From positions 7,130,001 to 7,194,000 of the forward strand of contig NC_016472.1 of assembly GCF_000226095.1 (NCBI RefSeq): DNA of 64,000 bases, in the 5' to 3' direction. A program made the translations under genes and the position numbers. Under the pieces are notes generated by a model. It saw nothing but the letters and a program-made list of their open reading frames with translations, was not told where the DNA came from and searched no databases. Shown one piece after another: positions 1-64,000 of the stretch. This stretch comes from Thermothelomyces thermophilus ATCC 42464 (Eukaryota; Ascomycota; Sordariomycetes; Sordariales; Chaetomiaceae). How positions within the stretch are numbered: the stretch's first letter is position 1; each line of letters begins with the position of its first letter.

Positions 1-372
1 AGAGTAGTAGGTTAAGACAGGAGAAATCGCTAGCATCGCTATAGATAGAACCAAGTTCGTATACTATTAGAAAACTAAGAGACGAGACAAGACTAGGGAA
101 GTACTAAAGAAATATAAAGGACACCTAGCATTCGAACCGAAATATCTAGAAGGACTACTAGAATACGGCCTATAGGATTACGAGATCAAGCTTAAGGAAG
201 GAGTATAACTAAAGTTCTTCAAGATTTACTATACGAGCTAGATATAGAACGAAGAACTTAAGCAATATTTAGAGGAGAACCTTCGAAGAGGATATATCTG
301 CCTATTAACATTGCTAGCAGGCTACTTAATTCTATTTGTACCTAAGAAAGATAGAAAGCTATAGTTATATAT
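1..372 (+). mobile_element. Element C (chromovirus), left fragment: protease-RT part of pol
   Basis: This is pol sequence with many in-frame TAG/TAA codons. Read with stops as Gln or Trp, it gives the N-terminal part of a Ty3/Gypsy reverse transcriptase, and it matches the equivalent stretch of element B near 7590-7960. It ends at the TATAT duplicated by insertion of element A (368-372) and resumes at 15391. The missing 5' LTR and gag must lie left of the window. RIP has destroyed the reading frame. Confidence 0.9.
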
Positions 373-794
373 TGTCACGGAAATATATATATAGGATGCT
401 ACCTAAGCCGCCTTCCCCGACAAGCCAATAGGATAGTAGGCACGAACAGACCAATTAGGAAAGGATCACACTTAGCAAAGTAATCCATACACTATAAGAT
501 CACTATCACAGCCGTAATCCAGACGACAAAGGATCACTAGATAAAGAGTAATCCCAGGATTATATATATATATAGATAGTTACTCATTATAGTAGACTCT
601 AGGAGTTCACTAGTAATAGCAACCTACAATTATAGTACTTATACCAAGCATCGCTAACTACTATAAGAGATAACTCTAGTGTTATTATAAACCCTTTAGC
701 TTTACCGAATCCCTTAGATAACCTATATACTTGTCTCGCTTAATTTACCTTCGTCTGAACCCTTTTAGAAGAAGTCTAAGCTAGGTTCGTCATA
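373..794 (+). repeat. 5' LTR of element A (422 bp)
   Basis: It starts TGTCACGG and ends TTCGTCATA, where ACA is expected (CpA changed to TpA). The first part (U3) has a sequence shared only with the LTR at 14969-15390. From the TATA-like AT run near 562 onward it closely matches the LTRs of B and C. Confidence 0.95.
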
Positions 795-3700
795 CGTTAC
801 TATCACTCCCTTTGTTCTATTATAGTTTAGGACGAAGGTAATTTCGACCTCGATATCGATATAGCTACTAACGTTATAGCCGAATAGCTGCTTGCCTAGC
901 TTGGTTAACTCTAGTAGCAGATCTAGGAGTTAGACTAGAGAGATAAGGTTACTTAAGCTCGGATTAAGGAACTCGAGAACGGCCAAAAGCACTTATAGAA
1001 GCTAGTCAATGAGGCCTACGCCAAAATTAAGGCACTTAAAGGCGCCAAAGCGAGCTATATCAAGATTAAACTACCTAGTAAATACGGAGGAACTAAGGAA
1101 GATCTTATAGGATTTCTAATAAACCTCTAATCCTACTTCCGGCTTAATAATGATAAGTTTCCGGACGACAAAGCTAAAGTCCTCTATATAGCTATGAGAC
1201 TAGAGGGTAAGGTATTTAGATAGTTCGAGCCTATATAGAATGACTATCTTACTAAGGAAGATAAAGACAACCGAGACACGTTTATATAGGTAGTCTTTTA
1301 GTCTTACGACCGTTTTAAAGAAGAGCTTTAAAAGGTTTTTAGTAATAAAGATAAGAAGATTTATATATAAGAAAGACTCGCTAGTCTTTGACAGACTAAG
1401 TTAGTAGCCTCCTATGCTATATAGTTTAGATAGGATATACTTAAGTCTTAGCTTAACGACAAGGCGTTAACATAACTATTCTATAATGGCTTAAAGGAAA
1501 AGGTTAAAGACAAGCTATATAAGTATGACCGGCCTAAGACCCTAGACAAATATATCGTATAGGCCATTAGAATCGATAATCGACTCTATATATAAGAGTA
1601 GTAGAAACGAGGTTAGATAAATAGAACTACGGTCAAGGCTAATGATAAGAAAAAGCAAGCATACGTTAGCACCTCGTATAGGATATATCCTAGAGCTATA
1701 GATATAGATGTAGCATAGAAGCAAGATAAGAAGAAGACGATCAAAGACAAGTCTAACGTCACCTACTATAACTACGGAAAGAAAGGACACTATAAACGAG
1801 AATGTCAAAGCCCGAAGAAAGAGTAGAAAGCAGTCCCTAGAAAGGAAATTATAGCTATCAACGAAACCACTAAGGACGTTATCGAAGTAGCAGCTACAAG
1901 TTACAAAGATAGGGATAGCGACATAGATAGTCTTAGATATAATGGCGACGGTAAAGACGAATAAGCACTATACTCCAAACTGGTTATAGTAGACCTAGAG
2001 ACAGGTCTTACTAAATAGGACACGGTAGGAGAATATATATTATTAATTTCGATTCTCCTAGCCCTAAGGTAATAGGGTTTTATAGTTATATAGAGGCGAG
2101 ATAGATTGTAGACGACTAATACCTAAGGAATTAAAAGACTTGGACCTAATATTCTATTCCTCTAGGAACGAATTAAATAGTATTATAACGAAGTTTTCCG
2201 GCTTAATACGGAACTATATGAATGGGATAGACGCTTGATTTGACTTGCCTAGTAAAGCGATAAGATAAGGGACAAGATGAGGGAACTCTAATATATTGTA
2301 GAAACTATCAAAGGGGAATAGCCTGTGACGTACGATAGGCTTGATAGCTACGCCGAGCATTTTAACGATTAGTAACTTAGCTATAACGTATAGAACCCCG
2401 AATACTAGTTTATACGCGTAAACCATAGGAAAGATAAACATACGTGGGAAAACTACCAGAAGAAACACTCCTACCTTAGCATTAGAGTACCTACAATCTA
2501 CATATAGTAGGAAGGATTTAGAAAAGAATTCTAATACCTTCTAGGCAACACTATACGACTATACCTGTGATACAAGGCATATATACAAGTGCCCTAGTTC
2601 TAGTGTATGTCATACGAATGCCGATACTACTTTTGTAATGAATTCGAAAACAATTACTAGCTAACCTAATAAGGAAATAAGAACAGAAGCCTCCGCCCTA
2701 TAGAATAGGTCTATAATATAGGAAACAGAGCGGCCGAATTGCTCTAGAAGATCGAAGCCCGCGAACCAGAAGGCATTACAGTAGTACCAAAACGAGCCTA
2801 GCCTAGGTACTATAGAATAGGACGAGATATATAAGACTTGTGCTAGAGTAACGACTGCCTCTACTATACAGACGAAAAGAAATCGTAGATCTAGGAGCTT
2901 TAGATAAAGCTATAGCACGTATAACGAAAAGCAAAATAGACCTAATGGTAGGAAGCTATAAGCACTCAATGGCTTATAGAAATAAGTACGATTAACGAAG
3001 CCACTACCAGCCGAACAACTAAAGAGGTTAACACTGACCTAGGAAATGGGTCAGGGCCCTTCAAGGGGCCTAAAAACCATTAACGCCCGCATAGCGGCAA
3101 GTGGTAGCGTAGTATAGGAGGAACTAGTGCAAGAAACCACTATATCGAGACCTCCTAGTAGAAATATAGGAAATTGCCGCAATCTTTAGATGATAGCGGC
3201 AAGATAAGCGACTATAGATAACAGTATAATAGAGATAGCACAAAATGCTTATACTAGTAGATAGTAGAGCAGAGATAAACCTGATTTTGCTGACGCTTAT
3301 AAATTAGCTATAGATACCCTAGAGAATAAAGCAGAAGCATGGCATAGTCAAAGGGCTATTTCCGACGTAATAGGTATATAGGGAGACTAAACCGATCGAT
3401 ATTACTATAGCAAGAAAGACTATAATAGTTATATTTAGCATTATAGATATAGGTAATAACAAAGATATAATATTAGGGTTACTATAGTATGAAGATTATA
3501 ACCTAGACATTAGCTAGAAGAATAGTAGCTACCTACGATCCTAGATAGAGTCGTATTTGACTAGTAAGATAGGGAGCACACAAGGATCGCGAGCGGACAA
3601 TACTTAGGGGAAGGCATATCCTACGGATCCACCGCAAGAAACGGATAGTAGTAGGCAGACTACTACAGACTCTAGAAGAAGCGGTATAACGACACTAACG

Positions 3701-4201
3701 TTACGATAGGAGGAACAAGCTAAACCGCCAATAGCTGTTCTCTCCGTTAACGAATATAGAGCACTATAACTAGAGCAGTAGATTAAGATAGGAGAAATCG
3801 CTAGCATCGCTATAGACGGAACCAAGTTCGTATATTATTAGAAAGCCGAGAGACAAGACAAGACTAGGGAAGTACCGAAGGAATACAAAGGATACTTAGC
3901 ATTCGAACCGAAGCATCTAGAAGGATTACTAGAGCACGGCCTATAGGATTATAAGATCAAGCTTAAGGAAGGAGCACGATTAAAGTTCTTTAAGATTTAC
4001 TATACGAGCTAGATATAGAACGAAGAACTTAAGCGATATTTAGAGGAGAACCTTCGAAGAGGATATATCTGCCTATTGACATCGCTAGTAAGCTACCTAA
4101 TCCTGTTTATACCTAAGAAAGATAGAAAGCTATGGTTATACATCGACTATTAGCAACTTAACAAACAGACTATAAAAAACTAATACCCGTTACTGCTAAT
4201 C
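795..4201 (+). pseudogene. Element A gag, protease and start of RT (RIP-inactivated)
   Basis: The gag start codon is ATA (about 822), where B still has ATG. A retroviral-type zinc knuckle lies at about 1762-1806, recognisable by its GKKGHYKREC end, with its first two cysteines changed to Tyr (TGY to TAY). The protease active site LVDS(G)AEINLI is near 3250-3295 with Gly changed to Arg. RT follows and breaks off at 4201, where B is inserted, continuing at 11697. Dozens of TAG/TAA codons replace Gln and Trp codons. Confidence 0.9.
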
Positions 4202-4619
4202 TGTCACGGAAATATATATGTAGATGCCGCCTAGGCCACCGGCATAAACGGGCCAATCAAGCCGAAGGAACGGAAGGACTAATTATAACATAGGAAGTAT
4301 AGTAATCACTACACTTACCAGCGATTAGGGTGATCACTACCATACGATCACTTATAATCACCGTAATCAGGAGTAATCACTAGGATTATATATATATATA
4401 GATAGTCACTCGTTATAATAGACTCTAGGAGTTTACCAGTGGTAACAATTACAATTATAGTACTTATACCAAGTATTGCTAATTACTATAAGAGACAACT
4501 CTAGTATTGTTATAAACCCTTTAGCTTTACCAAATCCCTTAGACGACCTGCCTACTTATCCCACTCAATCTACCTCTATCTAGACCCTTTCAGAAGCAGT
4601 CTAAGTTAGGTTCGTCACA
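4202..4619 (+). repeat. 5' LTR of element B (418 bp)
   Basis: It runs from TGTCACGG to TTCGTCACA, the intact TG...CA form. The upstream part (about 4310-4382) holds a cluster of TGATCAC-like words. A TATA-like run follows near 4388. Its differences from the 3' LTR that I compared are nearly all C/T or G/A transitions. Confidence 0.95.
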
Positions 4620-4646
4620 CGTTATTACTACTCCCTTTGTTCTGTT

Positions 4647-7600
4647 ATGGTTCAGAACAGAGGTAACTTCGACCTCGATATCGATATGGCTACCAACGTC
4701 ACGGCCGAACAGCTGCTCGCTTAGCTTGGTCAACTCTAGCAGCGGATCTAGGAGTTGGACTAGAGAGACAAGGCTGCTTAAGCTCGAATCAAGGAACTCG
4801 AGAACCGCGAAAAGTACTTGTAGAAGTTAGTCAACGAGGCCTACACTAAAATCGAGGCACTTAAGACCGCTAAGGCAAGCTATATTAAGATCGAACTACC
4901 TAGCAAATACAGAGGAACTAAGGAGGATCTTGCAGGATTCCTAACAAACCTCTGATCTTACTTCCGGCTTAATGATGACAAGTTTCTAGACGATAAAGCC
5001 AAAGTCCTCTATATAGCTATAAGACTAGAGGGCAAGGTACTTAGATAGTTTAAGCCTACGTAGAACGACTATCTTACGGAGGAAGACAAAGACGACTGAG
5101 ACGCGTTTATATAGGTAGTCTTCCGATCTTACGACCGTTTCGAAGAAGAACTTCAGAAAGTTTTTAGCGACAAAGACGAGAAGATTTATATATAAGAAAG
5201 ACTCGCTAATCTCCGACAGACTAAGTCAGCAGCCTCCTATGCTATATAGTTTAGATAGGACATACTTAAGTCTTAGCTTAATAATAAGGCGTTAATACAA
5301 TTGTTCTATAATGGCCTAAAGTAAAAGGTTAAGGACAAGCTATATAAGTACGATCAGCCTAAGACTCTAGATAAATGTATCACACAGGCCATTAGGATCG
5401 ATAATTAACTTTACATATGAGAGTAGCAGAAACGAGGTCAAATAAACAGAACCATAATTAAGGCTAACGACAAGAAAAAGCGAGCATACATTAGTACCTT
5501 ATATAGGATGTACCCTAGAGCTATGGATATAGATATAGCGTAAAAGTAGGACTAGAAGAAGACAACCAAAGACAAGTCTAATATTACCTACTATAACTAT
5601 AGAAAGAAAGGGCACTATAAGCGAGAATGCCGAAGCCCGAAGAAAGAATAGAAACCAGCCCCTAGAAAGGAAATTATAGCTATCGACGAAACTACCAAGG
5701 ACGTCATCGAAGTAGCGGCTACAAGCTATAAAGACAAGGATAGTAATATAGATAGTCTCGGACACGACAGCAATAGTAAAGACAAATAAGCACCGTACTC
5801 CAAACTAGTCACTGTAGACCTAGAGACAGGTCTTGCCGAATGGGATACGGTAGGAGAGTATATACCGCTAATTTTGATTCTCCTAGCCTTAAGGCAATGG
5901 GGTTTTATGGTCATGTAGAGGTAGGATAAATTATAGATAACCGACACCTAAGGAATCGAAAGACCCGGACCTAATGTTCTATTCCTCTAGGAACGAATCG
6001 AATAGTACCGTAACGAAGTTTTCCGACTTAATACAGAACTACACGAACGGGATAGGCACTTGACTTAACTTGCCTAGTAGAGCGATAAGATGAAGGACGA
6101 GATAAGGGAACTCTAACGTATTATAGAAGCCCTTAAAGGAGAACAGCCTATAATATATAATAGGCCTAATAGCTATACCAAGTATCTTGATAATTAGTAA
6201 CTTAGTAACGACGTACGGAACCTAGAATACTAGTTTATACACGCGAACCACGGAAAAGACGAGCATATATAGGAAAGCTACTAGAAGAAACACTCTTATC
6301 TTAGTATTAGAGTACCTACAGCCTACGTATAGTGGGAAGGATTCGGGAAAGAATTCCAATACCTCCTAGGCGACGCTACGTAACTATACCCTCGATACAA
6401 GGCATATACGCAAGTGCCCTAGTTCTAGTGTGTGGTATACGAATGCCGATATTACTTCCGCGACAAATTCGAAAACAATCACTAGCCGACCCGACAAGGG
6501 AATGAGAACGGAAGCTTACGCCCTGTGGAATAGGTCTACAATGCAGGAAACAGAGCGGCCGAATTGCTCTAGAAGATCGAAGCCCGCGATCTAGAAGGTA
6601 TCACGATAGTTCCAAGACGAGCCTAGCCTAGGTACTGCGGAACCGGACGAGACATATAGGACTCGTACTAGAGCAATGATTGCCTCTATTATACAGACAA
6701 AAAGAAATTGCAAATTCGGGAGCTTTAGACGAAGCTATGACACGTACGACAGAAAGCAGAACGGACCTAATGGTAGGAAGCCGTAAGTACTTAATAGCTT
6801 ATAGAAATAAGTACAATTGACGAAGCTGCTATTAGCCGAATAACCGAAGAGGTTAGCACTAACCTAGGAAACGGGTCAGGGCCCTTCAAGGGGCCTAGAA
6901 ACCATTAATGCCTGCGTAGTAGCAAGTAGTAGTGTAATATAGGAAGAACTAGCATAAGAGACCACTATATCGAGACCTCCTAGTAGAAACATAGGAAATT
7001 GCTATAATCTTTAGACGACGACAGCAGGACAAGCGACTATAGATAATAGCGCAATAGAAATAGCACGAAATACTCGTACTAGTAGACAGTGGAGCAGAGA
7101 TGAACCTGATTTCGCCGACGCTTATAAATTAGCTACGGATACCCTAGAGAATAAAGTGGAAGCATAGCATAGTCAAAGGGCCATTTCCGACGTAATAGGT
7201 ATATAAGGAGACTAAACCGATCGACATTACTATAGTAGGGAAGACTATAGCAATTATATTTAGTATTATAGATATAGGCAACGACAAAGATATAATATTA
7301 GGGTTACCATAGTATAAAGATTATAATCTAGATATTAGCTAGAAGAATAGTAGCTACCTACGACCCTAAATAGAGTTATATTTGACTAGCAAGATAGAGA
7401 GCATATAAGGATCGTAAGCAGACAATGCTTAAAGAAAGGCATATCCTACGGATCCATTATAAGAGACAGACAGTGGCAGGCAGACCACTACAGACTCTAG
7501 AAGAGGTGATATAACGACATTAATATCGCGACAGGAGGAACGAGCTAAATCGCTAATAGCTATTCTCTCCGTTAACAAATACGGAGTACTGTAATTAGAG

Positions 7601-10600
7601 TAGTAGGTTAAGATAAGAGAAATCGCTAGTATCGCTATAGACAGAACCAAGTTCGTATACTATCAGAAAACCGAGAGACAAGACAAGACTAGGGAAGTAC
7701 CAAGGGAATACGAAGGACACCTAGCATTCGAACCGAAGCATCTAGAAGGATTACTAGAACACAGCCTATAGGATTACGAGATCAAGCTTAAGGAAGGGGC
7801 ATAACTGAAGTTCTTTAAGATTTACTATATAAGCTAGATATAGAATAAAGAACTTAAGCGATATTTAGAGGAAAACCTTCGAAGAGGATATATCTGCCTA
7901 TTGACATCGCTAGCAGGCTGCCTAATCCTGTTTATGCCTAAGAAAGACGGAAAGCTATAGTTATACGTTAACTATTAGTAACTTAACGAACAGACCGTGA
8001 AAAATCGATACCTGTTACCGCTAATCTTACGGCTCCGAGATTAGTTAGTAGGAGCCTAATATTTTACGTGTCTTGACTTGCTATCGGCCTATAACTATAT
8101 ATAGATCAAAGAAGGCGACGAGTAGAAAACGGCCTTTAGAATACCCTATAGCCACTACAAGTACCTCGTCATGCCATTCGGACTTATAAACACGCTAGTA
8201 ACATTCTAAGCCCTGATTAATTAAGCTATCTAACCCTTTCTTAACAAATTTGCGGTATATTATCTTAACAACATACTTATCTTCTCTAAGACGATAGACA
8301 AACACCGGAAGCACGTAGAAGCAGTACTAGACGTACTATATACGTATAAGCTATTAGTTAACAAGGAAAAGAGCGAATTCTATATTAGGAAGACAGTCTT
8401 TTTAGGATACAAGATATCCCTAGGACAAATCCAGATAGAACCTTTAAAGGTTAAAGCTATTAAGAATTAGCTACAACCGATGTTAATCACGGAAGTACGA
8501 AGCTTCATCGGATTTACAAACTTCTACCGAATGTTTATTAGGAACTTTAGAGCAATCGTACGACCTTTATACAAACTCACTAAGAAGAACGCTAAATTCC
8601 AATGGGAAGAGCAACACGAGCAAGCATTTACGTAGATCTGTAACGCTATTACTAAAGATCTAGTACTAGTACTACCAGACCCTAAGAAGCTATTCGAGGT
8701 GGAAACGGACACTTTAGACTATACTATTGGAGAACAATTAGGATAACAAGACGAACAAGGGAAGCTATATCCTATAGCCTTCTTTTCAAAGAAGCTCGAC
8801 GGACTACGTCTTAATTATCCAATTCACAACAAGGAACTACTTACGATTGTTAAAGCTTTCAAGGAATGGCAACTATATCTTAGTAGCACGATTAAACTAG
8901 TATAAGTATATACGGATCACAAGAACCTACGATACTTTACGATGACAAAGGAACTTAACGGACGACAAATACGATAGGCAGAATTCCTTATAGAATTTAA
9001 CTTCGAGATCTACTATAAGAAGGGCAAAGAAAACGTACGAGCAGACATTTTAAGTTGACGAACGGATCATACAAAAGGACAAACAGGAATAATACCACCG
9101 TTATTCAAGGAACAAACAGATGGAACGCTATATTACAAAACGCAGACACCCGTAGAAGATAATCTACTTAACTCGTTCCTAGAATACTATATAATCTTTC
9201 GAGAAGAAAGGATTAACAAGGCATAGTATCAAGCAGCACCCGGACTAGTGGTACCTGACGGAGTGGAAGAGAAAGATAGGAAACTCTGGTACCGAGGCAA
9301 AGCGTATATCTACGACAAAGACCAATAGCTATAAATGATTCGAGAACTCTATAAGTCAAAACTCGGAGGATATAAGGGAGTTACGAAGACTATCGCACAA
9401 GTCAAGAGACACTACGACTTTCTATAGTTAACGGCACAAGTTAAGGAAGTTATACGGAGCTATAATATTTGTAATCGAAGCAAAACGGCACGATACAAGC
9501 TGTATAGGCTACTTTAGCTACTGCCAATAGCTAACAAACTATAGAGTTTAGTTACGATAGACTTCATTACGAAGCTGCTAAAATCTAAGGATATAGCCAT
9601 AGGAGTAATCTACGATAGTATTCTTACTATAGTAGATTGCCTAACTAAATGGGTATACTTCTTTCCCTACAAGGAGTCCTAGATAGCTAAACAGCTGGTA
9701 GACGTAATCTATTGGCAAGTTGTATCAGTGCATGCTTGGCCGCAAGAATAGATCACCGACAGAGACACTAAGTTCGTATCGAAGTTCTAGCAAGCGTTAA
9801 TACGACGATTAGGCGTCAATAGCAAACTATTAACAGTATATTACCTACAGACTGACGGACAAACGGAACGATTGAACCAAGTTATTAAGCAATACCTCTA
9901 CTCTTACGTCAATTACTAGCAAGACGACTAGGTCATGCTGTTACCAATAGCATAACTCGCTTACAATACGACACTAACGGAAACGACCAAAGTTATACCG
10001 TTCTTCGCGAACTATAGATATAAAGCAGACCTTAGGCAAGGACTAGAGGTTATAGTGCTAAGAGCAGTAGTCAAAGCGGAACAAATGTACGTACTATATA
10101 AAAAGCTTAAAAAGGAACTCGAGTTTGTCAAGACTAGAATAAAGAACCACTATAATAAACACAGGCTCGAGGGACCTTGCCTAGAGAGGGGAGACAAAGT
10201 CTACCTAATTATATAAAACCTACGAACTAAACGACCAAATACGAAGCTAGACTTTAAGAAGGTCAGACCCTTCATTATTAAAGAACGAATTTTAATATCT
10301 AACTACCGACTATCGTTATCGTCATCTATACGACTATAGACAGATGTTTTTCATATTTCGCTTCTCGAACTAGCACCGAAAAACGCCAAGGTTGCTATAT
10401 ACATCGAAGCAAAAGACGAGGAAGAAGAATAGAACGTCGAAGAAATTCTAAATTTATACATCATTAATAGGGAACTATAGTACCTAGTCAAATAGCTTGA
10501 TTTTAGACTAGAAGACAACTTATAGGAACTAGTCAAGAACTTAAACTGCCCTAAGAAACTAGAACAGTTCTATCGGCAGAACCCGGATCGGCCAAAGGCA

Positions 10601-10650
10601 AACCTAGGATAGAACCGAAAATAGCGCCCTAGTTAATAACGTCAACGCCA
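4647..10650 (+). pseudogene. Element B gag-pol polyprotein with chromodomain (RIP-inactivated)
   Basis: Gag begins at ATG 4647, and the zinc knuckle is at 5586-5630 (GHYKREC visible). Protease (VDSGAEMNLISP) lies near 7073-7122. RT holds MPFGL at 8171 and the catalytic box near 8250-8290 as YLNN. RNase H follows near 8700-9060. Integrase shows DRDTKFVSKF near 9760 and the TDGQTERLNQ block near 9850. A chromodomain closes pol near 10430-10610 (EEILNLYI, then YLVK). Gag and the protease/RT use different frames, so either a programmed shift or decay separates them. This is the least damaged gag-pol in the nest. Confidence 0.9.
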
Positions 10651-11143
10651 CTATTAAGTTGCACGACGGCCCCTAATTCCTACTATTCTACCGCCTCCAA
10701 TTCGTCTAGATTCGACAAACCCTAAGTGACCATATCTGCCCCCTTCTCTACTAGGAACTCTCGTTATTTACAAACCCGAGTCAGATAGGCTAATGCCTTA
10801 GAAGCTTTACATTAATATTCCTGTAACAAGGCTTTGGCCTCTTTCTCTTTAGCCTTCAAACGACGTTGCTCGTATATAATACGATCTACTATATTACGAT
10901 TAGAGACGTGCCCTCGTAAGAAAATAGGAACTTATAAGAAGAAACTGGAACGCTAGAACCATTATAAGCACGACCTCGATATACGCAAGCCTTGTAGCGA
11001 CGAGATTTTTCAATCATCTTACATACTCGGTTATACTCTACGCAATGGGAACACGCTATCACTACGAACCTATGATCGGAAATAAACTAAGCCAAACGCT
11101 TACAACGAATAGACGCTAGGGATCTACACGCGTTAGATAGTAT
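10551..11143 (-). pseudogene. Antisense Zn2Cys6-like/coiled-coil gene of element B
   Basis: This two-exon gene runs opposite to gag-pol. Exon 1 is 11143-10936 (208 nt), the intron 10935-10889 (47 bp), and exon 2 10888-10551, ending in TAG; together 182 codons. The start is ATA, inferred to be a RIP-mutated ATG. Exon 1 encodes ACSHC, six residues, Cys, eight residues, Tyr, two, Cys, six, Tyr-Asn-Gly; the Tyr codons TAC/TAT fit RIP of TGC/TGT, giving Zn2Cys6 spacing. Exon 2 encodes a charged coiled coil and LDELEAVE. The intron donor is ATAAGT, one RIP change from GTAAGT. Function is unknown; a DNA-binding regulator is an inference. Confidence 0.75.
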
Positions 11144-11237
11144 AATTAATAGTACAAAGGGTAACAAGGACTAAGGAGAAAAACACGTATAAGGAATACA
11201 AGGGATATTAGCGCTATTTAAGACGGCCTAAAAAGAG

Positions 11238-11256
11238 GGCTTTCGGGTCGAAAGCC
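11238..11256 (+). other. Conserved hairpin before the 3' LTR of element B
   Basis: GGCTTTCG-GGT-CGAAAGCC is a perfect 8-bp stem with a 3-nt loop. It is followed by a purine-rich run, the likely polypurine tract, directly before the LTR at 11274. The same hairpin occurs at the same place in A, C and F. Confidence 0.8.
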
Positions 11257-11273
11257 TTAGAGGGAGGGCATCG

Positions 11274-11691
11274 TATCACGGAAATATGTATATAGATGCC
11301 GCCTAGGCCACCGGCACAAATAGGCTAATTAAGCCGAAGGAACGGAAGGACCAATTATAATATAGGAAGTATAGTGATCACTACACTCACTAGCGATCAG
11401 GGTAATCACTACCATATAATCACTCACGATTACCATGATTAGGAGTGATCACTAGGATTATATATACATGTAGATAGTTACTTATTATAATAGACTCTAG
11501 GAGTTTACTAGTAGTAACAATCACAATTACAGTACTTATACCAAGCATTGCTGATTACTGTGAGAGACAACTCTAGTGTTGTTGTGAACCCTTTGGCTTT
11601 ACCGAATCCCTCAGACGACCTGCCTGCTTGTCCCGCTCAATCTACCTCCGTCTAGACCCTTTTAGAAGCAGTCTGAGTTAGGTTCGTCATA
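11274..11691 (+). repeat. 3' LTR of element B (418 bp)
   Basis: It starts TATCACGG (TG changed to TA) and ends TTCGTCATA. GATCAC-type words cluster at about 11373-11456. The duplicated TAATC follows directly. Confidence 0.95.
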
Positions 11692-11696
11692 TAATC

Positions 11697-14330
11697 TCAT
11701 AGCTCCAAGATTAGTTGGTAGGAGCTTAATATTTTATATATCTTAACTTGCTATCGGCCTATAACTATATACGGATCAAAGAAGGCGACGAGTAGAAAAC
11801 GGCCTTTAGGATACCCTATAGCTACTATAAGTACCTTATCATGCCATTTAAACTAATGAACGCGCTAGTAACGTTCTAAGCCCTAATTAATTAAGCTGTC
11901 CGACCCTTTCTTAATAAATTTACAGTATATTATCTCGACGATATACTTATCTTCCCCAAAACAATAGACAAACACCGGAAGTACGTAAAAGTAATATTAG
12001 ACACGTTATATATATATAAGCTATTAGTTAACAAGGAAAAGAGTAAATTCCATATTAGGAAAACGGTATTTTTAGGATATAAAATATCCCTAGGACAAAT
12101 TCGGATAGAACCCTTAAAGGTTAAAGCTATTAAGGATTAGCTACGACCGACGTTAGTTACGGAAGTACAAAGTTTCATCAGGTTTACGAACTCCTACCAG
12201 ATATTCATTAGGAACTTTAGAGCGATCGTATAACCTTTATACGAACTTACTAAGAAGAACGCTAAATTCTAATGGGAAGAGTAATATAAGTAAGCATTTA
12301 CGTAGATCTACGACGCCATTACTAAAGATCTAGTACTAGTGCTACTAGACCCTAAGAAGCCATTTAAGATAGAAACGGACGCTTTAAACTATGCTATTAG
12401 AGGACAATTAGGATAACGAGATAAACAAGGGAAGCTATATCCTATAGCCTTCTTTTTAAAGAAGCTTAATAGACTATGTCTTAATTATCTAATCTATAAT
12501 AAGGAACTACTTACAATTGTCAAAGCTTTTAAGGAATAGCGACTATACCTTAGTAGCACGATCGAACTAGTATAAGTATATACAGATTATAAGAATTTAC
12601 AATACTTTACAATAATAAAGGAGCTTAACAGATAGTAAATATAATAGATAGAATTCCTTACAGAATTCAATTTCAAGATCTGCTATAAGAAGGGCAAAGA
12701 GAACGTACAAGCAGACGCCTTGAGCCGATGAACGGATTATATAGAAGGACGAATGGAAATAACGCCACCGTTATTCAAGGAACGAATAGACGGAACGCTA
12801 TATTACGAAATGTAGATACCTATAGAAGATAATCTACTTAACTTATTCCTAGAATGTTACGTAATCTTTCGAGAAGAAAGGATCAATGAGGTATAGTATT
12901 AAGTAACACCTGGACTAGTAGTACCTGACAGAGTGGAAGAAAAAGATAGGAAACTCTAGTACCAAGGTAAAGTATATATCTACGATAGGGATCAATAGCT
13001 ATAAATGATTCGAGAACTCTACGAATCGAAACTTGAAAGATACAAAGGAGTTATAAAGACTGTTGTATAAGTCAAGAAACACTACGACTTTCTATAGTTA
13101 ACGATACGAGTTAAGAAAGTTATATAGAGCTATGACATCTGCAATTAAAGCAAAATGGCATAATACAAGCTATATAGGCTACTTTAGCCACTGCTAACGG
13201 CTAATAAACCATAGAGTTTAGTTATAATAGACTTTATTACGAAACTACTAGAATCTAAGGACATAGCTATAGAGGTAATCTATAATAATATTCTTACTAT
13301 AGTAGATCGCCTAACTAAATAGGTATACTTCTTTCCTTATAAGGAGTCCTAGATAGTTAAATAGCTAGTAGATGTAATCTATCGGCAAGTCGCATTAGTA
13401 TACGCTTAGCTATAGGAATAGATTACCGATAGAGATACCAAGTTTGTATCAAAGTTCTAGCAAGCGTTAATATAACAATTAGGCGTCAATAGCAAGCTAT
13501 TAACGGCATATTACCTATAGACTAACAGACAAATGGAGCGACTAAACTAAGTTATCAAGTAGTACCTCCGTTCTTATATTAACTACTAATAAGACAACTA
13601 GGTTATGCTATTACCAATAGTATAACTCGCTTACAATATAACGCCAACAGAAACAACCAAAGTCACACTATTCTTCGTAAACTATAGATATAAAGCAGAC
13701 CTTAGGCAAGGACTAGAGGTCATAGTGCCGAGAGCAGCAGTCAAAGCAGAACAAATGTACGCACTACACGAGAAGCTCAAAAAGGAACTTAAGTTTGTTA
13801 GAACTAGAATAAAGAACTACTACAACAAACATAGGCTCGAGGGACCTTGCCTAAAGAGGGGAGACAAAGTCTACCTAATTATATAAAACCTACGAACCAA
13901 ACGACCAAGTATAAAGCTAGACTTTAAGAAGGTTAGACCCTTTATTATCAAAGAACAAATCTCGATATCTAACTACTAACTATTATTACTATTATCTATA
14001 TGACTATAGACGGATATTTTTTATATTTTGCTTCTCGAACTAGTACCGAAGAATGCTAAGGTTACTATATATATCGAAGTAGAGGACGAAGAGGAAGAAT
14101 AAGACGTCAAAGAAATCCTAGATTTATATATTATCAATAGAGAACTGTAGTACCTGGTCAAATAGCTCGATTTTAGACTAGAGGATAACTTATAGGAACT
14201 AGTTAAGAATTTGAACTGCCTTAAGAAACTAGAATAGTTCTACTAGCAGAACCTAGATTAACTAAAGGCAAAACTAGGATAGAATCGAAGACGGTGCCCT
14301 AGTTAACAACGCTACCATTAAGCTATACAC
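11697..14330 (+). pseudogene. Element A pol, second part: RT, RNase H, integrase, chromodomain
   Basis: The RT frame broken at 4201 continues here. The MPF motif is near 11839, and the catalytic box near 11930-11960 reads YLDD. RNase H and integrase follow; the GVNSKLLT and DGQTER-type blocks near 13480-13540 are visible but interrupted by stops. The chromodomain (EILDLYI, then YLVK) is near 14110-14180. Stops replace Gln and Trp codons throughout. The end of pol overlaps the antisense gene. Confidence 0.88.
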
Positions 14331-14846
14331 CCAGAACCGCCCCCGATTCCTACTGCTCCATCTCTTCTAATTCATCCAAAGACGCAAGACCCTAGCAAAC
14401 CATCTCCGACCCTCGAGATAATAACGATCGCTTTTGACGACGAATATAGTCTAAACGAGCTAGAGACTCGTCCAGACGACACTACGCTTTTACCAACAAA
14501 TCGCGGTCAGTATAGAGAGCCTCCTTAGCATCTTACTCTAATTGGTCGAGGCGCTTTAATTCGTCTATAATACAGGATACTATAGAAGTTAGTATAGGAA
14601 AAATATACTAACAAGGGAACACTAACAAGACAAGACTAGAACCCTAGAACCGTTATATAACCTCCTATGACGAATATATTCGCTATAACGAGAAGAATTC
14701 TCTATCATATGGCAGCAGAGGCCGCGAGAAAAACAAAAAGAACAAGGCATTACTTCGAACCCTAGCTCGTTAATGGCAGTAGCCAGGGCAATACGCTCCT
14801 CGGTCTTCACAGACCTTTTTATCAAACACTTTACTATACGAGACAT
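14221..14846 (-). pseudogene. Antisense Zn2Cys6-like/coiled-coil gene of element A
   Basis: Exon 1 (14846-14627) starts with ATG and is open for 73 codons. It encodes MPCSFC, then Cys after six residues, and Tyr at the last three cysteine positions, followed by NGS. A 47-bp intron (14626-14580) has a GTTAGT donor, TACTAAC branch site and TATAG acceptor. Exon 2 (14579-14221) gives a coiled coil with IIDELKRLDQLE and LASLDELEEME, ending in TAA. The spliced length is 193 codons and the frame is kept through the splice. TAG codons in exon 2 fit RIP of CAG. It resembles no enzyme I know. Confidence 0.78.
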
Positions 14847-14932
14847 ATTGTCAGCAGTATACAGAAGAAAGAGGGAAACACAGGAGACAACTTACTAAGG
14901 GTTGTTAGCGCTATTTGAAATGGCCTGAGATA

Positions 14933-14951
14933 GGCTTTCGGGTCGAAAGCC
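14933..14951 (+). other. Conserved hairpin before the 3' LTR of element A
   Basis: This is the same perfect 8-bp stem (GGCTTTCG / CGAAAGCC, loop GGT) as in B and C, between the antisense gene's start and the polypurine tract. Confidence 0.8.
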
Positions 14952-14968
14952 TTGAAGGAGGGGCATCG

Positions 14969-15390
14969 TATCATAGAAGTATACATATAAGACGCCGCCT
15001 AAGCCGCCTTCCCTGACAAGCTAATGGGACAGTAGGCACAAATGGACTAATTAGGAAAGGATCACACTTAGTAAAGTGATCTATACGCTATAGGATTACT
15101 ATCGCAGCTGTAATCCAGATGACAAAGGATCACTAGATGAAGAGTGATCCTAGGATTATATATATATATAGATAGTCACTCGTTATGGTAGACTCTAGGA
15201 GTTTACTAGTAATAGTAACCTATAATTACAGTACTTATACCAAGTATCGCTAACTACTATAAGAGATAACTCTAGTGTTGTTATGAACCCTTTGGCTTTA
15301 CCGAATCTCTCAGACGACCTATATGCTTGTCCCGCTTGATTTACCTTCGTCTGAACCCTTTCAGAAGAAGTCTAAGCTAGGTTCGTCACA
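14969..15390 (+). repeat. 3' LTR of element A (422 bp)
   Basis: It starts TATCATAG (RIP form of TGTCACGG) and ends TTCGTCACA. It matches the LTR at 373-794 in length and in U3. TATAT follows at 15391-15395, matching 368-372. Confidence 0.95.
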
Positions 15391-15395
15391 TATAT

Positions 15396-18070
15396 TAACT
15401 ATTAGTAACTTAACAAATAGACCGTAAAAAACTAATACCTATTACTATTAATCTTACGGCTCTAAGATTAGTTAGCAGGAGCCTAATATTTCACGTGTCT
15501 TGACTTGCTATTAGCCTATAACTATATATAGATCAAAGAAGGTAACGAGTAGAAAACGGCCTTTAGGACACCCTATAGCTACTATAAGTACCTTGTCATG
15601 CCATTCGGACTTACAAACACGCTAGCAACATTCCAAGCCCTAATTAATCAAGCTATCCGACCCTTTCTCGACAAATTTACAGTATATTATCTCGATAATA
15701 TACTTATCTTCTCTAAGACGACGGATAAATACCGGAAGCACGTAAAAGTAGTGCTAGACGCGCTACACATATATAAGCTATTAGTTAATAAGGAAAAGAG
15801 CGAATTCTATATTAGGAAGACAGTCTTTTTAGGATACAAAATATCCCTAGGATAAATCCGGATAAAACCTTCAAAGGTTAAAGCTATCAAGAATTAGCCC
15901 TAGCCGACATTAATTATAGAAATACGAAGTTTCATCAGATTTACGAACTTCTACTAAATGTTTATTAGGAACTTTAGAGCGATCGTATAACCTTTATATG
16001 AACTTACTAAGAAGAATGCTAAATTCTAATAGGAAGAGTAATACGAGTAAGCGTTTATATAAATCTACGATGCTATTACTAAAGATCTAGTATTAGTACT
16101 ACTAGATCCTAAGAAGCTATTCGAGGTAGAAACGGACGCTTTAGATTACGCCATTAGAGGACAATTAGGATAACGAGACGGACAAGGAAAGCTATATCCT
16201 ATAGCTTTCTTTTTAAAGAAGCTCGATAGACTACGTCTTAATTATCTAATCTATAATAAGGAACTACTTATAATTGTCGAAGCTTTTAAGGAATAGCAAT
16301 TATACCTTAGTAGTATAATTGAACTAATATAAGTATATATAGATTATAAGAATTTACAATACTTTACGACGACAAAGGAGCTTAATAGATAACAAATATA
16401 ATAGGCAGAATTCCTCGCGAAATTTAACTTTAAGATTCGCTATAAGAAAGGCAAAGAGAACGTACGAGCAGATATCTTAAGCCGACGAATGGATTATACG
16501 GAAGGACAAACGGAAATAATACTACCGTTATTTAAGGAACAAACAGATAGAACACTACATTACAAAACATAGATACTTATAGAAGATAATTTACTTAACT
16601 TATTCCTAGAATATTATATAATCTTTCGAGAAGAAAAGATTAATAAGATATAGTATCAAGTAGCACCCGGATTACTAATACCTAACAAAGTAGAAGAAAG
16701 GGATAGGAAACTCTAGTACCAAGGCAAAGCGTATATCTATAATAAAGATCAATAGCTACAGATAATTTAAGAACTCTACGAGTCGAAACTCAAAGGATAT
16801 AAAGGAGTCACGAAGACTGTTATATAAGTTAAGAAACACTACGACTTTCTATAGTTAATAGTACGAGTTAAGGAAGTCGTATAGAACTATAACATTTATA
16901 ATCGAAGCAAAACAGCACGACACAAGCTATATAGGCTACTTTAGCCACTACTAATAGCTAACAAACTATAGAGCTTGGTTACGATAGACTTTATTATAAA
17001 GCTACTAGAATCTAAGGATACGGCTATAGGAGTGATCTACGATAGCATCCTCACTATAGTAGATCGCCTAACTAAATAGATATACTTCTTTCCCTACAAA
17101 GAATCCTAGATAGCTAAACAGCTAGCAGACATAATCTATCGGCAAGTTACATTAGTATATACTTAGCCACAAGAATAGATTACTAATAGAGATACCAAGT
17201 TCGTATTAAAGTTCTAGCAAGCATTAATATAACGATTAGGCGTTAATAGTAAGCTATTAATGGCATATTACCTACAGACTAACAGACAAACGGAGCAACT
17301 AAACTAAGTTATCGAGTAGTATCTCCGTTCTTACGTTAACTACTAGCAAAATAACTAAGTCATGCTATTGCTAACAGTATAACTCGCTTATAACACGACA
17401 CTAACGGAAACAACCAAAGTTATACCGTTCTTTACAAACTATAGATATAAAGTAGACCTTAGGCAAAGACTAGAGGTCATAGTACTAAGAGCAATGGTCA
17501 AAGCAAAACAGATATACACACTATATAAGAAACTCAAAAAGGAACTCGAGTTTGTTAAGACTAGAATAAAGAACTACTACGATAAATATAGGCTTAAGGG
17601 ACCTTGCCTAGAGAGGGGAGACAAAGTCTACCTAATTATATAAAATTTATAAACCAAACGACTAAGCATAAAGCTAGACTTTAAAAAGGTTAGACCCTTC
17701 GTTATCAAAGAACGAATTTCGACATCTAACTACCGACTATTGTTACCGTTATCTATATACCTATAGACAGATGTTTTTTATATTTCACTTCTCGAACTAG
17801 CACCAAGAAACACCAAGGTTACTATATATATTAAAGCAAAAGACGAGGAAGAAGAATAGGATGTCAAAGAAATTCTAGATTTATATATCATTAACAAGGA
17901 ATTATAGTATCTGGTCAAATAGCTCGATTTTAGACTAGAAGATAACTTATAGGAACTAGTCAAGAACTTAAACTACCTTAGGAAACTAGAATAGTTCTAT
18001 CGGCAGAACCCGGATTAGCTAAAGGCAAACCTGGGACAGAACCGAAAATAGCGCCCTAGTTAATAATGTT
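15396..18070 (+). pseudogene. Element C pol, second part (RIP-inactivated)
   Basis: An 85-codon open stretch at 15598-15855 covers the RT palm: MPFGL, then YYLDNILIFS, so the second catalytic Asp is Asn (GAC to AAC or GAT to AAT, a RIP-type change). RNase H, integrase and a chromodomain (EILDLYI near 17868) follow with many stops. The open piece is a fragment of dead pol and should not be annotated as a gene. Confidence 0.88.
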
Positions 18071-18570
18071 AACGCTACCGTTAAATTACATAACAGCCCC
18101 TAATTCCTACTATTCTACTACCTCTAATTCGTCTAGATTTAATAGACCCCGTATAACTATATCTGCCCCCTTCTCTACTAGGAACTCTCGTTATTTACGA
18201 ACCCGAGTTAGATAGGCTAATGCCTTAGAAGCTTTATATTAATATTCTCGTAGCAAGGCTTCAGCCTCTTTCTCTTCAGCCTTTAAATGACATTACTCGC
18301 GTATAATACGATCTACTACGTTACGATTAGAGATATACCCTTACAAGGAAACAGGAACTTACAAGAAGAAACTAAAACGCCGGAATCATCGTAAGCACGA
18401 CCCTAATACATATAAGCCTTATAGCAACGAGATTTTTTAATCATTTTATACACTCGGTTATACTCTATATAATAGGAATATACTATCACTATAAACCCGT
18501 AATCGGAAATAAACTAAGCTAAACGCTTATAACGGATAAACGCTAGGAATCTATATACGTTAGATAGTAT
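17978..18570 (-). pseudogene. Antisense Zn2Cys6-like/coiled-coil gene of element C
   Basis: Exon 1 is 18570-18363 (start ATA, RIP form of ATG), the intron 18362-18316 (47 bp) and exon 2 18315-17978 ending in TAA. This copy keeps an intact GTAAGT donor, a CGTAAC branch-like site and a TAG acceptor. Only one metal-ligand Cys survives (in SRCYKA); the others read Tyr at exactly the expected spacing. Exon 2 gives LDRIIRE and a charged helix rich in Glu and Lys. Exon lengths are identical to those in B. Confidence 0.72.
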
Positions 18571-18663
18571 AATTAATAGTACGAAGGGTAATAAGAGGCT
18601 AAGGAGAAAAACATATATAAGAAGCGTAAGAGATGTTAGCACTATTTAAAATGACCTAAAGAG

Positions 18664-18682
18664 GGCTTTCGGGTCGAAAGCC
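18664..18682 (+). other. Conserved hairpin before the 3' LTR of element C
   Basis: The stem GGCTTTCG / CGAAAGCC with loop GGT is identical to those in A and B and lies just before the polypurine run and the LTR. Confidence 0.8.
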
Positions 18683-18699
18683 TTAGAGGAAGGGTATCG

Positions 18700-19105
18700 T
18701 GTCACGGAAATATATATATAGATACCGCCTAAGCCACTAGCACAAACGGGCTAATCAAGTCAGAGGAACGAAAGGACCAATTACAACATAAGAAGCACAG
18801 CGATCACTACGCTTACCAGCAATCAGGGTAATCACCACCATACGATTACTCACGATTACCATGATCAGGAGTAATCACTAGGATTATATATATATATAGA
18901 TAGTCACTCGTTATAGTGGACTCTAGGAGTTTACTAGTGATAGTAATCATAACTTGTAATCACCCTAACATTATAAGGAGACAACTCTAGTATTGTTGTG
19001 AACCCTTTGGCTTTACCGAATCCCTTAGACGACCTGTATACTTGTCCCGCTTTACCTACCTCTATCTAAACCCTTTCAGAAGAAGTCTAAGTTGGGTTCG
19101 TCATA
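18700..19105 (+). repeat. 3' LTR of element C (406 bp)
   Basis: It starts TGTCACGG and ends TTCGTCATA. It belongs to the B-type subfamily by its U3, but is shorter than B's LTR, with missing bases near 18950-18975. Confidence 0.92.
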
Positions 19106-19299
19106 GAATATAAAGTGCTCTCTTATAGAGTAGCTCGCTACTATGTCCTAAAGACTATAGTTTAGCTTTGCTAATACTTTATTAGTCTTTTATTATACCC
19201 TTTTCTAGGCCTTCCTTTACTCTTTAAGTTAAAGGGTCTAATCTTTAGAGCTCTAAAATATATTCTCTGAATGTTTATAATAGTTAGATAGTAGAAGCT

Positions 19300-22200
19300 A
19301 ATTCTAGTCTTACTGTCTCTTTAGCCTATCTTCGTAATATAATCGGCTTCCTTTTAAGGTATACTTATTCTATATTATATAATCCCTTTAGATTGACTTT
19401 TAACGACTAGACTCTAATTTAATATTAAAAAGATTATAAAACTCTTTACACTTCTTATACCTTTTTATAGTTTGCTATCTTCCTTTAAATTATAAGTAAC
19501 TATTCTTAGTTCCTAAGAGAATTATCTTCTTTATAATCCGGTTTTCTTAAAGGGCTATCTATAGGGTTTCGCTTCCCTAGCTAATACTTAATAATGAAAT
19601 CGAAGCTTGAAAGATATATATATTATCTAGCTTAACGACCGTTAAGTTAGGTTTATTTTATAAATCCTTATAATTATTATAATTCAAATAAACTATAATC
19701 TTATAAGGATTCCCTATCAAATAATGTCACTAGTGCTTAAAGCTTTCTACGATCGCTATTATTTCTTTATTAGGGGTGCTATAATAGCAAGCTAGTCTAG
19801 AGAACTTAGCTAACTAGAATATAATAGGATATTTTCAAGAGTCCTCTACTTACTATAATAAGACGGCCCTTATCGTAAATATAGAAGTGTCTATTTCGAT
19901 GGTTATTAGCTTTTTAGGATTAAAATACTAGAGAACTAGCGTTAATTTGAAATGGTTTTTAATTTCTTAAAATACTTTTCATTCTTTAAGGTTAAACTAG
20001 ACTCTTTCTAGTTTCTTCCCCTTTTCTAGCCCCTTTAGTAGACTTATTAGATGGTAGGCGATTTATAAAAAATTGCGAATAAATTTCTAATAAAAATTAA
20101 CAAATCCGAGAAATACTTAAATATTATAATAGGTCTAGGGCTCTAGCTATTTCTCTACTATTTTAATTTATACTAGGTCCATTATAATTCCTTATCGATT
20201 TACTATAAATCTAAGGAAGTTAACCTAGTCTTTATGAAATAAATATTTACTAGGTTTATAATATAGCTATATATTTTATAATCGTTTAAGAACTTTCTAG
20301 ATCTATTTTATATATATTTTATGGTTAGGTAAAAAAATTAAGATATTATCTAAATAAACTATATGAAATTTATTAAGTAGTCTATCTAATACTTAATAAA
20401 TATAATTCTAAAAAGTAGCTAATACGTTTATTAGGTTAAATAGTATAACTAAGTACTTAAATAATCTATAATAAGTTCAAAAGGTAGTTTTTTACTTATC
20501 CCCTTCTTATACTTAAATCTAGTAATAAGTATCTTTAATATCAAGCTTAGTAAGGAATTAAACGCTAGAAGTATAGTTAAGAATCTCTAAAATAAGGGGT
20601 AATAGATAGTAATTCTTCTAGGTAATTATATTAAGTCCTCAATAATTAATATAAAGATAAAGGCTTCTATTCTTTTTAGATATAAATAGGACTAGGCTAA
20701 CTACTAAACTCTTAGAAGGTTAAATCTTCCCTTTAGCAAGGTTTTTATTTAAGTATTCCTATAATATACCAAATTCGTACTAGAATAAAGGGTAAATCGG
20801 TCTAACTAGAGGAGTCATCCCTAGTTATAAATCGATCTTATAGTTAGTTACTTTAAACAAGGGAAAGATGCTCGAATTTGTTATATCTATTACGTTAGCA
20901 AAGTCTCGTAGTTTAGAGGGAATTTCTTCTAGGTTTTCTAAGGGTTTCGATTCTTCCTTATTAGGGAATAGATCCGTAGAGATATCTAAAATAGTAGTTA
21001 ATATAAAGACCCTAGCTCCCCTTTAGCAATCCTTTTCCATTCTTTTAGGGTGCTAAAGTTAGGCTATCTCGGTTTCTAGTAGAAACTACTAGCGATTCTC
21101 TATTAGGAATAATAAGATAGTAAGATCGCTAAATATAGGCATTCCTAACAAGACTAGCAAGGTTTTGGCCTTATAGTTAACGGTAATATAAAGGTAATTA
21201 TATTAATATATAGTTCTATATTTGTCGGTTAGCGTAATCAGTACTTAATATACCTTATAGGATACCAGAACTATTTTATTAAACTATCGAATTATAGGTA
21301 AAATATAAGCGAGTTATTTTAATTAATATTCCTAAATAAGGTCGAAATCTATAATATTTACTTTTATATAAGAATCTAGGTCCACTATCGTCGAAACGTC
21401 TTTATATATATTTATTATAATAGCTATATATATATATTCCCTTTTTAGGTCATCCCCTATAGCTATTCCTATAGTATTAGAGTCTATTATAAGTAACTCC
21501 TATTTCCCCAGCGAAAATAGCCTAAACCCTAGTAACTAAGGTATTAGCCTTATTAATAGAAGGCAACCTATATTATTTCTAGGCATTCTCTTATAAAATG
21601 TCCTTCCTTTCTATATTAGAAATATAAGCTATTACTCCATATCTTTAGAGTAAGGGCTAATATAAGGTTTAGGGCGCCTTATAAGGCTAATTATAGCTTT
21701 GTCATAGGTCTAGTTTAATAATAGGACAATGATATATGAAAACGTAATATATTAGGTATATAACGTAGTTAATCTTAAATTGGTAGCAAAAAGAGGGTAA
21801 TCTAACTATAATTTGGTTGCTAAAAACTATACTAGATTTGCGACGCTAACTATACTATTCCTTCTTACATTTCTAGGTAGTAGGTATAATAACAGTTAAT
21901 ATATTAAATAAGGAAAGGTAATAGCTTAATATAAAAGCTTAAAGCTCGGCTTTTCTTATCTTAATAGGGAAATTAAGCTTTAAGAGATTTAAGGTAATAA
22001 TAAAGATCCTATAAGAATTAACCGTTTCATTAGTAAGCCGAATTTAAAGCCTTAGCTACTTAAGATACCTAGTCTATAAGGTCAATTATATGAATGTTTA
22101 TCCATTCTTTAAATAGAGTCTAATTATTTTCTAGCTAATTATACTCCTTAGGTAATATATTCCAATAATAGCTATATTAGTAGTTTTAGAGTTACTTATC

Positions 22201-22560
22201 TATATAATCAAGTATAAATAAAATATAATTCTATAATATTTTAAACCGCTTAAGGTCTCCTTAAAAAGCATATTACAAATCTTAGAGCTACTCTTACTAC
22301 TACTAGTAAGTTATTATATTAGTAAATTAAATTAGATTAGTAACCTTAATAGCCTTAGAATAGTATTCTAAGTCATTGAAATCAAAGGATTTAATAAGTA
22401 ATTAAGGTCATTTTAAGGCCTTTATATAGTTTAATAATCCTAGCTTCTCTAGTAGAAATTTTTCCTAGTCTTATAGCTATTATAGCCTTTCTAGCTCCTT
22501 AACCTAGCCTTCCAAATTCTAGACAAGCTCTTTATAGTCAGGGCCTTATACCAAGGGCTC
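19300..22560 (-). pseudogene. Element D gag-pol remnant
   Basis: With stops read as Gln or Trp, the minus strand yields gag (about 22560-21850; DYKELV, NLEG, VKELERL). A CCHC knuckle at about 21640-21590 keeps GHFIREC. RT (about 20760-20030) has VLFVSKKN, LDIKDTYY and the catalytic box YLDN, then GFVNFY. RNase H (about 19930-19560) has TIRAVL, NKEIIAIVE and YYPGKRNPID-like blocks. No integrase was found. The stop density is higher than in B, consistent with greater age or more RIP cycles. Confidence 0.8.
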
Positions 22561-22959
22561 TAAGTCAGAAGGTATCAAGATATAAAGGGGGGGTTCGGAA
22601 TAGTTTCACAGCCGATACTAGGCTAAAAAGGTCTCGCTTTAGCTTAAAGGTTCTTCCTCTAGTCCTATAGGCGTTAAACGACTAAATAATAGTACTATCT
22701 TAATTAATAAAGGGTAGGAAGGATTAGAAACTATTAGAGCGGCCTACCATTAGGCTAGTTATTAAGAGAGATAGTATTATTATAAAGGCCTTTCTAAGCA
22801 AGTTCGTACTAATCATAAGGGTAGGGAGAGTCAATCGTTCTAGGGTCGGCAGCTGCCTATTCTTATCTTACTCGAATCGTAGTTATATAGACTGATCTTT
22901 AGGGAGGAAAACCTCCCTTTCGGATCTATAGGCTAATAGATATATCTTATACTACGGAT

Positions 22960-23382
22960 CGGCTATCCCCTTTCCCTAGCCGTGCCCTGATCGTGCCTGT
23001 TATAGCAGGGTCATGCCTATTAGTGCCCGGGCGTAGGCCCTCCGGCTGCCGCGGCCTGGCCGTAGGCGTGGGTTGGCTTGTATTTGTAATATAGGCAATC
23101 TTTGTAAAATGCGCGAGTTTAGCCTTATTAAGCTTGTACTCCTCTATATTATCTATATTAGCATGTTTTAAGTCACTCCGAAGAATTATATATAACTTCT
23201 TAAGATCCTATATATAACTATTAGCAATTTGCTTATATGTTAAGGGTAGAGGTTTAGGATCTAAGGACTTATAAAAGCCTTAGCTCTATCTAGTAAAGCC
23301 TTTATTAAATCCTTTGCCAACCTAATATAAGAAGTAAGACTACTATTATAGTTAGTATAAGCATTGTAAGAGCTGTTAGACA
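22960..23382 (-). pseudogene. Unidentified coding relic upstream of element D gag
   Basis: From ATG 23382 the minus strand reads MSNSSYNAYTNYNSSL, then YIRLAKDLIKALLDRAKAFIS. Near 23265 the good frame shifts, and the new frame runs about 90 codons with a single stop (PLTYKQIANSYI, IEEYKLNKAKLAHFTKIAY, then Pro/Arg-rich sequence). The Pro/Arg-rich part is a GC-rich island (about 22975-23085) in otherwise AT-rich DNA. It may be the N-terminal part of D's gag or a separate accessory ORF; I do not recognise the family. Confidence 0.45.
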
Positions 23383-23722
23383 TATAGGCGATTAGTATAT
23401 ATCTCCTTATACTTATAGAAACCGTAGGTATAATGGTAATAACAGGAGTTAGTGCCAGAATGATCGCGATATTCGCCGAAAGAACGTCTTGCTAGAGCCG
23501 ACCGTATATACATTCCGTAAGGCACCTTGCAAAGCTTGCCAATAGTAATGTCACTATATTTAGTTAGCTCGAACGATCTTAATACGACTAGCAAAGCGCT
23601 AGGAAACGGCAAAATTAGCAGAGACAATAGGAACACTTATAGTTTAAAAGCTAGTTTAGAAGCTTTAGTACGCTTATACTTTTAAGGTATTATAAAAGCA
23701 GGAGTTAACCTGCTAGCAATGG
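23383..23722. other. Left flank of element F: unidentified decayed sequence
   Basis: This AT-rich stretch ends with AATGG, the target duplicated by F. It was joined to 31334 before F inserted. On the + strand a mostly open frame crosses the restored junction (about 23490-23722 into 31334-31440), and on the minus strand 86 codons are open (23636-23376). Neither gives a family I recognise. Confidence 0.5.
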
Positions 23723-24176
23723 TATGACAAACCTAACTTAGACTTCTTCTAAAAGGGTTCAGACGGAGGTAAATTAAGCGGGACAAGCGTACAGGTTGTC
23801 TAAGGGATTTGGTATAGCCAAAGGGTTCATAACAACACTAGAGTTGTCTCCTATAATAGTCGGTAATACTTGGTATAAGTACTTGTGATTATAGGTTAGG
23901 TTACTATCACTAGTAAACTCCCAAAGTCTACTATAACGAGTGACTAGCTAGCTATATATATATAATTATCTGTCCCTCTTCAATAGTTATTACTAGTACC
24001 ATTTCTCCTTTTACTCTGTGATTCTGCGTTATTAACGGTAATATGTTATTATTACTAGTGAAGACCTTAGTCTTGGTAGTGATAATCTTCTGATTAGTCT
24101 GTTAAGTGATTAGCTATTAGAATGTCCTATGTCCTGGCTATAGCCTGCTAGGCTGTCTATATACTTATCCGTGACA
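23723..24176 (-). repeat. 3' LTR of element F (454 bp)
   Basis: On the minus strand it starts TGTCACGG (ends at 24176) and ends TTTGTCATA. It is more heavily mutated than its partner at 30875-31328, notably over 24050-24176. Confidence 0.95.
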
Positions 24177-24193
24177 TGATGCCCTTCCTTTAA

Positions 24194-24212
24194 GGCTTTC
24201 GACCTAAAAGCC
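24194..24212 (-). other. Hairpin before the 3' LTR of element F, partly decayed
   Basis: On the minus strand it reads GGCTTTTA-GGT-CGAAAGCC. It is the same hairpin as in A-C with two transitions in one arm, at the same place relative to the LTR. Confidence 0.7.
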
Positions 24213-24303
24213 CTCTTAGGCCGTTTTAAATAGCGCTAATAACCCTTTGCTTGTAAGTACTACATTCTTCCTATTTCTACGTTATAGTTGCCTTATTAAC
24301 AAA

Positions 24304-24945
24304 ATGCCGATAGAGAAACGGAAGTCGTATTCTATATATTACTATACTTCCCTTACTTAGAATATCGCTAAGAACGGTTTTATCGTTATGCCTTGCTCTT
24401 GGTGCGCGTCGCAAGGCCTCGTCTACAAAATGATCACGCGTACGAAGCGTTACGAAGCCTACGTTTGTCGAGGTCATTCTTATAATAGCTCTAGTATACC
24501 ACTTTCTTCCTATAAGCACGTCTCCTTTGTTTTTTTTTTTTTTTAAATGTGATTCTTAATGTTTATTCTAGTAGATTATATTCTCTAGAAGTAACGTCGT
24601 ATTAAGGATGCTAAATATCGTGCCGAACTTGAGCTAGATAAATCCTAACGCTATCTAGAAGAAGCCTAGCACGAGTTGTCCAAAAAGCTTACATGGCTCC
24701 GGCGTCTTTATCAGTAGAAGGAGTTTTTAGTAGAGAAAGGTACCGATATAGTGACACGTAGTCTGTCGACCTTAGACGAGTTAGAGGAGGTTAAGCGGCA
24801 AGAGTAGCAAGAGGTGCCTATTATACCCTTATTACAGATTAATAATGCTATTAATGCTATTGACTAAGGCGCTATCTTTAGTTCTATCCTAGGTTTTTCT
24901 TTAGTTAATCCGGGTTCTGCTAGTAGAACTGTTCTAGTTTCTTAG
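24304..24945 (+). pseudogene. Antisense Zn2Cys6-like/coiled-coil gene of element F
   Basis: This gene is on +, opposite to F's gag-pol. Exon 1 (24304-24511) starts with ATG and encodes MPCSWC, then Tyr after six residues, eight residues to YEAY, and Tyr-Asn-Ser after six more. A 60-bp intron (24512-24571) carries a run of about 17 T; its donor reads ATAAGC (RIP form of GTAAGC) and its acceptor CTAG. Exon 2 (24572-24945, TAG) gives a long charged coil (AELELDKS, EEAQHELSKKL) and LSTLDELEEVKRQE. Spliced length is 194 codons in frame. The exon-1 length, 208 nt, equals that in B and C. Confidence 0.78.
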
Positions 24946-27900
24946 AGCAGTTTAAATTCTTGACTAGTTCCTATAAGTTATCCTCTAGTCTAAAATTAAG
25001 CTATTTAACTAGATATTATAGTTCCCTATTAATAATATATAAGTCTAGAATTTCTTTGACGTCCTATTTTTCCTCTTCGTCCTTTGCTTCGATATCTATA
25101 ACAACCTTAGCGTTCTTTAGTGCTAGTTCGAGAAGTGAAATATAAAAGACGTCTATCTGTAGTCGTATAGATGACGGTAACGATAGTTGGTAGTTAGATG
25201 TCGAAATTCGTTCTTTGATAACGAAGGGTCTAACCTTTTTAAAGTCTAGCTTCGTGCTTAGTCGTTTGGTTCGTAGGTTTCGTGCGATTAGGTAGACTTT
25301 GTCTCCCCTCTCTAGGTAAGGTCCCTTGAGCCTATGTTTGTTATAGTAGTTCTTTATTCTAGTTCTGACAAACTTAAGTTCCTTTTTAAGCTTCTTATAT
25401 AGTATATATATTTGTTCTACTTTGACTACTGCTCTCGGCACTATAACCTCTAGTCCTTGCCTAAGGTTTACTTTATATCTGTAGTTTGCGAAGAACAGTA
25501 TAACTTTGGTTATTTCCGTTAGCATTATATTATAAGCAAGTTATACTATTAGTAATAGTATGACCTAGTCGTCTTACTAGTAGTTAATGTAAGAATGGAG
25601 GTACTACTTGACAACTTAGTTTAGTCGCTCCGTTTGTCCGTCGGTTTGTAGGTAATATGCTATTGACAGCTTGCTATTAATGCCTAATTGTTACATTAAC
25701 GCTTGCCAGAACTTTGATGCGAACTTGGTATCTCTGTTGGTGATCTATTTCTATGGCCAAGTGTATACTAATACAACTTGCCGATAGATCACGTCTACTA
25801 ACTGTTCCGCTATCTAGGACTCCTTATAGGGAAAGAAGTATACCTATTTAGTTAGGCGGTCTACTATAATAAGAATACTATCATAGATTACCCCTATAGC
25901 CGTGTCTTTAGATTCTGGCAGTTTCGTAATAAAGTCTATCGTAACTAAACTCTATAGTTTGTCGGCTATTAATAGTAGCTAAAGTAGCCTATATAGCTTG
26001 TATCGTGCCGTTTTGCTTTAATTGTAGATGTTATAGTTCTATACGACTTCCTTGACTTATATCGTTAACCATAGAAAGTCGTAGTGTTTTTTAACTTGTA
26101 TAATAGTCTTTATAACTCCTTTATATCCTCCGAGTTTTAACTTATAGAGTTCTTAAATCATTTGTAGCTATTGATTTTTATCGTAAATATACGCTTTACC
26201 TCAGTACTAGAGTTTCCTATCTTTTTCTTCTACTCCATTAGGTACTACTAGTCTAGGTATTGCTTAATACTATACCTTATTGATCCTTTCTTCTCGAAAG
26301 ATTATATAACATTCTAGGAACGAGTCAAGTAGGTCATCTTCTATAGGTATCTACGTTTCGTAATATAGCATTCCGTCTATTCGTTCCTTGAATAACGGTG
26401 GCATTATTTCTGTTTATCCTTCCATATAATCCGTTTGTCAGCTTAAGGCGTCCGCTTGTACATTCTCTTTACCCTTCTTATAGCATTACAAAATTAAATT
26501 CTGTAAGGAATTCTACCTATTGTATTTGTCGTCCGTTAAGCTCCTTCGTCATCGTAAAGTATCGTAAATTCTTATAATCTGTATATACTTATATTAGTTC
26601 GATCGTGCCGCTAAGGTATAGTCGCTATTCCTTAAAGGCTTTAATAATTGTAAGTAGTTCCTTATTATAGATCGGATAATTGAGATATAGTCTATCGAGC
26701 TTCTTTGAAAAGAAGGCTATAGGATATAGCTTCCCTTGTTTATCTTATTATCTTAATTATCCTCCGATGGTATAGTCTAAAGCGTCTGTTTCTACCTTAA
26801 ATGGCTTCTTAAGGTCTAGTAGTACTAGTACTAGATCTTTAGTAATGGCGTTACGGATCTATATAAATACTTGCTTGTGTTGCTCTTCCTATTAGAATTT
26901 AGCGTTCTTCTTAGTAAGTTTGTATAAAGGTCGTATAATCGCTCTAAAGTTCCTAATAAACATCCGGTAGAAGTTTGTAAACCTGATGAAACTTCGTACT
27001 TCCGTAACTGACGTCGGTCGTAGCCAATCCTTAATAGCTTCGACCTTTAAAGGTTCTATCCGGATTTATCCTAGGGATATCTTATATCCCAAAAACACCG
27101 TCTTCCTAACGTGGAATTTGCTCTTTTCCTTATTAACTAATAGCTTATATATATATAATATATCTAGTACTACTCTTATATACTTCTAGTATTTGTCTAT
27201 CATTTTAGAGAAGATAAGTATATCGTCGAGATAATATACTGCAAATTTGTCAAGAAAGGATTAGATAGCTTGATTAATTAGGGCTTAGAACGTTACTAGT
27301 ACATTTGTAAGTCTAAATAGCATGACAAGGTACTTGTAATGGCTATAGGGTATTCTAAAGGCTATTTTCTACTCGTTACCTTCCTTGATCTATATATAGT
27401 TGTAGGCCGATGGCAAGTCAAGACGTATAAAATATTAGGTTCCTACTAACTGATCTTAGAGCCGTGAGATTAGTGGTAACGGGTATCGGTTTTTTATAGT
27501 CTATTCGTTAAGTTACTAATAGTTAACGTATAACTATAGTTTTCTGTCTTTCTTAGGTATAAATAGGATTAGGTAGCCTACTAGCGATGTCGATAGGCGG
27601 ATATATCCTCTTTAAAGATTCTCCTCTAAGTATTGCTTAAGTTTTTCATTCTATATCTAACTTATATAGTAAATCTTAAAGAACTTTAGTTATACTCCTT
27701 CCTTAAGCTTGATCTTATAATCCTATAGGCTGTATTCTAGTAATCCTTCTAGATACTTCGGTTTAAATGCTAGGTGTCCTTTATATTCCTTTAGTACTTT
27801 CCTAGTCTTATCTTGTTTCTTGGCTTTCTAATAGTATACAAACTTAGTTCTATCTATAGCGATACTAGTAATTTCTCCTATCTCAACCTACTACTCTAAT

Positions 27901-30850
27901 TACAGTGCTCTACATTCGTCAACGGAGAGAATAGCTATCGGCGATTTAGCTCGTTCCTTCTATCGCAACGTTAGTATCGTTACGCCGCTTTTTCTAGAGT
28001 CTATAGTAGTCTGCCTGCCACTATCCATCTCTTACGGCAGATCTGTAGGACATGCCTTCCCCTAAGCATCGTCTGCTCGCGATCTTTACATGCTCCCTAT
28101 CTTGCTAGTCAAATATAACTCTATTTAGGGTTATAGGTAGTTACTATTCTTCTAGCTAATATCTAGGTTATAATCTTCATACTATAGTAATCCTAATATT
28201 ATGTCTTTATCGTTACTTATATCTATAATACTAAATATAACTACTATAGTTTTCCCTACTATAGTAATATCGATTAGTTTAGTCTCCTTATATACCTATT
28301 ATATTAGAAATAGCCCTTTGACTATACTATACTTCTGCTTTATTCTCTAGGGTATCTGTAGCTAATTTACAAGTGTTAGCAAAATTAGGTTTATCTCTGC
28401 TTTACTATCTACTAGTATAAGCATTTCGTGCTATTTCTATTGTGCTGTTGTCTATAATCGCTTATCTTGCCACTGTCGTTCAAAGATTGCGGCAATTTCC
28501 TATGTTTCTGCTAGGAGGTCTTAATATAGTGGTCTCTTATACCAGTTCCTCTTATACTATGCTACCACTTGCTGCTATATAGGCGTTAATGGTTTTTAAG
28601 CCCCTCGAAGGGCCCTGACCCGTTTCCTAGGTCAATACTAATCTCTTCGGTTATTTGGCTAATAGCGGCTTTATCGATTGTGTTTATTTCTATAAGCTAT
28701 TAAGTGCTAGTAACTTCCTACTATTAGGTCCATTTTACTTTCTATCGTATATACTATAGCTTTATCTAAAGCTCTTAGATCCGCAATTTCTTTTTGTCTA
28801 TATAGTAGAGGTAGTTATTACTTTAGCACAAGTCCTATATGTCTCGTCCTATTCCGTAGTACCTAGGCTAGGCTCGTTTTAGTACTACTATAATGCCTTT
28901 TAGATCGCAGGCTTCGATTTTCTAAAGCAATTCGGCCGCTCTATTTCCTACATTATAGACCTATTCTATAGGGCAGAGGCTTCTATCCTTATTTCCTTAT
29001 CAGGTTAGCTAGTAATTGTTTTCGAATTTATTACGAAAGTGGTATCGGCATTTGTATACCATACACTAGAACTAGGGCACTTGTACATATACCTCGTGTC
29101 AAGGGTATAGTCGCGTAGCATCGCCTAGGAGGTATTAGAACTCTTTCCCAAATCCTTCCCACTATACGTAGACTATAGATACTCTAATGCTAAGGTAGGA
29201 GTATTTCTTCCAGTAGTTTTCCTATGTACGTTCGTCTTTTCTACGGTTCGCACGTATAAACTAGTACTTAGGGTTCTATATATTATAGCTAAGTTGCTAA
29301 TCGTTAGAATACTTAGTATAGCTATTAGGCCTATCGTATATCATAGGCTGTTCCCTTTTAATGGTTTCTATGATACGTTAGAGTTCCCTTATCTTGTCCC
29401 TTATCTTATTACTCTACTAGGTAAGTTAAATCAAGCGTCTATCCTATTCGCGTAGTTTTATATTAAGCTAGAATACTTTGTTATAGTATTATTTAATTCG
29501 TTCCTAGAGGAATAGAACATTAGGTCTAGGTCTTTCGATTCCTTAGGTATCGGTCGTCTATAATCTATCCTACCTCTAGGTAATTATAAAACCCTACTGC
29601 CTCAAGGCTAGGAGAATCGAAATTAGTAGTATATATTCTTTTACCGTATCCCATTCGGCAAGACCTATTTCTAGGTCTATAGTAACTAGTTCGGAGTATA
29701 GTACTTGTTTGTCCTTACTATTACCGTCGCGTCTAAGACTATCTATATTACTATCCCTATTCTTATAGCTTGTAGCCGCTACTTCAATAACATTCTTAGC
29801 GGTTTCGTTAATAGCTATAATTTCCTTCCTAGGGACTAGTTTCTAGTCTTTCTTTAGGCTTCGATATTCTCATTTATAGTATCCTTTCTTTCTATAGTTA
29901 TAGTAGATAACGTTAGACTTGTCTTTAGCCGTCTTCTTCTTATCTTCCTTCTATGCTATGTCTATATCTATAGCTCTAGGATACGTCCTATACAATATAC
30001 TAATATATACTCGTTTTTTCTTATTATTAGCCTTAACTATAGTTCTATTTATCTAACCTTATTTCTATTACTCTTGTATATAAAGTCGATTATTAATTCT
30101 AATAGCCTATATAATATATTTGTCCAGGGTCTTAGGCTAGTTATACTTATATAGTTTATCTTTAACCTTTTCCTTTAAGCTATTATAGAATAGTTATATT
30201 AACGCCTTATTGTTAAGCTAAGACTTAAGTATATCCTATCTAAACTATATAGTATAAGAGGCTACTAACTTAGTCTATTAGAGATTAGTAAGTCTTTCTT
30301 ATATATAAATTTTCTTATCTTTATTGCTAAAAACCTTCTAAAGCTCTTCTTCAAACTAGTCATAGGATCAAAAGACTGCCTATATAAATACGTCTTAGTC
30401 GTCTTCGTCTTCCTTAGTAAGATAGTTATTCTATATAGGCTTAAACTATCTAAGTACCTTACCCTCCAGTCTTATAGCTATATAGAGGACTTTAGCTTTA
30501 TCATCTAAAAACTTATTATCATTAAGCTAAAAGTAAGATCAGAGGTTTATTAGGAATCCTACAAGATCTTCCTTAGTTCCTCTATATTTACTAGGTAGTT
30601 CGATCTTAATACGGCTCGCTTTAGCGCCCTCGAGTGCCTTGATTTTGGTATAGGCCTCATTAACTAGCTTCTACAAATGCTTTTTACCATTTTCGAGTTC
30701 CTTAATCTAAGCTTAAGTAACCTTATCTCTCTAGTCTAACTCCTAAATCTATTACTAGAGTTGACCGAGCTAGGTAAGTAGCTATTTAGCTATAACGTTA
30801 GTAGCTATATTAATATCAAGGTCAAAATCACCTCTATTCTAAGCTATAAT
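24946..30850 (-). pseudogene. Element F gag-pol polyprotein with chromodomain (RIP-inactivated)
   Basis: The gag start is ATA near 30847 and the zinc knuckle at about 29912-29868. The protease motif ILVDS(G)AEINLI lies near 28430-28380, with RT, RNase H and integrase to its left. The longest open piece (25525-25064, 153 codons) is the integrase C-terminus: LERGDKVYLIARNL and VFYISLLELA, leading into the chromodomain. The antisense gene's stop lies just beyond the chromodomain. The whole is interrupted by RIP stops. Confidence 0.88.
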
Positions 30851-30874
30851 AGAATAAAGGGAGTAATAGTAATG

Positions 30875-31328
30875 TATAACGAACCTAACTTAGACTTCTT
30901 CTAAAAGGGTTCAGACGGAGGTAAATTAAGCGGGACAAGCGTATAGGTTATCTAAGGGATTTGATAAAGCCAAAGGGTTTATAATAATACTAGAGTTGTC
31001 TCTTACAATAGTTAATAATACTTGGTATAAGTACTTGTGATTATAGGTTAGGTTACTATCATTGGTAAACTCCTAGAGTCTACTATAACGAGTGACTAGC
31101 TAGCTATATATATATAATTATCTGTCCCTCTTTAATAGTTATTACTAGTACTATTTCTCCTTTTACTCTGTGATTCCGTGTTGTCGACGGTGACATGTTA
31201 TTATCACTAGTGAAGACCTTAGTCTTGGTAGTGATAATCTTCTGATTGGTCCGTCAAGTGATTGGCTGTTGGAATGTCCCGCGTCCTGGCTACAGCCTGC
31301 CGGGCCGTCCATGTGCTTATCTGTAACA
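30875..31328 (-). repeat. 5' LTR of element F (454 bp)
   Basis: Minus orientation. Its last 130 bp on the + strand (about 31195-31328) are visibly GC-richer and less mutated than the same part of the partner LTR, while the rest is similarly mutated. The edge facing unique DNA thus seems to have been partly spared by RIP. Confidence 0.95.
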
Positions 31329-32231
31329 AATGGCCGTATTCGCGATAGGCGTACCTAACAAGTCATCTATTAATTTAAGCATAAGAGGCACTATCCTATT
31401 ATTACTACAATTAAAACTAGTAATATTATCATTACTATAGTTATAATAGCTATATTTGATCTATAGCTTTAAAGGAATTGCTCTACTATACTCGACTCTT
31501 TTAGACTTCTAAATACAGAAGGTAGGCCCCCTAAAGGAGCCATCGAGATAAGAGCAACAAAGGACACAACACTAGGAATAGTATCACTACAAAGCGTAGT
31601 TAAACGACTATCACCTTCAACTAGGGGGTATGTCAGAAGCTGTAGAGCTTCTAAGAGTATTAGCCACATACGTGCCACAGCGTATAAGGCGTCGTTGCCA
31701 ACGCTTTGGCCAGTTCCTTTGTCTATAAATATCAGTCGTTTTGTCTCCTTTGTAGATAGTTTCAACAAGGCGCTGTCTCCTTCGTACAGCCACCCACTAC
31801 AGACACTGCTTTCAACGCTCCCGGAGCTCCCACTGCGTTCGGCACAGGCAAAGCCCATTCGACTCTTTTCTTTGTCACCAGCCAATCAGATTAGGGTCAG
31901 AAGACTTGCGACTGACGCTCCTACGCGGTGTCTCTTGTACTTGAATGGCCGCTGTCTGCTAGCGGCTTGGGCACTTGTGATAACTTTGATCGCATGGATC
32001 TGTCGGGGCCAGGACTGCTCTCTAGAGCCCATCGGGCAATCTTGGCTCGATTTGGGCCAGGCAAGCAGCATATCTGGCAGCATCGCAGGGGACCCCATCT
32101 CCCAAATCATCTGGTCGAGAGCCAAGGAGTATAGAAGTATCTACGAACAGTTTAACGACACTTTCAGCGAATGGTTAGCGCTTATTGTCAATTTCCCTTT
32201 CTGTGATATTCCGGCAGGAGAGGGGATATAG
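31329..32231. pseudogene. Unidentified relic at the repeat/gene boundary, two opposed ORFs
   Basis: The AT-rich character ends near 31450. On the minus strand 31885-31469 is open for 138 codons and continues past one stop into a hydrophobic segment (IAIITIVMIILLVLIVVII) that could be a membrane helix. On the + strand 31695-32231 is open for 178 codons with its own hydrophobic stretch (LLAAWALVITLIAWI). They overlap, so at most one is real. F inserted into the left part of this locus. I recognise no family. Confidence 0.35.
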
Positions 32232-33340
32232 ACAGGCCCCAGCGCCCCGCCTCGCATCTGTCACTGCCCGTCATCTTATAACCGCCATATCAGGAGGGTA
32301 CCTGATCGCGGAGTAGGAGGTGGGGCTCTCTTCCGGCGCGTGGATTTGCACTCTTCCCAGGCCACTGCTTTTTCCGAGGGGAAAGCCCTCAACCCTGGCG
32401 GCCCAGTGGTAGGGTAGGGCAATGTGAAAAGATTGTAGCGTCCGGGAGCCTCACCACCTCCGCCACACTCCTCGCCTACACTCGGCTTATGTTGGCCGAG
32501 GTATAGAGATCATGTACGTCTCACAGAAAGAGGTAGATAGGCGCTTGCGAAACGGGGTGATGATGTGCGATCCCAAATGGCTGGGTCTGACGCGGCGTCC
32601 GGCCGAATGTAGCCACTCTCAGTATATCTGAGCCCCGTCTCCGCATCTGCATCCTGATGTTCTCCTGGCTCCTGAGCTGGAGTGTGTACATACATACTCC
32701 ACATGCAGAGGTATGTGCATGTAGGTACAGCTCAGCTGTTGTAGTGCCTCACGATGTGACTCCTGAGTGAGGATATGGGATTGGCTGGTTCGCTCGCCGA
32801 AACTTGCCACCCTCGGGATGATCTAGATCTATGTGCCAGGGAGGGAGGAAGAAAGGGGAGGCGGGAGGCTGAACGCGAGATCTGAGAGACGTGAAGTGCA
32901 ATGTTGGTGGGTGACAACATTGGAACTGTAGTGTACGCCACTGATGCATGGCATCTCGATCGCCACCAGGCGGTCTACGCTCTCGAACAGTTCGTTCGTG
33001 GTGGAGGTAGTGTACTTGCACTGTAGCGGAGGGGTGCGGAAGCGGTGCCCTTCAACCTATTCCATATTAGGCTGCATCTTGTTTTTCTTTTGTGAGACAC
33101 AAAGGGAGGTCTAGCTAGGCCGACTTGGCGTCTGTAGACAGCTGTGCGAGTGAAAAGACAGAGTGAGAGACGGCTCCCAATAGGAGAGAGCGAAGGAGTT
33201 GATGGTAGGCCGCAGATCTCCGGAAGCCGTCAGTCGTAATACGTACCATCCAGGGTACATACCTAGTCGTCAGGCAACTATGTACAATATAGAATTACAT
33301 CCCACTTAATGTCCATGCCGTTCCACGCACCCGCCCGGTC
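32232..33340. other. Intergenic, no gene seen
   Basis: Ordinary GC content. Short overlapping ORFs lack conserved features and no tRNA-like structure was found. It presumably holds the 3' flank of the dehydrogenase at 33341. Confidence 0.6.
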
Positions 33341-35265
<1,925 letters not shown>

Positions 35266-36370
35266 GATTGCTCTCCGTTCCGGGATGCAGGTGGTGCAAC
35301 AGACGAACTCAAAAAAAAAGTCAAGAAATGACACTTTTCCGCAGCCGACTCCGGAGGTTTGCGTGAAGTGCGTGGTTCGTGTTGCCACGTCCGGCCTCTG
35401 GCTTCGAGGGAGGGGTAGTTATACGCGACTTCCCTCAGACTCGGTGCCTGCCATTTCTGAAATCTAGACCCAGCATTCTCAGCAGGATTGTGGACCCGGG
35501 AGGTATGAACATGGGGCAGATCTGCACCTTTGCTGAAAGCCTGGGCTCTGCACCTCTGGTTCTGATGCGATGGAATCTTCCAGCGGAGGTTTAGCGGACG
35601 AACTATTTACGCAGTGCGAGCAATCTCGGCTTGCCCTTCTGGTTGACAAGCCATCGCACCCCGCCATCGAGGTCACGAGAACGATCAAAATCTACCTTGC
35701 ATATCACCCAACAACGTACCCCAAGCGCCGGAGGGGAAAGGGTGTGCGGGCCGCTGACGAGACAGTGAGCGACATCGGAAATTAGACGTCTGACGTGAAT
35801 CCCAAAATTCCCATGAAAACTATGGTGTGTGCAGGATGTATGTATTTGTGGTGTAGTGTACGCTATGTACGCTACTACTTCCGCACAAGTAACGCATGCC
35901 TTTGCATACATAATTAACCTTAAACATAGTATACTGGATTGGGCCAATGCGAGGCAACATCGACGCTTTGAAATCAGTCTAAAAAGGCAGAAGCTGGCGG
36001 CGCAAATCGGAAAGTCTCTCCGTCCCACACGCCTCCATCGCCACGGTTGCTTCTGCGACCGTGCATGACAGGCCATCGCCTCGGCCCGTCTCTGGATCTA
36101 AGCCGTTCCCGAAACCCAGGTCGAGGCTTTGGTTAGTGGGCTGTGGAGCGGCAAGGTTGAGAAGTCGTGATATCGGCGGCGCATGGGTTTGCGCTGCCTT
36201 GCATGGAAGTGCATCTAGAGCTGGGATCGATACATGCAAAATTGTATGTATGTATCTGCTAACCTGTCAAGATGCCAAAATCGATTATGCCTCCCGGTGC
36301 TCTATATCTACCCTAGCATGTCTGAGATAGGCACATTGTTACAGAATCGATGTTGACGCTCGTGCCAAGG
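35266..36370. other. Intergenic between the dehydrogenase start and the mccB end
   Basis: It holds the promoter side of the dehydrogenase and the 3' side of mccB, both on the minus strand. The part from 35,820 to 35,935 is AT-richer. No gene, tRNA or obvious motif was identified. Confidence 0.6.
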
Positions 36371-38281
36371 TTACATCCTGAAAACGCCAAACTTGGTTTG
36401 CCCAGGGTTAACAACATTTCGGCCGCCCATTGCTGCATTCAAACCGAGACCCAGGTATTGCCGCGTATGCTGCGGCGGGATGATTCCATCGTCCTAGTCA
36501 TCACGTGTCAGCAAGTTCCCTCACCCGGGAAGCGGCAGAGAAAACAAAATCGGGCGCTGAAAGCCAGGAGCGAAGCCAAGGTTGAGAGTACTTACCCACA
36601 GCCGCGCCGACGAAAAGACGCAATCGCTCTCCCGTTCAATCCGCTCCTTCAGCCCAGTGTCGACCTTCTGCCCGACCGTCTCCATGACGCTGGCAAGCTG
36701 CTCGCCTCCCATGACACCGATCCTCGCATTGGGCCACATCCAGAGGAAGCGGGGCGAGTAGGCACGGCCGCACATGCCGTAGTTGCCGGCGCCGTAGCTG
36801 CCGCCCACGACAACGGTGAACTTGGGCACGTCAGCGCACGCCACGGCCGTGACCAGCTTGGCGCCGTTCTTGGCGATGCCATCGCGCTCGGCGTCCCGGC
36901 CGACCATGAAGCCGCTGATGTTCTGCAGGAAAACGAGCGGGATGCCGCGCTGGGCGCACAGCTCGATAAAGTGCGCGCCCTTGAGGGAGGAGCTGCTGAA
37001 GAGGATGCCGTTGTTGGCCACGATGCCCACACGGTGGCCATAGATGCTGGCGAAGCCCGTCACGAGCGTCGTGCCGTAGTCGCGCTTGAATTCGGCAAAA
37101 GCCGAGCCGTCGACGATGCGCGCGATGACCTCGTGGATGGGTATCGGCTTGCGCAGGTTGGTGGAGGCAATGCCGAGGAGCTCGGAGGGGTCGTAGAGCG
37201 GCTCGGAGAAGCTGGGAGTCGGCATCGAGGCGGACTTGGTGGGCCAGTTGAGGTTGCTGATGGACCGGCGTGCGAGCACGATGGCGTGTGCATCGTCCAC
37301 GGCGAGGTAGTCCGTCACGCCCGAGACGGACGAGTGCATCTTGCCGCCACCAAGCTCCTCCGGGCTGACGACTTCGCCAGTTGCTGCCTTGACAAGTGGT
37401 GGTCCGGCAAGGAAGATGTGTCCCTGGTCTTGCACAATGATGCTTTCGTCGCTCATTGCCGGAACGTAGGCGCCGCCAGCCGTACAGGGTCCCATGACTA
37501 CCGCGATTTGCGGTATCCCTGCGGCCGACATGCGCGCTTGGTTGTAGAAGATGCGCCCGAAATGCTCGCGGTCGGGAAAGACGTCAGCCTGGTGGGGTAA
37601 GTTGGCGCCGCCCGAGTCGACGAGGTAGATGCAGCTGTGCGCCAAGGGGGGTCAGCGACGGGATGGACCGAGCAGCTCTTCGCCTGCAACTTACGGTAGC
37701 CTGTTCTCCTGGGCGACGGCCTGCGCCCGGAGATGTTTCTTGACAGTGATGGGATAGTACGTCCCGCCCTTGACGGTGCTGTCGTTGGCGACAATCATGC
37801 AGGTGACGCCCTCGACCACACCAACGCCGGTGATGACACCGCCCGCCGGTACCTCGGCCTCGGGATACAGCTCGTGACCGGCCAGCGGCGACAGCTCGAG
37901 GAATGTGGTCCCGGGGTCAATGAGCGCCGTGATGCGGTCCCTGGGGAGCATCTTCTTGCGCGCCAAGTGCTTCTCCCTCGCCTTTGCCGGCCCGCCCTGC
38001 TGCACCTTCTTGGTCAACTCGTCCAACCGGGCCATGGCCTCGCCCATGAGCCGCTCGTTTTCCTTGTATTCATCAGAGCTCGTGTCGATGTTGCTCTTGA
38101 TGACGGATATGGCGCCTGCGTGGTGCGGCGCGTTGAAGGTTGCAACCGTTCGTCTTGTTGTCGCGGCGCCGGGGAGGACCGGGTTGCGGTTGCGGGGCCG
38201 CAGTGACCGCGGGCGGGCGCATTGGCGACCCAATTGCCGGGAGAGGAGCAGCATCTCCCTCGACGATGCTGACAGCGACAT
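36371..38281 (-). CDS. mccB: 3-methylcrotonyl-CoA carboxylase beta subunit, mitochondrial
   Basis: Three exons (38281-37695, 37634-36596, 36493-36371) give 582 residues, a usual length for this carboxyltransferase subunit. It transfers CO2 from biotin on the alpha subunit to 3-methylcrotonyl-CoA in leucine breakdown. Visible features are the Arg-rich N-terminal presequence, [61 protein letters not shown] and the C-terminal MGGRNVV. ATG 38281 has A at -3; a second Met at 38254 is possible. Introns have GTAAGT donors. It is divergent from ivdA. No biotin-carrier subunit gene is seen in the window. Confidence 0.95.
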
Positions 38282-38758
38282 TCTTGGGGTTCAATTGAGA
38301 GTGAGCTCCCGCTACAATCACAACATTAGGCAGAAACCCAGGCAAGGCGAGAGAGTGCAATGGTGCACGATTGCTTTCGGAAGCCGAATATACCAAGCGG
38401 GACAGCAGAACAAGAGGTCAGGGAGGCATGCCGGTGTCCACTGTCTTACCCCAAAAAAAACCTGGGGTAGAGTGTGGGGACGGCCCGAGGCAAACCGGCG
38501 TAAGCCGAGCCCCAGTCTGGCCGCTGCCGACAGCCAACGATGTCATAGGCAAGGCCTGCTGCTGCCCCTGGCAGGGGCGCATACCAACTTGGGGCCTCGG
38601 GGAAGGGGAAGCATCGGCTTAAGGGGAACGAAGAAAAGGGGACTGCCCCAGCCCGTTCCCAGTCAAGAACACCGAACAAGAGAGAGAACCAAAATCGACA
38701 AGTTGGCTTCTATTTCCTTTTGTTTTTTTCCAAATTCAAGTCAGTCAATCAAGTCACA
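38282..38758. promoter_or_regulatory. Shared divergent promoter of mccB and ivdA (477 bp)
   Basis: The two leucine-catabolic genes start at 38281 (-) and 38759 (+). The spacer is GC-rich with an A8 tract near 38453 and a T-rich run just before ivdA. I found no clear palindromic CCG(N)CGG regulator site by eye. Co-regulation by leucine or propionate-type signals is inferred from the arrangement. Confidence 0.7.
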
Positions 38759-40123
38759 ATGCCAGGCTCAGCGATATCACGAGCGCTGTCGCGCGCAGCG
38801 AGGACGAGCCCCGCATTCCCCCGCGGTTGCCAATTCGGCTTTGGGGTACCATCAACAGCGGCAGCGGCAGCATCACCACGGGCAGCAGCACCACCAGCAG
38901 CCTTCGCATTCGCCCGCCAGCAAAGGCGCAATGCCTCGTCTAAGCATCCCAAGGGCTTCCAGCCGCCCTCGCAGAGCGACCTCGCCGAGCTGCGCGAGCG
39001 TGTCCAAGAGTTCACCCGCCGCGAGTTGACCGAGGAGGTGGCGGCGGCGACCGACAAGAACAACGACTTCCCGGCCGACATGTGGGGCAAGCTGGGCGAG
39101 GCCGGCTTTCTCGGCATCACGGCGGACGAGGACGTGGGCGGACTGGGGATGGGCTACCAAGCGCACTGCGTGGTGATGGAGGAGCTGTCGCGGGCCAGCG
39201 GGTCCATCGCGCTGAGCTACGCGGCGCACTCGCAGCTCTGCGTCAACCAGCTGCAACTCAACGGCACCCCGGCCCAGAAGCAAAAGTACCTGCCGGACCT
39301 GATCGCCGGCCGCAAGGTGGGCGCCCTGGCCATGTCCGAGTCCGGCTCCGGCAGCGACGTGGTCAGCATGCGCACGCGCGCGACCGAGGTCGACGGCGGC
39401 TACGTGCTCAACGGCTCCAAGATGTGGATCACCAACGGGCCCGACGCCGACGTGGTGGTCGTCTACGCCAAGACCATTCCTGACGGCGGGTCCAAGGGCA
39501 TCACCGCCTTCATCGTCGACACGGCCTCGCCCGGCTTTACCTGCCTGCGCAAGCTCGACAAGATGGGCATGCGCGGCAGCAACACGGGCGAGCTCGTCTT
39601 CGAGAACCTCTTTGTGCCCCGCGAGAACGTCCTCGGGCCCGTCAACGGCGGCGTGCGAGTGCTGATGGAGGGGCTCGACCTCGAGCGGCTGGTCCTGAGC
39701 GCGGGCCCGCTGGGTCTGATGCAGGCGGCCCTGGACGTGGCGCTGCCCTACAGCCACACGCGCAAGCAGTTCGGCACGCCCGTCGCCCACTTCCAGTTCG
39801 TCCAGGGCCGCCTCGCCGACATGTACACCAAGCTGCAGGCCTCGCGCGCCTACACGTACGCGACGGCCCGCGCCGTAGACGAGCAGGGGCTCATCCGCAC
39901 CCACGACTGCGCCGGCGCCATCCTGTACGCCGCCGAGCGCGCCACCGAGTGCGCCCTGGACGCGATCCAGATCCTGGGCGGCATGGGCTACGTCGAGGAG
40001 ATGCCCGCCTCGCGCATCCTGCGCGACGCCAAGCTGTACGAGATTGGCGCGGGTACGTCCGAGGTCCGGCGCATGGTTATCGGGCGGGCATTTAATAAGG
40101 AGTATGCCCATTTGTCAAGTTAG
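38759..40123 (+). CDS. ivdA: Isovaleryl-CoA dehydrogenase, mitochondrial
   Basis: Single exon, 454 residues; ATG 38759 has the good context TCACA. It oxidises isovaleryl-CoA to 3-methylcrotonyl-CoA with FAD, passing electrons to ETF. The first 60 residues are Ala/Arg/Ser-rich, with RRNASS suggesting a cleavage area. Acyl-CoA dehydrogenase marks are [39 protein letters not shown] and the C-terminal [19 protein letters not shown] and [11 protein letters not shown]. Glu about 309 in [12 protein letters not shown] sits where isovaleryl-CoA dehydrogenases carry the catalytic base. Its product is the substrate of the carboxylase encoded next door. Confidence 0.96.
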
Positions 40124-40171
40124 ATGTATATCCCTTTGAAGAAATAAAACAAGATTAAAATACCGCAGTAC

Positions 40172-43985
<3,814 letters not shown>

Positions 43986-44615
43986 ATGGTTCGACAGGAA
44001 CCACGGCCGGGCTCGGACGAGTCCGAGCTCAGGCTTTGGCTAGACGAGGTTGACAAGAGCATGTGCTTCCGGCCGGCGAGCGCTCTCGGCATGTCATGCG
44101 GAACCGTTACGATCGACCCGCGTCGGGCCATGGTGCTCGTCATCTGGAATAACCGGCTGAAGCTCTACCAGCTGCCCAAGGGCAGGAGGAACCTCGATGA
44201 GAGCATGCTTGCGGCTGCGCTCCGAGAGACGTACGAGGAGACTGGTCTCCATGTAACACCGCTCCAGCTTGACGTTGCGACCCGTGCAACTCCGCCCAAG
44301 ACTGCACTGTCCGACACATCCAAGAAGCCCCCAAACATCACCGAAGGGCACCCCAGCCACGAATTCGTCGGGGCATGCATCTACCCAGATCCGCAATCCG
44401 AGACCGAGGCTCTGAAGTGTGTCTACTTCTTTGCTGCGACCGCCGAGTGCACCGATATCCCGGACTCGGGGACGCAGGAAGAGTGGGAGAAGCTGGACGC
44501 GCGATGGATACCGCTCCGCGAGGTATCGAAAACGCTGCGTTTCGAGGCCGAGATACAGGTGGTAATGAAGGCGGTGCAAGACATGAAAAAATCGGGATAC
44601 ACAATCGAAGCGTGA
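43986..44615 (+). CDS. Nudix hydrolase
   Basis: Single exon, 209 residues. The Nudix box is complete: G66-x5-E72-x7-R80-E81-x2-E84-E85-x-G87-L88, within PKGRRNLDESMLAAALRETY. This box binds divalent metal and cleaves nucleoside-diphosphate-linked compounds. Residues 41-62 (VTIDPRRAMVLVIWNNRLKLYQLPKG) form the usual entry strands. Size and the G-R-R-N loop recall diphosphoinositol-polyphosphate/Ap(n)A hydrolases, but the substrate cannot be read from sequence. No signal peptide. A pyrimidine-rich stretch and CAACCATAG precede ATG 43986. Confidence 0.9.
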   Translation: MVRQEPRPGSDESELRLWLDEVDKSMCFRPASALGMSCGTVTIDPRRAMVLVIWNNRLKLYQLPKGRRNLDESMLAAALRETYEETGLHVTPLQLDVATRATPPKTALSDTSKKPPNITEGHPSHEFVGACIYPDPQSETEALKCVYFFAATAECTDIPDSGTQEEWEKLDARWIPLREVSKTLRFEAEIQVVMKAVQDMKKSGYTIEA

Positions 44616-45591
44616 TTTGCCGCGGGCTCGGTGCGCTTGTCTTTGGGGGTCATCGATTGTCGAGGTCCAACTCCTCCCTTGCTCTTCTTGCGTTGTATTG
44701 TTTTCACTCACTGGAGCCTCTGACAAAATGGGACGACGGAGCTTGCGAAGGACACTCCAGTGCGCGGTTTGGCAAGGGAGATGGGCCGTACCTGTTGCCT
44801 AGTGGGATTCAAAAAAGGAAAAAGGGAAATGAGCGTCTTCGCGTTATATTTTAGTTCTGTCAAGAGGAATCCGGGTCCGCACTTGCGAATCCGAACATGT
44901 GCACTCACAACGCAGCAAAACGAACGACGGGGATGAGAGGTCGGGGCACCCACCTCTCGATCCCCCTTCTGGCTGCCAACTCAACCGCCAGTGGTATGTG
45001 GAGGAATGCTCTTCTGGGGCAAAGCACTTCTAATGTGGAACCCAAAGTCATGGACTTACCGAGGCAAGCGCTTCGCCATTGGCGCTTTCCAGCAGGTCGT
45101 CTTCGGCAAAGTGCTCGTCAGACCGCGAGTGACATCAGAGCTGCATGGGGTTGACCGAAGCTACCCCGCATTGCGGTCGCAACTCGGAATCCCGCTGAAG
45201 ATGCTGGAACCGCATTTTGGGTCTGCCTGCCAAAGGGGAAGCAAATAACCTTACAAGTCCAAGATTTACCGTCGCTTTTTTTTAGCGAGACCTTCTTCAT
45301 TTGAATCAATCCGCTCTGCCCGAATTCACCAACAAAAACGAGACGCAAGAGAGAGGTATGCCCGCGTTGAATCAGCTCCGTCTTGTAGCTGGCAGAGTTG
45401 TCTGCCCCGCACCTCCTGCTGCAAGTGTCACCTTATCGCGGCAGGGCCCTACTAACGCTACCACTCGCCGTTTTACTAGCACCCGACAGCTCGCCTCGCG
45501 AAATTCGCCGCCAAACACCCGCTTTATCCGGCAGTCCCAAGATAGTTTCTCAGGCCATCCTTCTTCTCACTGTCCATTAACGACCGCCAAG
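44616..45591. other. Intergenic between the Nudix and dienelactone hydrolase genes
   Basis: It contains an in-frame upstream ATG (45358) that would extend the next gene by 78 residues. Otherwise no gene or RNA structure was recognised. Confidence 0.55.
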
Positions 45592-46579
45592 ATGTCGACC
45601 ATGCCCGCAACCCACGGCCATAGTGAGGCCTGCTGCAACATCCCTCCCGTTGTGTCGACGGGATACCAGCCCAAGGGCTCGTACAAGGAATACGGCGGCC
45701 TCAAAACCTGTATGACGCCCCTGCATTGTTCCTCTTCAGGAGGCCGTCGACGGCATTGCTGACTATATGCTCAGACACGACGGGCCCTGCCGATGCCGAC
45801 AAGGGTATCGTCGTCATCTACGACATCTTTGGCTACTTTGACCAGACCGTTCAGGGTTCCGATATTCTCGCCTACAGCCACTCCCAGAAGTACCAGGTCT
45901 TCATTCCGGATTGGTTCAAGGGCGAGCCATGCCCCATTGAGTGGTAGGTGCTCATGATCGGCGACCTTCGTGGAGGTTCAGCCAAGAGATACTGAGGCGA
46001 AGTCAACCAAAGGTATCCTCCCAACACCCCTGAGAAGCAGAAGAACCTAAGCGCCTTCTTCGGCAAGAACCCGCCCCAAGGAGTGGCCGATGCCCTGCCT
46101 GGCTTCGTTGACACCCTCAAAGCCAAGCATCCTGAGATCAAGTCTTGGGCCATCGTTGGCGTAAGCAACCCCTACCCTCCCGGGAGCATCTTGTCGATAT
46201 CTCCAAGCTGGAACCAGCTGATGCTAAATGGCTCTAACTTGATCAGTACTGCTGGGGCGGAAAGGTTGTGAGCCTCATCACCTCGAGCGATTCAAACCCC
46301 TTCTCCGTCGCTGCCGAGTGCCACCCGGCCATGGTCGACCCCAAGGAGGCGGAGACCATCAGAGTGCCGCTCATTCTGCTTGCCTCCAAGGACGAGCCCG
46401 AGCACAAGGTCAAGCAGTTTGAGGCGAACCTGAAGGGCCCCAAGCACGTCGAGACGTTCAAGGACCAGATCCACGGTTGGATGGCCGCCCGCTCCGACCT
46501 GTCGGACAACCGCGTCAAGGAAGAGTACACCCGTGGGTACAAGACGGTGCTCGACTTCTTTGCCAAGAACTGGCCGTGA
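45592..46579 (+). CDS. Dienelactone hydrolase family protein
   Basis: Four exons (45592-45709, 45775-45943, 46013-46160, 46247-46579) join in frame to 255 residues. It is an alpha/beta hydrolase of the DLH type, similar to fungal AIM2-like proteins. Visible are GIVVIYDIFGYF early, the nucleophile elbow G-Y-C147-W-G-G across the third splice junction, Asp194 in LLASKDEPE and His221 in IHGWMAARSD, so the C-D-H triad is complete. ATG 45592 gives the usual family length. An upstream in-frame ATG (45358) would add an Arg/Ser/Thr-rich leader. The natural substrate is unknown. Confidence 0.9.
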
Positions 46580-47042
46580 GTTAAGCCAGAATGTCTGTGT
46601 TGGTTGTGAAGGGGAGGCTAAGTTGAAGAGAAGGGTTGGGTCTGTGCCGGGTTCAGCTCGGTTGTAAGAAGAGAATCTGTAAATGTAGCTAGAACATACA
46701 GGACAGGCCAAGCCCAAACATAAAATCGGCAAAACCGTTTGCCTCAAAGATTACTCGGCTTCCTCTTAAGTCAGCGCCTGAACAATCACACGAGGGCAAA
46801 GGGGAATTGACTTCGCGCAATGGGAAGACTGTCTATCAATTCATGTGTCTGTCCTCATCTCTTGACCTGTAACGAAGTCACAATACGATCGGAGTGCAAT
46901 TGAGGTCACTTCATACCACAACGGAGGAGACAAAGAATGCCACATAATATTGCCCTCCTCATCTTCGAGATCTTCCCTGACTGCCTTCCTTTACCGGCAC
47001 AGTTAAGACACATATAGCTTTACATTTCCTCTACCACGTACA
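46580..47042. other. Convergent intergenic region
   Basis: It holds the 3' ends of the dienelactone hydrolase gene (+) and the WDR59 gene (-). No gene was seen. Confidence 0.7.
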
Positions 47043-50000
47043 TCACGCACCACCACTCGACGTCTTCCACATGGCTAACCCCCCTGTATTCCTCCGCGGC
47101 ACACCCGGCCGCCCGGACTCCTCCAGCTGCTTCTTCAGCCGCTTTCCCAGGCTCAACTGTGCCGCTGAGATCGGCTCCTCCCCTCTCGGTGGCGGCTTTA
47201 CGCCCGCCAGCAACCCGCCAGCAACACCGCTAACGGTAACCGTTCCCGGGCCGGGCGACGACGCCGCGCTCTCGCGGTCCATCGCCCTGTCCATATCGCC
47301 GCCGTCGTGAACCCTCCTGCGCGAGGAGAACACGCCGCCCCCGCCTAGAATCCTGCTGCTGTTGCTGGAGCGGGCTCTCATTGCGGCCCCCGCCGTATCA
47401 CCACTGTATTCTTCAGGACCCGCCCCCAGTCCGGAGAATTGGGCTTGAGAAGGGGAGCGGGGAGGGTTCGAGTCGTTCGCCCTGCGAAATACATTATGGA
47501 ATTTGGCCGCGTCTGCCGGCGCAGACTTACGCCTTGACCGGGTCGACGACCTGGGCGTTCCGGAACCCGACCGCGGGGTCGCAGTGCTGTCCCCGCCGCC
47601 GCCGCCGGCGGCCGATCCTCCTCCGGCTCCCCTGTCCTTATTATCTCCGCCGCCATCATTACCGGCGAGCAGGACCGCAGCCCGCAGCCCGGCCCAGCTC
47701 CCTGCCGTCTCGCTGCTCGCCTCCTCCACGCACCGGCACTCGTGACCGACGGGGCACTCGCTGCCTCCCAGGGCGTGCCACTCGGCGAGGCACGACTCGT
47801 GTGCGACGCACCCGCACGCTACACACGGCGCGTACAGGCCGACGACGGGCGCCCAGCAGTAGACACATTGCAGCTCGGTTTGCGGGACCAGGTCGGCGTG
47901 TTCCCGCTCCGCGGTGCACCGGTGGCAGACGCCGACTGCACCGTTCATTATGGGCGGCTGACCAGTGGAGTTGTGGGTGGTGTTTGAGAGGGCCGTGGCG
48001 ACGGCGGCACCGCTGGCATTCGTCGCGCCGCCTGGTGCTGGGCGAAGGTACTCTGCCGGTTCCAGCGGGACGCCCGGATGTATCCGGCAAAACCCTGTCA
48101 CATCAACGCCGCGGCCTGAATTGAGGAGTTCTTGGAAGAGACCGCGACGGTCGGCGAATGGTGAGGTTGGCGAGGTGGTTCCAGTGGGATAGAAAGGAGT
48201 GTTGTGCGGTGCGCTCTCTTCGGCGTAGTTGCTGGCCGTGGCTGTGCTGGGGGAGAGTTTGTCCTCGTTGAGGACGTCGAACTTCATGATCTCGAGACGG
48301 GAAAGAGGCTGGCCCCACATCTGAAGCATTTCCGCGTATGCGTAACGATAATTAGAATATACTTGGCGACGGTCGCGGTCAATCAAGAAGGTCGACATCC
48401 AACCGTCGTCGTCGAACTGGCCTTGATTTTCCGGAATGCAGGACACCCCAATTGGGACCATGGCTAAGAGGTCGTCTTTCCAGTACTCATCATCCGAGAA
48501 CGATGTCCGTGAGGTTCCGGGCGTGTCTGGGCCAGCGCCAGACACGGCCGAGCCAGCCCATGGAACGGCATTGGGGGTAAGGTTGCCCAGCATGGTCTCG
48601 GCAGGGCTCGGGCGCTTCCGAACCTGGTCCGGGGGCGAGCCTGAGACGATGCCAGCTAGCGCCCGCGGCAGACTAGCAGCAATCGCGGCAGCAACAGTCG
48701 AGTTGGAACGGTGAAAGAACTTGGTGTTGGGAGATGTAGATAGGCTCTGCGTTTGGGCAACATCCCGCAAATGCTCCCTGGCAGGATTAGGAGGTGTCTC
48801 CCCGCACGAGTAAGAATGCGATTTCGGTTCTAGGGAGCCCGTCACCTCGTCGGCGGAGCTTGGGGGATCCGAGTAGTACATGGCCGGAGTATTAGCTGTC
48901 CTGGGAGTCGTTATGGCCGAACTGGCTTGACTCTTGTAATTGAAATTCCAGAGCGCGGGGTCGGTGGGAAAATATTCGAACGAGAAGGAGGGAGCTTTCA
49001 TGGGCAACGGTGTCTTCGGCTGAGGAAGATGTGATGCTGCGATGGCCGCCTCCTCTTCAATTGAGTAGTCGCCAAATATGCACGCCAGCATGGCCAACAT
49101 CTGAATGTCGGCGACCTTCTCAAAGTAGTCGAAGAGCTCGCTAATCAAGTCTCGCGCCAGAGGATGATGACCCCATCTGACTCGGCCAGCTAGATTGGAC
49201 CCTGGTGCTGTAGTCTCCCCCGCTCTTTTCTCCTCGTTCGCATGGACCGCGACATTCCTTGCGATAACGAGCACCGGTTGCCCGCTGTGCCTCCAGTCAT
49301 GTAGCTCAAGCGGGATGTCTCTTCGAAGAAGAAGCGCGGCATACTTCCAGACGTGGACCAAATCCTGATACCCGTACTTTTCGGCAACCGCGGCGTTGTG
49401 ACTGCACACGTCAGCCCCGTCGCCGAAGATGGCATACTCCAAAGCAAGCTGCTTCTTTGACGGGAGGTCATTTTGTAAGTCATGGATGGAGATAATGTTC
49501 TTCGGTTTGCCTGGCTTTTTCCGGCTTGTCCCTGTGCCAGTCCCCGTTCCAGCGCCGGTGCCACCACCACTTGATCGTACCGACTCGTTGGCGCTCCACG
49601 TCTTCCGGAAACGGCGACCTGTCTGATACCACAGATCGACCTTGTGCATCGTTGTCGGTTCAGAATCCGTCGAGGTCGTCGACTCGGTGTCGTCCGAATC
49701 TTCCGACTGGTCATCCGTCGCAGATGTCTCGTCATGGAACCGATGTTTAGGAGGCGGAGAGTCGTGAGAAAGGCGACCGAAGCCGGCAAAGGTGGGCTCT
49801 CCTTTCGACCGCTCCTTGGACGAATCTGGGTGCGGAAGAGCGAATAGAGCTTTGGCCTTCTCCTCCTTTGTCGGGAAGAAGCAGACCAACCTGCCATCAT
49901 TGGAGAATCGAGCTCCGCAAAACATGGGCAGAGGCGTGACAGCCTGGCGCTGGGCAGAGGCCAAGGTTCCCGAGGGGTCCAGTTCGGTGCTGGTGCTGAG

Positions 50001-52010
50001 CTCCTGGGACATGGATGCCGAACCACCAGCTGGGATATCATTTTCATCTTCCTCGCTAGAGCTCTCATCTGCCAATGCGTCGTCGTCATCAAAGTCTCGG
50101 ACATTGTTGAAAAACGCGGTACTCGTTTCGAGGTCGACCTCGCCAAGCAGATATTCAAACGCGGTGTCGAGACAGTTTTGCTTTCGCTGCAAGAATCGGT
50201 TCCCAAGTTCACGTAGTTCATGCTCGAGCTTCCGATGCGTCTCTTCTGGCATGAATGATGACTTCTCGACATAGAACCGCGGTGCCTTGCTCTTCGGGTA
50301 GCTCTTGGGAATATCCACCTTGACCTTGATGAAGATCGTTTCGCCGTTGACACCCCACGGCCCCTTGAGGGACGCATTCAAGGTGAGAGCATCCATGTCA
50401 ATGTTCTCCCACTTGACATTGGGAAGCTGGTTGCTGATACGGAGGAACTCGTCCTGAATGGTTTCTGGCTCCCCCCAACCACTGTCGTAGCCGGGACCGA
50501 AGATACCCGAGTCCTCCGGACCAGCACGGCCAGGCGCGTCCGAGCTAGATTTCCTCTTTGACATGGTAATCCCCTTCATCCATCCGATCTGGAGCTGGGT
50601 TTTATCAACATGCTTGCTTGTGTTCGTCCTCGCCTTCATGGACGTGGACCTCCAAGAGGGTCCAACACGACGGAGGCCCGCATTCAAGCCGCTGCTCAGC
50701 GCACTTTGGCGAAGCTGCCCGCCACTACCAGGGCGGTCGGTCATGGTCGGGCTTCTGCGATCGCGGTGAACATCATCGACGGTGCGGAAAGTTTTGTATG
50801 GTGCACCCTTGCGGGTGAGGATGAGGTTCTTCATCAGGGGACGACCTTTAAAGTGACCCACGGATTCCAGAAGCTCATGCTCGACCTTGTGAAGGCGTAG
50901 CTCGTTGTCTTCGCCCCAGGAAACCAGTTGAAAATCGCGGTTATCTATACCTTCGTTGGTCACGCCGCCGCGACTTCTCCAGAGAAATTCCTTGGCCTTG
51001 TGATTTCCGTGTCCTGGGAAAACAGCGACAGGCTTGACTGCCCCATCCACTGGGGTTTCGGGATCGGGGCGTTGGTCGAAGAGGAACAAGTTGCCTGGCT
51101 CTGTTTGAGGCATAGCTAATAGGCCGTACCCGAAAGGCGTGTGGCGAGCTCGCCATACCGGGAAATCAGTGCGAATAACTCTCTGCGGTTCCTCGCCATC
51201 TTTGCCATAGTCCCAGAATTTGATGCTCTTATCAAGGGAGCACGTAACGAGGCAAGTGGAATTTATGCGGTTCCAATCGACACCATAAATTTTAGACGTG
51301 TGAGCATCGATCGTCTTGAGAGGCTCAACCGACCGCCTGACATCCCATATGTGAAGCCGGCGGTCATGGGCAGAGGCGAGGACATTCGGGTCCTGGCGGT
51401 TGTACTTGACTTGGGTGGCGCCAGCAAACCAGTCGCAAAAGGAGAGCACAGGCTGTCTCGGCCGCCGAAGGTCCCAGCAGTAAACATAGCCATCCACTGC
51501 GCAGGTCGCAAGGAAATCTGGGTGGTGAGCGGAGAAATTGACATCGGTAATGGCTCTGCTGTGAGCCTGGAGGGAATGCTCAATGGCACCTGACGACGAG
51601 TCGTCCCGTTTGTTGAGGTTCCATACTAAACAGCGATGGTTTGCCGTAGAGGCCACCCAATAATCGCGTGCCGCAAATGGCGACCACTGTACGTCAACAA
51701 CGAGCCATGGGAGGCCATGGCTGCTCAACCTCCGAGGAGGGCTCCAAGGCGAATCCAAGTCAATGATGGCAAGACCTTCGGGGCTGCGGGAGTATTAGAC
51801 GGATTCTCATCGGGGACAGCAGAGAGCAAAGGTTTGGGCAGCTCACGATGCTAAGGCAACATCTCGTCCTGAGGGGGAGATAGTCGCTGACCCGACCAGC
51901 CCGTCGACGTGGATTGCGCCATCGGCATCAAAACTCTCGCTTTCATAGGCCGACCTGATCGGTTTCGCCTTCTTGGGGGCATCGGAGAGGCGCACAAAAG
52001 ATAACGGCAT
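47043..52010 (-). CDS. WDR59/Mtc5-type subunit of the SEA (GATOR2) complex
   Basis: Two exons (52010-51847, 51783-47043) encode 1,634 residues. N-terminal WD40 repeats (about 40-360) show LASAHDRRLHIWDVRR, CSLDKSIKFWDY and VYCWDLRR. An RWD domain lies at about 497-605 (VKWENIDMD, KSYPKSKAPRF). A long disordered middle follows. Near 1340-1405 is a cysteine-rich RING-like module (CVYCW, CVACGCVAHESC, CPVGHEC). This order is that of yeast Mtc5/Sea3 and animal WDR59, vacuolar regulators of TORC1 amino-acid signalling. The first exon supplies MPLSFVRL and the first blade. The C-terminal tail has Gly-rich runs. Confidence 0.93.
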
Positions 52011-52804
52011 GTTTTAGGTGCGGGACGAGGCGTAACTCATTGTTGAGAGCACCATAGGGGGCGTGTCGTTTTGATTATTTTTTCTTTTTCCTCTTTAGAC
52101 GACGATCAAGTGACGGTCTTCATCGAAGGGAACAATTTAAGATGCGGCAAAGGCTCAGAGTTCGCCATCTGGCCTGCCGATTCACCGGCCGCGCCTCTTC
52201 GGGAGATTGAGTATGAGTAATTGGAGACTTTCAAGCAGGCGTCGGCTTTCGCTATCACGGTTTCTCGCTCTCAAGGTCCAAGTTGACGCACGAGCGAAGC
52301 CATCTTCAATGAAAGCTGAGACGGGGATGCAGCAGGCAAGGGGAAGGAACAGGCAAGGTTTAGCGGAAGACAGGGGCCCACCGAGCGCGGGACATGGCTC
52401 GTGCACTTATCGGCCTGGTTTGGCAACACCCCACCAACCCGTCGTCGGCGAGGTCGGTTGCAGTTCCACATTCTTTCTCCCAAGTACATATACATAAAAC
52501 ATCCTCTGCTCCCGTGCCCGACAAACGACCCGGCCGCCTCCGCCTCTCAAATACATTCGCGCCTTCCTCACCGAACCCAACGCAGAAGTTTTAGTGCATC
52601 CCTCGCAATTCTGCCCTTTTCGACGTTCAGCCGAGCATTTGAGTGTTGTTGCGACATCACACACAGTCCAGGCACAAACCCCTCCTTTGGGTCTTGCTGT
52701 TGGAGACCCTGTTGCCTCGCTTTTTCAGCCGTTCGATACCGCCACACTACCCAGCTATACTACCTCCCTAAAGTCGCTTCTGGTTACGCCAAATACATTC
52801 CGCC
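52011..52804. promoter_or_regulatory. Divergent promoter region, WDR59 homologue and ubc13
   Basis: 794 bp between oppositely oriented starts. It includes a T-rich run near 52075-52095 and pyrimidine-rich DNA before ubc13. No specific regulator site was recognised. Confidence 0.6.
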
Positions 52805-53441
52805 ATGGCCCTACCAAAGAGAATTGTTAAAGAGACTGAGAGGCTGATGGCCGAACCGTAACGGCAACCCCGCCATATGCTTCCCCAAGACTTGCATCTG
52901 ATTCGATCAACAAACAGAGTTCCTGGAATCAGCGCCGTTCCACACGAAGACAACCTCCGGTATTTCGATGTCGAAATCCATGGCCCCTCGTCGTCACCGT
53001 ACGAAGGTGCGTCCTACCACCCTCTGTGGACTATCCGAAGTTCCCACGGCCATTCGCCGGCTGACACTGCTTTCCAGGCGGCGTCTTCAAACTCGAGCTG
53101 TTTCTTCCCGATGACTACCCTATGGCGCCCCCAAAAATTCGCTTTCTGACCAAGATCTTCCACCCCAATGTCGACAAGCTGGGCCGCATCTGCCTCGACG
53201 TTCTCAAGAGTGGGTGATGGGGAACGGCACACTAGTAGTGACATAGGCTTACCGGCTGTCAGATAACTGGTCACCTGCGCTACAGATCCGGACCATCCTG
53301 CTGTCCATCCAAGCGCTCCTCGGCGCCCCCAACCCGGATGATCCGCTTGCTGCCGATGTTGCCAAGAGTTGGAAGGAGGACGAACAGGCAGCCATTGCCA
53401 CCGCAAGGGCTTGGACACAGCAATACGCCGTCCCGAAATAG
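52805..53441 (+). CDS. ubc13: Ubiquitin-conjugating enzyme E2, Ubc13
   Basis: Four exons (52805-52857, 52918-53006, 53078-53209, 53263-53441) join to 150 residues, the family length. Ubc13 with a Uev partner builds Lys63-linked ubiquitin chains in post-replication repair and signalling. Visible: [41 protein letters not shown], the HPN motif with catalytic Cys86 in GRICLDVLK, and [18 protein letters not shown], all typical of Ubc13/UBE2N. Introns are 53-71 bp. The residue after VLK is Asn, created at a splice junction, where many relatives have Asp or Thr. Confidence 0.96.
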
Positions 53442-53980
53442 TCGTCTCGCGGCTCGATTTTCCAATGCAAGAAACCAAGCGGTGTTGCAATGACTGTTGG
53501 TAGTTCAAGAACATTCAATGGAGTTCAGGATGGGGGGCTGTAGTCCGGGATTTTGGTTGGAGTTAGTGGAATCGGGTCTGCAGAAGGCCGACTTTGGAAC
53601 ACGCTACTTTCGTAGCAAATGAAGGGTTCATGAGATAGAGTGTCGTGATGTGCAGGGTTTCGTGACTCGTGGCTCAGAGAGAGTGCGAGCTTGGGAATGT
53701 CAGGGGGATAGTCTTCTTAGAATCAACTGGCTATACCTTATATCTAGCGATACTGTGGTTCACGTCGTCGATTCATTTGGCTCTAGGGTGAGTCGCTGCT
53801 GCCGAGAGTGGTTGCGACGTAGGTACGGAGCAGCCCGTATTCGGGACGGAGTATTTGTTATCTGAATCACTGTAAAACAAGTCAAAGCGCCTGCACCATG
53901 CTGAGCCGCCTGATGGCACCGCCTCCTACCCATTTCTAATCTATTCTCTACCAAATGAGTACTGTGCTTTCCATTCTATC

Positions 53981-54017
<37 letters not shown>

Positions 54018-55651
54018 TGGAAGATTTTGAAAGGAACACTTCGAATAATAACTGAAAATGGCGATAGATAAGAAGTACACACTGGAGACGTGGACACAGT
54101 ATCGGACTTGCTTAGACGACTAGAACGGGGTAATCTAACAAAATCGTAGTGCTGATAAATATGTGCGAGCTTTGCGTGATTTGCGCCTGAACCAAGTTCT
54201 CTCGCGGCCTCGTGATAACTGTAGGAGTGGGAGACGGTTTAACGACATACTCCGAGAATCGAGGTAAGGTTTTAATGTCCGAAACGTTGGTGATTTTACC
54301 ATACATTACATTTGATGTAGCGGTAAGGCCGACAAGGCTGTTGCTAGACGCTCGTTAGTACGTACTCTACAACTGCCCCTTGTGACACTATGGCGTAGGT
54401 AAGGGATGTACAATTGCTGAGAACAAATAGCTCTCATGCATTCGCCTCAAGCATGGTCAATCAGAGTCACTGTCCATCAAGAGCGAGAAGAGCTCGTGCT
54501 TGTTCAGTCACCGCTTCTATTTACTGGCTCATATGTAACGCCAGGTAGTTCGGTGTATTGTCTTCGCAAGGTGCCCAACTGCTGGCATCTCCGCAGGGTT
54601 CGCTCTTCCATCTGAGGGCGGTGTGTTTAAATCCCATCACATGATACAAGTGTATTCGTTTATGTCTTGCAAGTCCATGGTGTCTCAGCTCCCAACGCAC
54701 TACTTGTAAGCACAGCTCACTATTTGCTTCCACCGCCAGAGACTGGATGTATGTATGTACGTTGAGTACAAAGACGTCGTACGGAGTACATAATTTTGAA
54801 CCAGGTTCGAATATTAACTCTGCACAGATTGTGGCTCAAAGGCGCAGATGCAGTGTATTTTGTAGCGTATGATGTGCCATGGAAAAAAAAAAAAAAAATT
54901 GAAGAGCAAGTGGCAAGAAGCATCTAACGAAATACGCAGTAGTAAAGCAACAAACTCGTCTTAACTCGTAAAAGTATGGATTACGGATACAAGAAAGTAG
55001 GACCCAGGGTGTTGCCGTTTCTGGGCGATAGCCGACGCGCCTTTCCATTTTCGTCCAAGAGGACCCGCTGCCCCTTCTCTACGTTCAGTGCAAGGGTCCA
55101 GCGCCGGAGATTTGGCTCCCCCTAGCCTCTCTTACAAGAAACTATAGCGTAGCATAGCGTAGCTCCAATGCCGTTGCAAAGCCATTGCAAGCTCGCTTGA
55201 CGACGCACGTTCACCAGAGCCACTAACAGGCCAATCGGGAGGCATCTGCTAGCAACCTGAGGTTGGATGGTCTGCAGGCTTCGACATTACCAGGTTGGCT
55301 CGGTTGATCACCGTTTCGTACCCAAAGAAACGCTCCTGGTTCAAGCCACCCAGCGTCGTAAGACGTCTGCCATTTCGCAAGGTCCAAACTAACCCATTTG
55401 CCCTGGTCTTCTGTCGCTCTTCTGGCCTTGATCGTGCGGTCGACAAGCGAATCAAAGACCCCCATCAGGCCCGCCGACGTCTTGCTTCCTCAACGCTCGG
55501 ACGATTCACGATTTCAACTGCTGCGCCGCCAGACTCTCGTTTCCGCCTTACAACGTCGCTCGCTCTTTACCCCTTCGCTAACGCCAACCGCACGCGCCTT
55601 GCCCGCCGTCCTACCCTCGTTTGTTCTACTCTGAACCCTCACAGCGCGACA
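53442..55651. other. 2.2-kb intergenic region
   Basis: It contains a CT microsatellite (53984-54014), an A-rich run near 54882-54898, and an exact TACGGAGTA at 54780-54788. The last 350 bp are open in the frame of the next gene but lack an ATG. No gene was recognised. Confidence 0.6.
53984..54014. repeat. (CT)n microsatellite
   Basis: About 31 bases of CT repeat. Confidence 0.9.
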
Positions 55652-56320
55652 ATGCCATCGCAAACTAGTACCACTGCTTCAACTCCCGGAGGCGCTACTC
55701 CCGCCAAACGGTTCGAGCTTCCCGCTCTCGATTTCAAGTTCGGTTCCCTGACGGATGGCACCGATATCCCCCCACCGCTACCTTCGCCGGTGAAGGAGAA
55801 GGCCGCTCCTACCCCGCCTGATACGCCGGATGTCGACAAAGGGCAGGAACAGAAAGGGGAAGACGAAGCGAATGGAAAGCCGGACACCGCATCACCCAAG
55901 TCCCAGTTGTCAGGCATTTCGGTAGCGGGCACCAAACGACGCGCCGAAGACGGTCCTGCCTCGCCCACCTTGTCGAACCGACCGGGGAGCATCCGACGTC
56001 TGTTTAGCCGGAGTCTGCTGAATCAGGCACAGACAAATGGGAGTGAGAGTGCTGGGAACGGGCGACCGAAAAGCCGTGGCGGAACCAGCGTCTCGGACTC
56101 GAAGAAGGCCAAACGAGCGAGCGGCTGGTTCGGCCGCTTACTGAGCAACGACAATGGCACCAGCAAGTCCGCGACGCCTCTCTCACCACCGGCCACAGAC
56201 GAGAAGAAACCGACCGGTCCGCCGCCGCCGATGATCCCAGAGCTTAGCGAGATAAACACCAAGCTGGGCATCCAAAATGACAATAGCTTTGACGGCGACC
56301 TTTTCAAGGACATCAAATAA
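55652..56320 (+). CDS. Hypothetical disordered basic protein
   Basis: Single exon, 222 residues from ATG 55652 (context GACA). The frame is open 119 codons further upstream but holds no ATG, so this start is the first possible. The N-terminal part has LPALDFKFGSLTDGTDIPPP, the middle is rich in Pro, Lys, Glu and Ser, then comes SIRRLFSRSLLNQAQ and a Lys-rich SKKAKRASGWFGRLL. The C-terminus is acidic, ending FDGDLFKDIK. Short ordered blocks in a disordered chain suggest peptide-type interaction motifs. Family and function are not recognised. Confidence 0.75.
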   Translation: MPSQTSTTASTPGGATPAKRFELPALDFKFGSLTDGTDIPPPLPSPVKEKAAPTPPDTPDVDKGQEQKGEDEANGKPDTASPKSQLSGISVAGTKRRAEDGPASPTLSNRPGSIRRLFSRSLLNQAQTNGSESAGNGRPKSRGGTSVSDSKKAKRASGWFGRLLSNDNGTSKSATPLSPPATDEKKPTGPPPPMIPELSEINTKLGIQNDNSFDGDLFKDIK

Positions 56321-57889
56321 ACCGGGCGCCCGACAATCACCTACTTTGATTCGGTGTTGGCTGACCCTTGAGCTTGGGCATACGGAGGCGTGATGGCCAG
56401 GTCAAGCTGCATCACGATCCAAGCGGGTCAAGACTACCGCCGAATCAGGCGGCTCTTGCGAAACGAGTTGCCGAGTTGCCAAAGCAAGATACCCAGCGAA
56501 TTTTTTTTTTTGGTTTTCTTTTCATTTTCTGCCTTCTCCTGCTTCTCACGAGCGACGTTTGTTTTATGACGATATTTGCATGGCTGCCTATTGCCTTGTA
56601 TGTTCTGCAGCTGTTGTGGCACTTGACATGTTTCACGTCCTTTGGCTGCTCATTGAGAGCGCGTCCAGACGCCTGATCAACGTTTTTTCCCCCATTCCTT
56701 TTTCTTCTCTATTTAGCGATACCTGTGGCTTTTTCGTGACTTTTAGCGATCACATCCACCTTTGGACGATAACGTACACCCCTGCAAAAAACGAACGGTG
56801 GCGGTTAGTTTTCCCAGTTGCCCTAAATCCCTCCCTCTCCCCACCTTTTTTTCTTTTGATTGTTCTTCTACACATATATTTCAGATCTCGCGTTCAAAGG
56901 GAAGCTAGCTTGTTTTATCAGCGAAGGAGAGAGAGAGAAAGAGGGAGAGAGAAAGGGAAAGAAGGAAAAAAAAGGAGGCTGTCGTTGACGTTTTGCCACG
57001 CAGCGTTCATGACGGGCCACAGACCTCGGAGCTTAAGGCCTGCTTAACCCTAGTTGCTGGTCGTACCTGTTGTTGGCTCCCGAAAACAGCAAGACGGATT
57101 GGTGAAGAGGTGGAGTTGATACATAAGTTGCCTGCCTATTCATATCACAAAAGTCCAACACACTAGGTCGAAACTATATAGGCAAGGCTGAAAAGCTACC
57201 AATGAGTTGCAATTCGGAAACAGGGGAGGAGAAGCCCCCATCTCATCATTACCAAGTACGAAGTGTCAGAGAAGGGAATCCACGGCCGCCTGCTTTGCAT
57301 ATAAGTGAGACCATGTTAACAATAAACCCGCCTACTGCAAGCAGCGATACACAAAGGTATCTATTCTGGGATGGCTAGCTGGATCAAGTGGTTTGGTAAA
57401 GTCGAGCTTATAAATAGGTAGGCAAGGGACCAAGTTGTATGGAGCGGGTGATAACGTTATCGTACTCCGTAGCTTTAGCAGAGCATCATGCTTTGTGATT
57501 TCATTGGCCGAAGCTTGTGTGGGGCACCCGCTGCGCGAGAGTTTAGACGTCATTGTCGGTTTAACGGATCGAACGATCGAATCGACCACGGACTGCTTGT
57601 CGAGAGACTCCGGCCCCCTTTTTCATCTTGGGAAAGCAAGCCGCTTGGTTTGTTTCCGGTGTACTTTTAAACAGTAGCCGACGGCAGTTGCAGCATCGAT
57701 CTTTCCGGACCAAGATCCGAACTCCAGCCAAAAAATAAAAGGCTGTTGCATAACATTATCTTCCCAAGCAGCGGTTCGCATGCCGAGCTCTGCCGAAGCG
57801 CTTCAACTTTCAATTTCTCCTTCAGGTTCCTGCCCGTTAACTTGATACAACCAGCCTTGAACAACCAGCCTTGAATAACTATTCATATC
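56321..57889. other. 1.6-kb intergenic region
   Basis: Pyrimidine-rich around 56500-56880, a purine-rich GAGAGA-type tract at 56926-56975, and TACTCCGTA at 57463-57471. Just before etr1, the 14-bp unit ACAACCAGCCTTGA is tandemly doubled (57847-57874). No gene was recognised. Confidence 0.6.
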
Positions 57890-59236
57890 ATGGCTTCGGT
57901 TCTCAGCCCCAACGCCGCAGCGCGGCACCTCCTCCGGCCAGCCACAAGAAGCACGCCCCCCCGTCTACTACCATCCGCCATTCTCCATCAGTCCGGTAAC
58001 AACAGCACGAGGAACCCGCGCATCAGCGATCCTCAGTCCATCGCGCAGCGCCTCGGCCGCCGATACAAGTCGGGCCCCTACGGCTACACCCAAGCCAAGA
58101 CGCTCGTCTTCTCGCGCTTCGGCGAGCCGTCGGACGTGCTGCGGCTGCACACGCACTCCATCTCGCCGACGCTGCCGGACGGCGCCGTCCTGGTGCGCGC
58201 CCTGGCCGCCCCCGTCAACCCGGCCGACGTCAACACCATCCAGGGCACGTACGGCGCCCGCCCGGCCTTCTCGCCGCTCCTCGGCACCCCCGAGCCCTCC
58301 GCCGTGCCGGGGAACGAGGGCTGCTTCGAGGTCGTCGCCGTCGGCCCCCGCGTCGGCGGCGGCCTCAGGAAGGGCGACTGGGTCATCCCCGCCACCACCG
58401 GCTTCGGCACCTTCCGGACGCACGCGCTCGTCGAGAACGCCGACCGCGCCCTCCTCCGCGTCGGCGGCGACAAGGGCACCGCCGGCCTGACCGCCAAGCA
58501 GGTCGCCACCGTCAGCGTCAACCCGTGCAGCGCCTACCGCATGCTCAAGGACTACGTCGACCTGGTCGACCTGAGCGTCAAGAGCTTCGCCCGCGGCGAC
58601 GGCGCCACCGGCGGCGCCTGGTTCCTGCAGAACGGCGCCAACAGCGGCGTCGGCCGGGCCGCGATCCAGCTGGGCCGGCTGTGGGGCCTGCGGAGCATCA
58701 ACGTGGTGCGGGAGCGGGCGACGGCCGAGGAGACGGAGGCGCTCAAGAGCGAGCTGAGAGAGCTCGGGGCGACGGTGGTGGTGACCGAGGCCGAGTTCCT
58801 CGACCGGTCCTTCTCCGCCCGCCTCAAGGAGGAGTGGACGCGCGGCGACAGGGAGCCCGTCATGCTGGGGCTCAACTGCGTCGGCGGCAAGTCGGCGTCG
58901 GCCATGATCAAGGCGCTCAGCCCCAAGGGCTGCATGGTCACGTACGGCGGCATGTCGAGGCAGAGCTTCCCCTTCCCGACCGGCCCGCAGATCTTCAAGC
59001 GGCTGCGGTTCGAGGGCTTCTGGCTGAGCGAGTGGGCCAAGGAGAACCCGGCCGAGAAGCGCAACACCATCAACGAGATCCTCGAGCTCATGCGGGAGGG
59101 CAAGTTCAAGGAGTCTCCCTTCAAGGAAGTCGAGTGGAACTGGGACACTGAGGAGAAGGTCCTCAAGGACGCCATCCAAGGGACCCTGGAGGGCTTCAAG
59201 AGCGGGAAGGGCCTGTTCGTCTTCGGCGACACATAG
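57890..59236 (+). CDS. etr1: Mitochondrial 2-enoyl thioester (trans-2-enoyl-CoA/ACP) reductase
   Basis: Single exon, 448 residues. Etr1/MECR is an NADPH-dependent medium-chain reductase that completes each cycle of mitochondrial fatty acid synthesis, needed for lipoic acid and respiration. The first 60 residues are Arg/Ser/Ala-rich, a mitochondrial presequence. The family motif NPADVNTIQGTYG carries the catalytic Tyr; VPGNEGCFEVVAVG follows, then the dinucleotide site QNGANSGVGRAAIQLG and the C-terminal RLRFEGFWLSEW. No zinc-ligand set of alcohol dehydrogenases is present, as expected. GC-rich codons. Confidence 0.95.
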   Translation: MASVLSPNAAARHLLRPATRSTPPRLLPSAILHQSGNNSTRNPRISDPQSIAQRLGRRYKSGPYGYTQAKTLVFSRFGEPSDVLRLHTHSISPTLPDGAVLVRALAAPVNPADVNTIQGTYGARPAFSPLLGTPEPSAVPGNEGCFEVVAVGPRVGGGLRKGDWVIPATTGFGTFRTHALVENADRALLRVGGDKGTAGLTAKQVATVSVNPCSAYRMLKDYVDLVDLSVKSFARGDGATGGAWFLQNGANSGVGRAAIQLGRLWGLRSINVVRERATAEETEALKSELRELGATVVVTEAEFLDRSFSARLKEEWTRGDREPVMLGLNCVGGKSASAMIKALSPKGCMVTYGGMSRQSFPFPTGPQIFKRLRFEGFWLSEWAKENPAEKRNTINEILELMREGKFKESPFKEVEWNWDTEEKVLKDAIQGTLEGFKSGKGLFVFGDT

Positions 59237-59616
59237 ATTTGAGTTTGAGTCTGCCTCCCCTCTGTTCCTTCCTGTGACATAATAGAAAAACCTTAATAAT
59301 AGCACGCTGAATGTGAGTCTCGTCGCCATGTAAACACAAGCGGACCATTATATATATATATATATGTATATATAGACAGGTCCGTTTGACGTTAAGTGAC
59401 GAATAACAAGCCCCTGAAAAACGAAGAAACTATGCCAGCATGCCATGAGGTATCATGCAAATTTGTACGAGCCGGAAACGAGACTCTGCTTTTCAACCCC
59501 ACCGGACCCTCTATGACAGAGAGAGAACGCCGCTCATTCATCACATAAAGCACGTGCCCTAGAGATTTACGGAAACAGCACAAGAGCCCGGATCTCCATT
59601 CTCCAACGAAAATCCA
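59237..59616. other. Convergent intergenic region
   Basis: It holds the 3' ends of etr1 (+) and vps34 (-), with a TA-type simple repeat at about 59348-59374. No gene. Confidence 0.7.
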
Positions 59617-62488
59617 CTACGCCCGGAACGCCTGTACCAACTCGTGCAGCTTATCAATGACAACCGGGACCAGGGCGTTGAGGTTGTCATCCATAATCCT
59701 CTCCAGGTGCCGGATGGCGTCCTCCTCGTCCATCTCCAAATGGAAACGCTCCTTGACCTTGAGCGCCGCCTTGTCCGGCTCGAGCTTGATGTCGGGAATG
59801 TTGGCGTTCGCCATGAGCGTGAACAGGTTGAGGATCAGGTTGCAGTTCTTGCGCAGGGCGCTGTACGCCAGGAAGCAGTATTGCTTGAACTGGCGGTAAT
59901 GCTCCGAGTTGGAGCCGCCCATGCAGTCGACCATCTCCTTGGAGAGCTTCATGGCCGGCGCGAACGGCTTCGGATCGCGGCCGAGGATGTAGCCGAAGTC
60001 GGCGTGGAAGAAGTGGCCGTCGGGGGCGAGGAGCAGGTTGTCCAAATGCCGGTCGCCCACGCCGAGGATGTAGGTGATGACGCAGTAGCCGGCGCACGAC
60101 TTGACGAAGGTGTCCAAAGTTTCCTTCCGCAGACCCATGGGTCCCTGACTGTCGGGGTTGTTCTGCTTTAGGTAAGCGAGCGCGGGATTGTTGCGGTACT
60201 TGGACGTGATGCTCTGGAAGCTCATCGAGTGGACAAACTGTGACAGGCCGGCGCTTGTGCTGGTCGCGAGGATCTTGTACGGCGAGAGCTTGAGATCGAG
60301 GTTCTCCTTCTGGAGGAGGTCATCCATCAACGTGATGATTTGGATCACCAACTGATCCTGGCGAAGGTCGTCGCCCGTCTTGAAGATGATGGGGTACTTG
60401 CGGCCCGACGTGGTTTTGAACGAAACCTTGATCGGGTGCAAAGATGACTTGAAGACCACAGTATCCTCCGGAGCGACGCCGATGATCTCCACCGACGGGT
60501 CGAGAGGGAGCGGTAGGGGTGGGTCGATGGTGACGAGCTCGTTCCTAGGGTCCGCCAAGAATTGCTTGACTCGCTCCGTTCTCTTGGCTATGGACTCATT
60601 CGACTCCTTGATTTCACCAGATATCTTGGAGAGAATGGCAATCCACTCGGCCTGTCTCTTCAACGTCTTTCGCGTTTCCTCCCCGCCTGGCCGCTTGACA
60701 AGCTCCGTCATGAAGTCGTAGGCGATCTTGCCATAGATGGCTTGGTTGTCGGCTCCTTGATCCAGCGACTTGTCATCGCACTCGACCATGACGTACCACC
60801 AGAAGTAGTTGCCAAGCGTGAAGCTGTTGGCAGCCCTCGAGATGAGAAAGCGGGCTAGGGAGGAGTCCTGCGTCACTTCGTGACCAGGCTGCGGGGAGAT
60901 GTGTTCGTACTTGAGTGCTTGCACCAGCTGCAACAGGTAGAGAAGTAGCTCTTGGTCGTCGGCCTTGCGCAGGCGGTCGACGGCAAAGGCTCGCACGGCC
61001 GAGTTGTCAAAGGTAGGCCCGAGTAGTTCGAGGGCATCGTCGACATCAATATCGGTCCATTTCCCCAGGATCTGAGCGGCCTGTCTAGACTCTGACTGAT
61101 CATGCCAGTTGACCGACTTGACGAATTTGGTGATGGCCTTTTTGTTGCGGGTCAGGTGATGGCGGAACTTCCAGATGAGATCTTTCTCATCGGGAGAGAG
61201 CGTGTGTGTTGGCGAATATGCCATTATCGTGTTCAGCTCGTCCCGGACCTTGGCGTTTGGTTTCAGGTCCTTGTCCAAAATGCCGTTGCGGTGCTGGCCG
61301 CGGATAAGCCTTCGGTGCTTGCTCTCCGCCGGATTATCCTTTGCCGCAACCTCCGGGTCGTACACTCGGATCAAGCGTCCGCCGTAACCTTCGTCGTCCT
61401 CTGCCGCATTGATGCCCGGGCCGAGCTGAATCTCTGGCGGGGGTCTGAGAACGAGGTTCGACTGCGAGGAAGAGGGGTGCAAATAGGACGAGACAGGCGG
61501 AGGTGAGTATTCGTGGTCGGCAAAGACAATTGGGAAGTCGAACCTGGGGAGTTCGACATTCAGCAGGAAGTTCGAGGGCTCCGGTGAAGAGTCAGCGTCT
61601 TCCCCATCTTTCAAGGCATCTGCTCGCGCGGCCTTCTGTTGCTGGGCGCTCTTCGTGTGCGACCTGGCGGACTGCAGCCCGCGCTTCTCGAACCCCCGGA
61701 AGACGAGCTGGTCCAGCCAGTCGACGCGAGGAATCTCGCCCATCTCGTGCTTCTTGAAGAGCTTTTCCATCCGGTCTAATTCATCAGCGTCCTTATCCTC
61801 TGGTGCTCCCTTCCTTGACTTCTTCTTGGGAAGAATGGCGGGTGTCTTGGAATCATCGTTGCCATCGGCCCGTCGGTGCCTGTAGACGTGACACTTTTGG
61901 CGGCCCTTGTGAAGCTGGTTATCTTTATCGAACAGCGGAAGCGTTGTCCCCCCGAACGGGATTGCGTGCCCATGTGCTCCCGGACCTCCAGTGGGGGACA
62001 CATCCCAGATGGTGATGGCGAGGCGTGAGTTCTGGGGCAGAGTCGAGTAGTTTACGGGCAGCGTAAGCCACTCGTTCCATCGCCTCTCATTTCGAAAAGA
62101 CTTGTAAGCCGTCTGGACTGGGACGGTCAAGGGCTTAGATCCGGCCCACACTTGAACCGTTACGTAGAGATCTGAGTGGGGACTAGAGGCCATGTCAGGG
62201 ATGAGCTAAGAAAGCAAGGCCACAAAGAATACCTTTGGTTGGATCCAATATGCCGTAGTTCTGGGTGTTCAAGGAGGGTGGAAAACGGGAGCGGGGGCTC
62301 GGAGCCCTCGAGGTTGATGCTGCGGGTGGCGGTTAGGTAGTGTCAGCAGGAGCTCTCCCTCTCTCCGAAATGCATGGATTGGTCCTGTGCACCGTGGACC
62401 ACCAACGGCGAGGAGCAACGAAAACCTACATGCGGATGCTGACGGGATAATCGAGCGAGTCGGAAGTGGCGAACGAGAATGGCTCCAT
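59617..62488 (-). CDS. vps34: Class III phosphatidylinositol 3-kinase Vps34
   Basis: Three exons (62488-62430, 62319-62233, 62182-59617) join in frame to 903 residues. Vps34 makes PI3P for endosomal sorting and autophagy, bound to Vps15. The two small exons restore the N-terminus MEPFSFATSDSLDYPVSIR and LLEHPELRHIGSNQSPHSDLY; a single-exon reading would begin 45 codons late at ATG 62193. A C2 domain (about 30-200), PIK helical domain (about 370-560) and kinase domain follow: GDDLRQDQL near 648, catalytic loop GVGDRHLDNLLL near 755, HADFGYILG near 775. The C-terminal helix ends LHELVQAFRA. The second intron is 50 bp. Confidence 0.96.
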
Positions 62489-63166
62489 GGCGAAGAGCGA
62501 TCTCTGGCGTCTCGCGGGTGAGACGCGCCGTTTCGAGTCGATGTAGAGATGAAGAGGTCTCGGGTTGAAACTGAGTTCGGCGTTACCAAGGTAGAGGGTG
62601 AGAGGCTTCCAGGTTTCCCGGTCATTGAGTGTGCAGATTTACGCAGTACTACGGAGCAGTAATAATCTATACTCCGCGCCTAGCAGGTAGATAGGTAGGT
62701 ACTTCCGGACGTGCACAGTGCTGCTGTGACCGATCGAGCCAAACCCCTGTCGCTCAGCGGGCACTTGAGGCAGCCTCGATGGTGGTGGATAGGTGCAGCT
62801 GGACTTACTGACCGACCTGGTCACACCCCACCAACCCGCCGAAGGAAGTGCCTACCTACGAGTAGGTAGTGTACTGTAATCCGTACTAGTAGTATAACTG
62901 GCCCAGCTGGCTTCAGCAGTGACCCCACAAGGTTGCGGAGTGTGGGCCTGCTTTAACTCAGGTACTCCGCTAATTAATCACTGACCGCGTTCCGGATTTG
63001 TTAAGACGCGACAATTGAGAGGCACCCATCCTCCCGGAAAGAGGGGAAGAACAAAGCGCCAGACAAAGAACGGATGTGCAAGTGCAGACAAGACCTCTTT
63101 TTTCCATTGTACACTACTGGGTGCGCCCACGGTTCTCTTGCTTCGCCATAGTCTGAAGCACAGCCC
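62489..63166. promoter_or_regulatory. Divergent promoter region, vps34 and nse4
   Basis: 678 bp between opposite starts. It carries several TACGGAG/CTCCGTA-like words (62650, 62670, 62963) and AT-rich patches. Confidence 0.6.
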
Positions 63167-64000
63167 ATGACCGGCGCCGGATCGGCGCGTCGTTCAGTCA
63201 ACGCGACGCGCAACCCGCTCTCACCCCTCACAGCAGAGATGGAAAACCGACGGAATCTCCCAACCCGAGAAGGCGGCGATAGCCCGAGCGCCGCCGGGTC
63301 CTCTTCGAGGAAGCGGACATCGGATGTTGGGAGCGAGCAGTCGACCAGCCGGCGCAGGACACGGGATCCCTCGCCGGATGATGCAAACGACAATAGTGAT
63401 ACCGAGGCTTATGACCCGGCCCAGCCGATGCAGACGCGCAGAGAGCTTCAGCAACGCATGCGAGGTTTGCAAAGGCAGATGATCGAAAGGCCAGACGACT
63501 TTCTGCAAGCGGACCCCAAGGCTCTCCTCGACTTCTACGAACAGTCGGACCGTATTATTAAGGACGTGAAGCAGACGGTCGAGGCTGCCATCGACTCGCG
63601 CGGGCTGGTGATTGCCTCTGACCTGGCCGCTCGCCGCGTGCAACGGCTGACTTCGGGAAACGTCGGGAACGGAATCGACGTCGACGAGTTCGTCTCAAAG
63701 TGCATCACGTACATGCGACAAGGCCGCGGGTTTGCGGACGACCACGCTGCCGAGCTTTCAAGCACCCAGAGGAGGAGGCGTCAGCCGGATCGTGGCGCTC
63801 TGGGCAGCGAGGACGAGGACGAGATTGGCGACGATGGCGACATGCTGAACTGGGCTCACCTGGGTCGCTTTGCGTGTATACCCGCCGTTCGCCGGCCTGC
63901 CCTCCCCGGCTTTCTCCTGGGCCCGTTGTCGATTGAGAAGAAGGCCCGCAAGATCACCAAGAGGTCGGCCCCCCTTAGGGTTAATAATCTTTTGGAAGTC
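63167..64000 (+). CDS. nse4: Nse4, kleisin subunit of the SMC5/6 complex (3' end outside window)
   Basis: From ATG 63167 the frame is open for all 278 codons to the window edge. Nse4 bridges the Smc5 and Smc6 heads and binds Nse1-Nse3, acting in DNA repair and replication-fork stability. Residues 1-85 are disordered and Ser/Arg-rich. Then come the kleisin N-terminal helices: ELQQRMRGLQRQM, ADPKALLDFYEQSDRIIKDV and AIDSRGLVIASDLAARRVQRL. The segment DEFVSKCITYMRQG, an acidic spacer, and the WAHLGRFACIPAVRRPAL / GPLSIEKKARK block near the edge are typical of Nse4. No intron is needed so far; the C-terminal domain lies beyond 64000. Confidence 0.92.
   Translation, partial: MTGAGSARRSVNATRNPLSPLTAEMENRRNLPTREGGDSPSAAGSSSRKRTSDVGSEQSTSRRRTRDPSPDDANDNSDTEAYDPAQPMQTRRELQQRMRGLQRQMIERPDDFLQADPKALLDFYEQSDRIIKDVKQTVEAAIDSRGLVIASDLAARRVQRLTSGNVGNGIDVDEFVSKCITYMRQGRGFADDHAAELSSTQRRRRQPDRGALGSEDEDEIGDDGDMLNWAHLGRFACIPAVRRPALPGFLLGPLSIEKKARKITKRSAPLRVNNLLEV

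What the first reader, a model, noticed from the sequence alone, without database searches (positions are those of the whole stretch)
10551..11143. Antisense accessory gene with Zn2Cys6 spacing in all four chromovirus copies
Between pol and the 3' LTR, on the strand opposite to gag-pol, A, B, C and F each carry the same gene (14846-14221, 11143-10551, 18570-17978, 24304-24945). Seen directly: spliced lengths 193, 182, 182 and 194 codons; a module C-x2-C-x6-C-x8-C-x2-C-x6-C in which every lost Cys is Tyr (TGY to TAY, RIP type); then a charged coiled coil and a LDELE motif. The spacing fits the fungal Zn2Cys6 cluster (established knowledge). I infer a retrotransposon-encoded regulator made from antisense transcripts. 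I vaguely recall similar cysteine-rich hypothetical proteins scattered in ascomycete genomes but cannot verify this.
Basis: partly seen in the sequence, partly recalled or inferred. Interest (0 to 1): 0.88.

Follow-up and report, generated by a model that had tools for sequence, protein, structure and literature searches.

The report
Antisense zinc-cluster gene in fungal retrotransposons
Jumping genes in a heat-loving mould carry, on their opposite strand, a real and still intact gene for a small protein that looks like a fungal gene-switch protein, so these elements probably regulate themselves.

Summary
All four chromovirus copies carry the antisense gene at the stated coordinates, split by a phase-1 intron at one position. 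The genome is Thermothelomyces thermophilus. Its 18 F-type loci with a full pol frame all keep both antisense exons open; a second lineage, G, keeps a strongly diverged antisense gene at 15 of 15. Open copies and database homologues carry the full six-Cys module. Homologues occur in Sordariomycetes and Leotiomycetes. Four of four gene models tested end in tails that read antisense to pol. Outside the pol overlap, F-A and F-B transversions favour third positions; A-B do not significantly. The module matches almost only solved Zn2Cys6 chains, but never significantly, and stays below the Pfam cut-off wherever I saw a score. Most likely it is a dimeric DNA-binding regulator of its own element; expression, target and sign are unshown. 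Antisense genes at this position are already known (Boty brtn, plant aORF-3R, HTLV HBZ). New, as far as my searches reach: the zinc-cluster identity, the breadth, and strong divergence beside a near-constant pol.

The parts
10533..10888 (-). copy B antisense gene, exon 2 (linker, coiled coil, LDELE); RIP-type stop at 10551, conserved family stop ends at 10533; 3' part overlaps pol
   Evidence: family stop from open copies
10889..10935 (-). copy B intron, 47 nt; donor now AT (RIP type), CTAAT branch-like site, acceptor TAG
10936..11143 (-). copy B antisense gene, exon 1 with the six-Cys module
11238..11256 (.). conserved palindrome GGCTTTCG-GGT-CGAAAGCC between antisense gene start and 3' LTR of B
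   Evidence: 389 sites within 1 mismatch in the genome, 0 for the reversed control
11274..11691 (+). 3' LTR of B (ends approximate)
14203..14579 (-). copy A antisense gene, exon 2 (RIP-type stop at 14221, family stop ends at 14203)
14580..14626 (-). copy A intron, 47 nt
14627..14846 (-). copy A antisense gene, exon 1 with the six-Cys module
14933..14951 (.). palindrome of A
17960..18315 (-). copy C antisense gene, exon 2 (RIP-type stop at 17978, family stop ends at 17960)
18316..18362 (-). copy C intron, 47 nt, GTAAGT donor
18363..18570 (-). copy C antisense gene, exon 1; all six Cys positions now Tyr
18664..18682 (.). palindrome of C
24194..24212 (.). palindrome of F, mutated
24304..24511 (+). 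copy F antisense gene, exon 1 (element F lies on the - strand)
24512..24571 (+). copy F intron, 60 nt with poly-T tract; donor now AT
24572..24963 (+). copy F antisense gene, exon 2 (RIP-type stop at 24945, family stop ends at 24963)
23722..31328 (-). element F, full length by similarity
   Evidence: blastn to an open F-type element

Best explanation
It is an accessory gene of a chromodomain Ty3/Gypsy lineage, read from the strand opposite gag-pol. It starts about 120 nt inside the 3' LTR boundary and ends inside the 3' end of pol. In lineages A, B/C and F a short phase-1 intron interrupts it; lineage G has none. The product, about 190-215 residues, has a Zn2Cys6-like zinc cluster, a short linker, a long helix suited to dimerisation, and a low-confidence, probably disordered tail with a D-W motif. 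Shown: gene, intron signals, conservation, openness in recently moved copies. Supported by sequence: antisense position in other genera. Inferred: antisense mRNA from a promoter at the 3' LTR, splicing, dimer binding to DNA, and regulation of the element's own LTR, either as a brake (as HBZ does) or as an activator. I lean to self-regulation through sites in or next to the LTR: repeated motifs in U3, or the palindrome beside the polypurine tract.
For: Open antisense gene beside 18 of 18 F-type and 15 of 15 G-type loci, that is, all loci with a pol frame of 700 aa or more among the 150 scored. LTR pairs 99.8-100% identical in the 5 F-type loci measured. Transversions by codon position F-A 47/28/68 (p 0.0003), F-B 29/19/45 (p 0.0019); pS 0.75 against pN 0.38 for F-A. 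Three Cys columns invariant and three at 90% or more in 45 aligned homologues. Phase-1 intron at one place in A, B, C and F; in three open F copies its length is 66, 69 or 76 nt while the protein is identical. Tails of Chaetomium, Corynascus (two) and Staphylotrichum models match the reverse strand of pol. AlphaFold gives a helix from residue 67 to 150 or to 132. Palindrome in 15 of 15 loci scanned, all chosen for having the antisense gene, and by eye in G with a paired change.
Against: No expression data. Zn_clus below its cut-off where scores were seen: 4 of 10 rescanned proteins match, best 16 bits of 21; best E over 45 members 0.0011; none for P0001 or the G protein. All structural and PDB-sequence matches are individually insignificant; with the second model only 1 of 3 Foldseek rows is Zn2Cys6 and the top VIA row is BusR. 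Third-position excess is not significant for A-B (38/28/42, p 0.13) and dS is saturated. The A, G and F U3 motifs lack the CGG triplets usual for this class (recalled). U3 similarity does not significantly follow antisense-protein similarity (rho 0.33, p 0.23, 15 pairs). D-lineage U3 shows no significant repeat and H's is mostly TA repeats. No control without the antisense gene was made for the palindrome.
Confidence: 0.58

Rival explanations
1. The antisense protein is not an LTR regulator but helps a later step, such as bringing the pre-integration complex to chromatin or packaging RNA; the zinc module binds nucleic acid without sequence choice.
For: Nuclear accessory roles of this sort are discussed for plant aORF-3R proteins (PMC7264820, passages). 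U3 and antisense protein do not significantly co-vary. The basic second arm suits general nucleic-acid binding.
Against: A zinc cluster followed by a dimer helix is the layout of sequence-specific fungal regulators (recalled); the gene sits at the 3' LTR on its own strand.
Confidence: 0.2
2. The main function is the antisense RNA: transcription through pol makes double-stranded RNA or blocks sense transcription, and the protein is secondary.
For: Antisense transcripts alone are proposed as possible regulators for plant elements (PMC7264820, passages). The gene converges on and overlaps pol.
Against: Codon-phased conservation and conserved cysteines outside the pol overlap point to a protein.
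Confidence: 0.1
3. It is a captured host Zn2Cys6 gene, a passenger with no role for the element.
For: The module resembles host factors.
Against: Open at 33 of 33 loci with a pol frame of 700 aa or more, in two lineages; tails antisense to pol in other genera; two classes.
Confidence: 0.06
4. Chance ORF opposite repetitive DNA, made by RIP or base bias.
For: RIP makes and breaks ORFs; another long antisense frame lies opposite gag.
Against: Homologues in other genera, conserved cysteines and intron position.
Confidence: 0.01

Closest known systems
brtn of Boty-like retrotransposons, Botrytis cinerea (Zhao et al. 2011, Virology 417:248; paper not held, known here from its title in reference lists and from passages of PMC7264820, PMC8365987 and PMC4227169)
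   Same: additional antisense gene between pol and 3' LTR of a fungal Ty3/Gypsy element
HBZ of HTLV-1 (PMC10186651, passages)
   Same: antisense gene at the 3' LTR, spliced form, transcription-factor-type protein with a dimerising helix
   Different: bZIP, not zinc cluster; lowers expression from the 5' LTR, which is untested here; no homology claimed
Plant aORF-3R proteins: Grande gene23, Retand TRP28 (PMC7264820 and PMC11963269, passages)
   Same: antisense ORF between pol and 3' LTR, nuclear or predicted DNA-binding, function unknown
   Different: other protein families; Retand is not a chromovirus
Fungal Zn2Cys6 binuclear-cluster regulators (Gal4, Leu3, Put3, Hap1, Cep3)
   Same: six-Cys spacing, then linker and predicted helix
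   Different: no room for the usual large middle domain (recalled); more Lys/Arg in the second loop than the first in 43 of 49 members; below Pfam cut-off where seen

Membership tests
Fungal Zn2Cys6 cluster (PF00172) | six Cys as C-x2-C-x6-C-x5..12-C-x2-C-x6..8-C (consensus recalled) | tested here: met
   strict C-x2-C-x6-C-x8-C-x2-C-x6-C in 31 of 58 proteins of 150 aa or more, looser spacing in 46 of 58; lineages G (x7) and D (x8) deviate in the first loop
Fungal Zn2Cys6 cluster (PF00172) | score above Pfam's curated cut-off of 21 bits | tested here: not met
   Zn_clus in 4 of 10 rescanned proteins, best 16 bits; 22 of 45 members at E 1 or less, best E 0.0011, bits not shown for those
Fungal Zn2Cys6 cluster (PF00172) | zinc-cluster fold | tested here: inconclusive
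Fungal Zn2Cys6 cluster (PF00172) | binds zinc and DNA | not testable with these tools
   needs purified protein
Antisense accessory genes of LTR elements (brtn, aORF-3R) | antisense ORF between pol and 3' LTR, kept in intact copies | tested here: met
brtn family proper | sequence homology to Botrytis brtn | not tested
   brtn sequence not at hand; paper not held
HBZ-like antisense regulators | lowers expression of the element's own LTR | not testable with these tools
   no expression or reporter data
Chromovirus (chromodomain Ty3/Gypsy) | RT, RNase H, integrase, C-terminal chromodomain | tested here: met
   three pol pieces of L036: RVT_1 1.5e-38, RT_RNaseH 7.5e-40, rve 7.3e-8, Chromo 3.3e-14

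The most novel reading that the evidence does not exclude
A family of retrotransposon-encoded, arm-swapped zinc-cluster regulators works like the immunity region of temperate phages: each lineage carries its own antisense regulator and matching U3 operators, swapped by recombination onto one nearly constant pol and R-U5 backbone, so that lineages sharing a nucleus escape or impose each other's control.
Probability: 0.17. Interest if true: 0.88.

Novelty: new variant of a known kind. Interest (0 to 1): 0.62.

Why it matters
Short hypothetical proteins of many ascomycetes are here tied to a retrotransposon gene. A self-encoded regulator in an element with intact copies, in a mould that is not a pathogen (recalled), would make the open question of what antisense accessory genes of LTR elements do directly testable, in parallel with HBZ and the plant aORFs.

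Tried and rejected

Rows chosen or dropped: alignment A3 uses 45 of the 80 proteins held; A4 uses ten pieces chosen for having the module; one search tested 4 proteins in which I had seen C-terminal extensions, not all 80; the loci were chosen for the antisense gene; lists are limited to 150 scored candidates; the p-values come from pairs that share lineages and are not independent.

Full report
1. Where it is. The window is C1:7130001-7194000 of a 38.7 Mb, 7-contig genome. Hits named MYCTH_ come from contigs of 4127677 and 5454242 bases, the lengths of C6 and C2, so the genome is Thermothelomyces thermophilus ATCC 42464. The first 32 kb are AT-rich and hold chromovirus copies: by blastn, B sits inside A, A inside C, and F lies inverted further on.

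2. Observation. Each has two reading blocks that join at one phase-1 position. Donors are GT in A and C and AT in B and F, a RIP-type change; acceptors are AG. Branch-like sites CTAAC or CTAAT are seen in A, B and C; the F relic has a mutated one, open F copies CTGAT, A-type copies CTGAC. Introns are 47 nt in A, B and C and 60 nt in F. Of 24 Cys positions, 9 are Cys and 15 Tyr (by eye). The relics hold 6 to 9 earlier stops, and the family stop is 18 nt beyond the quoted one.

3. Intact relatives in the same genome. A database search with the F relic found P0001, 196 residues with all six Cys. Eighteen loci have the coiled-coil exon without stops at 99% identity and the zinc exon without stops. 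They are the same 18 loci that have a 1264-residue pol frame. Five were read with their LTRs: 448 to 451 bp, 99.8-100% identical; pol open in all five; gag open in four, split in L038; antisense gene convergent with pol. Three A-type loci have LTR identities of 98.3-100%; each has at least one stop in the antisense frame. A second lineage, G, at first looked as if it lacked the gene: its 15 loci (pol frames of 706 to 1287 residues) are not among the listed rows. Reading one (L056) showed an unspliced 212-residue antisense ORF with the module C-x2-C-x7-C-x9-C-x2-C-x7-C; one search found it open at 15 loci, all beside those pol frames. So 33 of 33 loci with a pol frame of 700 aa or more keep the gene. 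As these copies moved recently, openness alone does not prove function.

4. Selection. Outside the pol overlap, F-A transversions fall 47/28/68 on codon positions 1/2/3 (p 0.0003), F-B 29/19/45 (p 0.0019), A-B 38/28/42 (p 0.13, not significant). Nei-Gojobori F-A gives pS 0.75 and pN 0.38, with dS saturated. RIP makes transitions (established knowledge), so transversions are the safer count.

5. Homologues elsewhere. An alignment search gave 79 proteins at E 0.1 or less, 8000 candidates scored: Chaetomium, Canariomyces, Corynascus, Staphylotrichum, Verticillium, Cordyceps, Metarhizium, Apiospora, Xylariaceae, Pseudogymnoascus and others, and many unnamed metagenome proteins. Verticillium is in Sordariomycetes, Pseudogymnoascus in Leotiomycetes. 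Three carry a UniRef name beginning Zn(2)-C6 fungal-type. In 45 aligned members Cys 50, 53 and 60 are invariant and Cys 31, 34 and 41 reach 90%. Four gene models with C-terminal extensions (Chaetomium globosum, two Corynascus similis, Staphylotrichum tortipilum) were compared with the 3' end of the T. thermophilus pol: all four tails match its reverse strand (E 3e-6 to 5e-15 against an 840-base target, 37-58% identity). The match is in another frame than the antisense gene itself, so the models probably run on through a predicted splice. I infer that there, too, the gene runs into pol from the opposite strand.

6. What the protein looks like. Zn_clus is the commonest Pfam match (22 of 45 members at E 1 or less, best 0.0011) but below its cut-off where I saw scores: 4 of 10 proteins, best 16 of 21 bits; P0001 and the G protein have no Zn_clus row. 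A profile of the zinc module alone matched nine PDB sequences up to E 10, all Zn2Cys6 proteins (Leu3, LAC9, GAL4, CBF3 subunit B), best E 0.077. The family's first arm aligns best with the second arm of Leu3 and LAC9, and Lys/Arg are more frequent in the second loop than the first in 43 of 49 members with the module. The cluster may be arm-swapped (inference). After it come a helix of 84 or 66 residues and a low-confidence tail with Trp in 32 of 39 and Asp in 31 of 43 rows at the D-W motif. That motif lies inside the pol overlap, so its conservation may partly be pol's.

7. Regulatory surroundings. A palindrome, GGCTTTCG-GGT-CGAAAGCC, lies about 80-95 nt before the antisense start and next to the polypurine tract. 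It was found in 15 of 15 loci scanned with a slightly degenerate pattern, in the window copies, and by eye in G with a paired substitution. The genome has 389 sites within one mismatch and 0 for the reversed control; I did not check that all lie in elements. U3 regions carry lineage-specific repeated motifs: in A, GGATCAC three times and GTGATCC or GTGATCT three times, both at 34-nt steps; in G, GATCGC five times forward and once reversed; in F, GGTGATAA twice and TTATCACC once. Against 300 shuffles, A and G are significant at k 6 to 8, F at k 8 (p 0.003) and weakly at k 7, B at k 6 and 8, H mostly through TA repeats, D not. R-U5 shows no such repeats.

8. Mosaic. F and G share 94.2% of nucleotides in the pol piece and 97.7% in R-U5, but 39% of residues in the antisense protein; blastn finds no match between L036 7568-8185 and the G antisense gene. 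Divergence at the pol rate cannot explain this; recombination, either of the antisense block or homogenising pol, is the likely cause (inference). U3 similarity over 15 lineage pairs does not significantly follow the antisense protein.

9. Function. Shown: gene, intron signals, conservation, position. Inferred: antisense transcript, dimeric DNA binding, self-regulation. HBZ is the closest mechanism (PMC10186651, passages); brtn the closest in kind.

Noticed in passing
window 2-19103: Three-deep nesting: B (about 4173-11691) sits in the RT region of A, and A in the RT region of C, at element positions about 60 nt apart; flanks of four of five open F-type copies read also look like older copies.
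   Followed up: partly
L035 2186-2935 (-), also L036, L037, L039; shorter in L040, L041: Another long antisense frame (250 codons) lies opposite gag in F-type copies; it may only reflect base bias.
   Followed up: no
A-type LTR, L040: U3 array GGATCAC...GTGATC(C/T), three units at 34-nt steps, upstream of a TATA-like stretch.
   Followed up: partly
F-type antisense intron (L035, L036, L038): Intron length 66, 69 or 76 nt through a poly-T tract between copies with identical protein; where it is a multiple of three the frame stays open through the intron.
   Followed up: partly
window 36521-40123: ORFs that I read by eye as leucine-degradation genes (carboxyltransferase, acyl-CoA dehydrogenase) lie just beyond the repeat block.
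   Followed up: no
L056 1593-4642: The G copy read here is followed directly by older, mutated element sequence with its own antisense gene.
   Followed up: no
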